DNA from: a virus
Virus record (IMG/VR): IMGVR_UViG_3300026118_000363
Location: 1 to 47,242 of that record
Reading direction: 5' to 3' (one strand)
DNA length: 47,242 nt
In this document: piece by piece, positions 1 to 47,242 of the stretch
Numbering within the stretch: position 1 is the stretch's first letter
Layout: every line of letters begins with the position of its first letter
Program-made: the position numbers and the translations under genes
The notes under the pieces: generated by a model
The model's input: the letters and a program-made list of their open reading frames with translations, nothing else
Databases searched by the model: none
Told to the model about the DNA's origin: nothing

Positions 1-261
1 CTACTTCGTCCGGATGAGTTCAATGTCCATCGAATCGTCAAACACCAGAACCTTGGTGTTCTCCAGCGCCGTTCCTGTTACGCCTGCTTTCCACGATGCC
101 CTGAGCCGCTCGATGGTCTCAAGAGATGGTGCGCCGCGTTTACACTTAATCAGCACAACTTCCACACCATGAGCGTCTTGCGTGGTCACAGGTGTGACCG
201 TCATACCGGTGGTGGCGCCAACCACGCTGGCTAAGGCTTTGAGAGCGTTTCGGCGGTCCAT
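1..261 (-). CDS. Small protein with export-like N-terminus
   Basis: This complete 86-aa reading frame ends with TAG exactly at the window edge. The N-terminus begins MDRRNALKAL and runs into a small-residue stretch, which resembles a twin-arginine (RRxxLK) or short Sec export signal. The rest is a charged domain with no motif I recognise. It lies two bases after the fibre-adaptor-like gene at 264-638 and belongs to that fibre cassette by position. It may instead be a small structural protein with a chance hydrophobic start. Confidence 0.6.
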   Translation of the reverse strand: MDRRNALKALASVVGATTGMTVTPVTTQDAHGVEVVLIKCKRGAPSLETIERLRASWKAGVTGTALENTKVLVFDDSMDIELIRTK

Positions 262-263
262 GA

Positions 264-638
264 TCAGAGGTTTTGGATGAGCAACCGGAAACTGCGCTCT
301 TTTGTTTGAGATGGCGTTTCCGATGACACGATTTTATTAGCAATCTCGTAGGTTTGTCCTAAGGTGCCAACCGTGAGGCGTAGCCGTGTCGCCCGATTAT
401 CGAGCGTCACCGTACGCTCTAGGGCGGTTGAGGCTTCCGCGGCGGTCAACATCGCCTCTGCGTCCTTCACTAACGCCGTATCCGACGTCGAAGGCGCTAT
501 CGCCTTGATGGTAAAGAGATTCGTGGCAATCGTGACTCCAGGCTTCAAGTTGTCGCCATCCCAGTCGAAGACGTAGACCTTCGAATCCGAGGGATCTTGG
601 ATGACGAGCGCCCCTGACTTGATGACCACAACGCTCAT
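264..638 (-). CDS. Fibre-tail adaptor-like structural protein
   Basis: The protein has 124 aa. The N-terminal pattern DP...Y.FDWD..L..G.TI and the C-terminal pattern G.LGQTYEIAN.I followed by KERSF match what I remember of the small beta-rich phage proteins annotated as fibre-tail adaptors, which sit next to tail-fibre genes. It overlaps the start of its upstream neighbour by an ATGA junction (635-638), so the two are probably translationally coupled. The assignment rests on recalled family pattern and context, not on a search. Confidence 0.6.
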   Translation of the reverse strand: MSVVVIKSGALVIQDPSDSKVYVFDWDGDNLKPGVTIATNLFTIKAIAPSTSDTALVKDAEAMLTAAEASTALERTVTLDNRATRLRLTVGTLGQTYEIANKIVSSETPSQTKERSFRLLIQNL

Positions 639-838
639 AATTCACCCAGCACGGCGGCTCGAGCCGCCATTTTGCGCGCCTTGATGGTCTCGACGTCATC
701 CATCGGCACGCCTTCCGCTAAAGCCTCCTCAACCGCTTTGGTCATGGCGTCCTCAATGCGCTTCGAACGAGAGTGTTCGCCGCTGACCATCGATCCAGAG
801 GCTGTGCCAACCGCGGCCGCGATCTTCGGCTTAGCCAT
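635..838 (-). CDS. Small hypothetical protein of fibre cassette
   Basis: This 67-aa protein is Ala-rich and predicted mostly helical, with a charged stretch KRIEDAMTKAVEEALAEG. I chose the ATG at 838 because it overlaps the stop of the upstream fibre gene as ATGA; a TTG one codon earlier is also open. I do not recognise a family. Its position between the fibre gene and the adaptor-like gene suggests an assembly helper or minor structural protein. Confidence 0.55.
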   Translation of the reverse strand: MAKPKIAAAVGTASGSMVSGEHSRSKRIEDAMTKAVEEALAEGVPMDDVETIKARKMAARAAVLGEL

Positions 839-1266
839 CAATCCTCCGTGATGGTCGTCGCCGTCGTGAGCCTGGGCGTAACTCCGTTACCGGTGACGAT
901 GTTCGGCGTCACGGTGCCGCTGTGGTAGATGTCGGTCGCACCACCACCCGTCTTGCCCGTGCTGAAGTGCGTGACGGTACCGCTACCACCAGTGCCAGCC
1001 GGAAAGTCGATATTCGCCACTGGGCTGACGCTGTTAGCCGTTACCGTCCACCCGCCAGAGTTCCTGTTGACGTTCACCCGTGCATAGCTGGTGTAGGCCG
1101 CTTCACTGGTGGATTGCGTCCCTGATTCGCCAGGATCGGCGGTGTGGAGCGCCACCGCAATCTGTGTGATGGGCGAACTCGCCGCATTGTCGGCGACGTT
1201 GGCCCAGGCCGTGGCGTTGTACAGCAATTTCAGGAAATTGTTTTCGGTGGTATCGCCTTTACTCAT
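838..1266 (-). CDS. Phage tail fibre protein (small, N-terminal ENxFLKLL type)
   Basis: The protein has 142 aa. It starts with the pattern ENNFLKLLYNATA-ANVADNA and continues with I.VALHTADPGESG.Q.T.EAAYTSYARV. This closely matches a recurrent short phage tail-fibre protein family that I know from memory in many proteobacterial siphophages. The start has a good AAAGGGA ribosome-binding site 8-10 bases upstream. It is the last part of a fibre series running from 4822 down to 264. The expected role is a trimeric fibre or fibre-base protein on the virion. Confidence 0.72.
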   Translation of the reverse strand: MSKGDTTENNFLKLLYNATAWANVADNAASSPITQIAVALHTADPGESGTQSTSEAAYTSYARVNVNRNSGGWTVTANSVSPVANIDFPAGTGGSGTVTHFSTGKTGGGATDIYHSGTVTPNIVTGNGVTPRLTTATTITED

Positions 1267-1290
1267 CAGCAGTTCCCTTTCAGGAGAAGT

Positions 1291-2586
1291 TTACGCCTCA
1301 ACGAGGACATCATCGGCCACGATCCCGACCGTGTAGCCATCGGGAGCAATCTGCACCACGCGCGGATCGCTAGAGATTCTCACTACCACATCGTCGGCGC
1401 CAACCCGCAAGACGGCATCGTCAGCCGCAATTCTGAGGATGTAATCAGCCGTTGGCGCAATCGGTGGAATGCTCGAGCCGAAGACGGTGGATGTACCTGC
1501 GGCTGTGCCGATCGCTGAGGCGAACTGCTGGCCGACACTGATGGCGTCACTTGACCCTGTGGCGGTCCCAACAGACGAGAAGGTGGCACGGCCAACCGCT
1601 GTGACGGTGGAGGTACCAGCACTAGTGCCAACACCGTCGCTGGTGCCTCGAATCGCAAAGGCTGTGGAGGTGCCTGCCGCACTACCGACAGCGGCCTTGA
1701 TCGCTGCGCCAGTGGCGGTGATAGTCGAGGTGCCAGCCGCAGACCCAACACCGGCATTCGTGGAACGTCCCGTAGCGCTGACGGTCGAAGTGCCTGCTGC
1801 GGTACCAACCGCCGCAAAGAAGGACCGTCCTGTCGCTGTAACCGTGCTGGTGCCTGCTGCGGCACCAACACTAGCCGCGGTGGAAGACCCAACACCTGTG
1901 ACGGTAGACGTGCCAGCGGCCGCACCAACGGCACCACCAGCCCCCAAGCCGATAACCGTGGATGTGCCAGCGGCAGACCCGACAGCAGCCGCAACCGAAC
2001 TACCCTGAGCGGTAACGGTGGATGTGCCTGTGGCCGCACCGACTGCACTACCGGTGGCAGCACCTGTAGCCGTGACGATACTAGTGCCTGCCGCCGTACC
2101 TGTGCTTGCTGCGGTGGCTGCACCGACACCCGTGACGGTGGAGGTGCCTGCCGCAGCCGCAACGCTCCCACCAGCCCCGATGCCGTTGACGGTGGAGGTA
2201 CCTGCCGCACTACCAACCGCAGCGCTGGTTTGAGCGCCAACAGCCGTGACAGTCGAGGTACCAGCCGCAGACCCAACGGCAGGCTTGACTGCTACGCCAG
2301 CAGCGGCAGGCGTCGAGGTGCCTGCGGCAGCACCAACCGATGCCGCTGTGGCACTGCCGACCGCGGTAACGGTGGACGTCCCAGCGGCAGACCCAACAGC
2401 CGCCTTGATCGCTGCGCCAACAGCGGTAACGGTACTGGTGCCGACAGCTGCACCAACAGCAGACGTCGCGCTGTCGGTGGAAACGGTCTCGACGGCATCG
2501 TCAGAGAACAGGCCACCCTTGCCAGCCTCGACATCAAAGAGGCCAGACGACAGTGCCTGCGAATCAAAAAAGCCAGGACGAGCCAT
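1291..2586 (-). CDS. Repeat-rich fibre/adhesin protein (17 GTST repeats)
   Basis: This 431-aa protein has three parts. The head (residues 1-40) contains repeated FD/GLF motifs (GFFDSQ, GLFDVE, GLFSDD) of the kind seen at the N-terminus of phage minor structural proteins. The middle (about 45-370) is built from about 17 units of 18-20 aa with the core VG-AAGTSTVTxxG. The tail has alternating short strands (ILRIAADDAVLRVGADD and similar). The regular Ala/Gly/Thr/Ser repeat suggests an extended beta-stranded stalk. DNA repeats follow the protein repeats, so unit number could change by recombination. Long open frames on the opposite strand are shadows of the repeat composition. Confidence 0.65.
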   Translation of the reverse strand: MARPGFFDSQALSSGLFDVEAGKGGLFSDDAVETVSTDSATSAVGAAVGTSTVTAVGAAIKAAVGSAAGTSTVTAVGSATAASVGAAAGTSTPAAAGVAVKPAVGSAAGTSTVTAVGAQTSAAVGSAAGTSTVNGIGAGGSVAAAAGTSTVTGVGAATAASTGTAAGTSIVTATGAATGSAVGAATGTSTVTAQGSSVAAAVGSAAGTSTVIGLGAGGAVGAAAGTSTVTGVGSSTAASVGAAAGTSTVTATGRSFFAAVGTAAGTSTVSATGRSTNAGVGSAAGTSTITATGAAIKAAVGSAAGTSTAFAIRGTSDGVGTSAGTSTVTAVGRATFSSVGTATGSSDAISVGQQFASAIGTAAGTSTVFGSSIPPIAPTADYILRIAADDAVLRVGADDVVVRISSDPRVVQIAPDGYTVGIVADDVLVEA

Positions 2587-2590
2587 CGAT

Positions 2591-3625
2591 TTACGTGTAT
2601 TCGTCCACGATCACCACGCCGGCCGTGCCGCTGCCTCCGGTGCGTGCTGTCGATGCACCGGTCATGGCCCCACCGCCACCCGCCCCATAGCCGGTACCAG
2701 CGCTGCCATTACCCACTGCGCTAATGCTCGAACCGCCAGCCCCGTAGATGGTGGACCCGCCGGCACCACTGGCACCAACAGGTGTGGCCACGACCACGAT
2801 CACACCAGAGCCTCCAGGCTCGCCGCCGTCATTCACGTCACCGTTGGTGGCGACAGATGCGGCCGTGCCTCCGCGGTAAATCGAGAGCGTGGTCACTGCT
2901 GTTGCGACCGGGGCACCATTCCCGCCCGGAGCGGTGACAGTCGTTGCACCAACCGTAAAGGTGGAGCTGCCACCGTTGTTGCCGGCCGCAGCTGATGCAC
3001 CTGTACCAGCCGCACCGATCGCGTAGGTATACGCCGTGTTGGGCGCGACAGCGAACAGCTTCTCGGCATACGCACCAGCCGCACCACCACCACCAGCGGA
3101 TGCCGCGGATGCGACCGAGGTACACCCACCACCACCACCACCACCACCGATAATTTTGATGTTGATCTGGTTGGTCGTTGGCTGCGTGGTAAAGGACGTG
3201 CCGCTGGTCAAGACGGTGGTCTTCACGAGCCGTCCTGGCCCTGTCCCTGACCTGACCGCTCCAGAGGCGTCATACAGGAAGATGGTCCCGGTTTCGTTGA
3301 GGACCAGCATCTCTGACGAGGCTAAGGTGCCCTTCCAGAGCTGCGCCACCGTCGTACCGTCGGTATGCTCGAGCGTCACGCCCTGAGAGGCTGACGCGTG
3401 GGCATTCCGGATCATCACGGTGCGAATGTTGCGGATCGTGGTACCAGTCGGGCTGGGTACGATCGTGGTCGTGGTCGCGGTGGTGATCTGGACGTTATCG
3501 CTGCTGGGCGTGTAGACGTCTGGCGTGCCTGCCGTAAAGTCGGTGTGCGATTCATGCACATGCAGGTCTGCGGTCCCTGTCGTCACCACGCGAAGGAGTG
3601 CGGAGGTACCTGCGAGACTCAGCAT
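2591..3625 (-). CDS. Gly-rich tail-tip/fibre protein
   Basis: The protein has 344 aa. The N-terminal 130 residues are a beta-rich domain. From about residue 158 there is a glycine-rich segment (KIIGGGGGGGG, then GGGGAAGAYAEK, GAGGSS, GAGGGGAMTG) ending in GTAGVVIVDEYT. This layout matches phage Gly-rich tip domains in which loops between polyglycine helices contact the host receptor, and the VVIV.EYT end is typical. It lies between the repeat stalk gene and the lectin-like gene, so these probably form one adhesion device. A receptor-binding role is inferred. Confidence 0.7.
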   Translation of the reverse strand: MLSLAGTSALLRVVTTGTADLHVHESHTDFTAGTPDVYTPSSDNVQITTATTTTIVPSPTGTTIRNIRTVMIRNAHASASQGVTLEHTDGTTVAQLWKGTLASSEMLVLNETGTIFLYDASGAVRSGTGPGRLVKTTVLTSGTSFTTQPTTNQINIKIIGGGGGGGGCTSVASAASAGGGGAAGAYAEKLFAVAPNTAYTYAIGAAGTGASAAAGNNGGSSTFTVGATTVTAPGGNGAPVATAVTTLSIYRGGTAASVATNGDVNDGGEPGGSGVIVVVATPVGASGAGGSTIYGAGGSSISAVGNGSAGTGYGAGGGGAMTGASTARTGGSGTAGVVIVDEYT

Positions 3626-3629
3626 GGAG

Positions 3630-4244
3630 TTATCCCATCAACTGCGAGAAGGCCAAGGGCATGTCCCGGCCCACGTACGCCTCTTCGGCCACCGCCACAT
3701 CTTCGACGAGGAAGTTATCCATACGGGATGTGCCGTTCCACGACACTAACCCCGTGCGGCCAGCGGTGACGATGCGCGCCCCATTCGTGTCGAGCTTATC
3801 GGTATCCTGCTGTGTCCCGTTCTGAAACACCTTAAACGTGACCGTCGAGCCTGACCCTGTCGCTTGGAACTTAAACACGTCGCTGGTTGCAGCCGCTGTG
3901 CCGAGTGTCACATTCGTCACGAGCGTATCCACGCCGGTAATGCGCCGATAGATGCCCGCCGTGGTCGTACCTTCCACACAGTCGAGGTAGTAACAAGTGG
4001 GGGATGTTGTCGCGCCAGAGACACGCAGCATCGGCCCGCAGTCGTACCCGCCTTGACTCGGTCCGACCTGCGCTGAACCGTCAAGGAGCGCCGCATGTGC
4101 GGCCACCTTCGTCTGGAGCCAGTTGAATGCGGCTCCTGAGCCAGTGAACGACAACCGGCCCAGCGTGATCCCGATGGTGCCAAACTCCACCGACCAGTTA
4201 GCGGTGTCGAGTGAGGCGAACGCATCGGAAAACAGCGTGGCCAT
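3630..4244 (-). CDS. Jelly-roll/LamG-like carbohydrate-binding tail protein
   Basis: This 204-aa protein has the pattern F.DAF.SLD..NWS.E at the start, then alternating strands and GLVSWNGTSRMDNFLVED near the end. That is the usual order of concanavalin-A-like (LamG/laminin G) folds found in phage fibres and secreted glycan-binding proteins. It overlaps the upstream gene as ATGA. By fold and context it probably binds host surface sugar. The fold call is from pattern only; catalytic residues are not visible. Confidence 0.55.
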   Translation of the reverse strand: MATLFSDAFASLDTANWSVEFGTIGITLGRLSFTGSGAAFNWLQTKVAAHAALLDGSAQVGPSQGGYDCGPMLRVSGATTSPTCYYLDCVEGTTTAGIYRRITGVDTLVTNVTLGTAAATSDVFKFQATGSGSTVTFKVFQNGTQQDTDKLDTNGARIVTAGRTGLVSWNGTSRMDNFLVEDVAVAEEAYVGRDMPLAFSQLMG

Positions 4245-4672
4245 CAGTTCAGGATGATGGTATCGACAGCGCCAGGAGAGTGATTCAACGCCACGAGAAT
4301 CGCATCGACCATGTCATGGACGGTTTGGCCGGCCGAGACCGTGACCCCGATGTCCGTGGTGTCCAATGCGTTGTTGGCTTGGTTGCGCTCGCCACCGGAC
4401 AAGACCTTGTCCATTGTCCAGCCCAGCGGCAGAAGAATCACATCCGGATCCCCGGCCACGGAACTGTCCACCAGCGTGTCAGCATCCTGCACACAGAGCG
4501 CCCATTGCTTCGTCGGATAGTTGTCTTTGACCTCGAAGCCGACGCCGTACTTGTAGAGCGATGGCGCGTTGATGTCGTGGCCTTCGATGAACGTCAGGGC
4601 GAGACCCGTCGCGCTGCGATCCTTTACCGCAGGCTGGACGATCATCTTGCTCAGCGCAAGCCGCCGCGCCAT
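4244..4672 (-). CDS. Hypothetical structural protein of fibre cassette
   Basis: The protein has 142 aa and no motif I recognise. Its mixed alpha/beta sequence has no signal peptide or membrane segment. Its start lies directly next to the stop of the short Pro-rich gene 4673-4822, and its own end overlaps the lectin-like gene by ATGA, so it is in the same translational unit. Context suggests a virion or fibre-assembly protein. Confidence 0.55.
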   Translation of the reverse strand: MARRLALSKMIVQPAVKDRSATGLALTFIEGHDINAPSLYKYGVGFEVKDNYPTKQWALCVQDADTLVDSSVAGDPDVILLPLGWTMDKVLSGGERNQANNALDTTDIGVTVSAGQTVHDMVDAILVALNHSPGAVDTIILN

Positions 4673-4822
4673 TTAGGACGGCTTCGACGTTGGCGCCGCT
4701 GGAGGCGTCTGATTCGGGCCGGGATTCGTGGGCTGTGGTGCCTGCGGTGTCGAGGGTGGTGCCGGATTCGGATTCGGGGTGCCTGGGACGTCTTCGGTGC
4801 CGATCGGTTTCACTGGTGCCAT
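4673..4822 (-). CDS. Short Pro-rich protein (49 aa)
   Basis: This short frame runs from an ATG at 4822 to TAA at 4673-4675 and encodes MAPVKPIGTEDVPGTPNPNP followed by a Pro/Thr/Ala/Gln-rich tail. It has a clear GGAGG ribosome-binding site about 8-10 bases upstream, and its stop directly abuts the ATG of the next gene. It is probably unfolded, like the small Pro-rich linker or tether peptides of phage structural regions. The function is unknown. Confidence 0.6.
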   Translation of the reverse strand: MAPVKPIGTEDVPGTPNPNPAPPSTPQAPQPTNPGPNQTPPAAPTSKPS

Positions 4823-4848
4823 GTGCGTCTGCCTCCGTGAAGAAAGAC

Positions 4849-5043
4849 CTATGTCGGCGGCAGTTTAGCACGGGATGCTGTGGATTCGAGCACCGCGATG
4901 GCTGTGTCGCGAGCGGCAATCGCTTTGCGGAGCCGCTGCCGGTAGGTAAACGACGTGGTCTGCAGCCCCAGGATCCGCAGGTAGTGCGCTCGCTCTTTCC
5001 TGAGCCGTTTTAACGTCACCTCAACAGGCGGCTTCCGCCTCAT
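4849..5043 (-). CDS. Small basic helical hypothetical protein
   Basis: This 64-aa protein is strongly basic (VTLKRLRKERAHYL, YRQRLRKAIAARD) and predicted all helical, probably a short coiled hairpin. Its ATG overlaps the stop of the preceding gene as ATGA (5040-5043). I recognise no family. Size and charge would suit a nucleic-acid-associated or scaffold-like helper. Confidence 0.5.
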   Translation of the reverse strand: MRRKPPVEVTLKRLRKERAHYLRILGLQTTSFTYRQRLRKAIAARDTAIAVLESTASRAKLPPT

Positions 5044-5288
5044 GTCTTCGGCCGGTGCAAGGCTTCCTGATAGGTCGGATCGTCTTTCACCCAGTCCTTG
5101 ACCTGCTTGAAGCCAGCGTTGGGCTTAAAAAACGCATCGGTCTTCGTCTCGTCCTGCTGGGCGAGGAGGGCTTCAAGTTCGTCAGCGCACTGGTCGCAAC
5201 CCTTGCCAAATTCAGGACTACCGTGCTCGAACTCCCACACAGCAGCCTCTCGCCACTGCTCAATCAGCCGTCGGAGGGCGTCCTTCAT
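5040..5288 (-). CDS. Hypothetical phage protein with CxxC
   Basis: An internal ATG at 5288 is chosen over the longer open frame because it is preceded by a very strong AGGAGGAGGAAG ribosome-binding site; the extra upstream residues are low-complexity Arg/Pro. The resulting 82-aa protein contains GCDQCADELEALL, a pattern I know from small phage proteins of unknown function. It overlaps the end of the upstream gene by about 29 bases. Confidence 0.55.
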   Translation of the reverse strand: MKDALRRLIEQWREAAVWEFEHGSPEFGKGCDQCADELEALLAQQDETKTDAFFKPNAGFKQVKDWVKDDPTYQEALHRPKT

Positions 5289-5742
5289 GCTTCCTCCTCC
5301 TCTCGGGGAGGCTCCGAGACGACGGAGGGGAGGCGTTCCGTCGCTCCCACGTTCCACAAGTGCAGTTCGCGTCCCACCCATCGCGGCTTGTCCTGATGTC
5401 GCAGTCGGGCGCATGGTCGTCGGTATTCATTCCGAACGGGAACCGATGCGGCTTTTTCGGCGTCTTCTTGGCTTTCTCCTGCCGCTCCTGCTCCACGGGG
5501 GGTGCAGGCGGTTCCTCCTGCCCTAGAGGGGGGAAGGAAGACGGCCCGCGCACGGACATACGTTTAGCGGCCTCACGGCTCGCATCGTCTTCCACAAGCA
5601 ACTGCTCTCTGTGCGCTCTCAATCTGGCCACACGTTCACGCAACAACGGCTGGAACACCGACCCCTCTCGGTCAATACGACCTTCGATGAGATTCGCGGC
5701 ATATTCCAAATCGTCCAGCAGGCGTCGGATCTCGGCGCTCAT
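5260..5742 (-). CDS. Hypothetical protein, helical N-terminus and Cys-containing tail
   Basis: I place the start at ATG 5742 (MSAEIRRLLDDLEYAANLI), which has AGAAGGAG about 6 bases upstream. The 160-aa protein has a helical first half (about 1-60), a Pro/Glu/Lys-rich linker, and a C-terminal segment DHAPDCD...NCTCGTWERR that could bind a metal. The end overlaps the next gene's start region. No family is recognised. Confidence 0.5.
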   Translation of the reverse strand: MSAEIRRLLDDLEYAANLIEGRIDREGSVFQPLLRERVARLRAHREQLLVEDDASREAAKRMSVRGPSSFPPLGQEEPPAPPVEQERQEKAKKTPKKPHRFPFGMNTDDHAPDCDIRTSRDGWDANCTCGTWERRNASPPSSRSLPERRRKHEGRPPTAD

Positions 5743-5759
5743 GATGGCTCCTTCTGGCT

Positions 5760-6011
5760 TCATCCCTGCCACTGCTCGTCTGCGGGGAGCTTGACGAATG
5801 TGTCGTTGAGCGCATCGGTGAGCTTGGCGCGGGCTTCTGGCCACGACAGGTGCGGATCCGATACCACGGTCAAGACGGCCACACGGAGTTCCGTCAAGAG
5901 CTTTAAGCGCAACTCAAGACGTCGCTCCCAGAGCCGCTCATATTCATCGCCGCAGGTTGCGCCGAGCAGCGGTAGTGCCTCCATATCGGCCAATTCCTGC
6001 TTATCACTCAT
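5760..6011 (-). CDS. Small hypothetical helical protein
   Basis: The 83-aa protein is rich in charged helices (EYERLWERRLELRLKLLTEL) and has no recognisable domain. Its ATG at 6011 overlaps the stop of the gene above as an ATGA junction (6008-6011), supporting the start and a shared transcript with the methyltransferase operon. The function is unknown. Confidence 0.5.
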   Translation of the reverse strand: MSDKQELADMEALPLLGATCGDEYERLWERRLELRLKLLTELRVAVLTVVSDPHLSWPEARAKLTDALNDTFVKLPADEQWQG

Positions 6012-6244
6012 GCTCGCTTCTTCCTCTCAAGGCTGCGACTCAACGCGCGAGCGTTCATCCGCTTCCATTCCAGATTCGCGTAACAGCGGCGAGAGACTTC
6101 CTCAGGCACCACGCCTCGCGCCAGCAGTTCGACGTACTCGTCTGGCAGCGCCAGCCAGTAAATCGTGCTGCCGTCTCGAGGTAACAGCATCTCGTCTCGG
6201 ACGACTTCAGGCGTCGTGTCTACGATCGTGTGCGGCTTCAGCAT
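6008..6244 (-). CDS. Small hypothetical protein after methyltransferase
   Basis: The internal ATG at 6244 (MLKPHTIVDTTPEV) is preferred to the long upstream extension, which is antisense-like Arg/Gly-rich sequence lying under the methyltransferase gene. The 78-aa product overlaps the methyltransferase end by 7 bases and has GGAAGG just before its ATG. It contains a WLALPDEYVELLARG segment but no family is recognised. Confidence 0.5.
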   Translation of the reverse strand: MLKPHTIVDTTPEVVRDEMLLPRDGSTIYWLALPDEYVELLARGVVPEEVSRRCYANLEWKRMNARALSRSLERKKRA

Positions 6245-8031
6245 CCTTCCGCCACCTCTTCTAGATCGAATCGAATCCCACGCTGCGCGGTCCGCTTCCG
6301 TGCGAGCGGCTGATAACTCAGATCCGTGCCCACCCAGCGCCGGCCCAGCCGTTCTGCTACCGCGCCCACAGTCCCTGAGCCGATAAATGGATCGAGCACC
6401 AACCCGCCCAACGGACAGCCCGCCAGGATGCAGGGTTCTACTAAGGCTTCCGGCATGGTGGCAAAGTGGGCCGTGCCTAGTGTGGTACACTTGCACGATG
6501 GAATGTCAGCAGTGCGCGGCACCGTTCGAGCCGAAACAGAATCGGCCAGATCGTCGGCCTCCGCGTTGCTGCTCGCGGCGTTGTGCCAATCGTCTTCGCT
6601 CCACAACCGTCGTGCTGACGTGTCGGCTGTGTCGGACGCGGTTTCATCGGAAGGCCTACATGGAGACGTGGTCTCAGCAGCGCGGGCCGTTCTGCGGCTT
6701 TGCGTGCTATGCACAGTGGCAGGCGGAACACTGCGCTGGGCCGAATAATCCGAACTACCAAGCAGCAGCGTGGATCGACCTGGCGTGTGACTGGTGTGCA
6801 GCGCCGATCCGTCGGCGGCGGTTAGACCATCGACGGAACTCTGTTCGGTATGCGTTCTGTAATCGCCAGTGCTTTCAAGACTTTGCCCGCGAACGCTTCC
6901 CACGCTGGGCGATGCACTACTCTTCGAAACGGTGGCGGCGTGCGCGGCTATTAGCCTTGCAACGCGACGGGCATCAATGTCGAGGCTGCGGAGCGCCGCA
7001 CGATCTAGTTGTGCATCACCGCCGGCCTTTTGCTGACTTCGACGGCCGGCCAGAGGCGCATGAACTAGACAATCTGGAGACGCTTTGTAGGGCTTGCCAT
7101 CTGGTCCGACATAGTCAGCTGGTTCAAACGTAGGTTGCCACCCGCTATAGGGCATCGTGGGCACGGTCCACACGCTGCGCTTGTTGCGAGTCGCCTTGAC
7201 GGTCACGCTCGCCGCATTTCCGTTGCCACTCGCCGCGACGTTCATACCTGTCGCTTGCCCGCGCGAGAGGCTCTTCTCTCCAAGCGTCACGACCTTACCT
7301 GCGTGCGTAGCCGTTTCGGCCACGACGTCAGCGTCGTAGTAGTACCGCTCGCATTTGCTCAGCAGGAACAGGTATTCATGCGCTTTCGTCGGGCGATCCG
7401 TCACGCTCTCCGGCATCGGGTTCGGCTTGTGCCAGATGATGTCGGAGCGGAGATACCAGCCGTCGGCTTGGAGCGCGAACGCCACGCGCCAAGGAATGCC
7501 CAGCAGGTTCTTTGGTGCCAAACCTTCTGGAACAGCTGCTCGCCTCTGCGACAGACACACGTTGTCTGCGTGTCCGCGCCTCGAGTTCAGGGTGCTACCA
7601 CTCCTGATACCAGCTTGCTCTGTGGCCGTCATCGGACCAGCCGCATACGAATCCCCGAGGTTCAGCCACACCGTGCCGTTGTCCTTCAGCACCCGCCGCA
7701 GTTCGCAGAACACCTGCACCAGACTGGCGACGTAGGCATCAGGCGTCGGCTCCAGCCCGATCTGAGCATCGACACGAACCGCGCCGCAAAGACCGCAGAC
7801 GTCACGCCACCCGACAGTATCGGTAGCGACTCGACTGGGCCTGTTCGCGTTAAATTCTGGATTCCCAAATACCTTATTAGCTCCTGGCTTTTTGTGATCA
7901 CACGCCGGATCACCGCCTTCCCATCGCGCCGTGCCGTAATCGCGAAGGCCAAAGTAAGGAGGACTGGTGACGATACAATCCACGCAGCCGTCGATCAGTG
8001 GAAGCGAACGAGCATCCCCACAGATCAGCAT
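6238..8031 (-). CDS. DNA methyltransferase (N4/N6 type) with large internal insert
   Basis: This is a SAM-dependent amino-methyltransferase that would methylate adenine N6 or cytosine N4. Motif IV TSPPYFGLRDYG is at residues 22-33, and motif I LDPFIGSGTVG comes late (about 555), which is the beta-class order. The target region (LLGIPWRVAFALQADGWYLRSDIIWHKPNPMPE) is typical of phage and restriction-modification methylases. Residues about 300-511 are a Ser/Thr/Ala/Asp-rich insert that separates VPTMPYSG from TAHFATMPEALVEPCILAGC, parts that are nearly adjacent in ordinary relatives. That insert lies exactly opposite a plus-strand HNH gene. The frame stays open throughout, so either an enlarged enzyme is made or the insert is removed. 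Confidence 0.85.
   Translation of the reverse strand: MLICGDARSLPLIDGCVDCIVTSPPYFGLRDYGTARWEGGDPACDHKKPGANKVFGNPEFNANRPSRVATDTVGWRDVCGLCGAVRVDAQIGLEPTPDAYVASLVQVFCELRRVLKDNGTVWLNLGDSYAAGPMTATEQAGIRSGSTLNSRRGHADNVCLSQRRAAVPEGLAPKNLLGIPWRVAFALQADGWYLRSDIIWHKPNPMPESVTDRPTKAHEYLFLLSKCERYYYDADVVAETATHAGKVVTLGEKSLSRGQATGMNVAASGNGNAASVTVKATRNKRSVWTVPTMPYSGWQPTFEPADYVGPDGKPYKASPDCLVHAPLAGRRSQQKAGGDAQLDRAALRSLDIDARRVARLIAAHAATVSKSSASPSVGSVRGQSLESTGDYRTHTEQSSVDGLTAADGSALHTSHTPGRSTLLLGSSDYSAQRSVPPATVHSTQSRRTARAAETTSPCRPSDETASDTADTSARRLWSEDDWHNAASSNAEADDLADSVSARTVPRTADIPSCKCTTLGTAHFATMPEALVEPCILAGCPLGGLVLDPFIGSGTVGAVAERLGRRWVGTDLSYQPLARKRTAQRGIRFDLEEVAEGC
6479..6491. promoter_or_regulatory. Palindrome at insert junction, possible -10 of HNH gene
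   Basis: The sequence AGTGT-GGT-ACACT is a perfect 5-bp inverted repeat. It falls at the point where normal methyltransferase sequence resumes, just before the plus-strand HNH start codon. The right part contains TACACT, a fair sigma70 -10 about 7 bases before the ATG, but no good -35 is visible. It could be a promoter, an operator or a mark of the insertion event. Confidence 0.3.
6498..7133 (+). CDS. HNH endonuclease nested antisense in methyltransferase gene
   Basis: The 211-aa product is on the plus strand, entirely inside the methyltransferase gene. It has several zinc-ribbon pairs (MECQQCAAPF, CCSRRC, LTCRLC, FCGFACYAQW, LACDWCAAPI, FCNRQC) with the NPNYQ motif common in homing-type HNH proteins. 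A C-terminal HNH domain follows: RDGHQCRGCGAPHDLVVHHRRP, then HELDNLETLCRACH. The start is the ATG at 6498; an earlier in-frame ATG adds sequence that is antisense to methyltransferase code. A TACACT box lies about 7 bases upstream of the ATG. It would cut DNA, perhaps at intact methyltransferase alleles, which would spread the insert. Its function is inferred from domains. Confidence 0.8.
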   Translation: MECQQCAAPFEPKQNRPDRRPPRCCSRRCANRLRSTTVVLTCRLCRTRFHRKAYMETWSQQRGPFCGFACYAQWQAEHCAGPNNPNYQAAAWIDLACDWCAAPIRRRRLDHRRNSVRYAFCNRQCFQDFARERFPRWAMHYSSKRWRRARLLALQRDGHQCRGCGAPHDLVVHHRRPFADFDGRPEAHELDNLETLCRACHLVRHSQLVQT

Positions 8032-8282
8032 CCGATCACCTTCAACGCTTCATCAATCGTGCGCACCACAGCGACATGCCCCTTCCAACGTCGGACGAAG
8101 TTTTCCTGTGTCGGCCGCAGTTTGCCCTTGGCTGTCTTGACCTCGATCAGGTAGGTCGCACCACGGAATCCGACCACTAAATCGACCGGCCCATCTGGTA
8201 CCACTGTGGCGCCGACGCGCTCGAGCGCATCCCTAATCTCGTCGTGGTTGTTGTCTTTCCGGTGGTAGGCATAGCGTGCCAT
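8025..8282 (-). CDS. PD-(D/E)XK / VRR-NUC-like nuclease
   Basis: The chosen start at 8282 forms an ATGA overlap with the gene above; a longer frame only adds antisense-like residues. The 85-aa product shows the nuclease core: a helix (DEIRDALERVGATV), PVDLVVGFRG with the first acidic residue, then YLIEVKTAKGKLRPTQ carrying the E-x-K pair. Phage proteins of this size act as VRR-NUC or Holliday-junction-type nucleases in recombination. It sits between two DNA methyltransferases, so a restriction-type role cannot be excluded. Confidence 0.7.
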   Translation of the reverse strand: MARYAYHRKDNNHDEIRDALERVGATVVPDGPVDLVVGFRGATYLIEVKTAKGKLRPTQENFVRRWKGHVAVVRTIDEALKVIGC

Positions 8283-8611
8283 CAGAACAGCCCGTCTTGC
8301 TGCGGCTGTTCCGGCCGGCACAGCACCCAGGTCAACACCGTCTTGCCCGTCACATCACAGCGCCGCTTCACGCCATGCCGGATCGATCCGATGTTCTCCA
8401 ACTCATGCAGCCGTGGCCGGACCGAGTTCGGGTCGAAGTACTGATTCGGATAGCGCTGGAACATGAAGTGCAGCAACTCTAGCGCTGTCGGCGCGAAGTG
8501 CTTCGCGGCAATGAAGTCGGCCAGTTCCTGCCGGATGAACATCTGCCGCTGGTTGATCGTCGGCTGGATGTCCTGCCTGTAGACGGCTGCGGCGGTCTCG
8601 GCTTGTCTCAT
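8282..8611 (-). CDS. Winged-helix protein
   Basis: This 109-aa protein ends in a winged-helix-like module: ALELLHFMFQRYP, DPNSVRPRLHELENIGSIRHG as the recognition helix, then VKRRCDVTGKTVLTWVL as the wing. That pattern is common in small phage DNA-binding proteins acting as regulators or replication helpers. It is coupled to its neighbours by 4-base overlaps on both sides (8282-8284 and 8608-8611). Confidence 0.6.
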   Translation of the reverse strand: MRQAETAAAVYRQDIQPTINQRQMFIRQELADFIAAKHFAPTALELLHFMFQRYPNQYFDPNSVRPRLHELENIGSIRHGVKRRCDVTGKTVLTWVLCRPEQPQQDGLF

Positions 8612-9243
8612 GCAAACTCCAGCGGTAGTGCGTCCTGTTGAAGACGCTGTGCCGCGATTTCGCAGTACTGCTCGCTGATGTCGATACCGATGGCGCGTCT
8701 ACCTAAACGCTTCGCTGCAACCAGCGTCGTGCCGGAACCCATAAACGGATCCAAGATCGCCTGCACCGCTGTCGGAGCCTGCATCAGCGCCCACCGGATC
8801 ACGCTCTCAGGCTTCTGCGTAGGATGCCATCGCTTGCCATCAGCATTGCGATCTTCGCGAATGAGCTTCGCCGGCTGGTCAAAATTCGTCCACGCTAATT
8901 CAAAATCAGCCATTGTGGGCATTTGGGATGACTTGACCCACGCCAACCAGCACCGCGACGGAGGCATCGGATAGTAGTTGCCGCCCCACACCACCGCATA
9001 CTGCGCGAACGACAACAACTCGATCAGGTCAGCATCAGGGACCCGAACATCCCACCGCATCGCATCGGCGTACATCGGATCACTAGCCCACGTTCCGCCC
9101 GCCCACCGTTCACCGTGGCCGTACGGTGGATCTGTCATTAAGAGATCAAACGTGGTCGTGCGCAGGCCGCGCCACTCGTCTACCACGTCTCGACAATCGC
9201 CGTGATAAATCGTCACGCCGCTCTGCTCGTAGTAGGGCTTCAC
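8608..9243 (-). CDS. DNA adenine/cytosine-N4 methyltransferase
   Basis: The start is the GTG at 9243, which overlaps the previous stop as GTGA. The paralogue at 45391-46074 begins in the same way (RPYYEHAGITIYHGD against KPYYEQSGVTIYHGD), confirming this start. The 211-aa enzyme has DPPYG (motif IV), the HPTQKP box before motif I, and LDPFMGSGTTLVAAKRLGRRAIGIDI (motif I and SAM site). This is the compact beta-class form of phage solitary methyltransferases, probably protecting phage DNA from restriction or tagging it. The longer open frame upstream is not used. Confidence 0.85.
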   Translation of the reverse strand: MKPYYEQSGVTIYHGDCRDVVDEWRGLRTTTFDLLMTDPPYGHGERWAGGTWASDPMYADAMRWDVRVPDADLIELLSFAQYAVVWGGNYYPMPPSRCWLAWVKSSQMPTMADFELAWTNFDQPAKLIREDRNADGKRWHPTQKPESVIRWALMQAPTAVQAILDPFMGSGTTLVAAKRLGRRAIGIDISEQYCEIAAQRLQQDALPLEFA

Positions 9244-9497
9244 AGTGCCTTCACTCCTACCGCTTCCGGCAACAACCGATACTCTTTCGGCTTGTAGTGC
9301 AACTTCGTGCGGCGGCAGAAGACGTACCGCTGCCGACCAATCACCTTCACGCAAAATTTGACCGTCTCGATATTCAGATTGAGAAAGTCGGCCAGCTCGA
9401 GCAAGGTCCACCACCGCTGCAGCAGCAAGGCTTGGATCGTCGCGATGTCTCCTGGCAAGCGGTTGTCCTCCCCTGTGCGGCGCTTTCGTTGATGCAT
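9240..9497 (-). CDS. Helix-turn-helix protein, first gene after leaderless promoter
   Basis: The 85-aa product is basic and contains WTLLELADFLNLNIETVKFCVKVIGRQ, a likely helix-turn-helix or winged-helix recognition segment. Its ATG at 9497 lies only about 6 bases after the -10 box of the shared-motif promoter, so the transcript should start at the ATG without a leader. It is the first gene of a unit continuing into the methyltransferase, the winged-helix protein, the nuclease and the second methyltransferase, and may regulate that unit. Confidence 0.6.
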   Translation of the reverse strand: MHQRKRRTGEDNRLPGDIATIQALLLQRWWTLLELADFLNLNIETVKFCVKVIGRQRYVFCRRTKLHYKPKEYRLLPEAVGVKAL

Positions 9498-9503
9498 ACC
9501 GGA

Positions 9504-9532
9504 AGATTAAACCCAAACGATTCGGATGTCAA
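9504..9532 (-). promoter_or_regulatory. Shared-motif sigma70 promoter B (leaderless)
   Basis: On the minus strand TTGACA (9527-9532) is followed after 17 bases by TAATCT (9504-9509), and the ATG of the next gene begins 6 bases later. The spacer end reads CGTTTGGGTTTAATC, nearly the same as at 14395-14424 and 43500-43528. Transcription would begin at the start codon. No Shine-Dalgarno sequence is present. Confidence 0.7.
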
Positions 9533-9534
9533 CT

Positions 9535-9897
9535 CTAGCGCCCGAATCTGGTAGGCTTCTTCACGCGCCCAGCCTGCGCGAAGTCCTCTGGTGGTGCCGG
9601 ACCTTTATCGCGGAACTTGTTGCCCAGTGGGCACCAGCAAGGCGTCCCGAAGGTGTGTCGCCCGTGCTCCCGTGCTCGACCACAGGTCGCATCACCCGAA
9701 CACTCAGCCATCACGAGTCCGACGTCGTCACAGTTGGCGCACAAAAACTTCCATTCGCGTTTGAATGGCCAGCGCTCCCTGATCACGGCTTCCATGCTGA
9801 CGGTGCATTCCGAAATAGACGCGCCATTCGCGCGCATCTGATGCCAAATCTTCACGGCTTCGACCGTAATCGATCCCAGTGTCTGCTCTGAACTCAT
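9535..9897 (-). CDS. Zinc-finger hypothetical protein
   Basis: The ATG at 9897 overlaps the stop of the DUF1376 gene as ATGA, so I prefer it to a start ten codons upstream. The 120-aa protein has a helical N-terminus and then Cys/His pairs: FLCANCDDVG, CSGDATCGRAREHGRH, PCWCPLG. This DnaJ-like spacing recurs in small phage proteins encoded next to replication genes. A DNA- or protein-binding helper is likely; the exact role is unknown. Confidence 0.6.
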   Translation of the reverse strand: MSSEQTLGSITVEAVKIWHQMRANGASISECTVSMEAVIRERWPFKREWKFLCANCDDVGLVMAECSGDATCGRAREHGRHTFGTPCWCPLGNKFRDKGPAPPEDFAQAGRVKKPTRFGR

Positions 9898-10703
9898 GAC
9901 GTCTTCGCCTTCTGCTCTGCTTCCCACGCACTCAGCCGGTCATCGGCCCAACTGGCTCGAGAAGCGAATACACCGAATCCTCTATCGCTGCGGGCGATCC
10001 ACTCGTCATCCGTCGTCAGGACGATAACTGCTAGCTTTTCCAACCGTTTATCGTCTTCCCATGTCCTGACGAGGCCCAGCGCTTTATCGAAGTCGATGTG
10101 CATCCGGTTGTGGTACCGCGCGCCCTTCCGATGCTCGTAAAATAGCTCTGCGTAACGGTTTAATAGATCTCCAGCCCTGTTCATCAATGCTTGGTCTTCT
10201 TGCTGAGATTCAAAACTCGTTGGCCGTGTATGTACAGATCTAGCAGATAGGAGATCGGAGACAGGAGATCGGAGACTTGATTTTGGTTGACCAGTTGGTT
10301 GCCCTTCTGGTTGAACCACGGTTGAACCGTGGTTGGACCGTGGTTGAACCATGGTTGGAGTCTGGTTCAGCCGAGCCTCAGCGCTGGCTCTACCGGCGTT
10401 GCTCTGCCGTTTGCGGTAAATGTCCTGCTTGGCGCGCTCGAGATCGAGCCGTCGATGCGTCAGGCGATCGCCTTGTTGCGTGAAGCACACACGCACCGCA
10501 GGCCAGATTTTGTTGAACTCCTTCGGAGTCGCCCCAACCATCCTGGCGAGTCGTGTGGCATCGTCAGGCAGCGAGCATTCCCGCCAGCAGATGCACAGCA
10601 GGGTGATGTATGCCCCACGCTCAGCCAAGGACATCCCAGCCACATTGCCGTCAGACAGGAAATCTTTAGGGTAGAACTGGAAGGCTGGCGCCGGCTCGCT
10701 CAT
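9894..10703 (-). CDS. DUF1376-family replication/initiator-like protein
   Basis: The first 95 residues match the DUF1376 pattern: FQFYPKDFLSDGNVAGMSLAERGAYITLLCICWRE, then LARMVGATPKEFNKIWPAV. This N-terminal module is found in phage replication initiators and in DNA-binding organisers used like lambda O. A low-complexity Gln/Pro/Thr linker (about 110-150) is encoded by an 11-bp tandem repeat array, and a helical C-terminal domain follows (about 165-269). It lies in the early operon below the recombinase. Together with the internal repeats this suggests it binds an origin inside its own gene, an inference from the lambda O/ori arrangement. Confidence 0.72.
   Translation of the reverse strand: MSEPAPAFQFYPKDFLSDGNVAGMSLAERGAYITLLCICWRECSLPDDATRLARMVGATPKEFNKIWPAVRVCFTQQGDRLTHRRLDLERAKQDIYRKRQSNAGRASAEARLNQTPTMVQPRSNHGSTVVQPEGQPTGQPKSSLRSPVSDLLSARSVHTRPTSFESQQEDQALMNRAGDLLNRYAELFYEHRKGARYHNRMHIDFDKALGLVRTWEDDKRLEKLAVIVLTTDDEWIARSDRGFGVFASRASWADDRLSAWEAEQKAKTS
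10249..10370. repeat. Iteron-like tandem repeats, candidate replication origin
   Basis: Two repeat sets lie inside the DUF1376 gene. At 10249-10276 a 14-bp unit (AGGAGATCGGAGAC) occurs twice in tandem. At 10285-10370 a unit of 11-12 bp (GGTTGAACCRY) occurs about seven times plus a partial copy; the central copies at 10309-10363 are exactly 11 bp, about one helical turn. Because 11 is not a multiple of 3 the reading frame rotates, so selection on protein alone does not explain the array. AT-richer sequence lies at 10130-10250. Confidence 0.55.
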
Positions 10704-10707
10704 GACG

Positions 10708-10845
10708 CTACAGGTTCCGTCCTGCCCGTCTCAAGTGGTCGCTGCGCCACTCATCCGTGACGCGATCAGGCTCGTTGGCCAGCTTCCGGCGCAGGACGCC
10801 GAAGGATAGCACCGCGAGCGCTAGGAGCGCTGCTAGGCCGGTCAC
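10708..10845 (-). CDS. Small single-span membrane protein (45 aa)
   Basis: The frame starts with GTG at 10845, overlapping the upstream stop as GTGA, and ends with TAG at 10708-10710, a few bases before the DUF1376 start. It encodes TGLAALLALAVLSFGVLRRK, one membrane span followed by a positive cytoplasmic tail (EPDRVTDEWRSDHLRR). It fills an otherwise empty 138-base gap. The function is unknown. Confidence 0.6.
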   Translation of the reverse strand: MTGLAALLALAVLSFGVLRRKLANEPDRVTDEWRSDHLRRAGRNL

Positions 10846-11036
10846 GCCTTGTCCCCGGCAACGTCTGCCTTCACCTTGGCCCTCCGCCTATTAAACGCTC
10901 GGTCTCCGGCCACCATAAAGGCCGTGGCCTTCTTTGATTTCTTGATGGCAAAGAGCACCTCAATCGCCGCCTGTCGAATCTCAATCTCACGCTGGAGGTT
11001 GATGACCGCTTCATCGATCTGGTTCCGTTTCGGCAC
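10842..11036 (-). CDS. Small basic helical protein
   Basis: This 64-aa protein starts MPKRNQIDEAVINLQREIEIRQ and has a basic C-terminal half (KKSKKA, RRRAKVKAD). It is predicted to be one long helix and may be a coiled-coil DNA-associated protein. It lies ten bases below the gene at 11047-11391 in the early operon. No family is recognised. Confidence 0.5.
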   Translation of the reverse strand: MPKRNQIDEAVINLQREIEIRQAAIEVLFAIKKSKKATAFMVAGDRAFNRRRAKVKADVAGDKA

Positions 11037-11046
11037 AGATTCGCTC

Positions 11047-11391
11047 CTATCGCTGATGTCCTGCCAGCCGCATCTCGTCTTCTTTGACCTTCAAGAAGTA
11101 CTTGAGCGACCGCGCCATCTCGACAACGAGTTCTTTAATGTTTCTGGCTTCCTGCTTCCGGCAATACTCAGGCGAGGTCTCCGCTACGATCTTCGCCCTG
11201 TTGGCCTTTGACTCCTTGTCGAGGCACTGCAGCAGATGCATGGCGTAGATCGCGTCTGCCTCGCGTATCTCATCGTTCACATTCCCGATGAGCGCCGTCA
11301 GCTTGGTCAGGAGTTCTGCGGCACGGTCAGGCTGCAGATCGGTATTCGCGATCTCCCGCTGATACGACCGGACCAACTCGCGAACCGTCAC
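11047..11391 (-). CDS. Hypothetical early protein
   Basis: I choose the GTG at 11391 because it forms a GTGA overlap with the zinc-ribbon gene; the longer frame adds only ten poorly supported residues. The 114-aa product is acidic to neutral and helical, with no signature motif. It lies two genes below the recombinase and may assist it, but there is no direct evidence of function. Confidence 0.5.
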   Translation of the reverse strand: MTVRELVRSYQREIANTDLQPDRAAELLTKLTALIGNVNDEIREADAIYAMHLLQCLDKESKANRAKIVAETSPEYCRKQEARNIKELVVEMARSLKYFLKVKEDEMRLAGHQR

Positions 11392-11579
11392 GCCTGCGCG
11401 TCCTGCTGGGCAGCTCGACAATATTCACAGAGAAACGACGTGTCCACCTGCCCGCCGTCAAGGTGATAGGTCAGGCATCGCACGACCGGCCAGCCGTCGT
11501 GATTCGGCTCTAGTTCGCCGTGACACTCGACTGGCGTCCCGCAGTGCTGGCATTTATGGGTGTGCGGCTTGTCCGTCAT
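11388..11579 (-). CDS. Zinc-ribbon protein
   Basis: The start at 11579 overlaps the recombinase stop as ATGA. The 63-aa protein has two metal pairs, KCQHCGTPVEC and FLCEYCRAA, forming a complete zinc ribbon. Small zinc ribbons of this kind are frequent in phage early operons, where some bind DNA or host enzymes. The role is unknown. Confidence 0.6.
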   Translation of the reverse strand: MTDKPHTHKCQHCGTPVECHGELEPNHDGWPVVRCLTYHLDGGQVDTSFLCEYCRAAQQDAQA

Positions 11580-12559
11580 CAGAATCCCTGCTTGTCGAGA
11601 TCGTCTGGGTTCCACTTCGTGGCGGCTATTGCCGCCTTCGACATCGTGCCGTCTTGACCGTCTAGCCGCTCGACGCGGTCAAGGTACGGCATCTTCTTCG
11701 CGTGGAGCTTCACCGCCACGCGGTCGTTGTACGCCACGCGCGCCTGATTCGCGATCTTCGCCAGCTTCGTCTTGTAGACCATGGCCCCACCCTGAGCATC
11801 CTTGCCCCACGTAATGTGGTGCCATTCGCCGTTGTCGCCGTCGATCTTGTAGTCATCGATCAACGCGAATCCTGTCGGCAGGACTTCACCGGTCTCTGTG
11901 TCCACCGTTTCGGCTTCTGGCGCCGGCTCTGGGATGTCCCGTTTCGCATCGGCCAGCACCTTCTGCCACGATTCGGTGCGGATGTCGCGCGCAGTGGTCA
12001 CGGTCGGAACAGCGTTGCGCGGCTCTGGCGCGTCGGCCTGATCCATTTCTTCCTTCGCATACAGCCCCGCCAGCTGTCGCGGAAAGCCCTTCCGAAGGGC
12101 AATCGCCTCGGCGCATTTCCCTAGCATCGTGTGTGGCATTTTGCGCCACATGAAGCCGACATCGCCGTCGCCAGGATAGTACTCAGCCCACCGCGCCGTG
12201 CCGCTATACGCGAACCGCTGGCCCTGTGTCAGGCGGTAAACCGTGACTGTCGCCGCATCCAACTGCAGCACGTCGCCGCTGGGCTTGACGCGGAACGTCG
12301 GATCATCACTGCCGGCCATCTCGCCGGTATCAGCCGCACGGATCCGCATGAAGTCGATGGACGTGATCGGCGCGTACTTGCCTTTGCGCTTGGTGAAATG
12401 GATCAACCGGTCCAGCGGATGCACGCCCTGCCTCGAGCAGTCGAACAGGAATAGCTTCAACTCGGCATCGGTTGCACCGACAGCGACGGTGTTCTTAATG
12501 AGCGTCAATTCGTCCGGCGTAACCGGTCTGGCTTCAGGCTGCACTAACGTGGTCGTCAT
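11579..12559 (-). CDS. bet: Bet/RecT-type single-strand annealing recombinase
   Basis: This protein should anneal complementary single strands in phage recombination. The region LIKNTVAVGATDAELKLFLFDCSRQGVHPLDRLIHFTKR, then YAPITSIDFMRIRAADTGEMAG and a later MLGKCAEAIALRKGFP, matches the lambda Bet branch of the RecT superfamily. The ATG at 12559 gives 326 aa, longer than lambda Bet (about 261); the extra C-terminal part (about 210-326) includes a DYKIDGDNGEWHHITWGKDAQGG segment of unknown role. No paired 5'-3' exonuclease was recognised beside it, though the VRR-NUC-like protein at 8025-8282 is in the same region. Confidence 0.85.
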   Translation of the reverse strand: MTTTLVQPEARPVTPDELTLIKNTVAVGATDAELKLFLFDCSRQGVHPLDRLIHFTKRKGKYAPITSIDFMRIRAADTGEMAGSDDPTFRVKPSGDVLQLDAATVTVYRLTQGQRFAYSGTARWAEYYPGDGDVGFMWRKMPHTMLGKCAEAIALRKGFPRQLAGLYAKEEMDQADAPEPRNAVPTVTTARDIRTESWQKVLADAKRDIPEPAPEAETVDTETGEVLPTGFALIDDYKIDGDNGEWHHITWGKDAQGGAMVYKTKLAKIANQARVAYNDRVAVKLHAKKMPYLDRVERLDGQDGTMSKAAIAATKWNPDDLDKQGF

Positions 12560-12765
12560 GGCTTGTCTTCTCTCACACGTTGCAGCGCTTTCGCTGCTCG
12601 TTCTAGTCGTTGGTCTCGCAACCGGCAGCACACGTCACAGAGCGGCCCAGTATCGTCTCGGTTGCGGTAGAACTCTGCCCGGCATTCAGGGCAGACGGCA
12701 TTCGGTCTGGTGTACGGCCCGTTGAGCCAGTCCGAATGATCCTGATCCGAATCCCAATGGCTCAC
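12556..12765 (-). CDS. Zinc-ribbon protein
   Basis: The GTG at 12765 overlaps the membrane-protein stop as GTGA, and the product ends in an overlap with the recombinase start. The 69-aa protein begins SHWDSDQDHSDWLNG and carries VCPECRAEFYRN plus PLCDVCCRLRDQR, a two-pair zinc ribbon. It probably acts with the neighbouring recombination genes; no family name is assigned. Confidence 0.55.
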   Translation of the reverse strand: MSHWDSDQDHSDWLNGPYTRPNAVCPECRAEFYRNRDDTGPLCDVCCRLRDQRLERAAKALQRVREDKP

Positions 12766-13085
12766 GGCCGTTGCCCCAACCGCGCCGCCGCTTCCAGCCG
12801 CTGCCGTTGGTCGTCCTGGCCCCGGCTCAACGCGGACCGCACGTCCTGCCGCAGTTCCTTCTGACGTTGAAATCTGAGCGCATCTTCGGTGATCTGCTGT
12901 TGCCGCCGGTACTGCCGCCGCCGCTCTAACCAATCCGTGCGCTGCGTGTCCACGGTGCGGTACAGGCCTATAATGGCATCAGCGATCAGTGTCACCACGA
13001 CCGTGAAGAACCCGATCGCGAGCACCAGCAGCATCACCGCCAGGATTCCCATCACCACCTGCTCAAAGAGCGACTCCGGCATCAT
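12762..13085 (-). CDS. Membrane protein with coiled-coil tail
   Basis: The 107-aa product has one long hydrophobic span or a tight hairpin (residues about 8-42, VVMGILAVMLLVLAIGFFTV and following) and then a strongly basic, Gln/Arg-rich helix (QRTDWLERRRQYRRQQQ and onward) in the cytoplasm. Its ATG overlaps the upstream stop as ATGA. Membrane-anchored proteins of this form in early operons can be exclusion or regulatory factors, but nothing here decides the function. Confidence 0.55.
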   Translation of the reverse strand: MMPESLFEQVVMGILAVMLLVLAIGFFTVVVTLIADAIIGLYRTVDTQRTDWLERRRQYRRQQQITEDALRFQRQKELRQDVRSALSRGQDDQRQRLEAAARLGQRP

Positions 13086-13297
13086 GCCTGCCTTCCTTCA
13101 GCGCCAGCGACTGCCGCGTCGGCAGTACGGATCACCGCGATGCGCTCGTACGACTGGTACGTATCAGAATCAGAGACGCAATCTGGTGCGTTGCGGAACT
13201 CCTGCAACATCGCCTTTAACGCCGACAAAAGATCGTCTCTCTGCTGGAACAATTTAGCTACGGCTATCAACGGATCATCTACACAGAATTTAGACAT
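13082..13297 (-). CDS. Small hypothetical early protein
   Basis: I prefer the ATG at 13297 (MSKFCVDDPLIAVAKLFQQRDD) to an in-frame GTG seven codons upstream. The 71-aa product is helical and ends GAEGRQA. It overlaps the end of the gene above by 8 bases. No motif is recognised. Confidence 0.5.
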   Translation of the reverse strand: MSKFCVDDPLIAVAKLFQQRDDLLSALKAMLQEFRNAPDCVSDSDTYQSYERIAVIRTADAAVAGAEGRQA

Positions 13298-13490
13298 GGC
13301 GATTCCAGTCCGCTTCACCCTGATCCACCACCTCGGCCAAGCGTCTATCGACGAGACTGATCAACATCCGGCGATGATGTTCGGACTTCTCGAAGTGCGT
13401 GATCTCAAACCCGCTGGCGTAGTAACGAAGGCGGATCCAATAAAACTTTGGCGCCGGATGGCGTGGGACGGTGTCGAGCGTCGTGGTCAT
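13290..13490 (-). CDS. Small hypothetical early protein
   Basis: The 66-aa protein starts MTTTLDTVPRHPAPKFYWIR and has a mixed alpha/beta core (YYASGFEITHFEKSEHHRR). Its ATG is two bases after the stop of the short membrane-protein gene 13492-13605 (TGAGATG). The function is unknown. Confidence 0.5.
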   Translation of the reverse strand: MTTTLDTVPRHPAPKFYWIRLRYYASGFEITHFEKSEHHRRMLISLVDRRLAEVVDQGEADWNRHV

Positions 13491-13491
13491 C

Positions 13492-13605
13492 TCAGAATAA
13501 CCTCGCGGCTAGAGTGATCAGCCACAGCACCAGCGCCCAACTGCCGACGATCACCAGCGCTGCAAAGAGCAAGTCCTCGCCTCTCATCGGCGGCGGTGCA
13601 GGCAT
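13492..13605 (-). CDS. Very small membrane protein (37 aa)
   Basis: The ATG at 13605 follows a GGGAGG ribosome-binding site, and TGA is at 13492-13494, directly before the next gene's ATG. The peptide begins MPAPPPMRGEDLLFAALVIV and continues as one hydrophobic span. It fills the gap between the XRE repressor gene and the early operon. Its place next to the repressor suggests an early membrane effector, but this is only inference. Confidence 0.55.
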   Translation of the reverse strand: MPAPPPMRGEDLLFAALVIVGSWALVLWLITLAARLF

Positions 13606-13622
13606 CTCATGTCCCTCCCGGA

Positions 13623-13859
13623 TCATGCGACACCCGCGAGGACTTCAGGGGGAACCCCGGTGAGCGCCGCCATCTTGCGCGCTTCGTCTCTCACGACCAC
13701 GCCCACCCCACGCTCCAGGCGGCTGTACTTGCCCTGACTGAAGCCGAAGACTCGCGCGGCCTCGCGCTGGCTCAGGTTGAGGGAGAGCCGCCACTGCAGG
13801 AGGCTCTTGTGCGAGTTCGGATTGGTTCGAATGCGACTTCGTGCTACTCTTGTGCCCAT
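13623..13859 (-). CDS. XRE-family repressor-like regulator
   Basis: This 78-aa protein has a classic Cro/CI-type helix-turn-helix at residues about 20-60: LLQWRLSLNLSQREAARVFG then FSQGKYSRLERG. It lacks the C-terminal cleavage or oligomerisation domain of CI, so it is a single-domain repressor or Cro-like protein. Its promoter overlaps an inverted repeat (13860-13878), which suggests it represses itself and perhaps the divergent plus-strand genes. It heads the early minus-strand operon. Confidence 0.8.
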   Translation of the reverse strand: MGTRVARSRIRTNPNSHKSLLQWRLSLNLSQREAARVFGFSQGKYSRLERGVGVVVRDEARKMAALTGVPPEVLAGVA

Positions 13860-13878
13860 TGAGTAAGCAGATTACTCA
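13860..13878. promoter_or_regulatory. Operator inverted repeat overlapping repressor -10
   Basis: TGAGTAA-GCAGA-TTACTCA is a perfect 7-bp inverted repeat with a 5-base spacer. It begins one base outside the XRE start codon and covers the TAATCT -10 box. Binding of the XRE protein would block its own promoter. The match in position and symmetry is direct; the identity of the binding protein is inferred. Confidence 0.65.
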
Positions 13879-13897
13879 GACTGTGATAGGCTGTCAA
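13869..13897 (-). promoter_or_regulatory. Promoter of XRE gene and early operon
   Basis: On the minus strand TTGACA (13892-13897) is separated by 17 bases from TAATCT (13869-13874). The ATG lies 9 bases after the -10, so the message would have at most a few bases of leader and no ribosome-binding site. The operator repeat sits over the -10 and start site. Confidence 0.65.
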
Positions 13898-13926
13898 GCA
13901 CTAATTTTCGGAAATCTGAAAGGACC

Positions 13927-14391
13927 ATGCACATGAAGATCGCCCCCGCTCTCCTGCTCGCGCTCGTCGCCGTCCCTGCCGCCGCCACGCCGCCTGACGC
14001 GCGGTTTGCCAATGCCAAGACCGTCTATATCGAACCGCTCGACCCGCTGGAAGGCGACAGGCCGGTCGCGGCCTGCATCGCAGAGCACCTGCCGGCCGCG
14101 CTGCCGCTGACCATTGCCGCCACCAAGGAAGAGGCCGACATCGTCCTACGGGTCAAGGCCAGGATCTCAGGCGATACCATGCGGCAGCTTATGGCTGTGC
14201 TGGGTTCGATTCAGCTCTGGGCGCTGGCGCCAGATGGGACGCAGTTCTGGTCAGGGAAGACGTCAGAGGACCGCGCCAATGCGACCACGCTGCCGCCAGA
14301 CAAGGCCGACGTACCCTGCCTACTGGCCGACGCCGGGATCAACATGCTCAGAAATGCCTTAAAAAAGGCCCGGAAAAATACTTCAAAATAG
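13927..14391 (+). CDS. Exported protein of the divergent plus-strand cluster
   Basis: The 154-aa product has a clear Sec signal peptide (MHMKIAPALLLALVAVPAAA) with a probable cut after AAA. The mature part contains KTVYIEPLDPLEGDRPVAAC, EEADIVLRVKARISG and LWALAPDGTQFWSGKTSED, an alternating alpha/beta periplasmic-style domain reminiscent of small envelope proteins. Two Cys residues could form a disulfide. The ATG at 13927 has GAAAGGA just upstream. Expressed opposite the repressor, it may be a lysogenic-conversion or envelope-altering gene, which is an inference from location. Confidence 0.65.
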   Translation: MHMKIAPALLLALVAVPAAATPPDARFANAKTVYIEPLDPLEGDRPVAACIAEHLPAALPLTIAATKEEADIVLRVKARISGDTMRQLMAVLGSIQLWALAPDGTQFWSGKTSEDRANATTLPPDKADVPCLLADAGINMLRNALKKARKNTSK

Positions 14392-14394
14392 GTG

Positions 14395-14424
14395 TTGACA
14401 TACCCTAACGATTGGGTTTAATCT
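14395..14424 (+). promoter_or_regulatory. Shared-motif sigma70 promoter A (leaderless)
   Basis: TTGACA (14395-14400) starts four bases after the stop of the previous gene and is followed after 18 bases by TAATCT (14419-14424). The ATG at 14431 comes 6 bases later. The sequence TAGGTGTTGACA is identical to that at 43494-43505, and ATTGGGTTTAATC matches the other copies. AT-rich DNA upstream may act as an UP element. Confidence 0.7.
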
Positions 14425-14430
14425 CACTTT

Positions 14431-14682
14431 ATGGTCATTCACGCACGTAAGAACGGCGCCGCTAACGACCGCCGAACGCGTACCCCTCGGTGTCGCCCGC
14501 TAGGGCACATCATCGGCGGCACACGCGCAGCATGGTACGTAACATCAGATACGACCGCCGACGTCACCTGCGCCAGATGCCGACGGCTGATAGAGGCCGA
14601 CACTAAAGCTGTCGCGCCATTCGCGGACATTCCGCAGAGCGCCACTCGCGACCGTCAACTTGACATGTGGCGGCAGGCATGA
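14431..14682 (+). CDS. Small basic zinc-knuckle protein (leaderless gene)
   Basis: The 83-aa product is basic at the N-terminus (HARKNGAANDRRTRTPRC) and has DVTCARCRRLIEAD, so the Cys residues may bind zinc. It has no ribosome-binding site and its ATG lies where promoter A should start transcription. Its TGA overlaps the next gene as ATGA. The function is unknown; a small DNA-binding regulator is plausible. Confidence 0.55.
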   Translation: MVIHARKNGAANDRRTRTPRCRPLGHIIGGTRAAWYVTSDTTADVTCARCRRLIEADTKAVAPFADIPQSATRDRQLDMWRQA

Positions 14683-14942
14683 AGAAGAACCCGGTCCTGC
14701 ACGCAGCGGCTGTCGCCCTTGGTCGCAAGGGTGGCAGCGTCCGATCAGAAGCGAAAGCCGTTGCCGCTCGAGCCAACGGGAAGAAGGGAGGCAGGCCGGA
14801 AGAGGTCTGCGTCTGTGGCCATCAGCGGTCCAGCCACTTCATCACCCATACCAAGGGGAAGAAGCGCTTTCACTGGCACCAGTGCTCCTGCTGTCGCTGC
14901 CTGGAATACCAACGTGCCGAGATGTCGTCACCTCGGCTATAA
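14679..14942 (+). CDS. Zinc-binding protein with AT-hook-like basic segments
   Basis: The ATG at 14679 overlaps the upstream stop as ATGA, giving 87 aa. The first half is basic with two KGG elements (LGRKGGSVRS and GKKGGRPEE), and the second half has VCVCGHQRSSHF, then WHQCSCCRCLEYQ, a Cys/His metal site. It shares the transcript of promoter A and ends at the -10 box of the RNA candidate. Probable nucleic-acid-binding protein. Confidence 0.55.
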   Translation: MKKNPVLHAAAVALGRKGGSVRSEAKAVAARANGKKGGRPEEVCVCGHQRSSHFITHTKGKKRFHWHQCSCCRCLEYQRAEMSSPRL

Positions 14943-14943
14943 T
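14938..14943 (+). promoter_or_regulatory. -10 box before structured RNA
   Basis: A perfect TATAAT overlaps the stop region of the plus-strand gene and lies 6 bases before the first paired base of the RNA structure at 14949. The -35 position (around 14915-14920) is poor. If active, it would produce an RNA starting at the 5' side of the long stem. Confidence 0.4.
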
Positions 14944-14948
14944 TGCTC

Positions 14949-15045
14949 TCTGCGCGAGATGGCCGACCGCATCCAGAATGCGGGTTTGCCCCTTGGTCGG
15001 AAGGGCGCATCGTGGTGTCCCAGCCGCCGACCATCTCGCGACAGA
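14949..15045 (+). ncRNA. Candidate structured RNA, four-helix fold
   Basis: The two ends pair into a 14-bp stem (14949-14962 with 15031-15045, one bulged A). Inside are a perfect 6-bp hairpin (14967-14972/14978-14983, 5-base loop), a 5-bp hairpin CCCTT/AAGGG (14990-14994/15001-15005) with loop GGTCGG, and a weak 4-bp hairpin (15014-15017/15025-15028). The loop GGTCGG is complementary to CCGACC at 14963-14968 and at 15027-15032, so a pseudoknot is possible. It lies between the convergent plus and minus gene clusters, outside any supported gene. It is not a tRNA and matches no ribozyme I know. The strand is uncertain; plus is favoured by the TATAAT box. Confidence 0.45.
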
Positions 15046-15055
15046 TTCAGGTAAA

Positions 15056-15280
15056 TCAGTGTGGTTTCTTCTCTGGCGAATCGAAGAGCCGATCTAGACG
15101 ATCCATCACCTGCTCCCATCGCCGCCACTGCTTCTCGCGCAGGTCCAGCGGTTGCCCGCGCATCCCCTCAGTGAACATCTCGGCCAGTGCCTTGACCGCG
15201 AGCGCCCATGCCGTGATCGGATCTATGGCGTCACCCCTTGCTTCACGACCACCAACCCCTGTCGCTTCATCGCCACGCAC
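15056..15280 (-). CDS. Small helical protein, start uncertain
   Basis: The frame encodes up to 74 aa from a GTG at 15280. The likely folded part is DPITAWALAVKALAEMFTEG followed by a charged helix (LREKQWRRWEQVMDRLDRLF). The first 58 bases overlap the HNH gene in another frame, so the true start may be later, but no ATG, GTG or ribosome-binding site there is convincing. No family is recognised. Confidence 0.45.
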   Translation of the reverse strand: MRGDEATGVGGREARGDAIDPITAWALAVKALAEMFTEGMRGQPLDLREKQWRRWEQVMDRLDRLFDSPEKKPH

Positions 15281-15558
15281 AACGCCCGTTCAAAGACGTC
15301 CTTGCGATACGATGCCGCCTGCTCCTGCCACTGCAAATTGTCCACGACATCGACCACGGCCCCACCTGAACAATATGGCACGACGTGATCGACCACCCAT
15401 CCCGGCCGTCCGTTCGGGTAGCCCGTCTGCCGCCTGAATTGGTTCATGGCTGGCGTGGGCGCTCGCTTGGTGCCGACCTCGATGTCGAGGCTCATGTCTA
15501 CGTCTGGCACCTGCAGCGCGCCTGCCAGCAGCACCGCAGCCAGTATCCCTCTCATCAT
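15223..15558 (-). CDS. Secreted-type HNH endonuclease
   Basis: This 111-aa protein starts with a short hydrophobic signal (MMRGILAAVLLAGALQVPD). It then has YPNGRPGWVVDHVVPYCSGG, the beta-beta-metal His pair, followed by DNLQWQEQAASYRKD. This matches the short HNH family with the DH..P..GG...NLQWQ signature, members of which are often exported. Context is a block of small membrane proteins below the spike. It could degrade DNA outside the cytoplasm, for example competing DNA, or be a nuclease used at the envelope; both are inferences. Confidence 0.72.
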   Translation of the reverse strand: MMRGILAAVLLAGALQVPDVDMSLDIEVGTKRAPTPAMNQFRRQTGYPNGRPGWVVDHVVPYCSGGAVVDVVDNLQWQEQAASYRKDVFERALCVAMKRQGLVVVKQGVTP

Positions 15559-16265
15559 GGCTGATTAGTTGGCGGTTTAGACCGCCGCAGTAGCCCGCCC
15601 AGCAGACCAGCCAGCCCTGAGACCGCTCCACCTTCGCCAGCCGAGTACCGGCAGGCGATAACCGGCAGAACCTGCTTCATCGTCTCTTCGACGTCCTCGA
15701 CAAGGTCATGGATCTGCTTCTGGATGGCCGCTGTGTTGTTGTTGGACTGCACCGCTAAGGCGTTCATCTTGGCGTCCATGCCGAGGATGAGCTGCATCTG
15801 CGCGTCCAGCTTCCGGATGATCTCGGCATACTGGTCATTGGACGGTGGCGGCTCCGGCGTCGGGTCTGGTCCCGGTCCGACGTCAGATTTAAGCTGCAGC
15901 GGCCCTGGCACCGCGACGTGCGCCGCTGTCGGCTGAACCCAGTCCGGATACGGCGGGGATCCGGCCGCGGGATGCGGCGTATAGGCTACCTTGATCCGGC
16001 GCGATGTGGCATTTACCGCTACGTCAGTCAGGTAGTCATCCCAGGAGCCGTCCACGTTGGACATCAGGGTGTCTACGCCCACCCCTGCATGCTGCGTCTG
16101 GCCGGGATTCTTCCTGATGAAGCCGATACTGCGGTCCATCGCGTTGATCTTCAGGCCTGCCCGCGTGTTGACTTGGCCTTTCGCGGCGTCGGCTTGGTCG
16201 TTCGGAACGATCAACGACTGGAACTCGGCGAGCGTCTGCTCGTACACCGCTGAAAAGTTCTGCAT
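15555..16265 (-). CDS. Hypothetical protein with Pro-rich linker and hydrophobic tail
   Basis: The 236-aa product has an N-terminal domain (about 1-115) with MDRSIGFIRKNPGQTQHAGV and VDTLMSNVDGSWDDYLTDVA, a linker GPGPDPTPEPPPSND, a coiled-coil stretch (YAEIIRKLDAQMQLILGMDAK and onward) and a Gly/Leu-rich tail near GLAGLLGGLLRR. The order domain-linker-coil suggests an oligomer. The N-terminal pattern reminds me loosely of proteins tied to a substrate-processing role, but I cannot name a family. Endolysin motifs are not visible. Confidence 0.5.
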   Translation of the reverse strand: MQNFSAVYEQTLAEFQSLIVPNDQADAAKGQVNTRAGLKINAMDRSIGFIRKNPGQTQHAGVGVDTLMSNVDGSWDDYLTDVAVNATSRRIKVAYTPHPAAGSPPYPDWVQPTAAHVAVPGPLQLKSDVGPGPDPTPEPPPSNDQYAEIIRKLDAQMQLILGMDAKMNALAVQSNNNTAAIQKQIHDLVEDVEETMKQVLPVIACRYSAGEGGAVSGLAGLLGGLLRRSKPPTNQP

Positions 16266-16472
16266 TTATCGGGACTCCCTAAAGCCGTTCATGATCAAGT
16301 TCATATCGCACCGGACACGCTCGAGCGCTCGCACCAGATCCTTCTGCTCCCATTCCTGCATCTGATCGAACTTGTCGGCATACCAGCGCTCCGGATGTAC
16401 CGACCAGTAGCGGTTCCAATCGCGGATCAGGCCGCGCATCCGCGCAGCAAACAGCACATCAGCCAAGGTCAC
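16266..16472 (-). CDS. Small hypothetical protein
   Basis: I choose the GTG at 16472 because it makes a GTGA overlap with the gene above; an earlier TTG is also in frame. The 68-aa product contains ARMRGLIRDWNRYWSVHPERW and a helical C-terminus. Its TAA directly abuts the next ATG. No family is recognised. Confidence 0.5.
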   Translation of the reverse strand: MTLADVLFAARMRGLIRDWNRYWSVHPERWYADKFDQMQEWEQKDLVRALERVRCDMNLIMNGFRESR

Positions 16473-16657
16473 GCACGCAGCGGAGTCGGGCGCCAAAAGA
16501 TCTTCCGGCAATCGAAGCAGTAATCGTGGTTGTCGTGGCCCTCGAGCCGATGCGTCCTGTGCTCGACCAGCCAGCGCTCCCGCGGCGTCCGCACCTCTGG
16601 CTGTTTCGCGAGTGCCGCTCTGAGCGCGCGTTGGATCTCATAGTCGTCAGGCTGCAT
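16469..16657 (-). CDS. Small CxxC/His hypothetical protein
   Basis: The ATG at 16657 (MQPDDYEIQRALRAALAKQP) is preferred to a start ten codons upstream inside the previous gene. The 62-aa product carries HRLEGHDNHDYCFDCRKIFW, a likely Cys/His metal site. It is coupled to its neighbours by short overlaps. The function is unknown. Confidence 0.5.
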   Translation of the reverse strand: MQPDDYEIQRALRAALAKQPEVRTPRERWLVEHRTHRLEGHDNHDYCFDCRKIFWRPTPLRA

Positions 16658-16787
16658 GTTTCGGCCACGAATGCCCGCAGCCCACACAGGTCCATGTCCC
16701 GTTATTGCTCTCGATTGTCGGCTTCGCCCCAGGTTTGTCCGCGCTATGGCACCGCGGGCAGATCACCGGCACGGGTATCTTGGTCAT
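16647..16787 (-). CDS. Short zinc-ribbon protein (46 aa)
   Basis: The ATG at 16787 overlaps the stop of the small membrane-protein gene as ATGA. The product MTKIPVPVICPRCHS continues to GTWTCVGCGHSWPKH, a complete two-pair zinc ribbon (CPRC and CVGC). The longer frame upstream is antisense to nothing but is better explained as the membrane-protein gene in another frame. Confidence 0.55.
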   Translation of the reverse strand: MTKIPVPVICPRCHSADKPGAKPTIESNNGTWTCVGCGHSWPKHAA

Positions 16788-16915
16788 GTCAACCATGCAC
16801 CCACGACGCACGCTGCGGCCAACCATTCCCACCGGACACGGGATGGAGCCTGGAACGCCGCCAGCAGGAAGAACACCATCGCCAAGACCAAGCACAGCAG
16901 GCGTCCGGTCAGCAT
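16784..16915 (-). CDS. Two-span mini membrane protein (43 aa)
   Basis: The ATG at 16915 overlaps the upstream TAA (TAATG), and the TGA at 16784-16786 overlaps the next ATG. The product has two hydrophobic stretches, LLCLVLAMVFFLLAAF and WLAAACVVGAW, joined by a short charged turn (APSRVRWE). I have seen small phage membrane proteins of this form. It lies in the possible lysis/envelope block and could be a holin-like or accessory membrane protein. Confidence 0.65.
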   Translation of the reverse strand: MLTGRLLCLVLAMVFFLLAAFQAPSRVRWEWLAAACVVGAWLT

Positions 16916-17481
16916 TATCGATCCTCTTCGAGATCCGTCACGACCGACGGTTTCTCAACACCATTCGCCGCGTCTTCGGCCTTCTGTTCCTGCCGTGCTT
17001 CCAGCGCCGCCTTCATCACGTCGGCCTGCGGCGTATGAGACGGCGCCCCGTCTTCGCGGATCGGCGCCGGCATCACCCGCGCCTGTGTCTGCACCTCTAA
17101 CGGCGCGTACTGCTGCAGCTTCTTGCGGATGGACTTGTCGATCAAGGATGACACCATCACCATACCAGACACCATACACCACGCAATCAGCCCGACGAGC
17201 GACTGCGGCAACGTCATGTAGTCCGGCGGGGGTGGCTCGAGGAACAGGAACGAGACCGATGCCAACACCATCACGACTGAGATCCCGAAACGCAGTTGTT
17301 CCTGATGGATGTTGTTGTCAGCGATGGCCCGCCGTGGCCCGTTGACCTTCGCCGCCGCCAGGATGGAGGAATCAATGTGCGCATCCCGCAAGGCGTAGAT
17401 CGAGATCGCGACAGCCGCCAGGGAGATTAACGTGAACGTCGATTCCACAGGCGTTGCGTGCTGGACGATGAGTTTCCACAC
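16915..17481 (-). CDS. Membrane protein, about three spans
   Basis: The 188-aa product starts with GTG at 17481 after a GAGGTG-like site. Hydrophobic segments are at about 16-32 (FTLISLAAVAISIYAL), 66-83 (ISVVMVLASVSFLFLE) and 95-113 (LVGLIAWCMVSGMVMV), followed by a long charged cytoplasmic tail rich in Glu, Gln and Ala. It is in the envelope block between spike and HNH genes. The role is unknown; size and topology are not those of a standard holin. Confidence 0.55.
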   Translation of the reverse strand: MWKLIVQHATPVESTFTLISLAAVAISIYALRDAHIDSSILAAAKVNGPRRAIADNNIHQEQLRFGISVVMVLASVSFLFLEPPPPDYMTLPQSLVGLIAWCMVSGMVMVSSLIDKSIRKKLQQYAPLEVQTQARVMPAPIREDGAPSHTPQADVMKAALEARQEQKAEDAANGVEKPSVVTDLEEDR

Positions 17482-17493
17482 CTCATAAACCCC

Positions 17494-17715
17494 TTAGTGA
17501 TCCTCTCGCGGCTCTGGCGTGTCCGCGCCTCGTTTCGATGTCCGTCCCGTCACGTCGGCTTCGTACTCCAACCGCTTGAGACGTGCCCGTGCGACCTTTA
17601 ACCGTCGATTGAGTTCTTTCCGTTCTTGCTCGCGCAGCCAGTCTTCCGCCTCCGGCTCAGGACTTGGCGGAATGCCAGTGATGCCGGTAAACCATCGCCG
17701 AAGCCGCGCGATCAC
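17494..17715 (-). CDS. Charged helical protein, spanin-like position
   Basis: The 73-aa product begins MIARLRRWFTGITGIPPSPE and continues as a long charged coiled coil (EDWLREQERKELNRRLKVAR). There is no strong membrane span, only a short amphipathic N-terminus. Its ATG overlaps the previous stop as ATGA. It may interact with the preceding membrane protein, but no function is assigned. Confidence 0.5.
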   Translation of the reverse strand: MIARLRRWFTGITGIPPSPEPEAEDWLREQERKELNRRLKVARARLKRLEYEADVTGRTSKRGADTPEPREDH

Positions 17716-17975
17716 GACGTTGTTTCCTTTCGCTGGACGAAACCCCCGCCCCGCGCCCGCTGCGTCCGTTCTGCGACTTCCGCTAATTTAAACGCGAGAT
17801 CCTTGAACTCGTCGCGCTCTTTGGTCAGTTTGGCAATCTGTCCCTCAAGGCCGGCCACGATGTCGTGATGCGTGTCATACGGGAGCACCCACCGCCGCGC
17901 GAGCGCCGCCACCGCCACAATCGCCATGCCCAGCGCGCCGATCTTCGACGGATCTTCGAGCAGTTTCTCCAGCAC
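17712..17975 (-). CDS. Holin-like single-span coiled-coil membrane protein
   Basis: The 87-aa product has one span (IGALGMAIVAVAALARRWVL) and then a coiled coil (HHDIVAGLEGQIAKLTKERD and following) ending in a basic Gly-rich tail. This span-plus-coil design recurs in small phage proteins placed directly after tail-spike genes and often annotated as holin-like. It lies six bases below the spike gene. A lysis role is inferred from design and position only. Confidence 0.5.
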   Translation of the reverse strand: MLEKLLEDPSKIGALGMAIVAVAALARRWVLPYDTHHDIVAGLEGQIAKLTKERDEFKDLAFKLAEVAERTQRARGGGFVQRKETTS

Positions 17976-17981
17976 TGATCA

Positions 17982-20900
17982 TTACCAGAACACCGCGGCA
18001 ATATTGCCGAAGGATGGATCGACCACCCCATCGCCACCGATGCCGGCCACCCGTAAATAGATGATGCCTGTGAGACCCGCCGCCACGGTGGCCTGTGCGG
18101 AGACGAGTTGGCCGCTGACCCCGCCATTATTGATGTCGATTTCCGTGCCGGTCCCACCTTCGCCGTCAATTGGCGTCCACGTCGTCCCATCCGCAACTGT
18201 GGAATATTCCAGAAACATCTTCGCGCCAGCCGCCGCATTGGATTGCAGTCTGACCATCAGCATCACTCTCGTATAGCCATTGATCAGGAATGGGATGCGA
18301 TTCGTACCAGTTGGTGCCGTTGGTCCCAAGAACTCAGCCCGCGTAGACGGTTGATTCGTCCAAGTCGTCACCGCCGTTCCAGTTCTGGTGTGAAATGTAA
18401 CCGTCGTTCCGCGGAGCGTCGTCTGCGCCGGTTGAAAGTACCCGACGCTTTCACCATCCGACCCAAGGAAGCTGCCCGCCGGCCCAGGCTGCAACGCCTG
18501 CCACTTCCCGCCCTCCGTGCCGACGATGATGGTGCCTTCTGATGGTGTGGCCGCAACCGTGTCCGAATGTGACGATGAGAGCAGGGTGCTCGTCGCGATT
18601 GTGCCAACCGATGTGGTTGTCACCACACCACCCGTGGTCCCGATCACAAGTTTGACGATTGCCGGATTCGTGGAGGTATCGATCCAGAAGTCGTTCAGCG
18701 CCACACAATCAGGCGGTGACACGGCCGGTGTGGTCGGACGTTTAAACGTCCAAATCTCCTGACCCTGGAACCGCTGCGGCCGACCACAGGGCAACGTGCC
18801 GCCAACCACCGTCAGCGACAACGCCTGCGGATCTGTGCCGTTTAGAGCGTCCGTGACCAGCACGGTAAAGCTATTCGCCCCAGCCGTGCTGGGCGTGCCA
18901 GAGAGCAGACCTGTTTCGGCGTTGAGCGTCACGCCCGTGGGTAAGGTACCGGACGAGACGGACCACGTAAACGGAGCCAACCCGCCTGTATTGGCGAGCT
19001 GGGCACTATAGGGAACGCCTTGTGTGGCGTTTGCCAAAGTCGTGGTCGTGACTGTTGGCGCCGTATACGAAGCATTGATGGTCAGCGCCAGGATTTGATC
19101 GGCGGTCAGGGATGAGGTCGCATCCGTGACCCGTACCGTCACCGTTTGCGTCTGGGCCACCGTCGGCGTACCAGAGATGACACCCCCAGCCGACAGCGTC
19201 AGGCCGGTTGGCAGCGTGCCGCTCTGCACTGCCCAAGACAGCGTCCCGATGCCTAACCCTTGCAGCGTCACGCTGTACGGTGTCCCGACGGTACCTTGCG
19301 CCAACGGCGAGGTCGTGGTGATCGTGGGCGGTGTAAATGCGGTCGCCGCACCGCCATTTCTCACAGTGGCGGTGGCCGTCAGGATCGCGCCGACGTTCGC
19401 GCCGATGTCGGTCCCGTCTGTGGCCGCGTTGTTGTACGCGCTCGTATCCAGCAGCGCATAATTCGCCGGCCCGTCCGCATCCGGATCGCCGTTCGACGTA
19501 AAGTTCTCAAACGCCGCTTCCCACGCCGCAGGCGTCGGGAAGAAGTTGCCCGTCATGGTCCCGCTCGCACCACTCACGTACAGGTTGGCACTGGCCCCCG
19601 CAAACGTGTTGTTCTGCACGGTATAACTGGCCGTGTTGTTCTCGAGCGCGCCCGTCCCTTCGCCACCAGCCGTGCCGAAGAATCCAAACGAGACCCGCCG
19701 CGCCATGTTGTTCTTGAACACGAAGTTGACATGCTTGGTGGAGTTGGAGAACTGCACCAACCCACGCATGAAATGCCCAATCGTGTTGTGGTCGAACGTC
19801 AGGTTGACGATCTTGCCGCCAGGATAACTACTGGCCCCGATCGCATAGACACCAGACCCGCCATCGGCCCAGGCCGTATTTGAGTCGATGACGAGATTAT
19901 TGCGAAACGTCACATTGGTCATGTCGGCCGGTTTATCGGCCGCAGTCCCAGAGGCATACTCAGCCCCCTGCATCGACACCCAGCCGTCGATGTGCTGCCA
20001 GATATTGTTCTCGATGACGACATCGCGCGTCTGCCCCCACTCGTGCCCGTTGCTCTGGTTGGTCGATTTCAACCACATGGAATAGCCCTGATCGGAGCCT
20101 TTCCAGTGGTACTCAAAAATATTGGAATCGACGTTCACGTTGGCGCCGGTCTTCAGCTCAAACAGGTTTTTGACCTGCCATTTTGAACTGGACGGCACAG
20201 TCGTCGCTGCCGTCCCAGCAGACCCTGTATCGGTATACGTGTTGGTGCCGACCGCGACTTGGAAGTACATCGACACCGTGCTGGTCCGGCCGTAGATGCG
20301 ATAATGCGAGGCCGTTGGCGACGGTTGCCAATCGATTTTGACGTTGCCGGTGGCGTTCAGCGTGGCCGTCACCGTCTGCGGCAGCGAATAGCACGTATTG
20401 TTGGCATAGCAACCGGTATTGATCGCCACAACCTTGTACTCGTACGAGCCGGCCGCAAGCGATCCCGATGCCGTGCTGGGTGTCGCCGATGCCGACGTGA
20501 CGGCATCGATGATTGGCGAGCGCCACCGTAGCTGCTTCGTGAAATAGTTCCGCCGCACCGTGATGTTGGACGCCTGCACACCGGCCCGGATGTCTCCTGG
20601 CACGTCAGGCACCGCGGCGATCGGATCAAAGGTGATCGAACCCGTCCCGCCGCTGCCCGTGATCGATCGGATGATCGTGTGACGCCGCTGCGTCCCGGCA
20701 TTGGTCAGGACCGCAATCAACTGCCCGACCGACAGCTCTGCGAGCGTATGCGCGTTGCCAGACGCAAAATGGTTGCTCACTGAGACCGATGCACCAGTCG
20801 TGGTAGGCGTGCCAGTGACGGTCATCACGGTGCGCTGGCACGGATCGGCGCCGCCAAACATGATGTTTTCAGCGGCCGCCTCAAGATAGTTGTTTTCAAT

Positions 20901-21557
20901 CCGGTACGGGCCGCTGCCGTTGCCGCCGACAATCGCCTGCGAGTCCTGACCGAGCGCAGCCAGCCCTTCCAGGCGGCTGTTGATCACGTTCATCCGCTTG
21001 CCGCCGAGCGTGATGCCGACCTTTTGGCCCGTGATGGCGTTGGCCTTGATCCACACGCGATCGATTTCGACGTCTGTGGGCTGGTCCGCTTCGTACTCCT
21101 GGTAGCCGCTCGCATCGCAAGCGTTGCCGCCGAGCCGGAGGATGTCGTTAAAGCCTCCCGGCTCGCTTGGCAGGTACAGGCCGAGCAGCCGGTAGTGATG
21201 CGCCCCCTCCGCCATCTTGAACGTCGGATCGCCACTACCAGAACCGATGACCGTCGGCAGGACCGCCGCGTAATCAGGCGTGATGCGAACGCCGGCAGGT
21301 GGCAGGTTGGCATCAGCCGTATCGGACCGGATCGTCAGGAAACTGGAACCAGCCTTGACCGGTAGCGTCACGGTTCCGGTGAACGTCTCGCCAGCCTTCA
21401 ACGTGATCGTGTCGCCGAGCGCCGCCGCATTGACCGCGGCCTGCACCGTCGTATGATTGCATCCAGAAGCGCACACGGTCCGTGTCGTCTGCGCCTGCAA
21501 CGGCGCCGACGCCAGTACGACAATCGCGAGCGCCGCTAGCCTGATTAATCCCTTCAT
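17982..21557 (-). CDS. Exported beta-helix tail spike with Ig-like repeats
   Basis: This 1191-aa protein has a Sec-like signal (MKGLIRLAALAIVVLASAPL, ending LQAQ). A right-handed beta-helix domain follows (about 25-230 and again about 500-720), marked by TTVQAAVNAAALGDTITLKAG, HHYRLLGLYL and IENNYLEA/IENNIWQH ladders. Two putative-Ig (He_PIG) repeats lie at about 745-915, with GLSWAVQ-type and SGTLPTGLTL, GVISGTP motifs. The C-terminal 250 residues are phage tail-like, with FWIDTSTNP, QPGPAGS and a beta-sandwich end. Beta-helices of this kind bind or cut host polysaccharide. The signal peptide is odd for a virion part. It heads the unit above the membrane-protein block. Confidence 0.75.
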   Translation of the reverse strand: MKGLIRLAALAIVVLASAPLQAQTTRTVCASGCNHTTVQAAVNAAALGDTITLKAGETFTGTVTLPVKAGSSFLTIRSDTADANLPPAGVRITPDYAAVLPTVIGSGSGDPTFKMAEGAHHYRLLGLYLPSEPGGFNDILRLGGNACDASGYQEYEADQPTDVEIDRVWIKANAITGQKVGITLGGKRMNVINSRLEGLAALGQDSQAIVGGNGSGPYRIENNYLEAAAENIMFGGADPCQRTVMTVTGTPTTTGASVSVSNHFASGNAHTLAELSVGQLIAVLTNAGTQRRHTIIRSITGSGGTGSITFDPIAAVPDVPGDIRAGVQASNITVRRNYFTKQLRWRSPIIDAVTSASATPSTASGSLAAGSYEYKVVAINTGCYANNTCYSLPQTVTATLNATGNVKIDWQPSPTASHYRIYGRTSTVSMYFQVAVGTNTYTDTGSAGTAATTVPSSSKWQVKNLFELKTGANVNVDSNIFEYHWKGSDQGYSMWLKSTNQSNGHEWGQTRDVVIENNIWQHIDGWVSMQGAEYASGTAADKPADMTNVTFRNNLVIDSNTAWADGGSGVYAIGASSYPGGKIVNLTFDHNTIGHFMRGLVQFSNSTKHVNFVFKNNMARRVSFGFFGTAGGEGTGALENNTASYTVQNNTFAGASANLYVSGASGTMTGNFFPTPAAWEAAFENFTSNGDPDADGPANYALLDTSAYNNAATDGTDIGANVGAILTATATVRNGGAATAFTPPTITTTSPLAQGTVGTPYSVTLQGLGIGTLSWAVQSGTLPTGLTLSAGGVISGTPTVAQTQTVTVRVTDATSSLTADQILALTINASYTAPTVTTTTLANATQGVPYSAQLANTGGLAPFTWSVSSGTLPTGVTLNAETGLLSGTPSTAGANSFTVLVTDALNGTDPQALSLTVVGGTLPCGRPQRFQGQEIWTFKRPTTPAVSPPDCVALNDFWIDTSTNPAIVKLVIGTTGGVVTTTSVGTIATSTLLSSSHSDTVAATPSEGTIIVGTEGGKWQALQPGPAGSFLGSDGESVGYFQPAQTTLRGTTVTFHTRTGTAVTTWTNQPSTRAEFLGPTAPTGTNRIPFLINGYTRVMLMVRLQSNAAAGAKMFLEYSTVADGTTWTPIDGEGGTGTEIDINNGGVSGQLVSAQATVAAGLTGIIYLRVAGIGGDGVVDPSFGNIAAVFW

Positions 21558-21922
21558 CCCTGCCCCCTCAAGACTCGGAACCGTGCCGCCACTTCCGTCA
21601 GCAACCCTTGCTGTTCTTCTGGCGTCAATTCGCGCCCCACTCGCCGTGTTTCCAACGTCAGCCCCACCGCCGCGATCAACGGATTCTGGCCGACAGCCGC
21701 TGCTAAATCTGCCGCCGCCTTCGCCGTGTCGTAGGTAGCGATCTCTTCTGGCGTGGCTTCCCTAATCGCGCCATCTTGCACACGCTTGGTGCGATGATCC
21801 GGATGCGGTGTGTCGTCGTCTTCCAAGCTGACGAGCGCTTGCGTCTCTGGATTGATCTCAGGCTGGTAGTACCCACCTTCGAGGATTTGACCACTCGCGA
21901 TGTCGTACTTGTAGAACCTCAT
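21554..21922 (-). CDS. Tail/fibre assembly protein
   Basis: The ATG at 21922 forms an ATGA overlap with the fibre gene and is preferred to a start four codons earlier. The 122-aa product begins MRFYKYDIASGQILEGGYYQ, has an acidic middle, and ends with a helical ELTPEEQQGLLTEVAARFRVL. A small acidic protein between a fibre and a spike gene is typical of fibre assembly chaperones; the assignment is by position and composition. Confidence 0.55.
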   Translation of the reverse strand: MRFYKYDIASGQILEGGYYQPEINPETQALVSLEDDDTPHPDHRTKRVQDGAIREATPEEIATYDTAKAAADLAAAVGQNPLIAAVGLTLETRRVGRELTPEEQQGLLTEVAARFRVLRGQG

Positions 21923-23271
21923 ATCCACCGCCATCCGGTCAGGTAGATGTGCCCTGTAGCAGCCCCACCAGTGATGTAGGTATAGGCGCCCTGATATTCG
22001 GTGTACACGTCAGGCATGTCGAAGGCATAATTCGCCGCGGGGACGCTGACAAAGGAACTCCCAGAGTCGCCGTAGAGCGCGAGCGTACTGTAACCGTCAG
22101 GCACACCCGCCGCCACCATGCCCAGGCCCGCAACGGTGGCTTGCCCACTATTCCGCAAAATGACACGGACCGGCGGCACCAATGAAGACAGGTCCATCAG
22201 GAGCGGCACGTTAGACGTAGACAGACCCCAATCATTCGCACCGGCACTACTGGTCAACCGCTTCACGTCTCTGTCGTATGCCGTGAACGCCACGAAATTG
22301 CTACTCGCGTTGTTGTACACGTACCCCAATTTGACCGATTGGTCATAACCCGTGGGCATTGTCAGCGCCGTGTCGTTGAGCGTTACCGCGACTTTAAACT
22401 GGAAATCTGCCGTGGCTGTGGCCGTCCACGATGATCCGTTGAACGTATAGTGCTGACCGTTGGCATACACGTTCGTCGTCGCCTGATTCCACGCGACATA
22501 CGCGGTCCCGTTGGTGGCGTAATCACCCTGCAGAACGATATAGTAGGTCGTCGCAGACGTGAACGTCGGAGACGACCGGAACGGAAACCGAATCCACTGC
22601 GTGGCTGTCGCTGGTACTGCCCCCGCGTCTAATTTATCGCTCGTCGCCAGAGCGGTACCGCTGGGATTCCCCCCAGAACTCGCCTCCACCGTGATCCAAA
22701 AAGTACCAGTCAAGGATCCAGTGCGCCCGATAGAAATATCAATAAAGGGCAGCGGTCCGCTGGAACTCACCTGAAAACTCTGAGCCAATTTAATATTGGT
22801 GGTAGGCCCAGAACGTAACGAACTGCTCGCCGCCCCAGTCGTCTGTTGCTGATCAATGGTGTACGTTCTGGCCCGATGCAGCATCATCCGGAGATCAGCA
22901 TTGGCTCCAGTGGAAGACTTCCCAACCAGGTACACTTCGTACCACGTCGAAGCCGTCTCGGTGCCTGTATCCAGCCCCCCAAGTCCGCTGACGGTCACAT
23001 CCGCCGTCAGTGGAAAACTCGTCGGTAAGTACCGCGCGCCGTCACTCATCACAACTTCGTCCAACTTGAGCAACGCCACCTGGAATGGCGCCGCTAAGGC
23101 ATTGGGATGTGTCCGCAGATGCAACCCGCGAAACGACTGAATCACCTTCTGAACCGTGCCGGTCCAGATCCCACCCGTGATGTTAATCAGGAACGCATTG
23201 ACCCGATCCACGATGGCGTTGAGCCATGCCGCGGTGACGAGTTCGCCGGTTGAGATGTTGGTGAGCGCCAT
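21919..23271 (-). CDS. Tail fibre / distal tail protein
   Basis: The 450-aa protein begins with ITGGIWTGTVQKVIQSF near residue 33, a fibre-like N-terminal region. A beta-sandwich stretch (about 155-300) follows, with SLTGTFWITVEASSGGNPSG and TYYIVLQGDYA, similar to the choice-of-anchor type domains seen in fibres. The C-terminus is beta-rich with Gly/Tyr (GAYTYITGGAATGHIYLTGW). It overlaps both neighbours, so it is made with the tail-tip protein above it. Probable baseplate or side fibre. Confidence 0.65.
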   Translation of the reverse strand: MALTNISTGELVTAAWLNAIVDRVNAFLINITGGIWTGTVQKVIQSFRGLHLRTHPNALAAPFQVALLKLDEVVMSDGARYLPTSFPLTADVTVSGLGGLDTGTETASTWYEVYLVGKSSTGANADLRMMLHRARTYTIDQQQTTGAASSSLRSGPTTNIKLAQSFQVSSSGPLPFIDISIGRTGSLTGTFWITVEASSGGNPSGTALATSDKLDAGAVPATATQWIRFPFRSSPTFTSATTYYIVLQGDYATNGTAYVAWNQATTNVYANGQHYTFNGSSWTATATADFQFKVAVTLNDTALTMPTGYDQSVKLGYVYNNASSNFVAFTAYDRDVKRLTSSAGANDWGLSTSNVPLLMDLSSLVPPVRVILRNSGQATVAGLGMVAAGVPDGYSTLALYGDSGSSFVSVPAANYAFDMPDVYTEYQGAYTYITGGAATGHIYLTGWRWI

Positions 23272-23558
23272 TAGCCAACGCCCTCAGTCGGCACTTCCTC
23301 AGGTGGAATAGCCTCAGTCGGTACGTCGAGTCCTTCGTAGATCAGGCCACACAACAGACAGCACGCCATCTTTGCCGCCTCAAGCACCATCGGATAATTC
23401 CCACACGGACACTTGATCCGCATCGCGTCTTCTTGCACCAGTACTTCTGGCGTGGTCGTCGCCGTCTTGGCCGGCGTCCGCTTCAGCGCACGCCGCTGCG
23501 CTCGCAGGTACTGATCGCGCGTCTCGATCTCTTGGCCGTAGATAATGATCGCCATCAT
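23271..23558 (-). CDS. Zinc-ribbon protein in tail module
   Basis: The 95-aa product starts MMAIIIYGQEIETRDQYLRA and carries IKCPCGNYPMVLEAAKMACCLLCG, a four-Cys metal site, then an acidic tail (PTEAIPPEEVPTEGVG). Its ATG shares a base with the upstream TGA. Small zinc-ribbon proteins at this place in siphophage tail operons may stabilise the tail tip; that role is inferred. Confidence 0.6.
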   Translation of the reverse strand: MMAIIIYGQEIETRDQYLRAQRRALKRTPAKTATTTPEVLVQEDAMRIKCPCGNYPMVLEAAKMACCLLCGLIYEGLDVPTEAIPPEEVPTEGVG

Positions 23559-25855
23559 CAGAATCCGGGCACAGTCGTTAAACCAGCCTCAGACGAACCC
23601 GCGATCCCGGCAAACCAGTATTTCTGCGTGTCGGCTGGCCGCAGATGCCACGTACACCAGACCAGCGGCCCATTCGCCGCGCCCTGAATCTCGAGCCGCA
23701 CTCCACTAATCGTGAACTCTTCCGAATCCAGGCCGACGACGTCTTCGGTAATCGCGAACCGATCTCCAGGCTCCCGCATCAACATCAGATTCAGCAGCGT
23801 AGGGTTCAGGTTGGCGAGGAACGTGATGGAAGACACCCGCGCATAGATGCGGGATAGGCTGTTCTTCAGGTAGGAGTTCACGTCAGACGCCACGTTGGTA
23901 TCGGACTGGAACGGCATCTCGACTTGCAGCACCTGATGCCCGTACGGCACGTCTGGCACGTCGCCTTCGACCACGACCGTGGAGCGGTAGATCCCCTTAC
24001 CCCGCGCCTGGAGACGGATCAGGTATCCACCCACGGTCCCGTTATTCTGAATCGTGGGATAGCGGACACCGCTCCCGGTGTAGCTCGCCACGACCGTTAG
24101 GTCATCAGTCAGATCGATCCCGGTCCCATCCTCCAGCGTGTTGAGCAGGTAATCCGTCGTCGGCACAGGCGGGATCATGTCGAACCCGCCCACGTTGTCG
24201 CCTGGGTTCAGCGGATCTCGGTAGCCGCCAAACAGATAATCGATGTTCTTCCCAGGCGGAATGAATGTGGACGTCTTCTGCAGCTCGTACAGCACCACCG
24301 GATCGGTATCGGTCCGTATAGGATGCGCGAAGACCTGTACGCGGCTGATGAGATCGTCACGCGATCCAGGCACGACCAATCCGCCACGGGCGATGTCACT
24401 CTCGAAGGTGTGCCAGACGAACGTATTCGTGGCCGCGTACTGCCGTGTCCGATGCGCGAACAGCCCACCACCCGGAGCGGTCGTGCCGATGATGGCGATG
24501 GTAGACAGGTCGCTCGAGCAAATCTCATGAAGCAACTCGCGGATCGTCATCGAGTCTTCGCGAGCGCGGTCGAAGGCCAGCGAGAAGGTATCCAACCCCG
24601 TCTCAATCGTGCGCTGATTGGGCCGCAACTCAGGCGGCAGTGCGTCCAGCACCATTTGCACGAGTTCAGAACTGGTCGTGTCGGTCTGTACATCGAGCGG
24701 CGGCACCGGCAACCGGGAGTAGTCATCCATCAGGTCGAAGGATAAGCACCGCGTCATGCGGTCCTCTTGCGCTCCTGGCGTCACGCGGATCCCGGCTAGG
24801 CGTCCTCGGTGTTTGTAGTACGTTGTAGAGTTCGTGAGCGGCCGCAACGCGATCGTCATCGCGCACCATGAATCGGTTGTGACACCTGCCGATCCGGTTG
24901 AGGTAAACGCCACAGGGTCGAAGGCGCCCGACGTCCACGACACCCATCCGCCACCGATGGAAATATCGTTATTGTCCGCCTGTGTCCGCGCGAGAAAATT
25001 GGTCAGGTTTGACGATGAATACGTACCGCCCGTGGTACTGGCCCCAGCCCCAAACGCCACCACCACCGATCCAGGTGTGGCCGGTGTAATCGCTGGCGGA
25101 TTAGGTAGGACGGTATTGATGCCGGTCGCTGTAGTCGCAGCGACATCCAGGACCGCTGGATCAATGTTGCGGAAGACATGCACCACCAATGCAAAGGCAT
25201 CGAGCACACCACCACCGCTGTTGACAATAAATGACGTTTCCGGTGTGGCCGGCATGAAGCGATACGCCACCCGCAGATTGGTGTCGAACGAATCATCAGC
25301 GTACAGTTCAGTCCCGATCAGTGTGTAGTCGGTCCCACCTGTATGAGTCTTGATCGCCGCCGTCGGATCGGTGCCGACCGTAGCCGTCCCAAGCGCAACC
25401 ATCACCAGATCACCAGCTTGCGGTGTAGACCCCACACCTCCGGTCAGGTTGAATGTGGTTGTAAGATTCGTCGCCGTCCCATCCCTGCCGTTGGTTTGTC
25501 CGCCCACGTAGACTATGTCTGGCGAGATCGGTGTAAACGAGAACTCAATCGGGATGTTGAAGTCGAACCCGCCGCGCTTGATGGCGTTGAGCGGCGAGTA
25601 AAACCCAAGCGTCTGCTCTGAGTTCCACTCGCCGTTATTGAAGGCCCACGTCATCGACCCAGGCTCTGCGACCAGATCCGTGGGCGATGAGCCGAGAATG
25701 CCGTACTCAATGACAATCGGATCGGCCGACCGTAGATCAGCAAACGGATCGACCGTCACCCATGAACTGCCGCCGAACTTGTCCGTGGCGAACTTCGCCG
25801 ACGCGAAGGCGCCACCGCCAGCCCCTAATCGCAGGGCGAAGTTGACCGACTCCAT
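23558..25855 (-). CDS. Tail-tip / minor tail protein
   Basis: The 765-aa protein follows the tape measure with one small gene between. It has a beta-rich N-terminal half (about 1-340) containing a lectin- or Ig-like stretch with GTATNLTTTFNLTGGV and SFIVNSGGG, then a helical and beta region: MTRCLSFDLMDDYSRLPVPP, SELVQMVLDALPPELRPNQR, MTIRELLHEICSSDL. That central region resembles distal-tail or tail-hub proteins of siphophages. It ends with a DRFAITEDVVG/GVRLEIQG strand section. Probably a structural hub linking tube and fibres. Confidence 0.65.
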   Translation of the reverse strand: MESVNFALRLGAGGGAFASAKFATDKFGGSSWVTVDPFADLRSADPIVIEYGILGSSPTDLVAEPGSMTWAFNNGEWNSEQTLGFYSPLNAIKRGGFDFNIPIEFSFTPISPDIVYVGGQTNGRDGTATNLTTTFNLTGGVGSTPQAGDLVMVALGTATVGTDPTAAIKTHTGGTDYTLIGTELYADDSFDTNLRVAYRFMPATPETSFIVNSGGGVLDAFALVVHVFRNIDPAVLDVAATTATGINTVLPNPPAITPATPGSVVVAFGAGASTTGGTYSSSNLTNFLARTQADNNDISIGGGWVSWTSGAFDPVAFTSTGSAGVTTDSWCAMTIALRPLTNSTTYYKHRGRLAGIRVTPGAQEDRMTRCLSFDLMDDYSRLPVPPLDVQTDTTSSELVQMVLDALPPELRPNQRTIETGLDTFSLAFDRAREDSMTIRELLHEICSSDLSTIAIIGTTAPGGGLFAHRTRQYAATNTFVWHTFESDIARGGLVVPGSRDDLISRVQVFAHPIRTDTDPVVLYELQKTSTFIPPGKNIDYLFGGYRDPLNPGDNVGGFDMIPPVPTTDYLLNTLEDGTGIDLTDDLTVVASYTGSGVRYPTIQNNGTVGGYLIRLQARGKGIYRSTVVVEGDVPDVPYGHQVLQVEMPFQSDTNVASDVNSYLKNSLSRIYARVSSITFLANLNPTLLNLMLMREPGDRFAITEDVVGLDSEEFTISGVRLEIQGAANGPLVWCTWHLRPADTQKYWFAGIAGSSEAGLTTVPGF

Positions 25856-26070
25856 CAGACGAGGCTCGACTGGAAGACGAGATACGCCACGCCGTTATAA
25901 CTGATGTAGCCGCTGGCAATCGCAGGCGTCCCGGATGTGTCGATCTCAAACCAGAATTGATGATTCGTGATGACCGCCGGAGGTCCGAACGGATTCATGT
26001 GCGACGGCTGCACCCGATCCGTCTCGATGGAATCCGTCACGCTGCCGATCTGATCGCCATCCAGAGCCAT
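25855..26070 (-). CDS. Small tail-module protein
   Basis: The 71-aa product has a beta-rich C-terminal half (NHQFWFEIDTSGTPAIASGY) and overlaps both neighbours by one to four bases. It lies between the tape measure and the tail-tip gene, where siphophages often have a small distal-tail subunit. No family is recognised. Confidence 0.55.
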   Translation of the reverse strand: MALDGDQIGSVTDSIETDRVQPSHMNPFGPPAVITNHQFWFEIDTSGTPAIASGYISYNGVAYLVFQSSLV

Positions 26071-29021
26071 CAGCCCGCCCTCTTCGTGGTCTGCACCGTG
26101 GACCGGATGAGCGCTTGCAGGCGAGCGCTTTCAGTCGCCTCTCGCCCGCGCAGATACCGCACCAGTTCGGCGGCGCCGTCATCGCTCCCTGACCCGCCAC
26201 CCACGATGGCAGCAGCGACGTTTCCCTGCATCGCTTCGTTCAGGATGATCTCTCCAGGCGTCAACATCGCCGGCACGGAGTCGGACCCGCGCCGCATAAA
26301 GGGCAGCACGCGGCCACCGCTCGCGAACTGCTGAATCCCATGAGCCGTAACGAGTCCGCCTCGTTTCGCGAAGAATCGCTCGCCGCCACCGAAGGATGGC
26401 AACTGCACCGGATCGACGTTGAACCCGACGTTGATCGTTTTGTGCGTGGGCAGTCCGGTGATGGCGCCGCCAAGGCTGCGCGTGATCGCCTCGGCCAGCT
26501 TCTTGACCTCGTCTACCACGCTCTTGAATCCTTCGCTCATCGTCTGCGCGAAGGTGATCCCGCTGTCCTCGAGGTTTTCGATCTTGTTGCCCGCCGCATC
26601 CGTCAACAGCCCCTGGTCGATCATCGCCTGCAGCATCGGCTTCATCGCCGACGGCACTTCCACGCCCATCTTCACGGCCTGCTTGACGTAGTCGTTGACG
26701 CTCTGGGCCATCCGCGCCGTGATGGCCACAGTGTCGATGCCCGCCGCATTGAGGACCGTCCAGTCCTTAAAGATTTGCTGGGCCTGCTTGTCGAGTTCCT
26801 GCCGCTGGAGTGCTGGCCCCAACTCTTCGATCGTGAACCCGTACCGCTTGGCGGTTTCCATCGCCAGCGCGAGCGCATCCTCTTGGAACTGGAACGCCGC
26901 GTTGAGATCATCAACAGCCTTCTTGTACGCCTCCGGCGTCTTCGCGTCGAGCATGGCCTTGAGCGTCACGCCGGCCGCAGCCGCCTTGCGGTTGAGCGCA
27001 TCCAGCCCGCCAGCCATCTGGACGAATTGCTCGCGGACCGGATTCACCTGCTTTTCAACGCTGCCGAACAACTTGCTGAAGGCGCCGATCAGCGGCCCAG
27101 CCAGTGATCCGATGGCCGCGCCAATCGGACCGGTCATCCCTAACGCCTTACCGATGCGCTCGCCCAGGGTTGAGCCGATCTGCGAACCGATCCCCTTCAG
27201 AGCGCCGAGGATGCCACCGCCACCAGTGAAGGCGGCTGCGATCATTCCCGGTACGCCCTTCAGGACACCCTTCAGACTCTGGCCGAGCGTCTGCACTTGC
27301 TGCTGCACCGGTCCCGTGAACTGAAACGATGCCTCGATGTCCTTAGCCGTCCTGACGACGTCTTCGCCGGCTATCCCGACGTTCTTCAGCTCGTCGGTCA
27401 TGCCCCTGAATCCGAAATTGGCAATGCGCGAGTTCTGCTCGACCTTCTCAACAGCCGCCGCCAGCGGAGCCAACTTCGATTCGTCATACCCGCGCCCGAT
27501 CTTCTGGAGCGCTTCCGGAACTTGGGCGAGTCCGCCTTCGAGTTGCTTAACCTTACTGGTCAGCGCCGCTGCCTCGTCCCGATACCGCTTCGCTTCGGCA
27601 GACGCCTTCGATTGCGCCTTGGTAATTTCTTCATGGGAGCGTGCCAGATCCTTCGATACGACTTCTTCTTCACGGAGCGCTGCGGTCAAGTCTGGAACGA
27701 CGATCCCCATAGCGTTGACTGACTGCTTCCACTTCTCGACACCCTTCGCGGCGTCACCAGTGATCTTTGGCAGGTCTTCTGATTGGCCTCGGAATGTGCG
27801 GATGGCCGCTCCGGCGAACTCCCATGCGGATCCGATGCCTCGAATCAGCGGCAGGATGCCGGACAACTCACCGGCCATCTTGCCGAGCCACGACACAACA
27901 TCCACCGTGACGCCGATCAATTTACCGATCGGCCCAATCAGCCACCGCCCGATGGCCATACCGAACGCCTCGGCATGAATCAGCAGTGACGACAACTGCA
28001 TCTCGAAGGCTTCCGCCTCGGCGGCTTGCTCAGCCGTCCACGGTTCGATGTCGTTTGTCAGCTTGAACGCCGCGGCGAGATCAGGGAGCACGGCCATCAG
28101 TTCTTTGGCCGATTTACCGGTGAGCGCTTGCGCTGTCGCGGCCCGCTCAGAAGGATCCTTAATCCCGACGAGACCATCAGCGATCAGTTGCAAGAGATGA
28201 TCAGGTCCAGCGTCACGCAGTTGTTCCGTCGTGAGGCTCATGGACCGCATGGCCTCATCCCATTTCTTACCGCCTTCGCCCATCTTGACTTGTATTTTGA
28301 AGACAGCATCGGTCAGCGTGCCGAGGTCGCTACCAGCCACCTTGGCCGCATTCTGCAACCGCGACAACGCTGGGACGCTCATGCCGGTCTTGTCGGCCAT
28401 GTCGTCCAGGCCGGCACCGACAGCTGCAGCATTGGATGCGAGCTTAAACGCAGCCGTCCCGATCGCCGCGAACGCGGCCACGCCAGCCGCTGCCGCGAGC
28501 GTGGCGCCGCCGAGCGATTCCGACAACGCGAGCGTGGCAGATTTGGCCGTACCCATCGGATCCGAGATGGCCCGCTGGATGTCGAAGCCACGGACGAAGC
28601 TCTGCCAACTAGATGAAGCTCCAGCCAGCGCATCCTGCTGGTCCGTAATCGCTTTGCGGACCCGCAGCATATCGGCCGGCGCATCTTTCCCTAACGCCCT
28701 GAAGGCATCCAACCCCTTATCGATGGTACGCTTCATCGAGTCGAGGTCGCCTGACATCAACTTCGCGGCGCCACCCACCGCATCCAGACCACGCGCGGCA
28801 TTGACCCCACGGTCTGCCATCCGCTGGTAGTCCTCTGTCACGCTCTTGATCGATGACTCGAGCTTTTCGAGAGACTTCTGCGCAGCCGTGCCGACCGGCG
28901 TGTTACCGAGCTTCGACAGATCAGCGTCGAGACTCTTGGCCTTGACGCCGATCGACGCCAGAGCCTTCTGGATCGATTCGTCGTTGGCGCCGATTTTGAC
29001 GATAAGGGAAGTGATCGCCAC
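26070..29021 (-). CDS. Tail tape measure protein
   Basis: At 983 aa it is the second-largest protein of the window and sits just after the two tail chaperone genes. It is mostly helical: an N-terminal coiled coil (IGVKAKSLDADLSKLGNTPV), a hydrophobic patch (GATLAAAAGVAAFAAIGTAA at about 173) typical of tape measures, MADKTGMSVPALSRLQNAAK, and a second hydrophobic Gly/Ala/Ile stretch near 640 (MTGPIGAAIGSLAGPLIGAF). The C-terminus is Gly-rich with RRGSDSVPAMLTPGEIIL, a motif common at tape-measure ends. It sets tail length and forms part of the DNA channel. Confidence 0.88.
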   Translation of the reverse strand: MAITSLIVKIGANDESIQKALASIGVKAKSLDADLSKLGNTPVGTAAQKSLEKLESSIKSVTEDYQRMADRGVNAARGLDAVGGAAKLMSGDLDSMKRTIDKGLDAFRALGKDAPADMLRVRKAITDQQDALAGASSSWQSFVRGFDIQRAISDPMGTAKSATLALSESLGGATLAAAAGVAAFAAIGTAAFKLASNAAAVGAGLDDMADKTGMSVPALSRLQNAAKVAGSDLGTLTDAVFKIQVKMGEGGKKWDEAMRSMSLTTEQLRDAGPDHLLQLIADGLVGIKDPSERAATAQALTGKSAKELMAVLPDLAAAFKLTNDIEPWTAEQAAEAEAFEMQLSSLLIHAEAFGMAIGRWLIGPIGKLIGVTVDVVSWLGKMAGELSGILPLIRGIGSAWEFAGAAIRTFRGQSEDLPKITGDAAKGVEKWKQSVNAMGIVVPDLTAALREEEVVSKDLARSHEEITKAQSKASAEAKRYRDEAAALTSKVKQLEGGLAQVPEALQKIGRGYDESKLAPLAAAVEKVEQNSRIANFGFRGMTDELKNVGIAGEDVVRTAKDIEASFQFTGPVQQQVQTLGQSLKGVLKGVPGMIAAAFTGGGGILGALKGIGSQIGSTLGERIGKALGMTGPIGAAIGSLAGPLIGAFSKLFGSVEKQVNPVREQFVQMAGGLDALNRKAAAAGVTLKAMLDAKTPEAYKKAVDDLNAAFQFQEDALALAMETAKRYGFTIEELGPALQRQELDKQAQQIFKDWTVLNAAGIDTVAITARMAQSVNDYVKQAVKMGVEVPSAMKPMLQAMIDQGLLTDAAGNKIENLEDSGITFAQTMSEGFKSVVDEVKKLAEAITRSLGGAITGLPTHKTINVGFNVDPVQLPSFGGGERFFAKRGGLVTAHGIQQFASGGRVLPFMRRGSDSVPAMLTPGEIILNEAMQGNVAAAIVGGGSGSDDGAAELVRYLRGREATESARLQALIRSTVQTTKRAG

Positions 29022-29269
29022 TAGCGCACCTTCCGCTTAATCAGGTCTTTCTTCGTCAACGACTTCTGGCCCTTCTGCCGACGCGAGTTGATCAGCCAGA
29101 GCGCCAGATCGGCGAGCCGCTCGAGCGAGCGATCCTCGCGTTGGATCTCTGCCTCCAGCCGCCAGGATAATTCCCGCGGCGTCAGGGCGCCGAACTCCAC
29201 CGCCGACAAGCGCAGGTAGCCGATCCCGGCTCGTTCCATACGCTCAACCCAGCGGGCAAAGACCGTCAT
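29021..29269 (-). CDS. Tail assembly chaperone, second ORF (T part)
   Basis: The 82-aa product, MTVFARWVERMERAGIGYLR, has LSAVEFGALTPRELSWRLEA, a pattern seen in short siphophage chaperones located before the tape measure. It overlaps the upstream chaperone as ATGA and the tape measure as a one-base overlap. A -1 shift near 29308 would fuse it to the upstream protein, as in lambda G-GT, and its frame is open back to that point. Confidence 0.7.
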   Translation of the reverse strand: MTVFARWVERMERAGIGYLRLSAVEFGALTPRELSWRLEAEIQREDRSLERLADLALWLINSRRQKGQKSLTKKDLIKRKVR

Positions 29270-29634
29270 GCCGTCGTTGTCTCGGCCTTCTGACTGGTCT
29301 CCGTCGAAGGGTTTGGCTCATCGCCGTCATCCCTTCCCCAGACACCAGACGCCTGCATGGCATCGGTCAAGGCGGACAGCAACTTGGCCGCGTTGCCGCC
29401 GTCATCGATAAAGGTTTGGATGAGTGCCTCGGCCTTCTTCTCGGTCATCCGATGATCGGCGTGCTTCAGACCGTAACAGGTCATCAGCACCAGCGCATCG
29501 GTGGTCTGACCGTTGCGCAGGAGCGAGGTAATGCCGTGCGTCGAGGCGCGGTCCAGTTCGCGAGACGTCGCGATGGTGAACCGGAACTGGACATCCGGCT
29601 GGCCGGGAATCAATGGAAACGAAACACTAGTCAC
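29266..29634 (-). CDS. Tail assembly chaperone, first ORF (G part)
   Basis: The 122-aa protein begins MTSVSFPLIPGQPDVQFRFT and has TSRELDRASTHGITSLLRNG and MTEKKAEALIQTFIDDGGNA, matching the small helical chaperones between the major tail protein and the tape measure. The last 20 residues are acidic and Thr/Ser-rich and could be replaced by the T part through frameshifting. It holds the tape measure in solution during tail assembly. Confidence 0.72.
   Translation of the reverse strand: MTSVSFPLIPGQPDVQFRFTIATSRELDRASTHGITSLLRNGQTTDALVLMTCYGLKHADHRMTEKKAEALIQTFIDDGGNAAKLLSALTDAMQASGVWGRDDGDEPNPSTETSQKAETTTA
29308..29314 (-). other. Possible -1 frameshift heptamer
   Basis: On the minus strand the heptamer A AAC CCT is in the correct phase near the end of the first chaperone ORF. 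A -1 slip there joins the frame of the second ORF with no stop between. The heptamer is not one of the usual strong sites (AAAAAAG, GGGAAAG), so efficiency is doubtful. Confidence 0.3.
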
Positions 29635-29671
29635 GAGTCCTGCTCCTTGGCGTGATGGGATCGACGGTGCG

Positions 29672-29717
29672 CCGATGTGACCACGCCCGTGGTCCTGACG
29701 TCATGTCAGGACATCGG
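29672..29717 (-). other. Three-way-junction RNA structure in tail mRNA
   Basis: Three perfect helices stack without gaps: 29672-29678 with 29711-29717 (7 bp), 29679-29685 with 29688-29694 (7 bp, tight loop), and 29695-29699 with 29705-29709 (5 bp). Only one base is left unpaired at the junction. It fills the space between the major tail protein gene and the first chaperone gene. There is no T-run after it, so it is not a standard terminator. It may stabilise or separate the highly expressed tail-protein message. Confidence 0.5.
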
Positions 29718-29741
29718 ACTTATTGCCCGACGACTGAAACA

Positions 29742-30158
29742 CTAGAACGTGCCGACGGTACGAGAGCTAACGCGCAGTTCAACGGTAAACGTCGTGATCC
29801 CGTCAACGCTGGACTGCGGTCCGGTGTAGGACAGGCAGGAGCACTGGCCGGTGATCTTCGTCTGGCCCACAGCAGTGCCACCAGGCCCGTACTCGTAGTC
29901 CAGTCCCTGCTTGCTCTCAATACCAGAGAAGAAGGTCTCGGCAGGAGGAGACCACTTCCCACTCAGGCTGAAGCCCTTCGTGGCAAAGCCAGGGATGATG
30001 TTTTTAATTGGGACAGCAACCCCAGGCTGGAACGTGGTGCCGTCCACCTCGTCCTGATCGCTGGATCCGTCGATGCCGTCGAGGTACGTGCTGATGTCCG
30101 TCAGCACGTTGGCGGCGTTGTCGAGTTTGAAACTGGTCCCGATGCCACTGATGGCCAT
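29742..30158 (-). CDS. Major tail (tube) protein
   Basis: The 138-aa protein begins MAISGIGTSFKLDNAANVLT and shows DISTYLDGIDGSSDQDEVDG, then a beta-rich GFATKGFSLSGKW and ITTFTVELRVSSRTVG. This matches the pattern of short siphophage major tail proteins (DISxYLxxID...DE.D.T.F). It lies just above the chaperones and tape measure, as expected. The gene stands alone between two structured non-coding stretches and has a strong AAGAGGAG ribosome-binding site folded into a hairpin. Confidence 0.82.
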   Translation of the reverse strand: MAISGIGTSFKLDNAANVLTDISTYLDGIDGSSDQDEVDGTTFQPGVAVPIKNIIPGFATKGFSLSGKWSPPAETFFSGIESKQGLDYEYGPGGTAVGQTKITGQCSCLSYTGPQSSVDGITTFTVELRVSSRTVGTF

Positions 30159-30168
30159 GCGCGTGACT

Positions 30169-30187
30169 CCTCTTGGTTGTCAAGAGG
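30169..30187 (-). promoter_or_regulatory. Hairpin enclosing the ribosome-binding site of the major tail gene
   Basis: On the minus strand CCTCTTG-ACAAC-CAAGAGG forms a perfect 7-bp stem. Its 3' arm contains most of the AAGAGGAG Shine-Dalgarno sequence 10-17 bases before the ATG. A second hairpin (30207-30213/30226-30232, GCGATCC/GGATCGC) lies just upstream. Together they make a structured leader of about 100 bases that could control translation or protect the message. Confidence 0.5.
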
Positions 30188-30256
30188 GCTACTCAGCGCA
30201 CGCGGGGCGATCCGGCTTCCATCAAGGATCGCGTGGAGTGCTACCGCCCTATTAGC

Positions 30257-30439
30257 CTAGCTACGACTTAACCGGTCCTCTCCGAACTTCAGCACCGCTC
30301 GCCAAAACTCATTGATCTGAAACAGTTGAGTTCTGGTCTCGCTATCGGGCTGCAATCTTGCCCATTCCTCGTCTTTCGCCAGCACGCCTCGCATGTACCG
30401 GATCTCTTGCGCGAGCCGGTGGACCGTGTCAGGCGTCAT
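30257..30439 (-). CDS. Small hypothetical protein of head-tail region
   Basis: The ATG at 30439 (MTPDTVHRLAQEIRYMRGVL) lies a few bases below the stop of the upstream gene; the longer frame contains low-complexity shadow sequence. The 60-aa helical product ends DRLSRS. Position suggests a minor structural or assembly protein. No family is recognised. Confidence 0.5.
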   Translation of the reverse strand: MTPDTVHRLAQEIRYMRGVLAKDEEWARLQPDSETRTQLFQINEFWRAVLKFGEDRLSRS

Positions 30440-30447
30440 CCCGACTT

Positions 30448-30693
30448 TTACGACGGGCGCGGAACGCTCGCCTTGCACGCCGTGCATTGATACTCCGGTG
30501 ATCCGAACGTGCCCACGTTCACCGTCTCGAGATGTGGACACTGCGACAAACTTTCGGACTGGTCGTGATTCGGCGTAGGACCATCGCCCATCTGCGCCAG
30601 CTCCACGGCGTCCAGAATGATCAGCATCGCGTCGATCTGCGACTGCATCGTGATCAGCCACGCCCTGAACAACTGCTGGAGCGTCGTGGCCAT
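30448..30693 (-). CDS. Small Cys-containing phage protein
   Basis: The 81-aa product has a hydrophobic helix (LFRAWLITMQSQIDAMLIIL) and a C-terminal metal site, QCPHLETVNVGTF followed by YQCTACKASVP. I have seen this combination (helix plus CPH...C..C) in small proteins of phage structural regions. It is two bases from the preceding gene's stop. The function is unknown. Confidence 0.55.
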   Translation of the reverse strand: MATTLQQLFRAWLITMQSQIDAMLIILDAVELAQMGDGPTPNHDQSESLSQCPHLETVNVGTFGSPEYQCTACKASVPRPS

Positions 30694-30695
30694 CG

Positions 30696-31106
30696 TCAGA
30701 CGACGGCACCGGTCAGCCTACGATTAAGAACCAGCGTGCCGGTGGTGTCAGTCGCGTACCCCACATACGAGATCCGATTCGTCGCAATCAGATCAGCCTG
30801 CGGGGCGATCCCGCCAGCCGTGGCGCTGACGACGTACGTCGTCGCCTTCGAGGTCGTCGCCCCAATATTGAGCGATCCGCCTTCGATGTACGCCACAGTC
30901 TGGTTCGCCGCCGCGCCGTTCAAGGCGATTCCGGCGCAGGTCGCTTCTTCAACTGTGCCATCGCATTGTGCCTTCCACAGTTTGCTGTCTGCGGCTTTCA
31001 CATACAGCGACTGTCCTGCGGTGATGGCTTCACCAGCGATGCCTTGCAGAATCCTCGCGTCGGTCAGTGGCACAACCGTCGTTGCCGTTACTGTTAAGTC
31101 AGCCAT
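30696..31106 (-). CDS. Capsid decoration-like / DUF2190-like protein
   Basis: The start at ATG 31106 (MADLTVTATTVVPLTD) has AGGGAG upstream; the longer frame is a shadow of the DUF3168-like gene. The 136-aa product is beta-rich with AGEAITAGQSLYVKAADSKL, ATCAGIALNGAAANQTVAYI and VSATAGGIAPQADLI. This repeated GEAI..GQ..Y and AGGI.P..D pattern is common in phage capsid-associated proteins coded among head-tail genes. Probable decoration or head-fibre subunit. Confidence 0.6.
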   Translation of the reverse strand: MADLTVTATTVVPLTDARILQGIAGEAITAGQSLYVKAADSKLWKAQCDGTVEEATCAGIALNGAAANQTVAYIEGGSLNIGATTSKATTYVVSATAGGIAPQADLIATNRISYVGYATDTTGTLVLNRRLTGAVV

Positions 31107-31120
31107 ATGTGATCTACTCC

Positions 31121-31558
31121 CTATGCCGATTGGTGCGCCGTGACCGTGAAGACCCCGACGAACTCCCGCACGACGATGTTGTTGATCGTGTCTTTCATCA
31201 CGACGCCGTTTTGAAACGCCACGATGGCCGTCGGATAGCCTGAGACCGTCAGCGGCTTCCCGTCGAGTTCCGTCTTGATCAGGTCGCTGATCAGCAACAC
31301 TTCCGAGTCGCCCCTGAAGTTGCTGACCGCCCTGACCCTGACCGACGCCGTTCCGCCCCACTTAGGACTATCAATCGAGCCACCCATCGTGTTGAACGGA
31401 GATTCATCCCCAGCCTCGACCAGCACGTACTTGGCGAGTCCTGCCGCCGGCTGATCTGAGATGTTCGCCGGAGGCACCACCGCCGTGAGCGCCGGAGACG
31501 CCTTCAGCTTCGCTAGAATCGCGGCGTGAACCGGCCCCAGTGCCAGCGTGCTGGCCAT
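31121..31558 (-). CDS. Tail terminator / DUF3168-type completion protein
   Basis: The 145-aa product has the order of the family: helix GPVHAAILAKLKASPALTAV, then ISDQPAAGLAKYVLVEAGDE, WGGTASVRVRAVSNFRGDSE, and a long helix SDLIKTELDGKPLTVSGYP. This matches DUF3168/gp17-type tail completion proteins, which cap the tail at the head-proximal end. It follows the HK97-gp10-like gene with a one-base overlap, the usual order. Confidence 0.72.
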   Translation of the reverse strand: MASTLALGPVHAAILAKLKASPALTAVVPPANISDQPAAGLAKYVLVEAGDESPFNTMGGSIDSPKWGGTASVRVRAVSNFRGDSEVLLISDLIKTELDGKPLTVSGYPTAIVAFQNGVVMKDTINNIVVREFVGVFTVTAHQSA

Positions 31559-31971
31559 CAGTCGAGTCCTCCGAGCGCCCCATTGATCGCCGCTTCCGTG
31601 CGCTCAACGTGCGCCTGTTCCTCAGAATCAGCCGCCGGTTTCATGTACGGCACCGCGTCGATGTCCTTTGTCTTAAACCCGTACTCGTACCAGACGCCGT
31701 ACACCGATGGATTCTGGTGCGCGCTGTTGCCACCACGCATCGTCAACGTCACGTTGTCGAGACCCACGCGCCAACTCAGCCCTTTACCGGACACCTGAAT
31801 CGCCCGCCAAAGGTCGTACTTGTCATGCGGAGCATGGGCGCGAGCCTCACGCTGCACATTTCTAGCGGTCTGCTCACAGGCGCGACTGACGCGAGCCTTG
31901 ATGTTCTCGCCGCCACGCTCCAGCGCATCCTGCAGGCCGCGAGCGCCGTCTAACTTAAAGCTCGCCTTCAC
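31558..31971 (-). CDS. HK97 gp10-like head-tail protein
   Basis: The GTG at 31971 overlaps the upstream stop as GTGA, removing eleven weak residues from the longer frame. The 137-aa product has KASFKLDGARGLQDALERGG, QTARNVQREARAHAPHDKYD and VYGVWYEYGFKTKDIDAVPY, then PAADSEEQAHVERTEAAINGAL. This is the typical HK97-gp10 / tail-joining protein layout (A-P-x-x-T/K-G-x-L, Y-x-x-x-x-E-x-G-T). Role: connects the head completion proteins to the tail terminator. Confidence 0.75.
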   Translation of the reverse strand: MKASFKLDGARGLQDALERGGENIKARVSRACEQTARNVQREARAHAPHDKYDLWRAIQVSGKGLSWRVGLDNVTLTMRGGNSAHQNPSVYGVWYEYGFKTKDIDAVPYMKPAADSEEQAHVERTEAAINGALGGLD

Positions 31972-32303
31972 TGCAACTGCTCCGTCACGTAGACATCGAG
32001 CCACTTGCCTTCGCCGGTCTCGTCGCCGTAGCTCACCACTTGGTACTTCTTCCCTTCGTACCGACCGTGCGCATAGAGTCGCATGTCAGCCCGGAGGTCA
32101 GACCGGAACGGCATCGTGATCACCGAGGCGTTCACCGACACCTGCGTGCCGAACCGCAACAGTTCGTTCCCGCCGGCACTGCGAATCTGGCACGGAATAA
32201 ACGGCACGGCGGTCTCGTAGCCGTCACCGCTGGTCCCTGAAGGCACCTGCAGATCGACGGCATGGCGCAACTTCCCAAGGTCCAGCGAATCCGTTCTCGC
32301 CAT
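31968..32303 (-). CDS. Head-tail adaptor (SPP1 gp16-type)
   Basis: The 111-aa product starts with LGKLRHAVDLQVPSGTSGDG and contains ELLRFGTQVSVNASVITMPF, RYEGKKYQVVSYGDETGEG and WLDVYVTEQ. These are the conserved parts of the phage head-tail joining family (stopper protein), including R-H-x-V-x-L-Q at the start. It overlaps the connector gene by one base. Expected role: closes the portal after DNA packaging and links to the tail. Confidence 0.78.
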   Translation of the reverse strand: MARTDSLDLGKLRHAVDLQVPSGTSGDGYETAVPFIPCQIRSAGGNELLRFGTQVSVNASVITMPFRSDLRADMRLYAHGRYEGKKYQVVSYGDETGEGKWLDVYVTEQLQ

Positions 32304-32620
32304 CAGGCAATCACCGGATCCTTATGCCCAGCCAATACTCGATCGACTTCCTGCCAGACGCGGCTCGTATCGTCCTTGTTGTCGCCGCGGTTCATCCAGA
32401 GATGTGCCAGGACGACCATCACCCCGGCTTGGACAGACGCCGGCACGTTCTCGAGCGTCCACGTCGGCGTGACGAGCCGCCAATACGCCGTGCCATTGCA
32501 CCGCTCTAGTACCAAGGCCGTCGCTTGGTCAGCCTTCTGCTGGATGGCCGCGTCGTTCTCATGGCTGTCCAACGGCTCGCGAAGGTGTTCCTTCGCGTTG
32601 GACAAGCTAACCAGCGCCAT
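32303..32620 (-). CDS. Head-tail connector (gp6-like)
   Basis: The 105-aa helical protein begins VSLSNAKEHLREPLDSHEND and continues DAAIQQKADQATALVLERCN, then VQAGVMVVLAHLWMNRGDNK. This is the pattern of phage gp6-like connectors: an L-x-x-A-K-x-H-L-R start, DD/ND pair and long helices. It would form the ring beneath the portal. It overlaps the head-fibre gene by 14 bases. Confidence 0.8.
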   Translation of the reverse strand: MALVSLSNAKEHLREPLDSHENDAAIQQKADQATALVLERCNGTAYWRLVTPTWTLENVPASVQAGVMVVLAHLWMNRGDNKDDTSRVWQEVDRVLAGHKDPVIA

Positions 32621-33686
32621 TGATCTTCACCACCGGTACCGTTGGGGCATTAAGACCGTCCTTGCCATCGCGGCCGCGCTTGACCATCAACCGCCAAGCC
32701 TTCGAGCCTTCGCCGGGTTTCGTGGTCGTCGGCTCGTTGCAATGCCAGCACGATCCGCCAGACGTCACCATCTGGCCGACGTCGTACGACTTGCCGTCCT
32801 GATAGAAGCCTTCATACGACAGACCTGCCGTTCCATCCTTGCCATTGACACCGTCGCGTCCCGGTGGCCCTTGTTCCCCGGCTGGTCCTGGCGTGGGCGG
32901 TCTCGACTCCAGCACCGCCACTCGCTCGCGCAGCGCTGAGTTCTCGCGCAGTTCAAACTTCAGTTCAGCCTTCAGGTCGCCGATCTCTTTGCGGAGTTCC
33001 ACCACCGCCATGTCGGTCGGGCTTGGCCCTTCGGTCCGAGCCTCCAGCGACTTGATGCGGTCCCGCAGATCGTCAATGCCAGCCTCCGGCGGGAGCGCCA
33101 GCACCGGCTGCAGCGCTTTGGCTTCAACCGCCGCGACACGCTCTCGCATGTAATTGAAGTCAGCCACCCGCGCTTCAGTCGCCGCGACACGCTCGAGAAT
33201 CGGCGCGAGGTCAACCTCGACAGGCTCAGGCGGCACGACCGGAACCGGTACCGGCTGGCTCGCCTTCGTCTCCACGACCACCAGCCGATCCCGAACATCG
33301 CGCAGCGATTCCAGCCGCGCCTCGGCGCCGGCCATCCGCTCAAGCAGCGGCGTCAGGTCAGGAATCTCCGGCACATCGAAAGTGGGCAGCGGCCGATCCG
33401 CCTTCGTCTCCACCACCGCCAGCCGCTCGCGCATCGCTTCGACCGAGCCGATCTGCGCCTTGACTGCCGCGATCTCGTCCTGCACTGGCGTCAGGTCTGG
33501 CGCCTCCGGCAGCACCGGCAGCGGGACAGGCTGTGCGGCCTTCGTCTCGACCACCACCACCCGTTCACGGAGCGCATCGACGCCTGCGATCTTTTCTTTC
33601 AGCGCCGCCACGTCAGCCTGGATGGGAGACAACGACGCCTTGATCAGTAGGACCACCTGATCCGCCAACGCTTTGAGGTCAGGCAT
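32607..33686 (-). CDS. Coiled-coil and collagen-like head fibre protein
   Basis: The 359-aa protein has four 46-49-aa repeats of a coiled coil with the core RERVVVVETKA followed by a Pro/Val-rich linker (residues about 35-235). A collagen-like stretch (GPAGEQGPPGRDGVNGKDG, about 268-286) and a small Trp/Cys-rich end domain (YQDGKSYDVGQMVTSGGSCW, about 293-312, like carbohydrate-binding modules in fibres) follow. It ends with a GRDGKDGL segment. Being between portal and connector genes, it is probably a trimeric fibre attached to the head. Confidence 0.65.
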   Translation of the reverse strand: MPDLKALADQVVLLIKASLSPIQADVAALKEKIAGVDALRERVVVVETKAAQPVPLPVLPEAPDLTPVQDEIAAVKAQIGSVEAMRERLAVVETKADRPLPTFDVPEIPDLTPLLERMAGAEARLESLRDVRDRLVVVETKASQPVPVPVVPPEPVEVDLAPILERVAATEARVADFNYMRERVAAVEAKALQPVLALPPEAGIDDLRDRIKSLEARTEGPSPTDMAVVELRKEIGDLKAELKFELRENSALRERVAVLESRPPTPGPAGEQGPPGRDGVNGKDGTAGLSYEGFYQDGKSYDVGQMVTSGGSCWHCNEPTTTKPGEGSKAWRLMVKRGRDGKDGLNAPTVPVVKINGAG

Positions 33687-35088
33687 AGATCAAGGCCTCA
33701 TCTACAGCTTTCGAATGGAGCAACGCGCCAAAACTCGCGGCCACTTCTTCGGCGTCGTCCTCTTCATCCGGGGCGACAGGCTGCGCGGCCGGCGCTGGTT
33801 CTGGCTTCGCAAAGGGATCATTCGCATCGCGTTTTGCTAGAGCGGCTAACGAGTAGTACTGCTGCTGCACCATCGGCGAATCGCCGCCGGCCACCGGACC
33901 GAGTGCGTAGTACCGCTTCCGGGCTTCGTTCGGCGACATGCCGCCTGATCCGATCCCATCCTGAGCCGCCTTGGCTTTTGCCTCGGCATCCATCCAGATC
34001 AGATCGTCAGGGTCAAACTCCGTCCCGTAGCTGTTCTGGAACTGCTTACCCAGGCCCAGCCCTTCATCCAGCGACAATTCCATCTGGAACCAATGCGACT
34101 GCAGCGCACCAGAGTAGTACTTCTGGATCACCGGTTCGATGTTGGCGTACGGCGGCGGCGGACCGATGTTGACGATGTACGGATCGACGCCGTACGTCGA
34201 GCACACCACGCGCGCCGTCATCTCCAGCTGCTCGACCAGTTGCAGATCCACGGCATTCCACGCCATGCCCTCGTACTTCAACCCGTCACCGAGCACCGCC
34301 ACTTTGCCTACATTGTCGCCGGTAAAATTCGTATCCCAGTATTCCTTCAGCCGCTGCGCCGTCTCATCGTTGATGATCCCTGGCGCCGTCAGTACACCAC
34401 CCGGAATAGAGCCGTTGGAGAACAGCTTGCTGGAATTGTTCTGGATCGCCAGCCCCTGCCGCGCCGCCAACGCGCACGCGAAGATCGGCGAGAGGCCAAC
34501 CAGCGGATGAAACAGGCAATTCATCCGATCGTGGATAATCTCGCTGGCCGGTACAGTGACCACCTCTTGTGGAAGTCCACTGAGATCGTCCCGCTTCAAC
34601 TCGTAGTAGACCGCGCCATCCTGCGACACCAGCGGCGTCACCCGGAGCGGATCCAGCACGTACATCGACGTCACCACCCGCCGTTGGTCCCTAGCCTTTA
34701 GCACGTACGTATTACCGCTATTGAGCTTCGAAGCGGTCCACGTCTCTTTGAACTGCGCCGCATTCTGATACCGGTTCGGCTTCCGCAGCACTGGCGAATA
34801 CGCGGGATTCTCCACCGGATTCCAGATGCCGTTGCTGTCTTCCTCGACCAACCGCAACGCCACCTTCCCGGTGTCGTTCATGATGCGAGTGGTACAGGCG
34901 AAGACGGCGCTGAAGGACAACGCCGTATCCATCCTGATCTCTTCGTTGCGCTGCCACGCCCCGGTATAAGGCTCCCGAATCGACAGAGGCCACCAGCCCC
35001 CGCGCCCGCTCAGCGGCTGCAAGGGGATCTGCTTCTGCGCCAACTGCAGATCCGTGGTACGCCCGATCGTCCAGGGTCCGATCTGCAC
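33679..35088 (-). CDS. Portal protein (HK97 family)
   Basis: The 469-aa protein shows family marks in order: LSFSAVFACTTRIMNDTGKV near residue 56, NPAYSPVLRKPNRYQNAAQF, NGNTYVLKAR-type strand, IIHDRMNCLFHPLVGLSPIF, then FSNGSIPGGVLTAPGIINDE, VLGDGLKYEGMAWNAVDLQL and the C-terminal GGMSPNEARKRYYALGPVAG. The acidic Pro-rich tail is usual. It forms the dodecameric ring at one capsid vertex for DNA packaging. Its order relative to the capsid gene is unusual: here the protease-capsid fusion lies upstream of the portal. Confidence 0.9.
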   Translation of the reverse strand: MQIGPWTIGRTTDLQLAQKQIPLQPLSGRGGWWPLSIREPYTGAWQRNEEIRMDTALSFSAVFACTTRIMNDTGKVALRLVEEDSNGIWNPVENPAYSPVLRKPNRYQNAAQFKETWTASKLNSGNTYVLKARDQRRVVTSMYVLDPLRVTPLVSQDGAVYYELKRDDLSGLPQEVVTVPASEIIHDRMNCLFHPLVGLSPIFACALAARQGLAIQNNSSKLFSNGSIPGGVLTAPGIINDETAQRLKEYWDTNFTGDNVGKVAVLGDGLKYEGMAWNAVDLQLVEQLEMTARVVCSTYGVDPYIVNIGPPPPYANIEPVIQKYYSGALQSHWFQMELSLDEGLGLGKQFQNSYGTEFDPDDLIWMDAEAKAKAAQDGIGSGGMSPNEARKRYYALGPVAGGDSPMVQQQYYSLAALAKRDANDPFAKPEPAPAAQPVAPDEEDDAEEVAASFGALLHSKAVDEALIYA

Positions 35089-35283
35089 CTACTTGGCCTT
35101 CCGCCCCCGCTTGCGCTTCGGTGCGTCGACGTCGCCGTTCTTCAGCGGCTTTGGCAACGCATCCGGATCATCCACGACATCCGGATTCAGATCCTGACGC
35201 GGCCCCGGATCCTGGTTGTACTCCTGCTTGAAACCCGTCACTCCCGGCTTCGTCTTCGGCTCGTCGTCATTCGATCTCGCCAT
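35089..35283 (-). CDS. Small charged disordered protein
   Basis: The ATG at 35283 gives 64 aa, MARSNDDEPKTKPGVTGFKQ, with an Asp/Pro-rich middle and a basic end (PKRKRGRKAK). The longer open frame upstream is a shadow. It directly abuts the portal start. It is probably unstructured; the basic end might bind DNA. Confidence 0.5.
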   Translation of the reverse strand: MARSNDDEPKTKPGVTGFKQEYNQDPGPRQDLNPDVVDDPDALPKPLKNGDVDAPKRKRGRKAK

Positions 35284-35458
35284 CGGTGGTCTCCTTCTGT
35301 TGCGGCTTGGTGGATTTCGGTTTGTCGAGACGGATGTACTTGGCGTTGAGCATAGCCTCGAGCATTCCAGGCGCCATCGCCGAGGCCGCGATTTTGATGA
35401 CCTCGCCGTTAAACGGCGAGCGCAGGGTGATGATCTGGTCCGAAGGCGTAGAGTCCAA
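35267..35458 (-). CDS. Small hypothetical protein
   Basis: The 63-aa frame starts at a TTG (35458) and reads DSTPSDQIITLRSPFNGEVI, then KIAASAMAPGMLEAMLNAKY and a Lys/Gln-rich tail. The start overlaps the glycosyltransferase end by 50 bases, so a later start is possible but none is visible. The LRSPFNGEV motif suggests a short beta domain. No function is assigned. Confidence 0.45.
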   Translation of the reverse strand: MDSTPSDQIITLRSPFNGEVIKIAASAMAPGMLEAMLNAKYIRLDKPKSTKPQQKETTDGEIE

Positions 35459-36026
35459 GGTGTCTCACTTCTTTCGATACATCGTGGTCGATAAAAATGC
35501 GAATCCCTTGCGCCGTCAGGATCCGGCACAAGCGCACGTCCTCGCCGACATCGCCACCGTCATCCGTCAGCCCATGCCGAAAGACCGGGCGAGGCAGATC
35601 CGCCACGACATCCACCCGCATCAGCATCACGCCCATCCCGACGGTGTCCACCACCTCAAGTCCGACCGACGTCGGACCGGTCCGAACACGCAGCCCAGAC
35701 CGCCACGATGTAAACAGCGGCTGGTCAGGCTCGCGCATCAGGCAATTGCACGCCACGATGGACTTGTGATGCGCCTCCAACCGGATCGCGGTGTCGGCGG
35801 GAAACGTCATATCGGTATCGAGCCACAGGATGTGCGTAGCGCCAACAGCCTGCGCCTGCTTCAGCACGGCCTCGCGCCCGACATGCACATACGTCGAGGC
35901 TTCAAAGACCAGATGCACCGCATCCCACGGCCCGAACTCTTTGGTGAACAGGACGAGCCGCGCTAAGTCCATCGCGAAGGAGGCCGGCACGATGTCTCGC
36001 GTTGGACCGCCGATCACTAGGCGCAT
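35409..36026 (-). CDS. GT-A-type glycosyltransferase-like protein
   Basis: The ATG at 36026 starts MRLVIGGPTRDIVPASFAMD; the longer frame is antisense-like. The 205-aa protein has HILWLDTDMTFP, a DxD motif for sugar-nucleotide and metal binding, then ACNCLMREPDQPLFTSW and GVMLMRVDVVADLPRPVF, consistent with a short GT-A fold of the kind found in phage-encoded glycosyltransferases. It lies between the HNH and portal genes. It may glycosylate a virion protein, phage DNA or host surface; the target is unknown. Confidence 0.65.
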   Translation of the reverse strand: MRLVIGGPTRDIVPASFAMDLARLVLFTKEFGPWDAVHLVFEASTYVHVGREAVLKQAQAVGATHILWLDTDMTFPADTAIRLEAHHKSIVACNCLMREPDQPLFTSWRSGLRVRTGPTSVGLEVVDTVGMGVMLMRVDVVADLPRPVFRHGLTDDGGDVGEDVRLCRILTAQGIRIFIDHDVSKEVRHLGLYAFGPDHHPALAV

Positions 36027-36691
36027 TTCGCACCCTTGGAGCGGTTGCAGCGACGGTGCGCCAACTGGACGTTGGCGTAGCAGTGCGATCCACCCTTCGA
36101 GATCGGCACGATGTGATCGACTTCCCATCGACTCGTCATCTCGACCGACTCTCCACAGATGCCGCACACGCCTTTGGCTCGTTCGAAGACGACGCGAGGA
36201 TCGACGGCCTCAACGAAGACTTGCTTCGTGATGGCCCGTCGTTTATTCGCGCTCTTGCGGCCCCAGACTCTAGCCTTGTCGCGATTCTTCGCGACGTAAT
36301 CTCTGCGGATCCGCAGCGCTCTATCAGAGTTCGCGTGATACCACTCGCTCGCTTCTCGTCTGCGGCGCTCTTTGTTCTGTGCGTAGTGGTCACGGAAGTA
36401 ATCAGGTTTCAGCGCTTTGAGCTTATTGCGAGCTGCGTAATCCGACGCAGCCTTTCGATCTCGATGCGTTGCCACCCACTGCCTGATGTATTCCTTCTTG
36501 CGCTGGTAGATTCGCTTGCGAGTGTTGTCATCGAGACCTCGATACGTTTCGCGAGCAACATCTCTCCCGCACGTCAGGCACTGAAACGAACTGACAAAAC
36601 GCTGGTCTATATGGCCACGCTGGCATGGCTTGCCAGTGAAGTAGTACTTGAGACCAGCGGCCTTCGCATCGTTGCGCGAAACAATCTGCAT
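36017..36691 (-). CDS. HNH homing-type endonuclease after the capsid gene
   Basis: The 224-aa protein has an N-terminal zinc-ribbon-like part (PCQRGHIDQRFVSSFQCLTC), a long very basic helix (NKERRRREASEWYHANSDRA, KRAITKQVF), and a C-terminal HNH motif: FERAKGVCGICGE, RWEVDHIVPISKGG, NVQLAHRRCNRSKG. The design is that of freestanding HNH homing endonucleases. The ATG has a strong GGGAGGAAG site. It is inserted directly below the capsid gene and overlaps the glycosyltransferase start by ten bases. Confidence 0.85.
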   Translation of the reverse strand: MQIVSRNDAKAAGLKYYFTGKPCQRGHIDQRFVSSFQCLTCGRDVARETYRGLDDNTRKRIYQRKKEYIRQWVATHRDRKAASDYAARNKLKALKPDYFRDHYAQNKERRRREASEWYHANSDRALRIRRDYVAKNRDKARVWGRKSANKRRAITKQVFVEAVDPRVVFERAKGVCGICGESVEMTSRWEVDHIVPISKGGSHCYANVQLAHRRCNRSKGAKCA

Positions 36692-36725
36692 CGCTTCCTC
36701 CCTAGAAGAAGCTCCTAGTCAATTC

Positions 36726-36779
36726 GTGCGCGCCAGCCTGCTAGGAAACAGGTGTTCGGGAGCTACCCTAGGCGCGCAC
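36726..36779. other. Structured element after the capsid gene
   Basis: GTGCGCGCC (36726-36734) and GGCGCGCAC (36771-36779) are a perfect 9-bp inverted repeat. Inside lie smaller pairings (CTAGG/CCTAG). It is between the capsid stop and the HNH start. In the minus direction no T-run follows, so it may be a message-stabilising element and not a terminator; in the plus direction it is followed by TCTATTTT. Confidence 0.45.
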
Positions 36780-36796
36780 GTCAGATCTATTTTACG

Positions 36797-38719
36797 TTAC
36801 GTTCCATTGTAGCTGGCTGCGCTGATGTAGGTTACAGCCGCCGTTCTTGCACGGATCCACGTAATCATTCGCTCAGCACGCAAACCGACGAGGTTCCTCT
36901 GCCATAGGGAAACCAAAACTGTCGTCGCATCCGATGGGTTGGAGGGCGCGGAATCCATCTGAATGCTGGCCTCGCGGCTGACGTCGATCTGCACGCCGCC
37001 TTCGTCCGCGAAGAGGATGGACGGTGCGTGGACGAGGATGACGCGGTTGCCGACGTTGTTGCTGACGATCACCGGGATGCCCATGATGGAGCCGCCATCG
37101 CGGGACATGCCGGGGAAGAGCGGCTGGCCGAGGGCGTTGAGCGAGAGACCAAGGCCGAAGGCGTTGGAATCGCTCATGAGCCACACCGAGCCGTCGAGCG
37201 GAATGTTGGCGGCGGTGAAGGTGGCCACGCGAGCAGCGAGGTCCGCTCTGGCTGCGGCGCCGGTCACGCCAGATGCGGCTGCAGTGGCGGCGCCGTTGGT
37301 GATGGATGCTGGGTTCACGTTGGCCACGGCTGCGACAGCCGGATCAACGAGCTGTGTATCGAGGAAGGCACCCATGCCGGCGATCATCTCTTCGCGCACC
37401 GTCGCTTCGGCGGATGGCGTGGAGAGTCGCACGAGTTCTTCGGTCAGCACGATGATGCCCGCCGCCTTGGCGAAGGGTACCGTCACCGTGGCGAAGGCTG
37501 CGCTGGTCACAGGCTTGGCGTTGCCCTGACCGACCCACGAATAGGTACCGCCGCCGGTCTGTGACGGGACTGCGGTATTGAACGGTACCTGACGGAATCC
37601 AGGCACGCGCCCGATCAGCGTCCGCGGCCGGAGCAGCTCAAGAAACTCGTTTACGGCGGTCTGCGTCGGAGCCAGCGGTCCGGCCCAGGTGGCGTCAGTC
37701 GTGGTGCCTGCGGCCACTGCCGCCTTGGTGTGCCAGTTGATCGTGTTCTCGACCATCGTGGCAACTTCAGGAGTCGAGTCCGACCACGCCTTCGCGCGGC
37801 TGATGGCCTGATACGAGTCGCCCTTCGCCGAGGCCAGTGCCATCGCGAATCGGGTGAAGGCCGTACCCTTCGGCACAATCGGCGTCACCGTGATGCGAGG
37901 CAGGTTGCCGCCGCGCTGCTCAGATGCCACGTCTGCCTTGGCCGTCGGCTCGATGCGGGTAGCGGTGACAGCCAGCGTCTTCTCGAGCTTCCGGAGGCGC
38001 GGGAGATGCTCATCGATGGCATCAACCTCGCTCTCAAGCGTGGTGTATTCCTCGCGCTCTGCTTCGCCCAACGTCGAGTTGTCCGACTTCGTCATGATCT
38101 CCGTCATGCGAGCGGTTTTGGCGGCGCGGCTGTTTTCAAACTGGGTGATCTGTTCAGCTGTGGTCATGGGACGCGCGTCTTTCTTCACGCGCAAGGGGGT
38201 TGAAGTGTCCCTGGTGCGGGACGGATCCAGGCCAGTCGCGGCCAAATCGGGAGCGTCGATAGACTTCAGAATCGCTAGCGTGGCGTCCTGATTCGCAGGT
38301 ACCGTGACTAGGCTTAATTCCAAAATCTCGGTTTCGAGGAAGCGCAGCCCGCCAGACTTCAGCGGTTCAATCGCGTTGTTGACGACACGGAAGCCAATCG
38401 AGACGCCTCGGATGAGCTTATGCAGCACCGAGTGCCACGCCCGATCCACCTCGTCCTTGACTGCTCCCGGCTCATCAATGATCGGAAGTTCCGCCTCGAA
38501 GTCGATCCCCTTCTTGGTTGGCTTCTTGAATCGAGCCACGCCAACAGGCGATTCCTTCTTGTGATGGAGCAGTAAGGGGAGTTCGGGCGGGAAGGAGGCG
38601 CCGAGCGGTTCGAGAATGTCGCCCTGCCGATCGGGCGAAGGCGTGGTCGCCGTGCCCTTGATCAGGCGCCGACCTTCATCGACAGATTTGATGGTTAAAA
38701 GGCTGTATGCACGGTCCAC
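36797..38719 (-). CDS. Prohead protease fused to HK97-type major capsid protein
   Basis: The 640-aa protein has two parts. Residues 1-155 match the S78/U35 prohead protease: LLLHHKKESPVG with catalytic His 52 or 53 and IRGVSIGFRV with Ser 106, followed by a LETEILELSLVTVPAN pattern. After a helical scaffold-like region (about 185-255) comes the capsid part: LPRITVTPIVPKGTAFTRFA, NEFLELLRPRTLIGRVPGFR, GQGNAKPVTSAAFATVTVPF, KAAGIIVLTEELVRLSTPSA and IDVSREASIQMDS near the end. The fusion implies that one precursor makes, matures and cleaves itself. The GTG start at 38719 lacks a good ribosome-binding site and abuts a hairpin. Confidence 0.9.
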   Translation of the reverse strand: MDRAYSLLTIKSVDEGRRLIKGTATTPSPDRQGDILEPLGASFPPELPLLLHHKKESPVGVARFKKPTKKGIDFEAELPIIDEPGAVKDEVDRAWHSVLHKLIRGVSIGFRVVNNAIEPLKSGGLRFLETEILELSLVTVPANQDATLAILKSIDAPDLAATGLDPSRTRDTSTPLRVKKDARPMTTAEQITQFENSRAAKTARMTEIMTKSDNSTLGEAEREEYTTLESEVDAIDEHLPRLRKLEKTLAVTATRIEPTAKADVASEQRGGNLPRITVTPIVPKGTAFTRFAMALASAKGDSYQAISRAKAWSDSTPEVATMVENTINWHTKAAVAAGTTTDATWAGPLAPTQTAVNEFLELLRPRTLIGRVPGFRQVPFNTAVPSQTGGGTYSWVGQGNAKPVTSAAFATVTVPFAKAAGIIVLTEELVRLSTPSAEATVREEMIAGMGAFLDTQLVDPAVAAVANVNPASITNGAATAAASGVTGAAARADLAARVATFTAANIPLDGSVWLMSDSNAFGLGLSLNALGQPLFPGMSRDGGSIMGIPVIVSNNVGNRVILVHAPSILFADEGGVQIDVSREASIQMDSAPSNPSDATTVLVSLWQRNLVGLRAERMITWIRARTAAVTYISAASYNGT

Positions 38720-38745
38720 GGTTCACGGTAGTGTGCCGTAAACCG
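38719..38745 (-). promoter_or_regulatory. Hairpin abutting the capsid start codon
   Basis: CGGTTCACGG (38719-38728) pairs with CCGTAAACCG (38736-38745), ten pairs with one wobble and a 7-base loop. It sits where a ribosome-binding site would be, directly before the GTG. The palindrome GACGCGCGTC (38746-38755) lies just upstream. Such structure could shape translation of the most abundant protein. Confidence 0.4.
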
Positions 38746-38782
38746 GACGCGCGTCTATTTTCTAGGAGGGAATTAGGCTGGA

Positions 38783-38950
38783 CTACTGGCCGTATCGGCA
38801 AAACCGGCAGATGTGAATCGATGGAAACGTCCCGCGAATAATCGTGAGCGCCATTTTCCGGCCGCAATCAGGGCACTTGCGAGCCTCGGCGAGCGCCAGC
38901 ATCTTCCGACTTAGGCCCGCCTTCATGCGTCGTTTCTGGCTGGTATCCAT
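38783..38950 (-). CDS. Small zinc-ribbon protein before capsid gene
   Basis: The ATG at 38950 has an AGAGGAAA site; the longer frame adds unsupported residues. The 55-aa product has a basic helix (MDTSQKRRMKAGLSRKMLAL), then KCPDCGRKMALTIIRGTF and HICRFCRYGQ, a complete zinc ribbon. It may bind nucleic acid during packaging or head assembly, by position only. Confidence 0.55.
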   Translation of the reverse strand: MDTSQKRRMKAGLSRKMLALAEARKCPDCGRKMALTIIRGTFPSIHICRFCRYGQ

Positions 38951-38984
38951 CGTTTCCTCTACTGATAAGTCCAGACGCGAAACA

Positions 38985-39647
38985 CTAATCCCACTTGTCC
39001 CGGTAGATCCGCTGTGCATCCATCATCATCCGTGGCCATTCCGGGTTGTTGCGGTACGTCGAATAGCCGGAGTGATCCACCACGCAGCCGTCCCATGTCG
39101 CTAGCCGCAGGTTAGCCCGCCGCGCTCGTTCGCAGTAGTCGAAATCCTCGTAGCCGTAGCCCGTAAACCGCTCATCCAGTGGGCCTAAGGTGTCGAGGAC
39201 CGTCCGCGGGAAGTAGACGCAGACGAAGGCCAGATGCTTGGCCTCTGGCCGGAAGGTGGCGGTGGACTGGGCCTGCTGGCGCGGGTTGCAGACGGTGCCA
39301 ATGATGCCAGCCGAGCAGATGGTGTCGGGCCTTACCTGCATCGCGCGATGCCACGACGAGAAGCCCTCAGGCGTCACAAGCTGAGTGTCGTCGTTCATAA
39401 CGATCACGTCGGCATCACCTGCGGCCGCTATGCCAAGGTTCACGTTCCGGGCAAAGACAAACGGCTTCCAGCCGTCTACCCACTGCACCCGCGGCAGCTC
39501 TGGCTCAGATTCAGGCGCCTTGGCGCCGTCATCGACCACGATGATGTCGATGGGCTGGATGTGGCCGTCCTTCTGGAGGATCGACCAGACGCACTGGATG
39601 AGGTTATCGGCGCGAGCCGACGGGATGACGATGTGAAGGTTGGTCAT
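38985..39647 (-). CDS. GT2 family glycosyltransferase
   Basis: The ATG at 39647 gives 220 aa. The GT-A pattern is clear: LHIVIPSARADNLIQCVWSI, DIIVVDDGAKAPES (nucleotide-binding Asp), FARNVNLGIAAAGDADVIVM then NDDTQLVTPEG (DxD-like), and GYGYEDFDYCERARRANLRL (acceptor-site ED motif). It is the same class as polysaccharide GT2 enzymes. With the second glycosyltransferase at 35409-36026 it flanks the capsid and HNH genes. Likely target: virion protein, host surface polymer or modified DNA bases. Confidence 0.78.
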   Translation of the reverse strand: MTNLHIVIPSARADNLIQCVWSILQKDGHIQPIDIIVVDDGAKAPESEPELPRVQWVDGWKPFVFARNVNLGIAAAGDADVIVMNDDTQLVTPEGFSSWHRAMQVRPDTICSAGIIGTVCNPRQQAQSTATFRPEAKHLAFVCVYFPRTVLDTLGPLDERFTGYGYEDFDYCERARRANLRLATWDGCVVDHSGYSTYRNNPEWPRMMMDAQRIYRDKWD

Positions 39648-39727
39648 TAGCGATTCAGTAGCCCCCGATCGTGGCGTGCTCACATCGAGTACTAAAACAA
39701 GACATGAGGGACACCACGAAGGGAGAA

Positions 39728-39937
39728 CTACCTAGCCGGACGCGATCCGGCCGGCTGGGCGCTACCCAGCAGGCTTCGCAACAGAAGTGGTGGCAAACAC
39801 TTCTGATGGTAAATCTGCGGCGCTCTTGCAATACCGCGCCTGTTAAATGGATACGTCACTGTCACGCCCATCGTGTACAACTCAATGGGTTTACGGCAAC
39901 GATAGCAGACGACGTGGCTGATGAGTGATTTTAGCAT
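39728..39937 (-). CDS. Small Cys/His protein
   Basis: The 69-aa frame begins MLKSLISHVVCYRCRKPIEL and has QIYHQKCLPPLL, so CxxC and HxxC could bind zinc. Its ATG follows the methyltransferase TAG directly. The last part overlaps a 6-bp hairpin (39735-39740/39746-39751) that may be the end of the transcript. The coding call is modest because the C-terminus is Arg/Pro-rich. Confidence 0.45.
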   Translation of the reverse strand: MLKSLISHVVCYRCRKPIELYTMGVTVTYPFNRRGIARAPQIYHQKCLPPLLLRSLLGSAQPAGSRPAR

Positions 39938-40462
39938 CTAGCGCGTCCCTTTCCGTGCGACCGCGTAGATGTCTGCGCCTTCGACCGTGATCGTCTTGTG
40001 CGTAAACGATCGCAGCCACGTCTTCAGCTCAGCTTCTGACACACCGTGATAGTACTCGCCAGGATGCAGCGGCCCGCCATCAATCCCTGAGTGCGTGAAC
40101 CGCAGCGGATTAGCCGCGGTCAGGATCAACACCCCGGCAGGCATCAGGATCCGATGCGCCCACGCACAGAGACTGCGTGGTTTCTTGGCGTGCTCGAGGA
40201 CTTCGCAGCAGACAACACAGGCGACACCCTTGCGGTTAAAGAGACGCTTGGCGGTCTCGCGCGGATCCATGTCCAGCACATCGCCGACGAGATCGACGCC
40301 ATCGCCAGGATAGAGATCGATGGAGGCGTACGGCCCGATGTCCGCAAAGAATGGCCGGACGGTGCCGTTGATGTTTCTGCCGCCGATTTCAAGCACTGGT
40401 CCAGGCTTGATCGGCTCCCGTGTCAACGCCTTGCGTACGAAGTTACTAGCCGCTTCGTGCAT
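39938..40462 (-). CDS. SAM-dependent methyltransferase (class I)
   Basis: The ATG at 40462 overlaps the zinc-ribbon gene as ATGA, and the longer frame is a shadow. The 174-aa protein has PVLEIGGRNINGTVRPFFAD (motif I, SAM site), YASIDLYPGDGVDLVGDVLD (acidic loop), VACVVCCEVLEHAKKPRSLC (motif after strand 4) and MPAGVLILTAANPLRFTHSG. This is the Methyltransf_11/23-type small-molecule or sugar methylase fold, not a DNA methylase. Placed next to a GT2 gene, it may methylate a sugar or other surface group. Confidence 0.75.
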   Translation of the reverse strand: MHEAASNFVRKALTREPIKPGPVLEIGGRNINGTVRPFFADIGPYASIDLYPGDGVDLVGDVLDMDPRETAKRLFNRKGVACVVCCEVLEHAKKPRSLCAWAHRILMPAGVLILTAANPLRFTHSGIDGGPLHPGEYYHGVSEAELKTWLRSFTHKTITVEGADIYAVARKGTR

Positions 40463-40749
40463 CAGAGTTCGATGACCTTCTCGCAGCCGTTGCAGAATGC
40501 CGCCTGCGTGTACACCGGTCGCAGGTCCGTCTGAGGCGAGCGGCCGACCACCGTCCAGCGGCACATCCACTCGACGTACTTCGTAGCCGACGAGATCGTA
40601 AACGTCGATCCGCAGGCTGGGCAGGTCTTCGGAACGTCGGAGCGGCCCATTACTGGGCCACCCGCTGCATCGGTTCCGCCTTTCCGCCGTGAGCCTTCGC
40701 GTATGGTGTCCGCGATTTCCCGGAAGGCCTTCAAGGTTGCGTCGGTCAT
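40462..40749 (-). CDS. Zinc-ribbon protein, first gene of glycosylation/capsid unit
   Basis: The 95-aa product begins MTDATLKAFREIADTIREGS and has TCPACGSTFTISSATKYVEW then MCRWTVV and FCNGCEKVIEL, a four-Cys ribbon plus extra Cys. Its ATG has AAAGGGGTGA upstream and lies about 16 bases after the predicted start of promoter D. It overlaps the methyltransferase. The function is unknown. Confidence 0.6.
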   Translation of the reverse strand: MTDATLKAFREIADTIREGSRRKGGTDAAGGPVMGRSDVPKTCPACGSTFTISSATKYVEWMCRWTVVGRSPQTDLRPVYTQAAFCNGCEKVIEL

Positions 40750-40771
40750 CAGTCACCCCTTTCAAGGGTTA

Positions 40772-40800
40772 AGAATAACCGAACCGCTTGGCCTTGTCAA
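40772..40800 (-). promoter_or_regulatory. Sigma70 promoter D with related operator core
   Basis: On the minus strand TTGACA (40795-40800) and TATTCT (40772-40777) are 17 bases apart. The spacer carries AAGCGGTTCGGTT, whose complement holds AACCGCTTGG, exactly the core of promoter C in the opposite orientation. Unlike the other copies it leaves a short leader with a ribosome-binding site. It would drive the units from 40749 downward. Confidence 0.6.
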
Positions 40801-40813
40801 GCCCCTTGAAACC

Positions 40814-43471
40814 CTAGGAAATCTGCACGGAATGCCCACGCTCAATGGCCGACCGGTGCGACACATCCCGGCTCAACTGCCGCACGACTGCCGCCTTATC
40901 GTTGCAGAAGATCTGCGCATCATGCCTGCCGCGGGACAGACTGACATAGGCCAGCCGCTGATTCACCAGCGCTTCCGGTGATCGGCCCGTGTCGATATGC
41001 AGCAGCACGCGATCTGCTGTTTGCCCCTGTGCGCTGTACGACGTCACCGCGTACCCGTAATCGAGATGCGCGTACTCCTTCAACCGGAACCCGACGCTGC
41101 GTCCTGATTCGAGCTTGACCCGCATCGATGATGGCGTCATGGCTGCAACCGTTCCAAGCTGGCGATTCGACACCTTCTTGTCGGTGTACGGTGCCGTGAA
41201 CTGGATCCGATCCCCCACCGCGAATGATCGTTCCTGCGGCCGGTAAACGCTGGCTGTTAATCGTTTCGGATCGTAGGTCAACTCGCGCCCGGTCTCGAGC
41301 CTCACAGTCAGCAAGTTCTGCTTCGCATCCGCCTTGATCACCGTGGCGTAGTCTCGCGCCTTGACGCCATGCACCGTGCTCGTCTTCGCATACCGCACCA
41401 CATCGCCCGGTTCGTACTTCGCCGCCCAGGCACGATCAGGTCCGGTCAGATCCTGCCGTGGAACCAGCACCTGCGTGGTGTGCGCCTTCTCCCGTATCGC
41501 GCCCGTCTGAGTCAGCGCAGTATGGATCGCCTGATTCAACTCGGTCCGAGCCTTGTTGTCGGGCGCTACGATAATCGTGCCCTTAGGCTCCGAGACGAAA
41601 GCCTGTGCGACCGCGGCCAACCGGTCCGATTCGCGCGGTACCTGATGCACGCGCCCCATGTCGTCAAACGCCCTGAGCGCGGCCGCGGTTTCACCCTTCG
41701 CCAGTTGCTCAACAGCCTGACGGTATGCCGGATCTGCCTGCCTCACAATCGTGTCGATGCGCGCCGTCTGCACGCCGGCCTCCTGTAGTTGCTCATAGAT
41801 CCGGCCAGCTTCCACGCTCTGATGCTGCCGCACATCGCCCACCAGCAGCACGCGATCGTCCTTACCCAGCGTCGTCAGGAACTGATGCATCTGCACCGTG
41901 CTACTCAGCGAAGCTTCGTCCAGCACGTATAGGTGCCGTCCTGGCTGGCGCTCGTCTTGGAGATGCCGCTGCAGCGTCTGGGATTCGATCCCTGACGTCG
42001 CCAGGACCTGCGCCGCTCTCGACGTTGCGGCCACCCCATGCACCTGATACTGCTCGCGCTCTGCAGCCTCTTTGACCACGGCTAGGGCTGTCGTCTTCCC
42101 GCCGCCGGCCACCCCTTCTAGTGCTTGCACTGTGTCGCGATTGGCCAGCACCTGCGCCAACGCAGCCCGCTGGCCGGCATTCAGGTGCGGCGCCTCGACC
42201 ATCTGGGCTAGTGGCTGCTGCTGGCCCTTCCCAGCCTGCATGGCCTGGATGGTTTCACGCTCGAGCCGCACCATCTCTGGCGTGGTAAAGGCTCTGGCTG
42301 GTGCCGTGCCGTTGGACCGCTGTAGAAGGTCGCATGTCTCCACGCGCCGTTCCATCTCTGCCTTCAGCGGTGCCACCGTGGCAAGGCCCATCGTCCGGAC
42401 CAGCGCATCACGCATGATGGCCCGCTCGTCTACAACGGCTGAGCGCTCAATATTCCGTTCCGTGGCGTACGTGATGGCGGTCTTCACCAGTTCGCCGCGG
42501 TCCGGTATCGCCTGCTGTCCTCGCGCCTGTGCGGCCGCAACAGCCTTCGAGGCTTGATGTCCAAACTGCGCCGCCATCTCCTGATGCTTCGCTTGCATCG
42601 CGTCGTGCGCGTGCTTGACCTTGGCTTCGCGCGTCTGCAGGGCGATGGCATGGGACGCTGCCGAGCCATGCAGTTGCGCCTTCTCGAGCGCTTCCTTGAT
42701 CTGTTGCGACCTCGGCGAGCTGGCCTCCATGTACTCGGCTGAGATGCCGCGGATCTCCGGCACGTCGCGCTTATGCCCGCCGCGATCAATCTGGTAGCCC
42801 AGCGCCCGTAGCCTGCTGGCGAGCTCAGCCCGATAGACGGCTGTGGCGTACGGCTGGGACTTGTACAGTTCTCGCGGTTGCAGCGAGCGCATCCGCCCGT
42901 CCGCAAGCCGCGTCATGTTGAACAGGACCGCATGCGTGTGTATCTGGGGCGCTGCATACCCTTGGACAGGTCTACTGCTGTCGTGCTCGAAGGTAACGCC
43001 CACCATCTGTCGCGTGGTCTCTGGCACATGCGCCCCGCCGACTCGCGCCTGTGCGTGGCGCTCCAGCTCCTGCAACGCCACCTGTACGGCTTCCCGATGC
43101 GCCTGCACAACACGCGAATCACCACCGACGAGACCCACAAGCGAGACCGACTTCGGCGCAGAGAAGGTAGCATCCCAACCCGCACGATGCAGCATCGGAT
43201 CGATCCGCTTCCCGGCCTCATCGACGTAGGAGCCTGACGCCTGGATGCGGATCAACTGCTCGCCTGTGATGGGATGCTTGCCCTCGGCCAGCCGTGCCAT
43301 CTGCTCGAGGTTCACATCACCAGACAGGCCGAAAGATGCGGCCAGCGCACCCCGCCACTGGCCCTTAATGTCGGCACCCGCGGAATAGTAATTCTCGGCA
43401 GAGTTGCTGTATTCTTGCTGGTGATAGGCCACTAACTGCTTGGCCGTTAACGGGTTAGAGATTCTCAGCAC
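40814..43471 (-). CDS. MOB-F relaxase-helicase (TrwC/TraI type)
   Basis: The 885-aa protein nicks one strand at an origin of transfer and unwinds DNA for conjugation. The relaxase part (1-300) has Tyr 16, 21, 28 and 29 as candidate nicking residues, WDATFSAPKSVSLVGLV, FEHDSSR (His 163) and QIHTHAVLFN (His 178, 180), the three-His metal site. The helicase part has a Walker A EGVAGGGKTTALAVV (about 450), LYVLDEASLSSTVQM and a C-terminal YAVTSYSAQGQTADRVLLHI (motif VI region). Length is near R388 TrwC (966). It starts with GTG at 43471. No relaxase of this kind is expected in a normal tailed phage; here it pairs with the coupling protein above it. Confidence 0.93.
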   Translation of the reverse strand: MLRISNPLTAKQLVAYHQQEYSNSAENYYSAGADIKGQWRGALAASFGLSGDVNLEQMARLAEGKHPITGEQLIRIQASGSYVDEAGKRIDPMLHRAGWDATFSAPKSVSLVGLVGGDSRVVQAHREAVQVALQELERHAQARVGGAHVPETTRQMVGVTFEHDSSRPVQGYAAPQIHTHAVLFNMTRLADGRMRSLQPRELYKSQPYATAVYRAELASRLRALGYQIDRGGHKRDVPEIRGISAEYMEASSPRSQQIKEALEKAQLHGSAASHAIALQTREAKVKHAHDAMQAKHQEMAAQFGHQASKAVAAAQARGQQAIPDRGELVKTAITYATERNIERSAVVDERAIMRDALVRTMGLATVAPLKAEMERRVETCDLLQRSNGTAPARAFTTPEMVRLERETIQAMQAGKGQQQPLAQMVEAPHLNAGQRAALAQVLANRDTVQALEGVAGGGKTTALAVVKEAAEREQYQVHGVAATSRAAQVLATSGIESQTLQRHLQDERQPGRHLYVLDEASLSSTVQMHQFLTTLGKDDRVLLVGDVRQHQSVEAGRIYEQLQEAGVQTARIDTIVRQADPAYRQAVEQLAKGETAAALRAFDDMGRVHQVPRESDRLAAVAQAFVSEPKGTIIVAPDNKARTELNQAIHTALTQTGAIREKAHTTQVLVPRQDLTGPDRAWAAKYEPGDVVRYAKTSTVHGVKARDYATVIKADAKQNLLTVRLETGRELTYDPKRLTASVYRPQERSFAVGDRIQFTAPYTDKKVSNRQLGTVAAMTPSSMRVKLESGRSVGFRLKEYAHLDYGYAVTSYSAQGQTADRVLLHIDTGRSPEALVNQRLAYVSLSRGRHDAQIFCNDKAAVVRQLSRDVSHRSAIERGHSVQIS

Positions 43472-43499
43472 AGCCCTAAAAATAATTCTAAATTAGGTG

Positions 43500-43528
43500 T
43501 TGACAAGCAAACCGCTTGGGTTTATGAT
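43500..43528 (+). promoter_or_regulatory. Shared-motif sigma70 promoter C (leaderless)
   Basis: TTGACA (43500-43505), 17 bases, then TATGAT (43523-43528), with the ATG 7 bases later at 43536. The spacer contains AAACC-GCTTG-GGTTT, a perfect 5-bp inverted repeat, and CTTGGGTTTA matches promoters A and B. It sits between the divergent relaxase and this small gene, so a bound regulator could affect both. Confidence 0.7.
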
Positions 43529-43535
43529 TCTTCTC

Positions 43536-43742
43536 ATGAACAACACACACAACGTCACCGCCGACCTGACGAAGGAACTCGAAATCGTCCGCACCATCAA
43601 GTCCCTACTGGTTGAACGGGACGCCATCAAGGCCAAGTTCGATTGCAGCGATGCATCATGGCAGGCACTGTTCGCTGTCGAAGCGAAGATCAATGCTGCT
43701 GGCGGAATGCACCTCATCGGAACCACCTACAACGAAGACTAA
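43536..43742 (+). CDS. Small helical protein between relaxase and coupling genes
   Basis: The ATG at 43536 is preferred to an earlier in-frame one that lies inside the promoter. The 68-aa product MNNTHNVTADLTKELEIVRT is acidic and helical (SLLVERDAIKAKFDCSDASW). It has no ribosome-binding site and the promoter places the transcript start at the ATG. Its TAA overlaps the coupling-protein stop on the other strand by two bases. It breaks the usual coupling-relaxase pair and may regulate transfer. Confidence 0.55.
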   Translation: MNNTHNVTADLTKELEIVRTIKSLLVERDAIKAKFDCSDASWQALFAVEAKINAAGGMHLIGTTYNED

Positions 43743-45394
43743 TCCGTTACCAGCGGTGGCAGGGCTTCCACAGCCTGCCGCCGCGGCACCGGAGGCCGAG
43801 CCACCAGTGCCGGCTGCACCGCAGGTCGCTCCACATACGGGAACCGCAGCGGCGTCACGCGGTTGCCCACCTTTAGGTACCCCGTCAGGTTCGCCAACCC
43901 GCTGATCTCGCTGGGCAGCACAAGCGGCTCCACCTGTCGCTCAAGCCGATACGTCCACGTCCGCGTACGCGCCCAGCCGTCTTGTTGGCTGGGCGCCAGC
44001 CGCTCCTGCTCCACCTCGCCGATGGTCTTCGAGGCCCACTCTGCCGCCTTCGCATCGCTGGCTCGCAGGAAGATCTTGGTGGCCGGCTGCGACAGCATCG
44101 TCTCGGCGTCCTTGCCGTACCGGGATTCCATCTGCGCCCGTCCCTGGAATCCGATCACCATCGCCAGTTGCGACTTGCGCCCTTCCGTCACCGCCGTATG
44201 CAACTGCGGCAACTTGTTGAGCGTCGAGAGTTCGTCCACCGCCAGCCATGTCTTGCGCCCGTCCGGATGGTTCATCAGGCGCAGGATCAGCGAGTCGAGC
44301 CAGAGCGTCTGGAGCGGCACCAGCCGCGCTCGCGTCTCAGCCGTGCTGGTGATGAAGATCCAGCCGCTCCGAGTCGTGGCCCATTCCGCCGCGCTCCATC
44401 GTCCTACGCTTTGCTGTGGTGTCGGACAGAGTTGCAAGGTATCCGCGACAAGGTTCAGCGAGGCCAGGATCCCGCTTCGCTGGGCAGGCGTCCGCGACAA
44501 GATGGCGGCATGTGGACTGCCAGCGATCTGCTGGTCCAGCGCATCCTCATTCGTCAACCACGCCACCAGTTGTTGTGCTGTCGGATCGAAGGTGAGCAAG
44601 TGCGCGAAGATGCCGCGAGCGCTCTCTGTGAAGAAGGTATTACTCTCGTACGGCCGCGGTGGAAACAGCGCCGTCGCCAGCGTCAACGCCTCGACGTCGT
44701 TCAGGATCTCATCCCCAGGCTTCCAGTAGGGGCATCGTGCATCGACCGGATTCAGGATCACATCCCCACGTTCAGGCCGGTAAAACCTCGTCACGTATTC
44801 CAGCGCCGGATCGTAGACGATGGACGTCTCGTCCCGCTCTGCCACCGTCTCGAGGATCTCCGAGATAAGCGTAGATTTGCCGGTCCCGGTGTCGCCGGCT
44901 AGCAGGATGTGGCTCGTCTCGAGCGCTCGCGGAATCACGACCGGTGGCCCGCTCACCTGCCGGAAGGCGATCCCGTCGGCGCCCTTCGAGAAGGTCCGCG
45001 CCGTGATGCGCTCTGCGCCCTTCAACCTGCGCCCAACGCGCCGCTGGATGGCCTGCCGTCGGTCCACCGGCAGCGCTGCCACCACGAAGAGCACCAGCAA
45101 TCCTGCGCCCCAGTAGAGCGGAGGCTGGATCAATTCCGTGACGAACAGCCCGCCGTACAGCTCGTCTCGCAGGAGATCCCGCGCAGGCACTGTGCGCTTC
45201 GGCATCCAGCCGACATCGGCTAGCAGCGAGTGCCGCAGGTACGTGCCGAGGTACGCCCGCTGGATCGGCGCCATGCTCGCAAGGTAGAACCAGACCGCTG
45301 CAACAGTCGCCATGACGCCGAGACCGAGCGCCGACAGCGTCCAGACTGGCCAGATGGACATCCACCGGCCAGCCGTGGCATTGCGTCCGTTCAA
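43739..45394 (-). CDS. Type IV coupling protein (TrwB/TraD/VirD4 family)
   Basis: This inner-membrane ATPase should bring the relaxase-DNA complex to a type IV secretion channel. Two membrane spans come first (PVWTLSALGLGVMATVAAVW and LYWGAGLLVLFVVAALPV). Then come LLAGDTGTGKSTLISEIL (Walker A), SIVYDPALEYVTRFYRPE, DVILNPVDARCPYWK, TWLAVDELSTLNKLPQLHTA (Walker B), VTEGRKSQLAMVIGFQG and EISGLANLTGYLKVGNR, all TrwB-type marks. I take the TTG at 45394, which overlaps the methyltransferase stop; the ATG at 45361 is the alternative. No channel genes are in the window. Confidence 0.9.
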   Translation of the reverse strand: MNGRNATAGRWMSIWPVWTLSALGLGVMATVAAVWFYLASMAPIQRAYLGTYLRHSLLADVGWMPKRTVPARDLLRDELYGGLFVTELIQPPLYWGAGLLVLFVVAALPVDRRQAIQRRVGRRLKGAERITARTFSKGADGIAFRQVSGPPVVIPRALETSHILLAGDTGTGKSTLISEILETVAERDETSIVYDPALEYVTRFYRPERGDVILNPVDARCPYWKPGDEILNDVEALTLATALFPPRPYESNTFFTESARGIFAHLLTFDPTAQQLVAWLTNEDALDQQIAGSPHAAILSRTPAQRSGILASLNLVADTLQLCPTPQQSVGRWSAAEWATTRSGWIFITSTAETRARLVPLQTLWLDSLILRLMNHPDGRKTWLAVDELSTLNKLPQLHTAVTEGRKSQLAMVIGFQGRAQMESRYGKDAETMLSQPATKIFLRASDAKAAEWASKTIGEVEQERLAPSQQDGWARTRTWTYRLERQVEPLVLPSEISGLANLTGYLKVGNRVTPLRFPYVERPAVQPALVARPPVPRRQAVEALPPLVTD

Positions 45395-46074
45395 CTCGAC
45401 ATCTCCAATGGAAGCGCTTCCTGCCGTAGACGTCTCACGGCCATCTCGCAATAGCGTTCTTCTAGGTCAACACCAACCGCCGTGAGTCCTAAACGCTTAG
45501 CAGTGGCGAGAGTCGTTCCGGACCCCATAAACGGATCGAACACAGACCGAGCCGAAGGCACCATCCCAAAACACCACTCAATCAAGGCTTCAGGTTTTTG
45601 CGTCGGATGCTCGCGGTACTTTCCTCCTGCCGTCTCCGCTTTACTGCTCAACGTGAACTTCATCAACCGCTGATCTAATGATGTCCACGCCAGCTCTCCG
45701 TGCGAAAAATTCGTGGTGTGTTCGAACAACTTGTCCCAGAACAACCATCCGCGAGAAGGCGGCAGCATGTCGGCAAAATAATTACCGCCCCAGATAATGT
45801 GTTGACGTGCTACAGCTAAAAGTGCCGCCATCAGATCAGGCGCAGGACGACTATCGTCCCAGGCTCCAGACTCATATTTAGGCCCGAACTTATAGGTGTT
45901 AGGACGGCTGGGTTTCGTGCAATGAATAGCACGCGCACAGTCGATCCCGTAGGGCGGATCAGTGAGCAGAAGATCGAACGGCTTATCACCCCAATGTAAT
46001 CCCAACGACTCAAGTACGTCAGCCGCATCGCCGTGATAAATCGTGATCCCGGCGTGCTCGTAATACGGCCTCAC
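45391..46074 (-). CDS. DNA adenine/cytosine-N4 methyltransferase (paralogue)
   Basis: The GTG at 46074 overlaps the RHH gene as GTGA. The 227-aa enzyme has ITIYHGDAADVLE, LLLTDPPYGIDCAR (motif IV), HPTQKPEALIEW and VFDPFMGSGTTLATAKRLGL (motif I), the same frame as the enzyme at 8608-9243. The insert after motif IV is longer (IHCTKPSRPNTYKFGPKYES), so the target may differ. By eye the gene is AT-richer than its neighbours, hinting at separate acquisition. It separates the RHH and coupling genes. Confidence 0.85.
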   Translation of the reverse strand: MRPYYEHAGITIYHGDAADVLESLGLHWGDKPFDLLLTDPPYGIDCARAIHCTKPSRPNTYKFGPKYESGAWDDSRPAPDLMAALLAVARQHIIWGGNYFADMLPPSRGWLFWDKLFEHTTNFSHGELAWTSLDQRLMKFTLSSKAETAGGKYREHPTQKPEALIEWCFGMVPSARSVFDPFMGSGTTLATAKRLGLTAVGVDLEERYCEMAVRRLRQEALPLEMSS

Positions 46075-46331
46075 GGCTGCCCATCCCGGTACTGCCGCAC
46101 CCGCTCGCGCGTGATCGGAATCTGCGCCGACAGATCCGCGCCGACGTTCAGTACTAAGCGTTCGATCAGTTCCATACGGCGCAGGATCTCGGCCTCAAAC
46201 GTCTGCCGCTCCAGCGCTCGATCCAGCGTCTCTCTGACCCATTCAGACATCGGCTTCGCGCCGGCAGCGTCGAGGTACCGCGCGTACTGCTCCGCATTCG
46301 CCTTCGTCGTCACCGAGATTGATCGTTTCAT
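46071..46331 (-). CDS. Ribbon-helix-helix relaxosome accessory protein
   Basis: The 86-aa product begins KRSISVTTKANAEQYARYLD, a short N-terminal strand, then AGAKPMSEWVRETLDRALER as helix-turn-helix of a ribbon-helix-helix fold, and a helical tail (ILRRMELIERLVLNVGADLS) for oligomerisation. In R388 the order is trwA-trwB-trwC, and this gene occupies the trwA position, so it probably binds the origin of transfer and represses the operon. The match is by fold and place, not by sequence identity. Confidence 0.7.
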   Translation of the reverse strand: MKRSISVTTKANAEQYARYLDAAGAKPMSEWVRETLDRALERQTFEAEILRRMELIERLVLNVGADLSAQIPITRERVRQYRDGQP

Positions 46332-46547
46332 TTACTTGGGTGTCCAGCGCCACTCACGCGGTGCATTTGATGGCGGATCACAAAACGTATTACAACTGCA
46401 CATCTCCATTCCATCACCGTGTATGCAGTAGCCGAGACCGTGACACATATCGTCGCAGCACGTCAGAATCCATCCGTCGCCGCCACACCGATCACACCCG
46501 TCGTCGTCTGGGTAGAAGTCGTCAGGCTCATCATCGAATGTCGGCAT
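46332..46547 (-). CDS. Cys-rich zinc-finger protein
   Basis: The 71-aa protein has an acidic start (PTFDDEPDDFYPDDDGCDRC) and then the Cys series GGDGWILTCCDDMCHG, GYCIHG and MEMCSCNTFCD. The CxxCxGxG-like start resembles DnaJ-type zinc fingers. Its TAA directly meets the RHH start codon. The role is unknown; it belongs to the transfer unit by spacing. Confidence 0.6.
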   Translation of the reverse strand: MPTFDDEPDDFYPDDDGCDRCGGDGWILTCCDDMCHGLGYCIHGDGMEMCSCNTFCDPPSNAPREWRWTPK

Positions 46548-46586
46548 CGAGCGTGCCTTTCCTAATGTTTACAGGTATCTGATCGG

Positions 46587-46650
46587 CAACCTTCCGCGAA
46601 TTTACTCAGCCTTCCGCAGTTGCCCTGCGGCAACCCCGGCTGGGGGTGCC
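46587..46650. other. Candidate origin of transfer (oriT) region
   Basis: The gap between the Mom-like gene and the Cys-rich gene holds two 11-bp direct repeats, CARCCTTCCGC, at 46587-46597 and 46607-46617, spaced exactly 20 bp. Next come two inverted repeats that share an arm: TTGCC/GGCAA (46620-46624/46629-46633) and GGCAACCCC/GGGGGTGCC (46629-46637/46642-46650). Repeat sites for an RHH protein next to an inverted repeat upstream of the trwA-like gene are the usual oriT layout. A nic site is not recognised, though GGTGCCTGTATT (46645-46656) bears some likeness to the R388 region. Confidence 0.4.
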
Positions 46651-46675
46651 TGTATTCCAGAAATCCCGGCGCGCA

Positions 46676-47242
46676 CTATGCGCCGATCCGGCCAGCGGTT
46701 GACGAAACACCATCGGTTGAGGCGAAAGCCGCTGCCGGATGTGGCGGTTCATCAAAGAGCGGCGCCGATACAAATGCTTTCACGGGCGCAGGCATTCGAT
46801 CAGGCGTCAGTTGCATCGCCCACAGTCCGTCTTTGGTGTACCCGACGTGAACGAATCCAGCTGCGAAATAGCAATGGCCCCATGTCTGACGGCCATGAAC
46901 CATCCGAGCGCGAACCTTTTTAGGATCGATAAATGTCACCATGCCGAGATCGGGAATGTCGGACCACTCGGCACGGGTGGCTGCTATCGCTTCGCGGATC
47001 ATGTCGCTAGCGATTCCAGTGCTCTCGTTTCTGAACATTGAGTTGATCCACGCCCCTGGCCATGCGTGCTTGACGTACTCAGGAAACGGCCACGATGTCA
47101 CCCACAAGGCGGCGTCCTGTTTCAGCACGACGCAACGCCCAGGCGGCACGAACTGAGGCGAGCCTATCTTCTGACGGTTGTAGTGCCGATCTGCCAGCGG
47201 CAGTGCATCCACATCGGCACGATGTGACAGCGTCCAGTTCAT
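46676..47242 (-). CDS. GNAT/Mom-like phage protein
   Basis: The 188-aa protein starts at the window edge with ATG. It has LPLADRHYNRQKIGSPQFVP near the start, FRNESTGIASDMIREAIAAT, LGMVTFIDPKKVRARM and YFAAGFVHVGYTKDGLWAMQL. This order (HY.R, S..LIR.A...T, D..KV, G..Y.AGF...G.T) is like the acetyltransferase-fold Mom family that modifies phage DNA adenines, but sequence proof is missing. I know close relatives only as hypothetical phage proteins. It may help DNA escape restriction. Further sequence upstream of the window might extend it. Confidence 0.55.
   Translation of the reverse strand: MNWTLSHRADVDALPLADRHYNRQKIGSPQFVPPGRCVVLKQDAALWVTSWPFPEYVKHAWPGAWINSMFRNESTGIASDMIREAIAATRAEWSDIPDLGMVTFIDPKKVRARMVHGRQTWGHCYFAAGFVHVGYTKDGLWAMQLTPDRMPAPVKAFVSAPLFDEPPHPAAAFASTDGVSSTAGRIGA

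Follow-up and report, generated by a model that had tools for sequence, protein, structure and literature searches.

A 97-nt hairpin at positions 14949-15045 of the window, by which we mean the whole 47,242-nt stretch of viral DNA analysed here (IMG/VR record IMGVR_UViG_3300026118_000363), is conserved and structured and matches no catalogued family. It stands between the stop codons of two converging groups of genes and recurs at the syntenic place in a related phage. Its conservation and structure are concluded from a fold that beats shuffled sequences and from counterparts in that phage (G009) and, more weakly, at a second locus (L131). On the best reading it would be a known kind of element in a new sequence family, and we give roughly an even chance to its being a hairpin without a U-tract that acts as a 3'-end barrier or stabiliser for two opposing transcription units. 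A second record, IMGVR_UViG_3300005719_000013 (62,894 bases), contains the window sequence identically and so is not independent evidence; it looks circular, since its two ends share 120 identical bases.

Fold of the element and choice of strand

The element and its parts are as follows.

14949-15045, minus (late-operon) strand favoured: long-stem hairpin element, with a z-score of about -4 on both strands and syntenic counterparts at L105:1305-1387(-) (in G009) and L131:4838-4921(-)
14949-14962, plus strand: 5' arm of the closing stem, TCTGCGCGAGATGG, identical at 13 of 14 positions to the G009 copy
15031-15045, plus strand: 3' arm of the closing stem, CCATCTCGCGACAGA, with a bulged A15041 and the same bulge in G009
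15014-15024, plus strand: GGTGTCCCAGC motif adjoining the 3' arm, identical in L131 and reading GACGGCCCAGC in G009

An earlier, sequence-only reading had described a closing stem with one bulged A (A15041), a 6-bp hairpin (CCGCAU/AUGCGG), a 5-bp hairpin (CCCUU/AAGGG) with the loop GGUCGG, and a weak fourth stem (GUGGU/GCCGC), and each of these is present in the sequence and in the computed fold. The two CCGACC copies of that reading are likewise present, at 14963-14968 and 15027-15032. The higher-order features built on these parts fared less well: the GGTCGG loop that was to form a pseudoknot with CCGACC is missing from G009 and L131, and is therefore not conserved, while in place of the four-way junction both relatives are predicted to fold as a rod in which the inner hairpins of the window are missing. 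Beside the 3' arm, UCCCA or CCCA is unpaired in the predicted folds of all three copies (window, G009 and L131).

The segment has a minimum free energy of -50.7 kcal/mol, corresponding to a z-score of -4.19 (-4.05 in a second run, none of 1000 dinucleotide shuffles being as low), and its raw energy ranks about fourth-lowest among 6735 segments of 97 nt taken in 7-nt steps along that strand. Its reverse complement reaches -52.4 with a z-score of -4.26, again below every one of 1000 shuffles; because it folds at least equally well, folding energy lends no support to the plus strand on which the RNA had been placed. Across all three copies and both strands, z-scores range from -4.05 to -5.99 against shuffles.

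The plus-strand assignment itself is not borne out, since the minus strand, that of the late operon, folds better in every copy (-52.4 against -50.7, -56.5 against -50.7 and -51.9 against -46.3). On that strand the A.C and C.A mismatches of the window and L131 turn into G.U and the stem is continuous in both. The mismatches resolved to G.U and the greater stability in all three metagenomic copies favour, without proving, the late-operon strand as the functional one.

Part of the interior has a further copy in the window. A 26-nt stretch of the upstream gene (14706-14731, the LGRKGG region) recurs at 81% within the element (14980-15005), yielding the hairpin CCCTTGGTCG[CG]AAGGG twice in the window, a duplication not seen in the relatives.

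The element was rightly called undescribed as far as Rfam is concerned, for no Rfam 15 family was found in the window at the gathering threshold or at E<=10, and G009 and L131 gave sub-threshold chance matches only. Nor is it a tRNA, as had been stated: ARAGORN finds no tRNA or tmRNA. Canonical intrinsic termination was looked for in the flanks of all three copies, and no U run follows the hairpin on either strand. A protein-coding gene covering the segment was also sought and the coding interpretation was rejected: the overlapping frames match no family, no frame is conserved, and those stem bases that are conserved lie in one frame in the window and in another in G009.

Genomic setting

The element fills the junction between the late operon on the minus strand and a short unit on the plus strand, which agrees with its earlier placement between convergent genes. 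The neighbouring features in the window are these.

13623-13859, minus strand: HTH repressor-like gene, left bound of the plus-strand unit, with a homologue in G009
14395-14422, plus strand: sigma-70-like promoter TTGACA-16-TTTAAT (11/12), recognised by eye, upstream of 14431
14431-14682, plus strand: small gene of the short plus-strand unit
14679-14942, plus strand: small cysteine-rich (zinc-finger-like) gene, the last of the unit, whose stop lies 6 nt before the element
14938-14943, plus strand: TATAAT, overlapping the stop codon of the upstream gene and not conserved
15056-15280, minus strand: last gene of the late operon, convergent, ending 10 nt from the element, with a 48% identical homologue at the same place in G009
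15223-15558, minus strand: HNH-like gene of the late operon

By a rough gene call, nearly all well-supported genes of the window lie on the minus strand, the exception being the plus-strand unit at 13927-14942 beside the repressor-like gene, and well-supported genes switch strand nowhere but at the junction with the element; the remaining switches look like shadow frames. Distances from stop codon to element are 6 and 10 nt in the window, 6 and 6 nt in L131, and 4 and about 250 nt in G009; on one side the element begins 4-6 nt past the stop of three unrelated genes, and two of the three copies have the late stop at a distance of 6-10 nt.

The cysteine-rich gene has no Pfam match. The promoter at 14395-14422 was missed by our promoter scan, the rule of which requires an A at position 2, and its presence makes 14431-14942 look like a moron, that is, an accessory unit with its own promoter. 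The locus resembles bacteriophage morons and their terminators in having a promoter-like site, small accessory genes and a terminal hairpin; it differs in that the hairpin has no U-tract and is followed in G009 by another gene on the same strand. Immediately ahead of the TATAAT, at 14916-14937, the upstream gene holds a second small hairpin, GCCGAGATGTCGTCACCTCGGC, at its 3' end.

Elsewhere the window holds three N6/N4-type DNA methylase genes (6238-8031, 8608-9516 and 45391-46074), whose matches cover different portions of the Pfam model; in two of the genes the C-terminal DNA is related, 81% identical over 53 nt (8702-8754 against 45488-45540).

Counterparts in related phages

The covariance search that had been proposed for homologues did find relatives, and in these three of the four variable closing-stem pairs are altered at both positions. 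Model R1, derived solely from the window sequence, matched G009 (IMGVR 3300005844_000061, with a capsid protein 66% identical) at L105:1305-1387(-), with an E-value of 0.012 in a search of 306 kb and of 0.00096 in one of 25 kb. The place is syntenic, comprising the repressor-like gene, the element, the homologue of 15056-15280 (48%) and a DUF1376 gene, and the stem (UCUGCGCGAGAYGG/CCRUCUCGCGACAG) agrees down to the bulged A, except for a single U-A pair replaced by C-G. Between window and G009 the arms are more alike than the interior.

A third, weaker match came from loci around the DUF1376 gene (L131:4838-4921(-), 16.9 bits, E 1.7 in 507 kb), and its arms differ in sequence from those of the window and G009. 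We count it as a counterpart because it occupies the same place in a convergent gap, 6 nt after a stop, with GGTGTCCCAGC in register; it also shows several compensatory changes in the stem. A 10-mer within GGTGTCCCAGC occurs five times in about 2 Mb of sequence, and the similarity between window and L131 was equalled in 2 of 5000 shuffles. Comparable alignment scores were obtained at other places in the same contigs. A model of window and G009 together (R3) did not recover the L131 element, so its counterpart status is probable, not proven. In the three-sequence alignment used for covariation, which is limited to the inner stem, six of the ten pairs are invariant, three have changed at both positions and the last is A.C in L131, and 96.7% of cells are paired compared with 22-54% in slid controls.

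No copies beyond these three were found among the further relatives searched. Several candidates were dropped: stem-pattern hits across all viral contigs were, apart from window and G009, one-off and unlike the element outside the pattern; a palindrome with a similar bulge in L135 sits within a coding frame; and weak model hits in L211 and L104 lie inside genes resembling tail or structural genes. BLAST matches in 42 of 396 Acidobacteriota genomes were likewise set aside, the best six being GC-rich coding text (for example a penicillin-binding-protein-like motif) and not hairpins, and model R2 found nothing in the Acidobacteriota genomes.

A proposed 3'-end hairpin shared by convergent units

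GC-rich hairpins without U-tracts are common at bacterial 3' ends, where they have been read as the product of Rho termination and trimming back to the hairpin, REP-like elements at such ends being cited in the same work (PMC13289151). Hairpins without U trails, some common to opposite strands, have also been classed as I- or X-shaped terminators (PMC8355165), and a report cited there describes U-less terminators in phage phiC31. The present element fits this class by its position at stop codons, its lack of a U-tract and its folds usable on both strands: it is a GC-rich hairpin just downstream of the stop codons of opposing genes. It shares with the bacterial hairpins its length, GC-richness, distance of few nucleotides from the stop, convergent setting and folding on both strands, and is unlike them in its 97-nt size, its internal conserved UCCCA, its large apical part, and in the conservation of sequence and synteny among phages.

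We infer that the element is transcribed and that 3' ends form there. The units that meet would be the long late or structural operon on the minus strand and the short, repressor-side accessory unit on the plus strand, and transcripts from either side would end within or just beyond the hairpin. The hairpin might either slow the polymerase or block 3'-to-5' exonucleases after termination downstream, which would probably be Rho-dependent, and as a joint 3'-end element it would prevent each unit from running antisense into the opposite one. The stem of 14-18 bp would be the working part and the variable interior less important; the unpaired UCCCA, which reads UGGGA on the opposite strand, may be a protein-binding site or a mere structured internal loop.

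Several observations argue against this account. There is no U-tract or intrinsic terminator on either strand; in G009 an ORF with a ribosome-binding site begins on the same strand 16 nt past the element and would be silenced by a strong plus-strand terminator; a plain terminator requires nothing as elaborate as the interior and the UCCCA motif; and L130, close kin of L131, lives without the element.

Alternative explanations

The hairpin might act as DNA, as a recombination or cassette-end site resembling attC, or as a protein-binding palindrome, bounding variable accessory genes. This is unlikely. One argument for it is the comparison of L130 with L131. The two share 91.6% DNA identity across the late genes and 95.8% across the integrase, yet L130 is without the 783-bp stretch L131:4854-5636, which contains a pair of small genes together with the greater part of the hairpin, one stem arm being left; the deletion indicates that the hairpin travels with the accessory genes and is dispensable to the L130 lineage. 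The position 4-6 nt behind unrelated accessory genes in all three phages and arms more alike than the interior (window against G009) are also as expected of a DNA site. With integron attC the element shares an imperfect palindrome of similar length just past a stop codon and an extrahelical base, but the core boxes (R'' GTTRRRY and R' RYYYAAC), sought by direct reading in all three copies, are missing from the arms. There is no integron integrase, the arms are not common to L131, each genome has a single copy, no recombinase adjoins it in the window, and mismatches that resolve to G.U on one strand suit RNA better than DNA. As a separate observation, the segment separating L130 (5509/5510) from L131 (4854-5636) adjoins a tRNA-like attP, and one breakpoint falls within the hairpin stem.

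A stand-alone small regulatory RNA, made from its own promoter or by processing of a 3' UTR and binding a target or protein through the unpaired UCCCA/UGGGA, is a slightly poorer candidate again. The conserved structure with its conserved unpaired motif beside the stem would suit such an RNA, as would the TATAAT just upstream in the window, where the hexamer occurs twice. That motif was correctly reported, although it ends 5 nt before the stem and not 6; as a promoter it fails, for it has no -35 box, the scan at that site found no promoter-like site with one, and neither G009 nor L131 has it at the corresponding position. No conserved -10/-35 promoter was found upstream of the element in any of the three, the interior hairpins are not conserved, and there is no Rfam relative. 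As neither a conserved promoter nor the pseudoknot, the junction or the plus strand is supported, a stand-alone small RNA is less likely than a joint 3'-end structure.

That the hairpin is a palindrome arisen by chance in GC-rich DNA, its look-alikes in two relatives being coincidences, we regard as improbable. There are three copies only, one of which escapes the model of the other two, and scores of that order recur in the same contigs. Against coincidence stand the synteny and near-identical stem of G009, down to the bulge, the 11-mer of L131 in register with a similarity rarely reached by shuffling, and the compensatory changes in the stem.

Still less probable is a processing hairpin of the sib type, in which RNase III cleavage of a read-through transcript would set the stability of the upstream message. 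In phage lambda the gene order is int-attP-sib, and L131 resembles it in having an integrase, a tRNA-like attP, accessory genes and, downstream of attP, a long hairpin in this sequence; the length of the double-stranded stem and its place where a unit ends would suit cleavage too. Yet such a hairpin would need an integrase upstream, and one is seen in L131 only, none lying there on the plus strand in the window or G009; RNase III cleavage here is hypothetical.

Conjugation genes and the transfer-origin hypothesis

Besides phage terminase, portal and capsid genes, the circular genome of about 62.8 kb encodes a MOBF relaxase and type IV secretion proteins: a TrwC-type relaxase, a TrwB coupling protein and VirB4-, VirB6-, VirB10- and VirB11-like proteins.

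40814-43471 and 43739-45451, minus strand: conjugation genes within the window
L109:265-7988 and L108:18226-19185: conjugation genes in the rest of the genome

TrwC gave one partial match only among 50,697 phage records, and none was found in 38 other records of relatives of the phage. This may be a phage that conjugates, or a chimaeric assembly. The relaxases closest to 40814-43471(-) belong to Acidobacteriota plasmids (Granulicella tundricola and Acidisarcina polymorpha, 42-48% identity), hinting at an Acidobacteriota host, while a search with the major capsid protein returned matches of 42-44% in Pseudomonadota only and none in Acidobacteriota. Three Acidobacteriota plasmids (L251, L252 and L253) have in common a block near GACACTCCATCCCTTCCAGGGTGGTGT, next to a small inverted repeat in the gap upstream of a trwA-like gene, which is likely the oriT of that relaxase clade; no block of this type is in the phage.

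The nic region of R388 consists of a hairpin, 8 nt and T/ATAGCC, and the minus strand of the window reads hairpin stem, 8 nt, T/ATAGCC. This likeness, in a genome with a MOBF relaxase and type IV secretion proteins, suggested that the hairpin might be the origin of the phage's own transfer, a reading that we consider very improbable. The window has just two TATAGCC sites, one of them exactly at the element, and no other plausible nic site was found near trwB and trwC; but the motif is not at that place in G009 or L131, in whose incomplete records no relaxase was found, the plasmids of the closest relaxases have another conserved block upstream of trwA, the hairpin greatly exceeds known MOBF hairpins in length and lies 26 kb away from the relaxase gene, and the match was noticed after the fact. 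Equally far-fetched is the fuller proposal that the phage conjugates, its TrwC-type relaxase binding the hairpin and nicking T/ATAGCC 8 nt past the stem, with decayed or variant origins as the counterparts in other phages.

Significance

The element adds a hairpin family that is conserved but absent from catalogues, situated at the convergent junction of soil-type phages. If 3' ends do form there, it would offer a concrete case of phages insulating late from lysogenic transcription without canonical terminators.

Follow-up and report, generated by a model that had tools for sequence, protein, structure and literature searches.

A relaxase module next to head and tail genes

The window analysed here, 47,242 nt of IMG/VR record IMGVR_UViG_3300026118_000363, represents part of a circular molecule of 62,774 bp from which it was cut, and every gene placed below by window position lies on its minus strand. 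Positions 40814–43471 encode a MOBF (TrwC/TraI-type) relaxase-helicase of 885 aa, matched by Pfam (TrwC, 7e-80; AAA_30, 2.4e-50), by NCBIfam MobF (221 bits; cut-off, 100) and, using phmmer, by R388 TrwC (1OMH; 9.8e-36), in agreement with the MOB-F type originally predicted. The protein comprises a TrwC domain, a three-His metal site and a fused SF1 helicase. As for the catalytic residues named in the original prediction, the His triad (H163, H178 and H180) is intact in the alignment, whereas Glu20, followed by Tyr21, replaces the tyrosine at the R388 Y18 position; R388 Y26 aligns with Y28. Since Y16 and Y28 are common to this relaxase and the aligned relaxases of Acidobacteriota plasmids, we read Glu20 as a trait of the clade rather than a loss. 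These plasmid relaxases are 42–48% identical to that of the circle (48% for the Granulicella plasmid), and they group with it in one clade with support of 100/100.

The relaxase gene is preceded by those for a TrwB/TraD-type coupling ATPase (T4CP; 570 aa, 43739–45451; Pfam TrwB_AAD_bind, 1.1e-72), an N6/N4 DNA methyltransferase (45391–46074; Pfam N6_N4_Mtase, 9.3e-17) and a putative TrwA-like, RHH-like accessory protein of 86 aa (46071–46331). The last matched no Pfam or PHROG family, and in a 32-protein set it weakly matched (8e-4) the gene directly upstream of an Acidobacteriota-plasmid T4CP. On the same strand, the order accessory gene–(methyltransferase)–T4CP–relaxase continues into capsid, portal and tail genes. 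The predicted arrangement, R388-like trwA-trwB-trwC with an inserted methyltransferase beside head–tail genes, is borne out by these family matches, the RHH match being weak. R388 trwABC shares the accessory–T4CP–relaxase order and relaxase-domain homology (1OMH) but differs in the absence of the methyltransferase and in having Tyr18 where the circle has Glu. R388 is not known to carry phage genes. The remaining 46332–47242 holds module genes leading toward VirB11, one unknown (46332–46547) and one matching phrog_24928 (46676–47242).

A glycosyltransferase-2 (38985–39683) and a methyltransferase (39938–40765) lie between relaxase and capsid; genes resembling this pair sit between TerL and VirB2 on another contig, L100. 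The major capsid protein belongs to the HK97 fold family and is fused to a prohead protease (640 aa, 36797–38719; phrog_617, 1.5e-138; Pfam Peptidase_S78 and Phage_capsid). It is accompanied by a portal protein (33679–35088; phrog_2271, 3e-111), by PHROG-assigned adaptor Ad1 (head–tail connector, 32303–32620), neck1/tail completion (31558–32004), major tail (29742–30158) and tail/chaperone (29266–29634) proteins, and by a tape measure protein of 983 aa (26070–29021; phrog_9483, 1.7e-11). Genes for RecT (11579–12631) and a DUF1376 primosomal-like replication protein (9894–10703) lie further along. Neither Pfam nor PHROGs revealed a lysis gene in the scanned ORFs (25 of 61 PHROG families listed), and such genes may be divergent. 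The same protease–capsid fusion occurs in HK97-type phages such as Rhizobium phage RHph_X2_26 (68.5 kb) and Pseudomonas phage PAJU2 and in soil IMG/VR relatives, which share TerL, TerS and portal with the circle; its capsid is 42% identical to those of the named phages, and full-length identity to soil-contig capsids reaches about 70%. The virus is probably an HK97-type tailed siphovirus, and its host probably a soil bacterium of the Acidobacteriota.

Closure of the circle and the VirB-type channel

A second IMG/VR contig, 3300005719_000013 (G002; 62,894 bp), is 100% identical to the window and overlaps it at both ends. Its termini are 120-bp direct repeats, which the window reads through as a single copy (29673–29792). 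With two overlapping contigs and the terminal repeat read through, we consider the circle closed. Head, tail and relaxase genes therefore lie on one circular molecule, as had been suggested for checking. The window is missing 15.5 kb of it (G002 17571–33102), the first part of which encodes VirB11, VirB8, VirB6, two VirB5-like proteins, VirB10, VirB9, VirB4, VirB3 and VirB2, and the last part, after VirB2, an HTH regulator, TerL (phrog_9, 3e-174), TerS and HNH. The first ORF of the window spans 1–261, and window base 1 corresponds to G002 33103, with HNH, TerS and TerL directly beyond it in the circle. The proposed search of the flanks thus recovered terminase and type IV secretion (T4SS) genes; integrase was absent. 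The packaging, head and tail genes expected of Caudoviricetes (terminase, HK97 capsid, portal, tail) therefore share one genome with the MOBF relaxase, the coupling ATPase and the mating channel.

The channel subunits VirB2, 3, 4, 6, 8, 9, 10 and 11 plus the two VirB5-like proteins were assigned using Pfam (VirB11/T2SSE, 1e-47; VirB8, 1e-11; TrbL, 3e-7; TrbI, 3e-41; CagX, 1e-32; VirB3, 4e-8; TrbC, 1.6e-5) and TIGR00929 for VirB4 (4e-87); VirB2 scores below the Pfam cut-off, and VirB5 is assigned from position and weak similarity. VirB1 and VirB7 were not found on the circle. Relaxase, T4CP, VirB4 and channel subunits thus occur on one element (VirB5 weak; VirB1 and VirB7 not found). The original statement that type IV channel genes are lacking holds for the window but not for the element, whose channel lies in the cut-off 15.5 kb, and dependence on a helper channel is likewise unsupported. 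Mobilisation by a helper only was rejected because channel genes are present on the circle; encoding its own VirB2–6 and VirB8–11, the element looks self-transmissible from its gene content. A search for inverted repeats at a possible oriT gave short repeats only, with no recognised nic site.

The conjugative plasmids of Acidobacteriota compared here (Granulicella tundricola pACIX903/pACIX905, typed MOBF/MPF_T, and Acidisarcina polymorpha pACPOL1) are collinear with the circle over VirB2-3-4-9-10-5-6-8-11–accessory gene–T4CP–MOBF. Unlike the circle, they carry TrfA, RepB primase and ParA and, in the stretches examined, no capsid or terminase; their VirB4 and VirB9 are only 26–32% identical to those of the circle. 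Tyrosine and serine integrases and resolvases (PF00589, PF00239) are absent from the record, an absence that fits neither an integrative prophage nor an ICE. No plasmid Rep was recognised in the scanned ORFs and ParA was absent by six-frame search, so the replication and partition genes that define phage-plasmids were not found on the circle.

Two features of the assemblies would suit a chimera, or a prophage that lies next to an integrated conjugative element: the central stretch of the module (G002 17.6–26.6 kb, VirB11 to mid-VirB4) was found in one assembly only, and the window and contig G001 stop at the same base (G002 17570). Against this, gene ends coincide with both window ends, a pattern that suggests a virus caller's trimming and not a join, and the circle has no integrase. 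The TerL–VirB2-3-4 link is seen again on a 100% identical contig, L101, from another dataset; contigs identical at 100% possibly represent one site or re-assemblies of the same reads. GC content is uniform, at 60.5% in the module and 60.5% in the remainder; a recent insertion of the module is accordingly unsupported by GC, which is a weak test.

A second species, selection and surveys

In the 52 relatives with both genes, terL and capsid are separated by 6–1,688 bp (median 262), and in none of the 52 does a conjugation module lie between them; here the gap is 21,266 bp and holds the module. The arrangement recurs in a second, diverged species, represented by two separate contigs from two datasets, with T4CP–TrwC–capsid on L022 and TerL–VirB2-3-4-9-10 on L100. 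Protein identity between the two species is 78% for the relaxase, 69% for the T4CP (50% to L093), 69% for the capsid, 75% for VirB4 and 85% for VirB9. None of the compared module and phage genes has internal stops, and dN/dS is low in the module (TrwC 0.109, T4CP 0.163, VirB4 0.165, VirB9 0.088, VirB3 0.34) and in the phage genes (TerL 0.136, capsid 0.179). Because the second species keeps both module–phage junctions, with dN/dS of 0.09–0.18 (VirB3 0.34), an assembly chimera is strongly argued against.

Relaxase genes had been described as rare in tailed phages, and our survey supports this: among 50,697 phage records, we found one weak match, on an unverified faecal contig. Three faecal contigs of the phage collection with T4SS matches, analysed as a pool, contained Pfam T4SS families and no phage structural family (Pfam). 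A profile search of genome contigs with the relaxase alignment gave no matches, and viral scans with the VirB9 and VirB4 alignments revealed no further lineage. Using the capsid alignment, we recovered only two relatives among genome contigs, from a Gemmatimonadetes MAG and from Caballeronia; TrwC relaxase was absent from both genomes, and 150 genomes of the MAG's phylum yielded one relaxase (36% identical). No description of a tailed phage that encodes a mating channel was found in the literature searched, a coverage with few subscription journals or preprints. Across these collections and this literature, then, no comparable tailed phage was found, which is not proof of absence.

Interpretation of the combined gene set

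Judging by gene content, this is quite probably a tailed phage, likely of Acidobacteriota, that would also be self-conjugative by means of a MOBF/VirB module between terL and capsid. The original idea of a dual-route element, moving as virion and by conjugation, is strengthened by the presence of terminase, channel, relaxase and capsid on one circle. In a donor, the relaxase and the small accessory protein would nick the circular genome at a putative oriT, the T4CP would dock it to the channel, and one strand would pass to a neighbouring cell and be recircularised. Alternatively, the same genome would be packaged by TerS/TerL into virions, and the HTH and RHH-like regulators directly upstream of virB2 may govern which route is taken.

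One unlikely alternative is a conjugative plasmid that captured head, tail and packaging genes but has ceased to produce phage, or else a phage decaying to a plasmid. In P1-derived plasmids, mob/oriT is acquired as phage genes are lost (PMC10879196), and the lack of recognised lysis genes would suit such a course; however, the genes for structure and packaging are intact and show purifying selection (TerL 0.14, capsid 0.18), no plasmid replication or partition gene was found, and the identified genes outside the module are phage-type. It is also improbable that the T4SS has another role in infection, as a pilus or as a device for secretion (to exclude superinfecting phages or to deliver effectors, for instance), and not in genome transfer. 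The module does share its strand with the late region, packaging to capsid, in which it lies, but it retains a relaxase with an intact His triad and a T4CP, both under strong constraint (dN/dS 0.11 and 0.16), and the keeping of these DNA-transfer parts counts against such a device. A chimera or abutting integrative element, named at the outset as what would refute the dual-route idea, is very improbable and already largely refuted by the single circle and by both junctions recurring at mostly 69–85% protein identity.

Mode of movement is what sets phages and conjugative elements apart as distinct classes, and passage between the two has been described as conversion, with phage-plasmids shedding phage genes and acquiring mob/oriT (PMC10879196). 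Like the circle, phage-plasmids such as P1 and SSU5 join virion genes and plasmid-type functions on one circular molecule, and mob or oriT is present in two of the P1-like ones (PMC10879196); unlike the circle, none has been described with its own mating channel in the literature examined. For the streptococcal 'conjugative prophage' Phi1207.3, the reported transfer meets the operational definition of conjugation; the paper mentions no relaxase and describes the mechanism as still to be elucidated (PMC4260502).

Under the dual-route reading, the keeping of virion, packaging and channel genes by two diverged species, under selection, would mean that both routes can be maintained stably. Host range would then be set by contact rather than by a receptor, DNA would enter single-stranded, and transfer would not kill the donor. 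The T4SS side was cut off at gene boundaries, a possible blind spot through which similar elements may hide in virus databases. We consider it somewhat favoured that these genomes represent a stable lineage of tailed phages that spread as virions and also through a conjugation apparatus of their own, overlooked because virus-finding pipelines take the conjugation genes for host or plasmid DNA and trim them.

Circular genome and gene content

A relaxase search retrieved two further IMG/VR contigs, 3300026089_000299 (16.8 kb) and 3300005719_000013 (62,894 bp; G002), both 100% identical to the window at the protein level. The window, a virus record of 47,242 bp, aligned to G002 without mismatches in two blocks, with window 1–29792 corresponding to G002 33103–62894 and window 29673–47242 to G002 1–17570. 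Since G002 carries an exact 120-bp terminal repeat, and the window crosses that join with one copy, the 62,774-bp element is circular (or circularly permuted), and 15.5 kb of it is absent from the window. The window begins at a stop codon and finishes at a start codon, both of minus-strand genes, and 3300026089_000299 terminates at the same base as the window end; the window was likely trimmed by a virus-calling pipeline that mistook adjoining genes for host. Two other contigs (L018 and L019), 99.6–99.8% identical to the circle, are natural microvariants; L018 aligns with the circle except over its final 272 bases.

The relaxase, coupling ATPase (T4CP), methyltransferase and small accessory gene of the original prediction were all present in the window as described, along with a protease–capsid fusion, portal, connectors, major tail protein, tape measure, fibre-type genes, RecT and a DUF1376 primosomal-like gene. 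This one phage genome encodes three DNA methyltransferases whose PHROG families are related (window 6238–8031, 8608–9516 and 45391–46074 (−)). The relaxase and T4CP genes are separated by an 81-aa ORF that runs on the other strand (window 43497–43742, +). This ORF looks like an insertion, because the relaxase and T4CP genes directly overlap in a second species (contig L022). All three metal-binding histidines of the relaxase are intact; Glu20 occupies the position of R388 Tyr18, with Tyr21 next to it, and Tyr16 and Tyr28 are common to the aligned Acidobacteriota plasmid relaxases, one from a plasmid typed conjugative.

Outside the window, G002 18226–28751 encodes VirB11, VirB8, VirB6, two VirB5-like proteins, VirB10, VirB9, VirB4, VirB3 and VirB2, in this order and all on the same strand as the module and phage genes of the window. 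An HTH regulator and an RHH-like gene follow, then TerL (30314–31843), TerS (31983–32417) and an HNH nuclease (32712–33143). VirB2 scored slightly below the Pfam cut-off, and the two VirB5-like genes were assigned from their position, N-termini resembling signal peptides, and a weak resemblance to the Granulicella gene at the same place. No VirB1 or VirB7 was found. The ORF at G002 17567–18415 (−), just beyond the window and next to VirB11, encodes a putative lipoprotein with a lipobox-like SAAC motif, which could be a candidate VirB7 or (entry-)exclusion lipoprotein. Six-frame searches of the entire 62.9-kb record revealed no tyrosine integrase, resolvase or ParA, and neither a plasmid Rep nor a lysis gene was recognised among the scanned ORFs.

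Continuity of the phage and conjugation genes

The stretch from VirB11 to mid-VirB4 is seen in a single assembly only. An assembly chimera would nevertheless have to account for an independent contig, L101 (3300006881_000188), that repeats the TerS–TerL–VirB2-3-4 join at 100% identity, and for a second species in which both contigs join the module to phage genes: L022 (3300037071; T4CP–TrwC–capsid) and L100 (3300037070; TerL–VirB2–VirB3–VirB4–VirB9–VirB10). These separate contigs are assumed to be one element. Their aligned protein identities to the circle were 78% for TrwC, 69% for T4CP, 69% for capsid, 80% for TerL, 75% for VirB4, 85% for VirB9 and 44% for VirB3. Also against a chimera, dN/dS between the circle and the second species was 0.09–0.18 whether the genes were of conjugation or of phage type (0.34 for VirB3), ratios that are rough because dS is high, with no internal stops in the compared genes, and GC content was 60.5% both within the module and elsewhere.

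Position and origin of the module

Of 78 viral loci encoding related capsids, 52 include the end of TerL as well as the start of the capsid gene, with 6–1,688 bp (median 262) between them. The corresponding gap in the circle spans 21,266 bp (G002 9048–30313) and contains the entire module; on the plain reading, a phage of this family acquired conjugation genes between terL and the capsid gene. The module probably came from a conjugative plasmid of the Acidobacteriota type, since its gene order is collinear with that of Granulicella pACIX903 and Acidisarcina pACPOL1, most genes have one-to-one homologues there, and the relaxases of the circle and of Acidobacteriota plasmids form one clade (support 100/100). 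VirB4, the channel ATPase, and VirB9 are just 26–32% identical to those of these plasmids, so the module has long been separate from its plasmid counterparts.

A more distant contig, L093 (3300015024_000305; T4CP 52%, relaxase 50% and TerL 44% identity), carries T4CP, relaxase and TerL in a 15-kb stretch that also includes one integrase-like and one HNH-like ORF, and is possibly a third phage–conjugation hybrid of a different, integrating lineage. Within L093 1–14101, a putative AbiEi/AbiEii-looking pair, read from ORFs, follows T4CP and the MOBF relaxase and precedes the integrase-like ORF.

Proposed routes of transfer

For the streptococcal 'conjugative prophage' Phi1207.3, the mechanism is not stated (PMC4260502). 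Across 50,697 phage records, T4CP had no matches and the relaxase had one, on an unverified faecal contig. The unverified human faecal 'Bacteriophage sp.' contigs MT836143, MT836721 and MT835635 of the phage collection look like bacterial mobile-element contamination, because Pfam assigns their pooled ORFs to T4SS families but to no phage structural family. Plasmid records with a related capsid were typed non-mobilizable in 23 of 24 cases.

Less likely alternatives are that the element is a plasmid carrying relic phage genes, that its T4SS serves a purpose other than genome transfer, or that it is an assembly chimera. The best-supported reading is a genome with two routes, conjugation through its own VirB channel or packaging into virions. 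The relaxase and accessory protein would process the circular genome, T4CP would couple it to the VirB channel, and a single strand would pass to a neighbouring cell; alternatively, TerS/TerL would package the same genome into virions. The sequences establish gene content and conservation; we infer both transfer steps, the oriT and the switch between the routes. The element is described as a hybrid resembling phage-plasmids, and it has a fair chance of being a class of its own.
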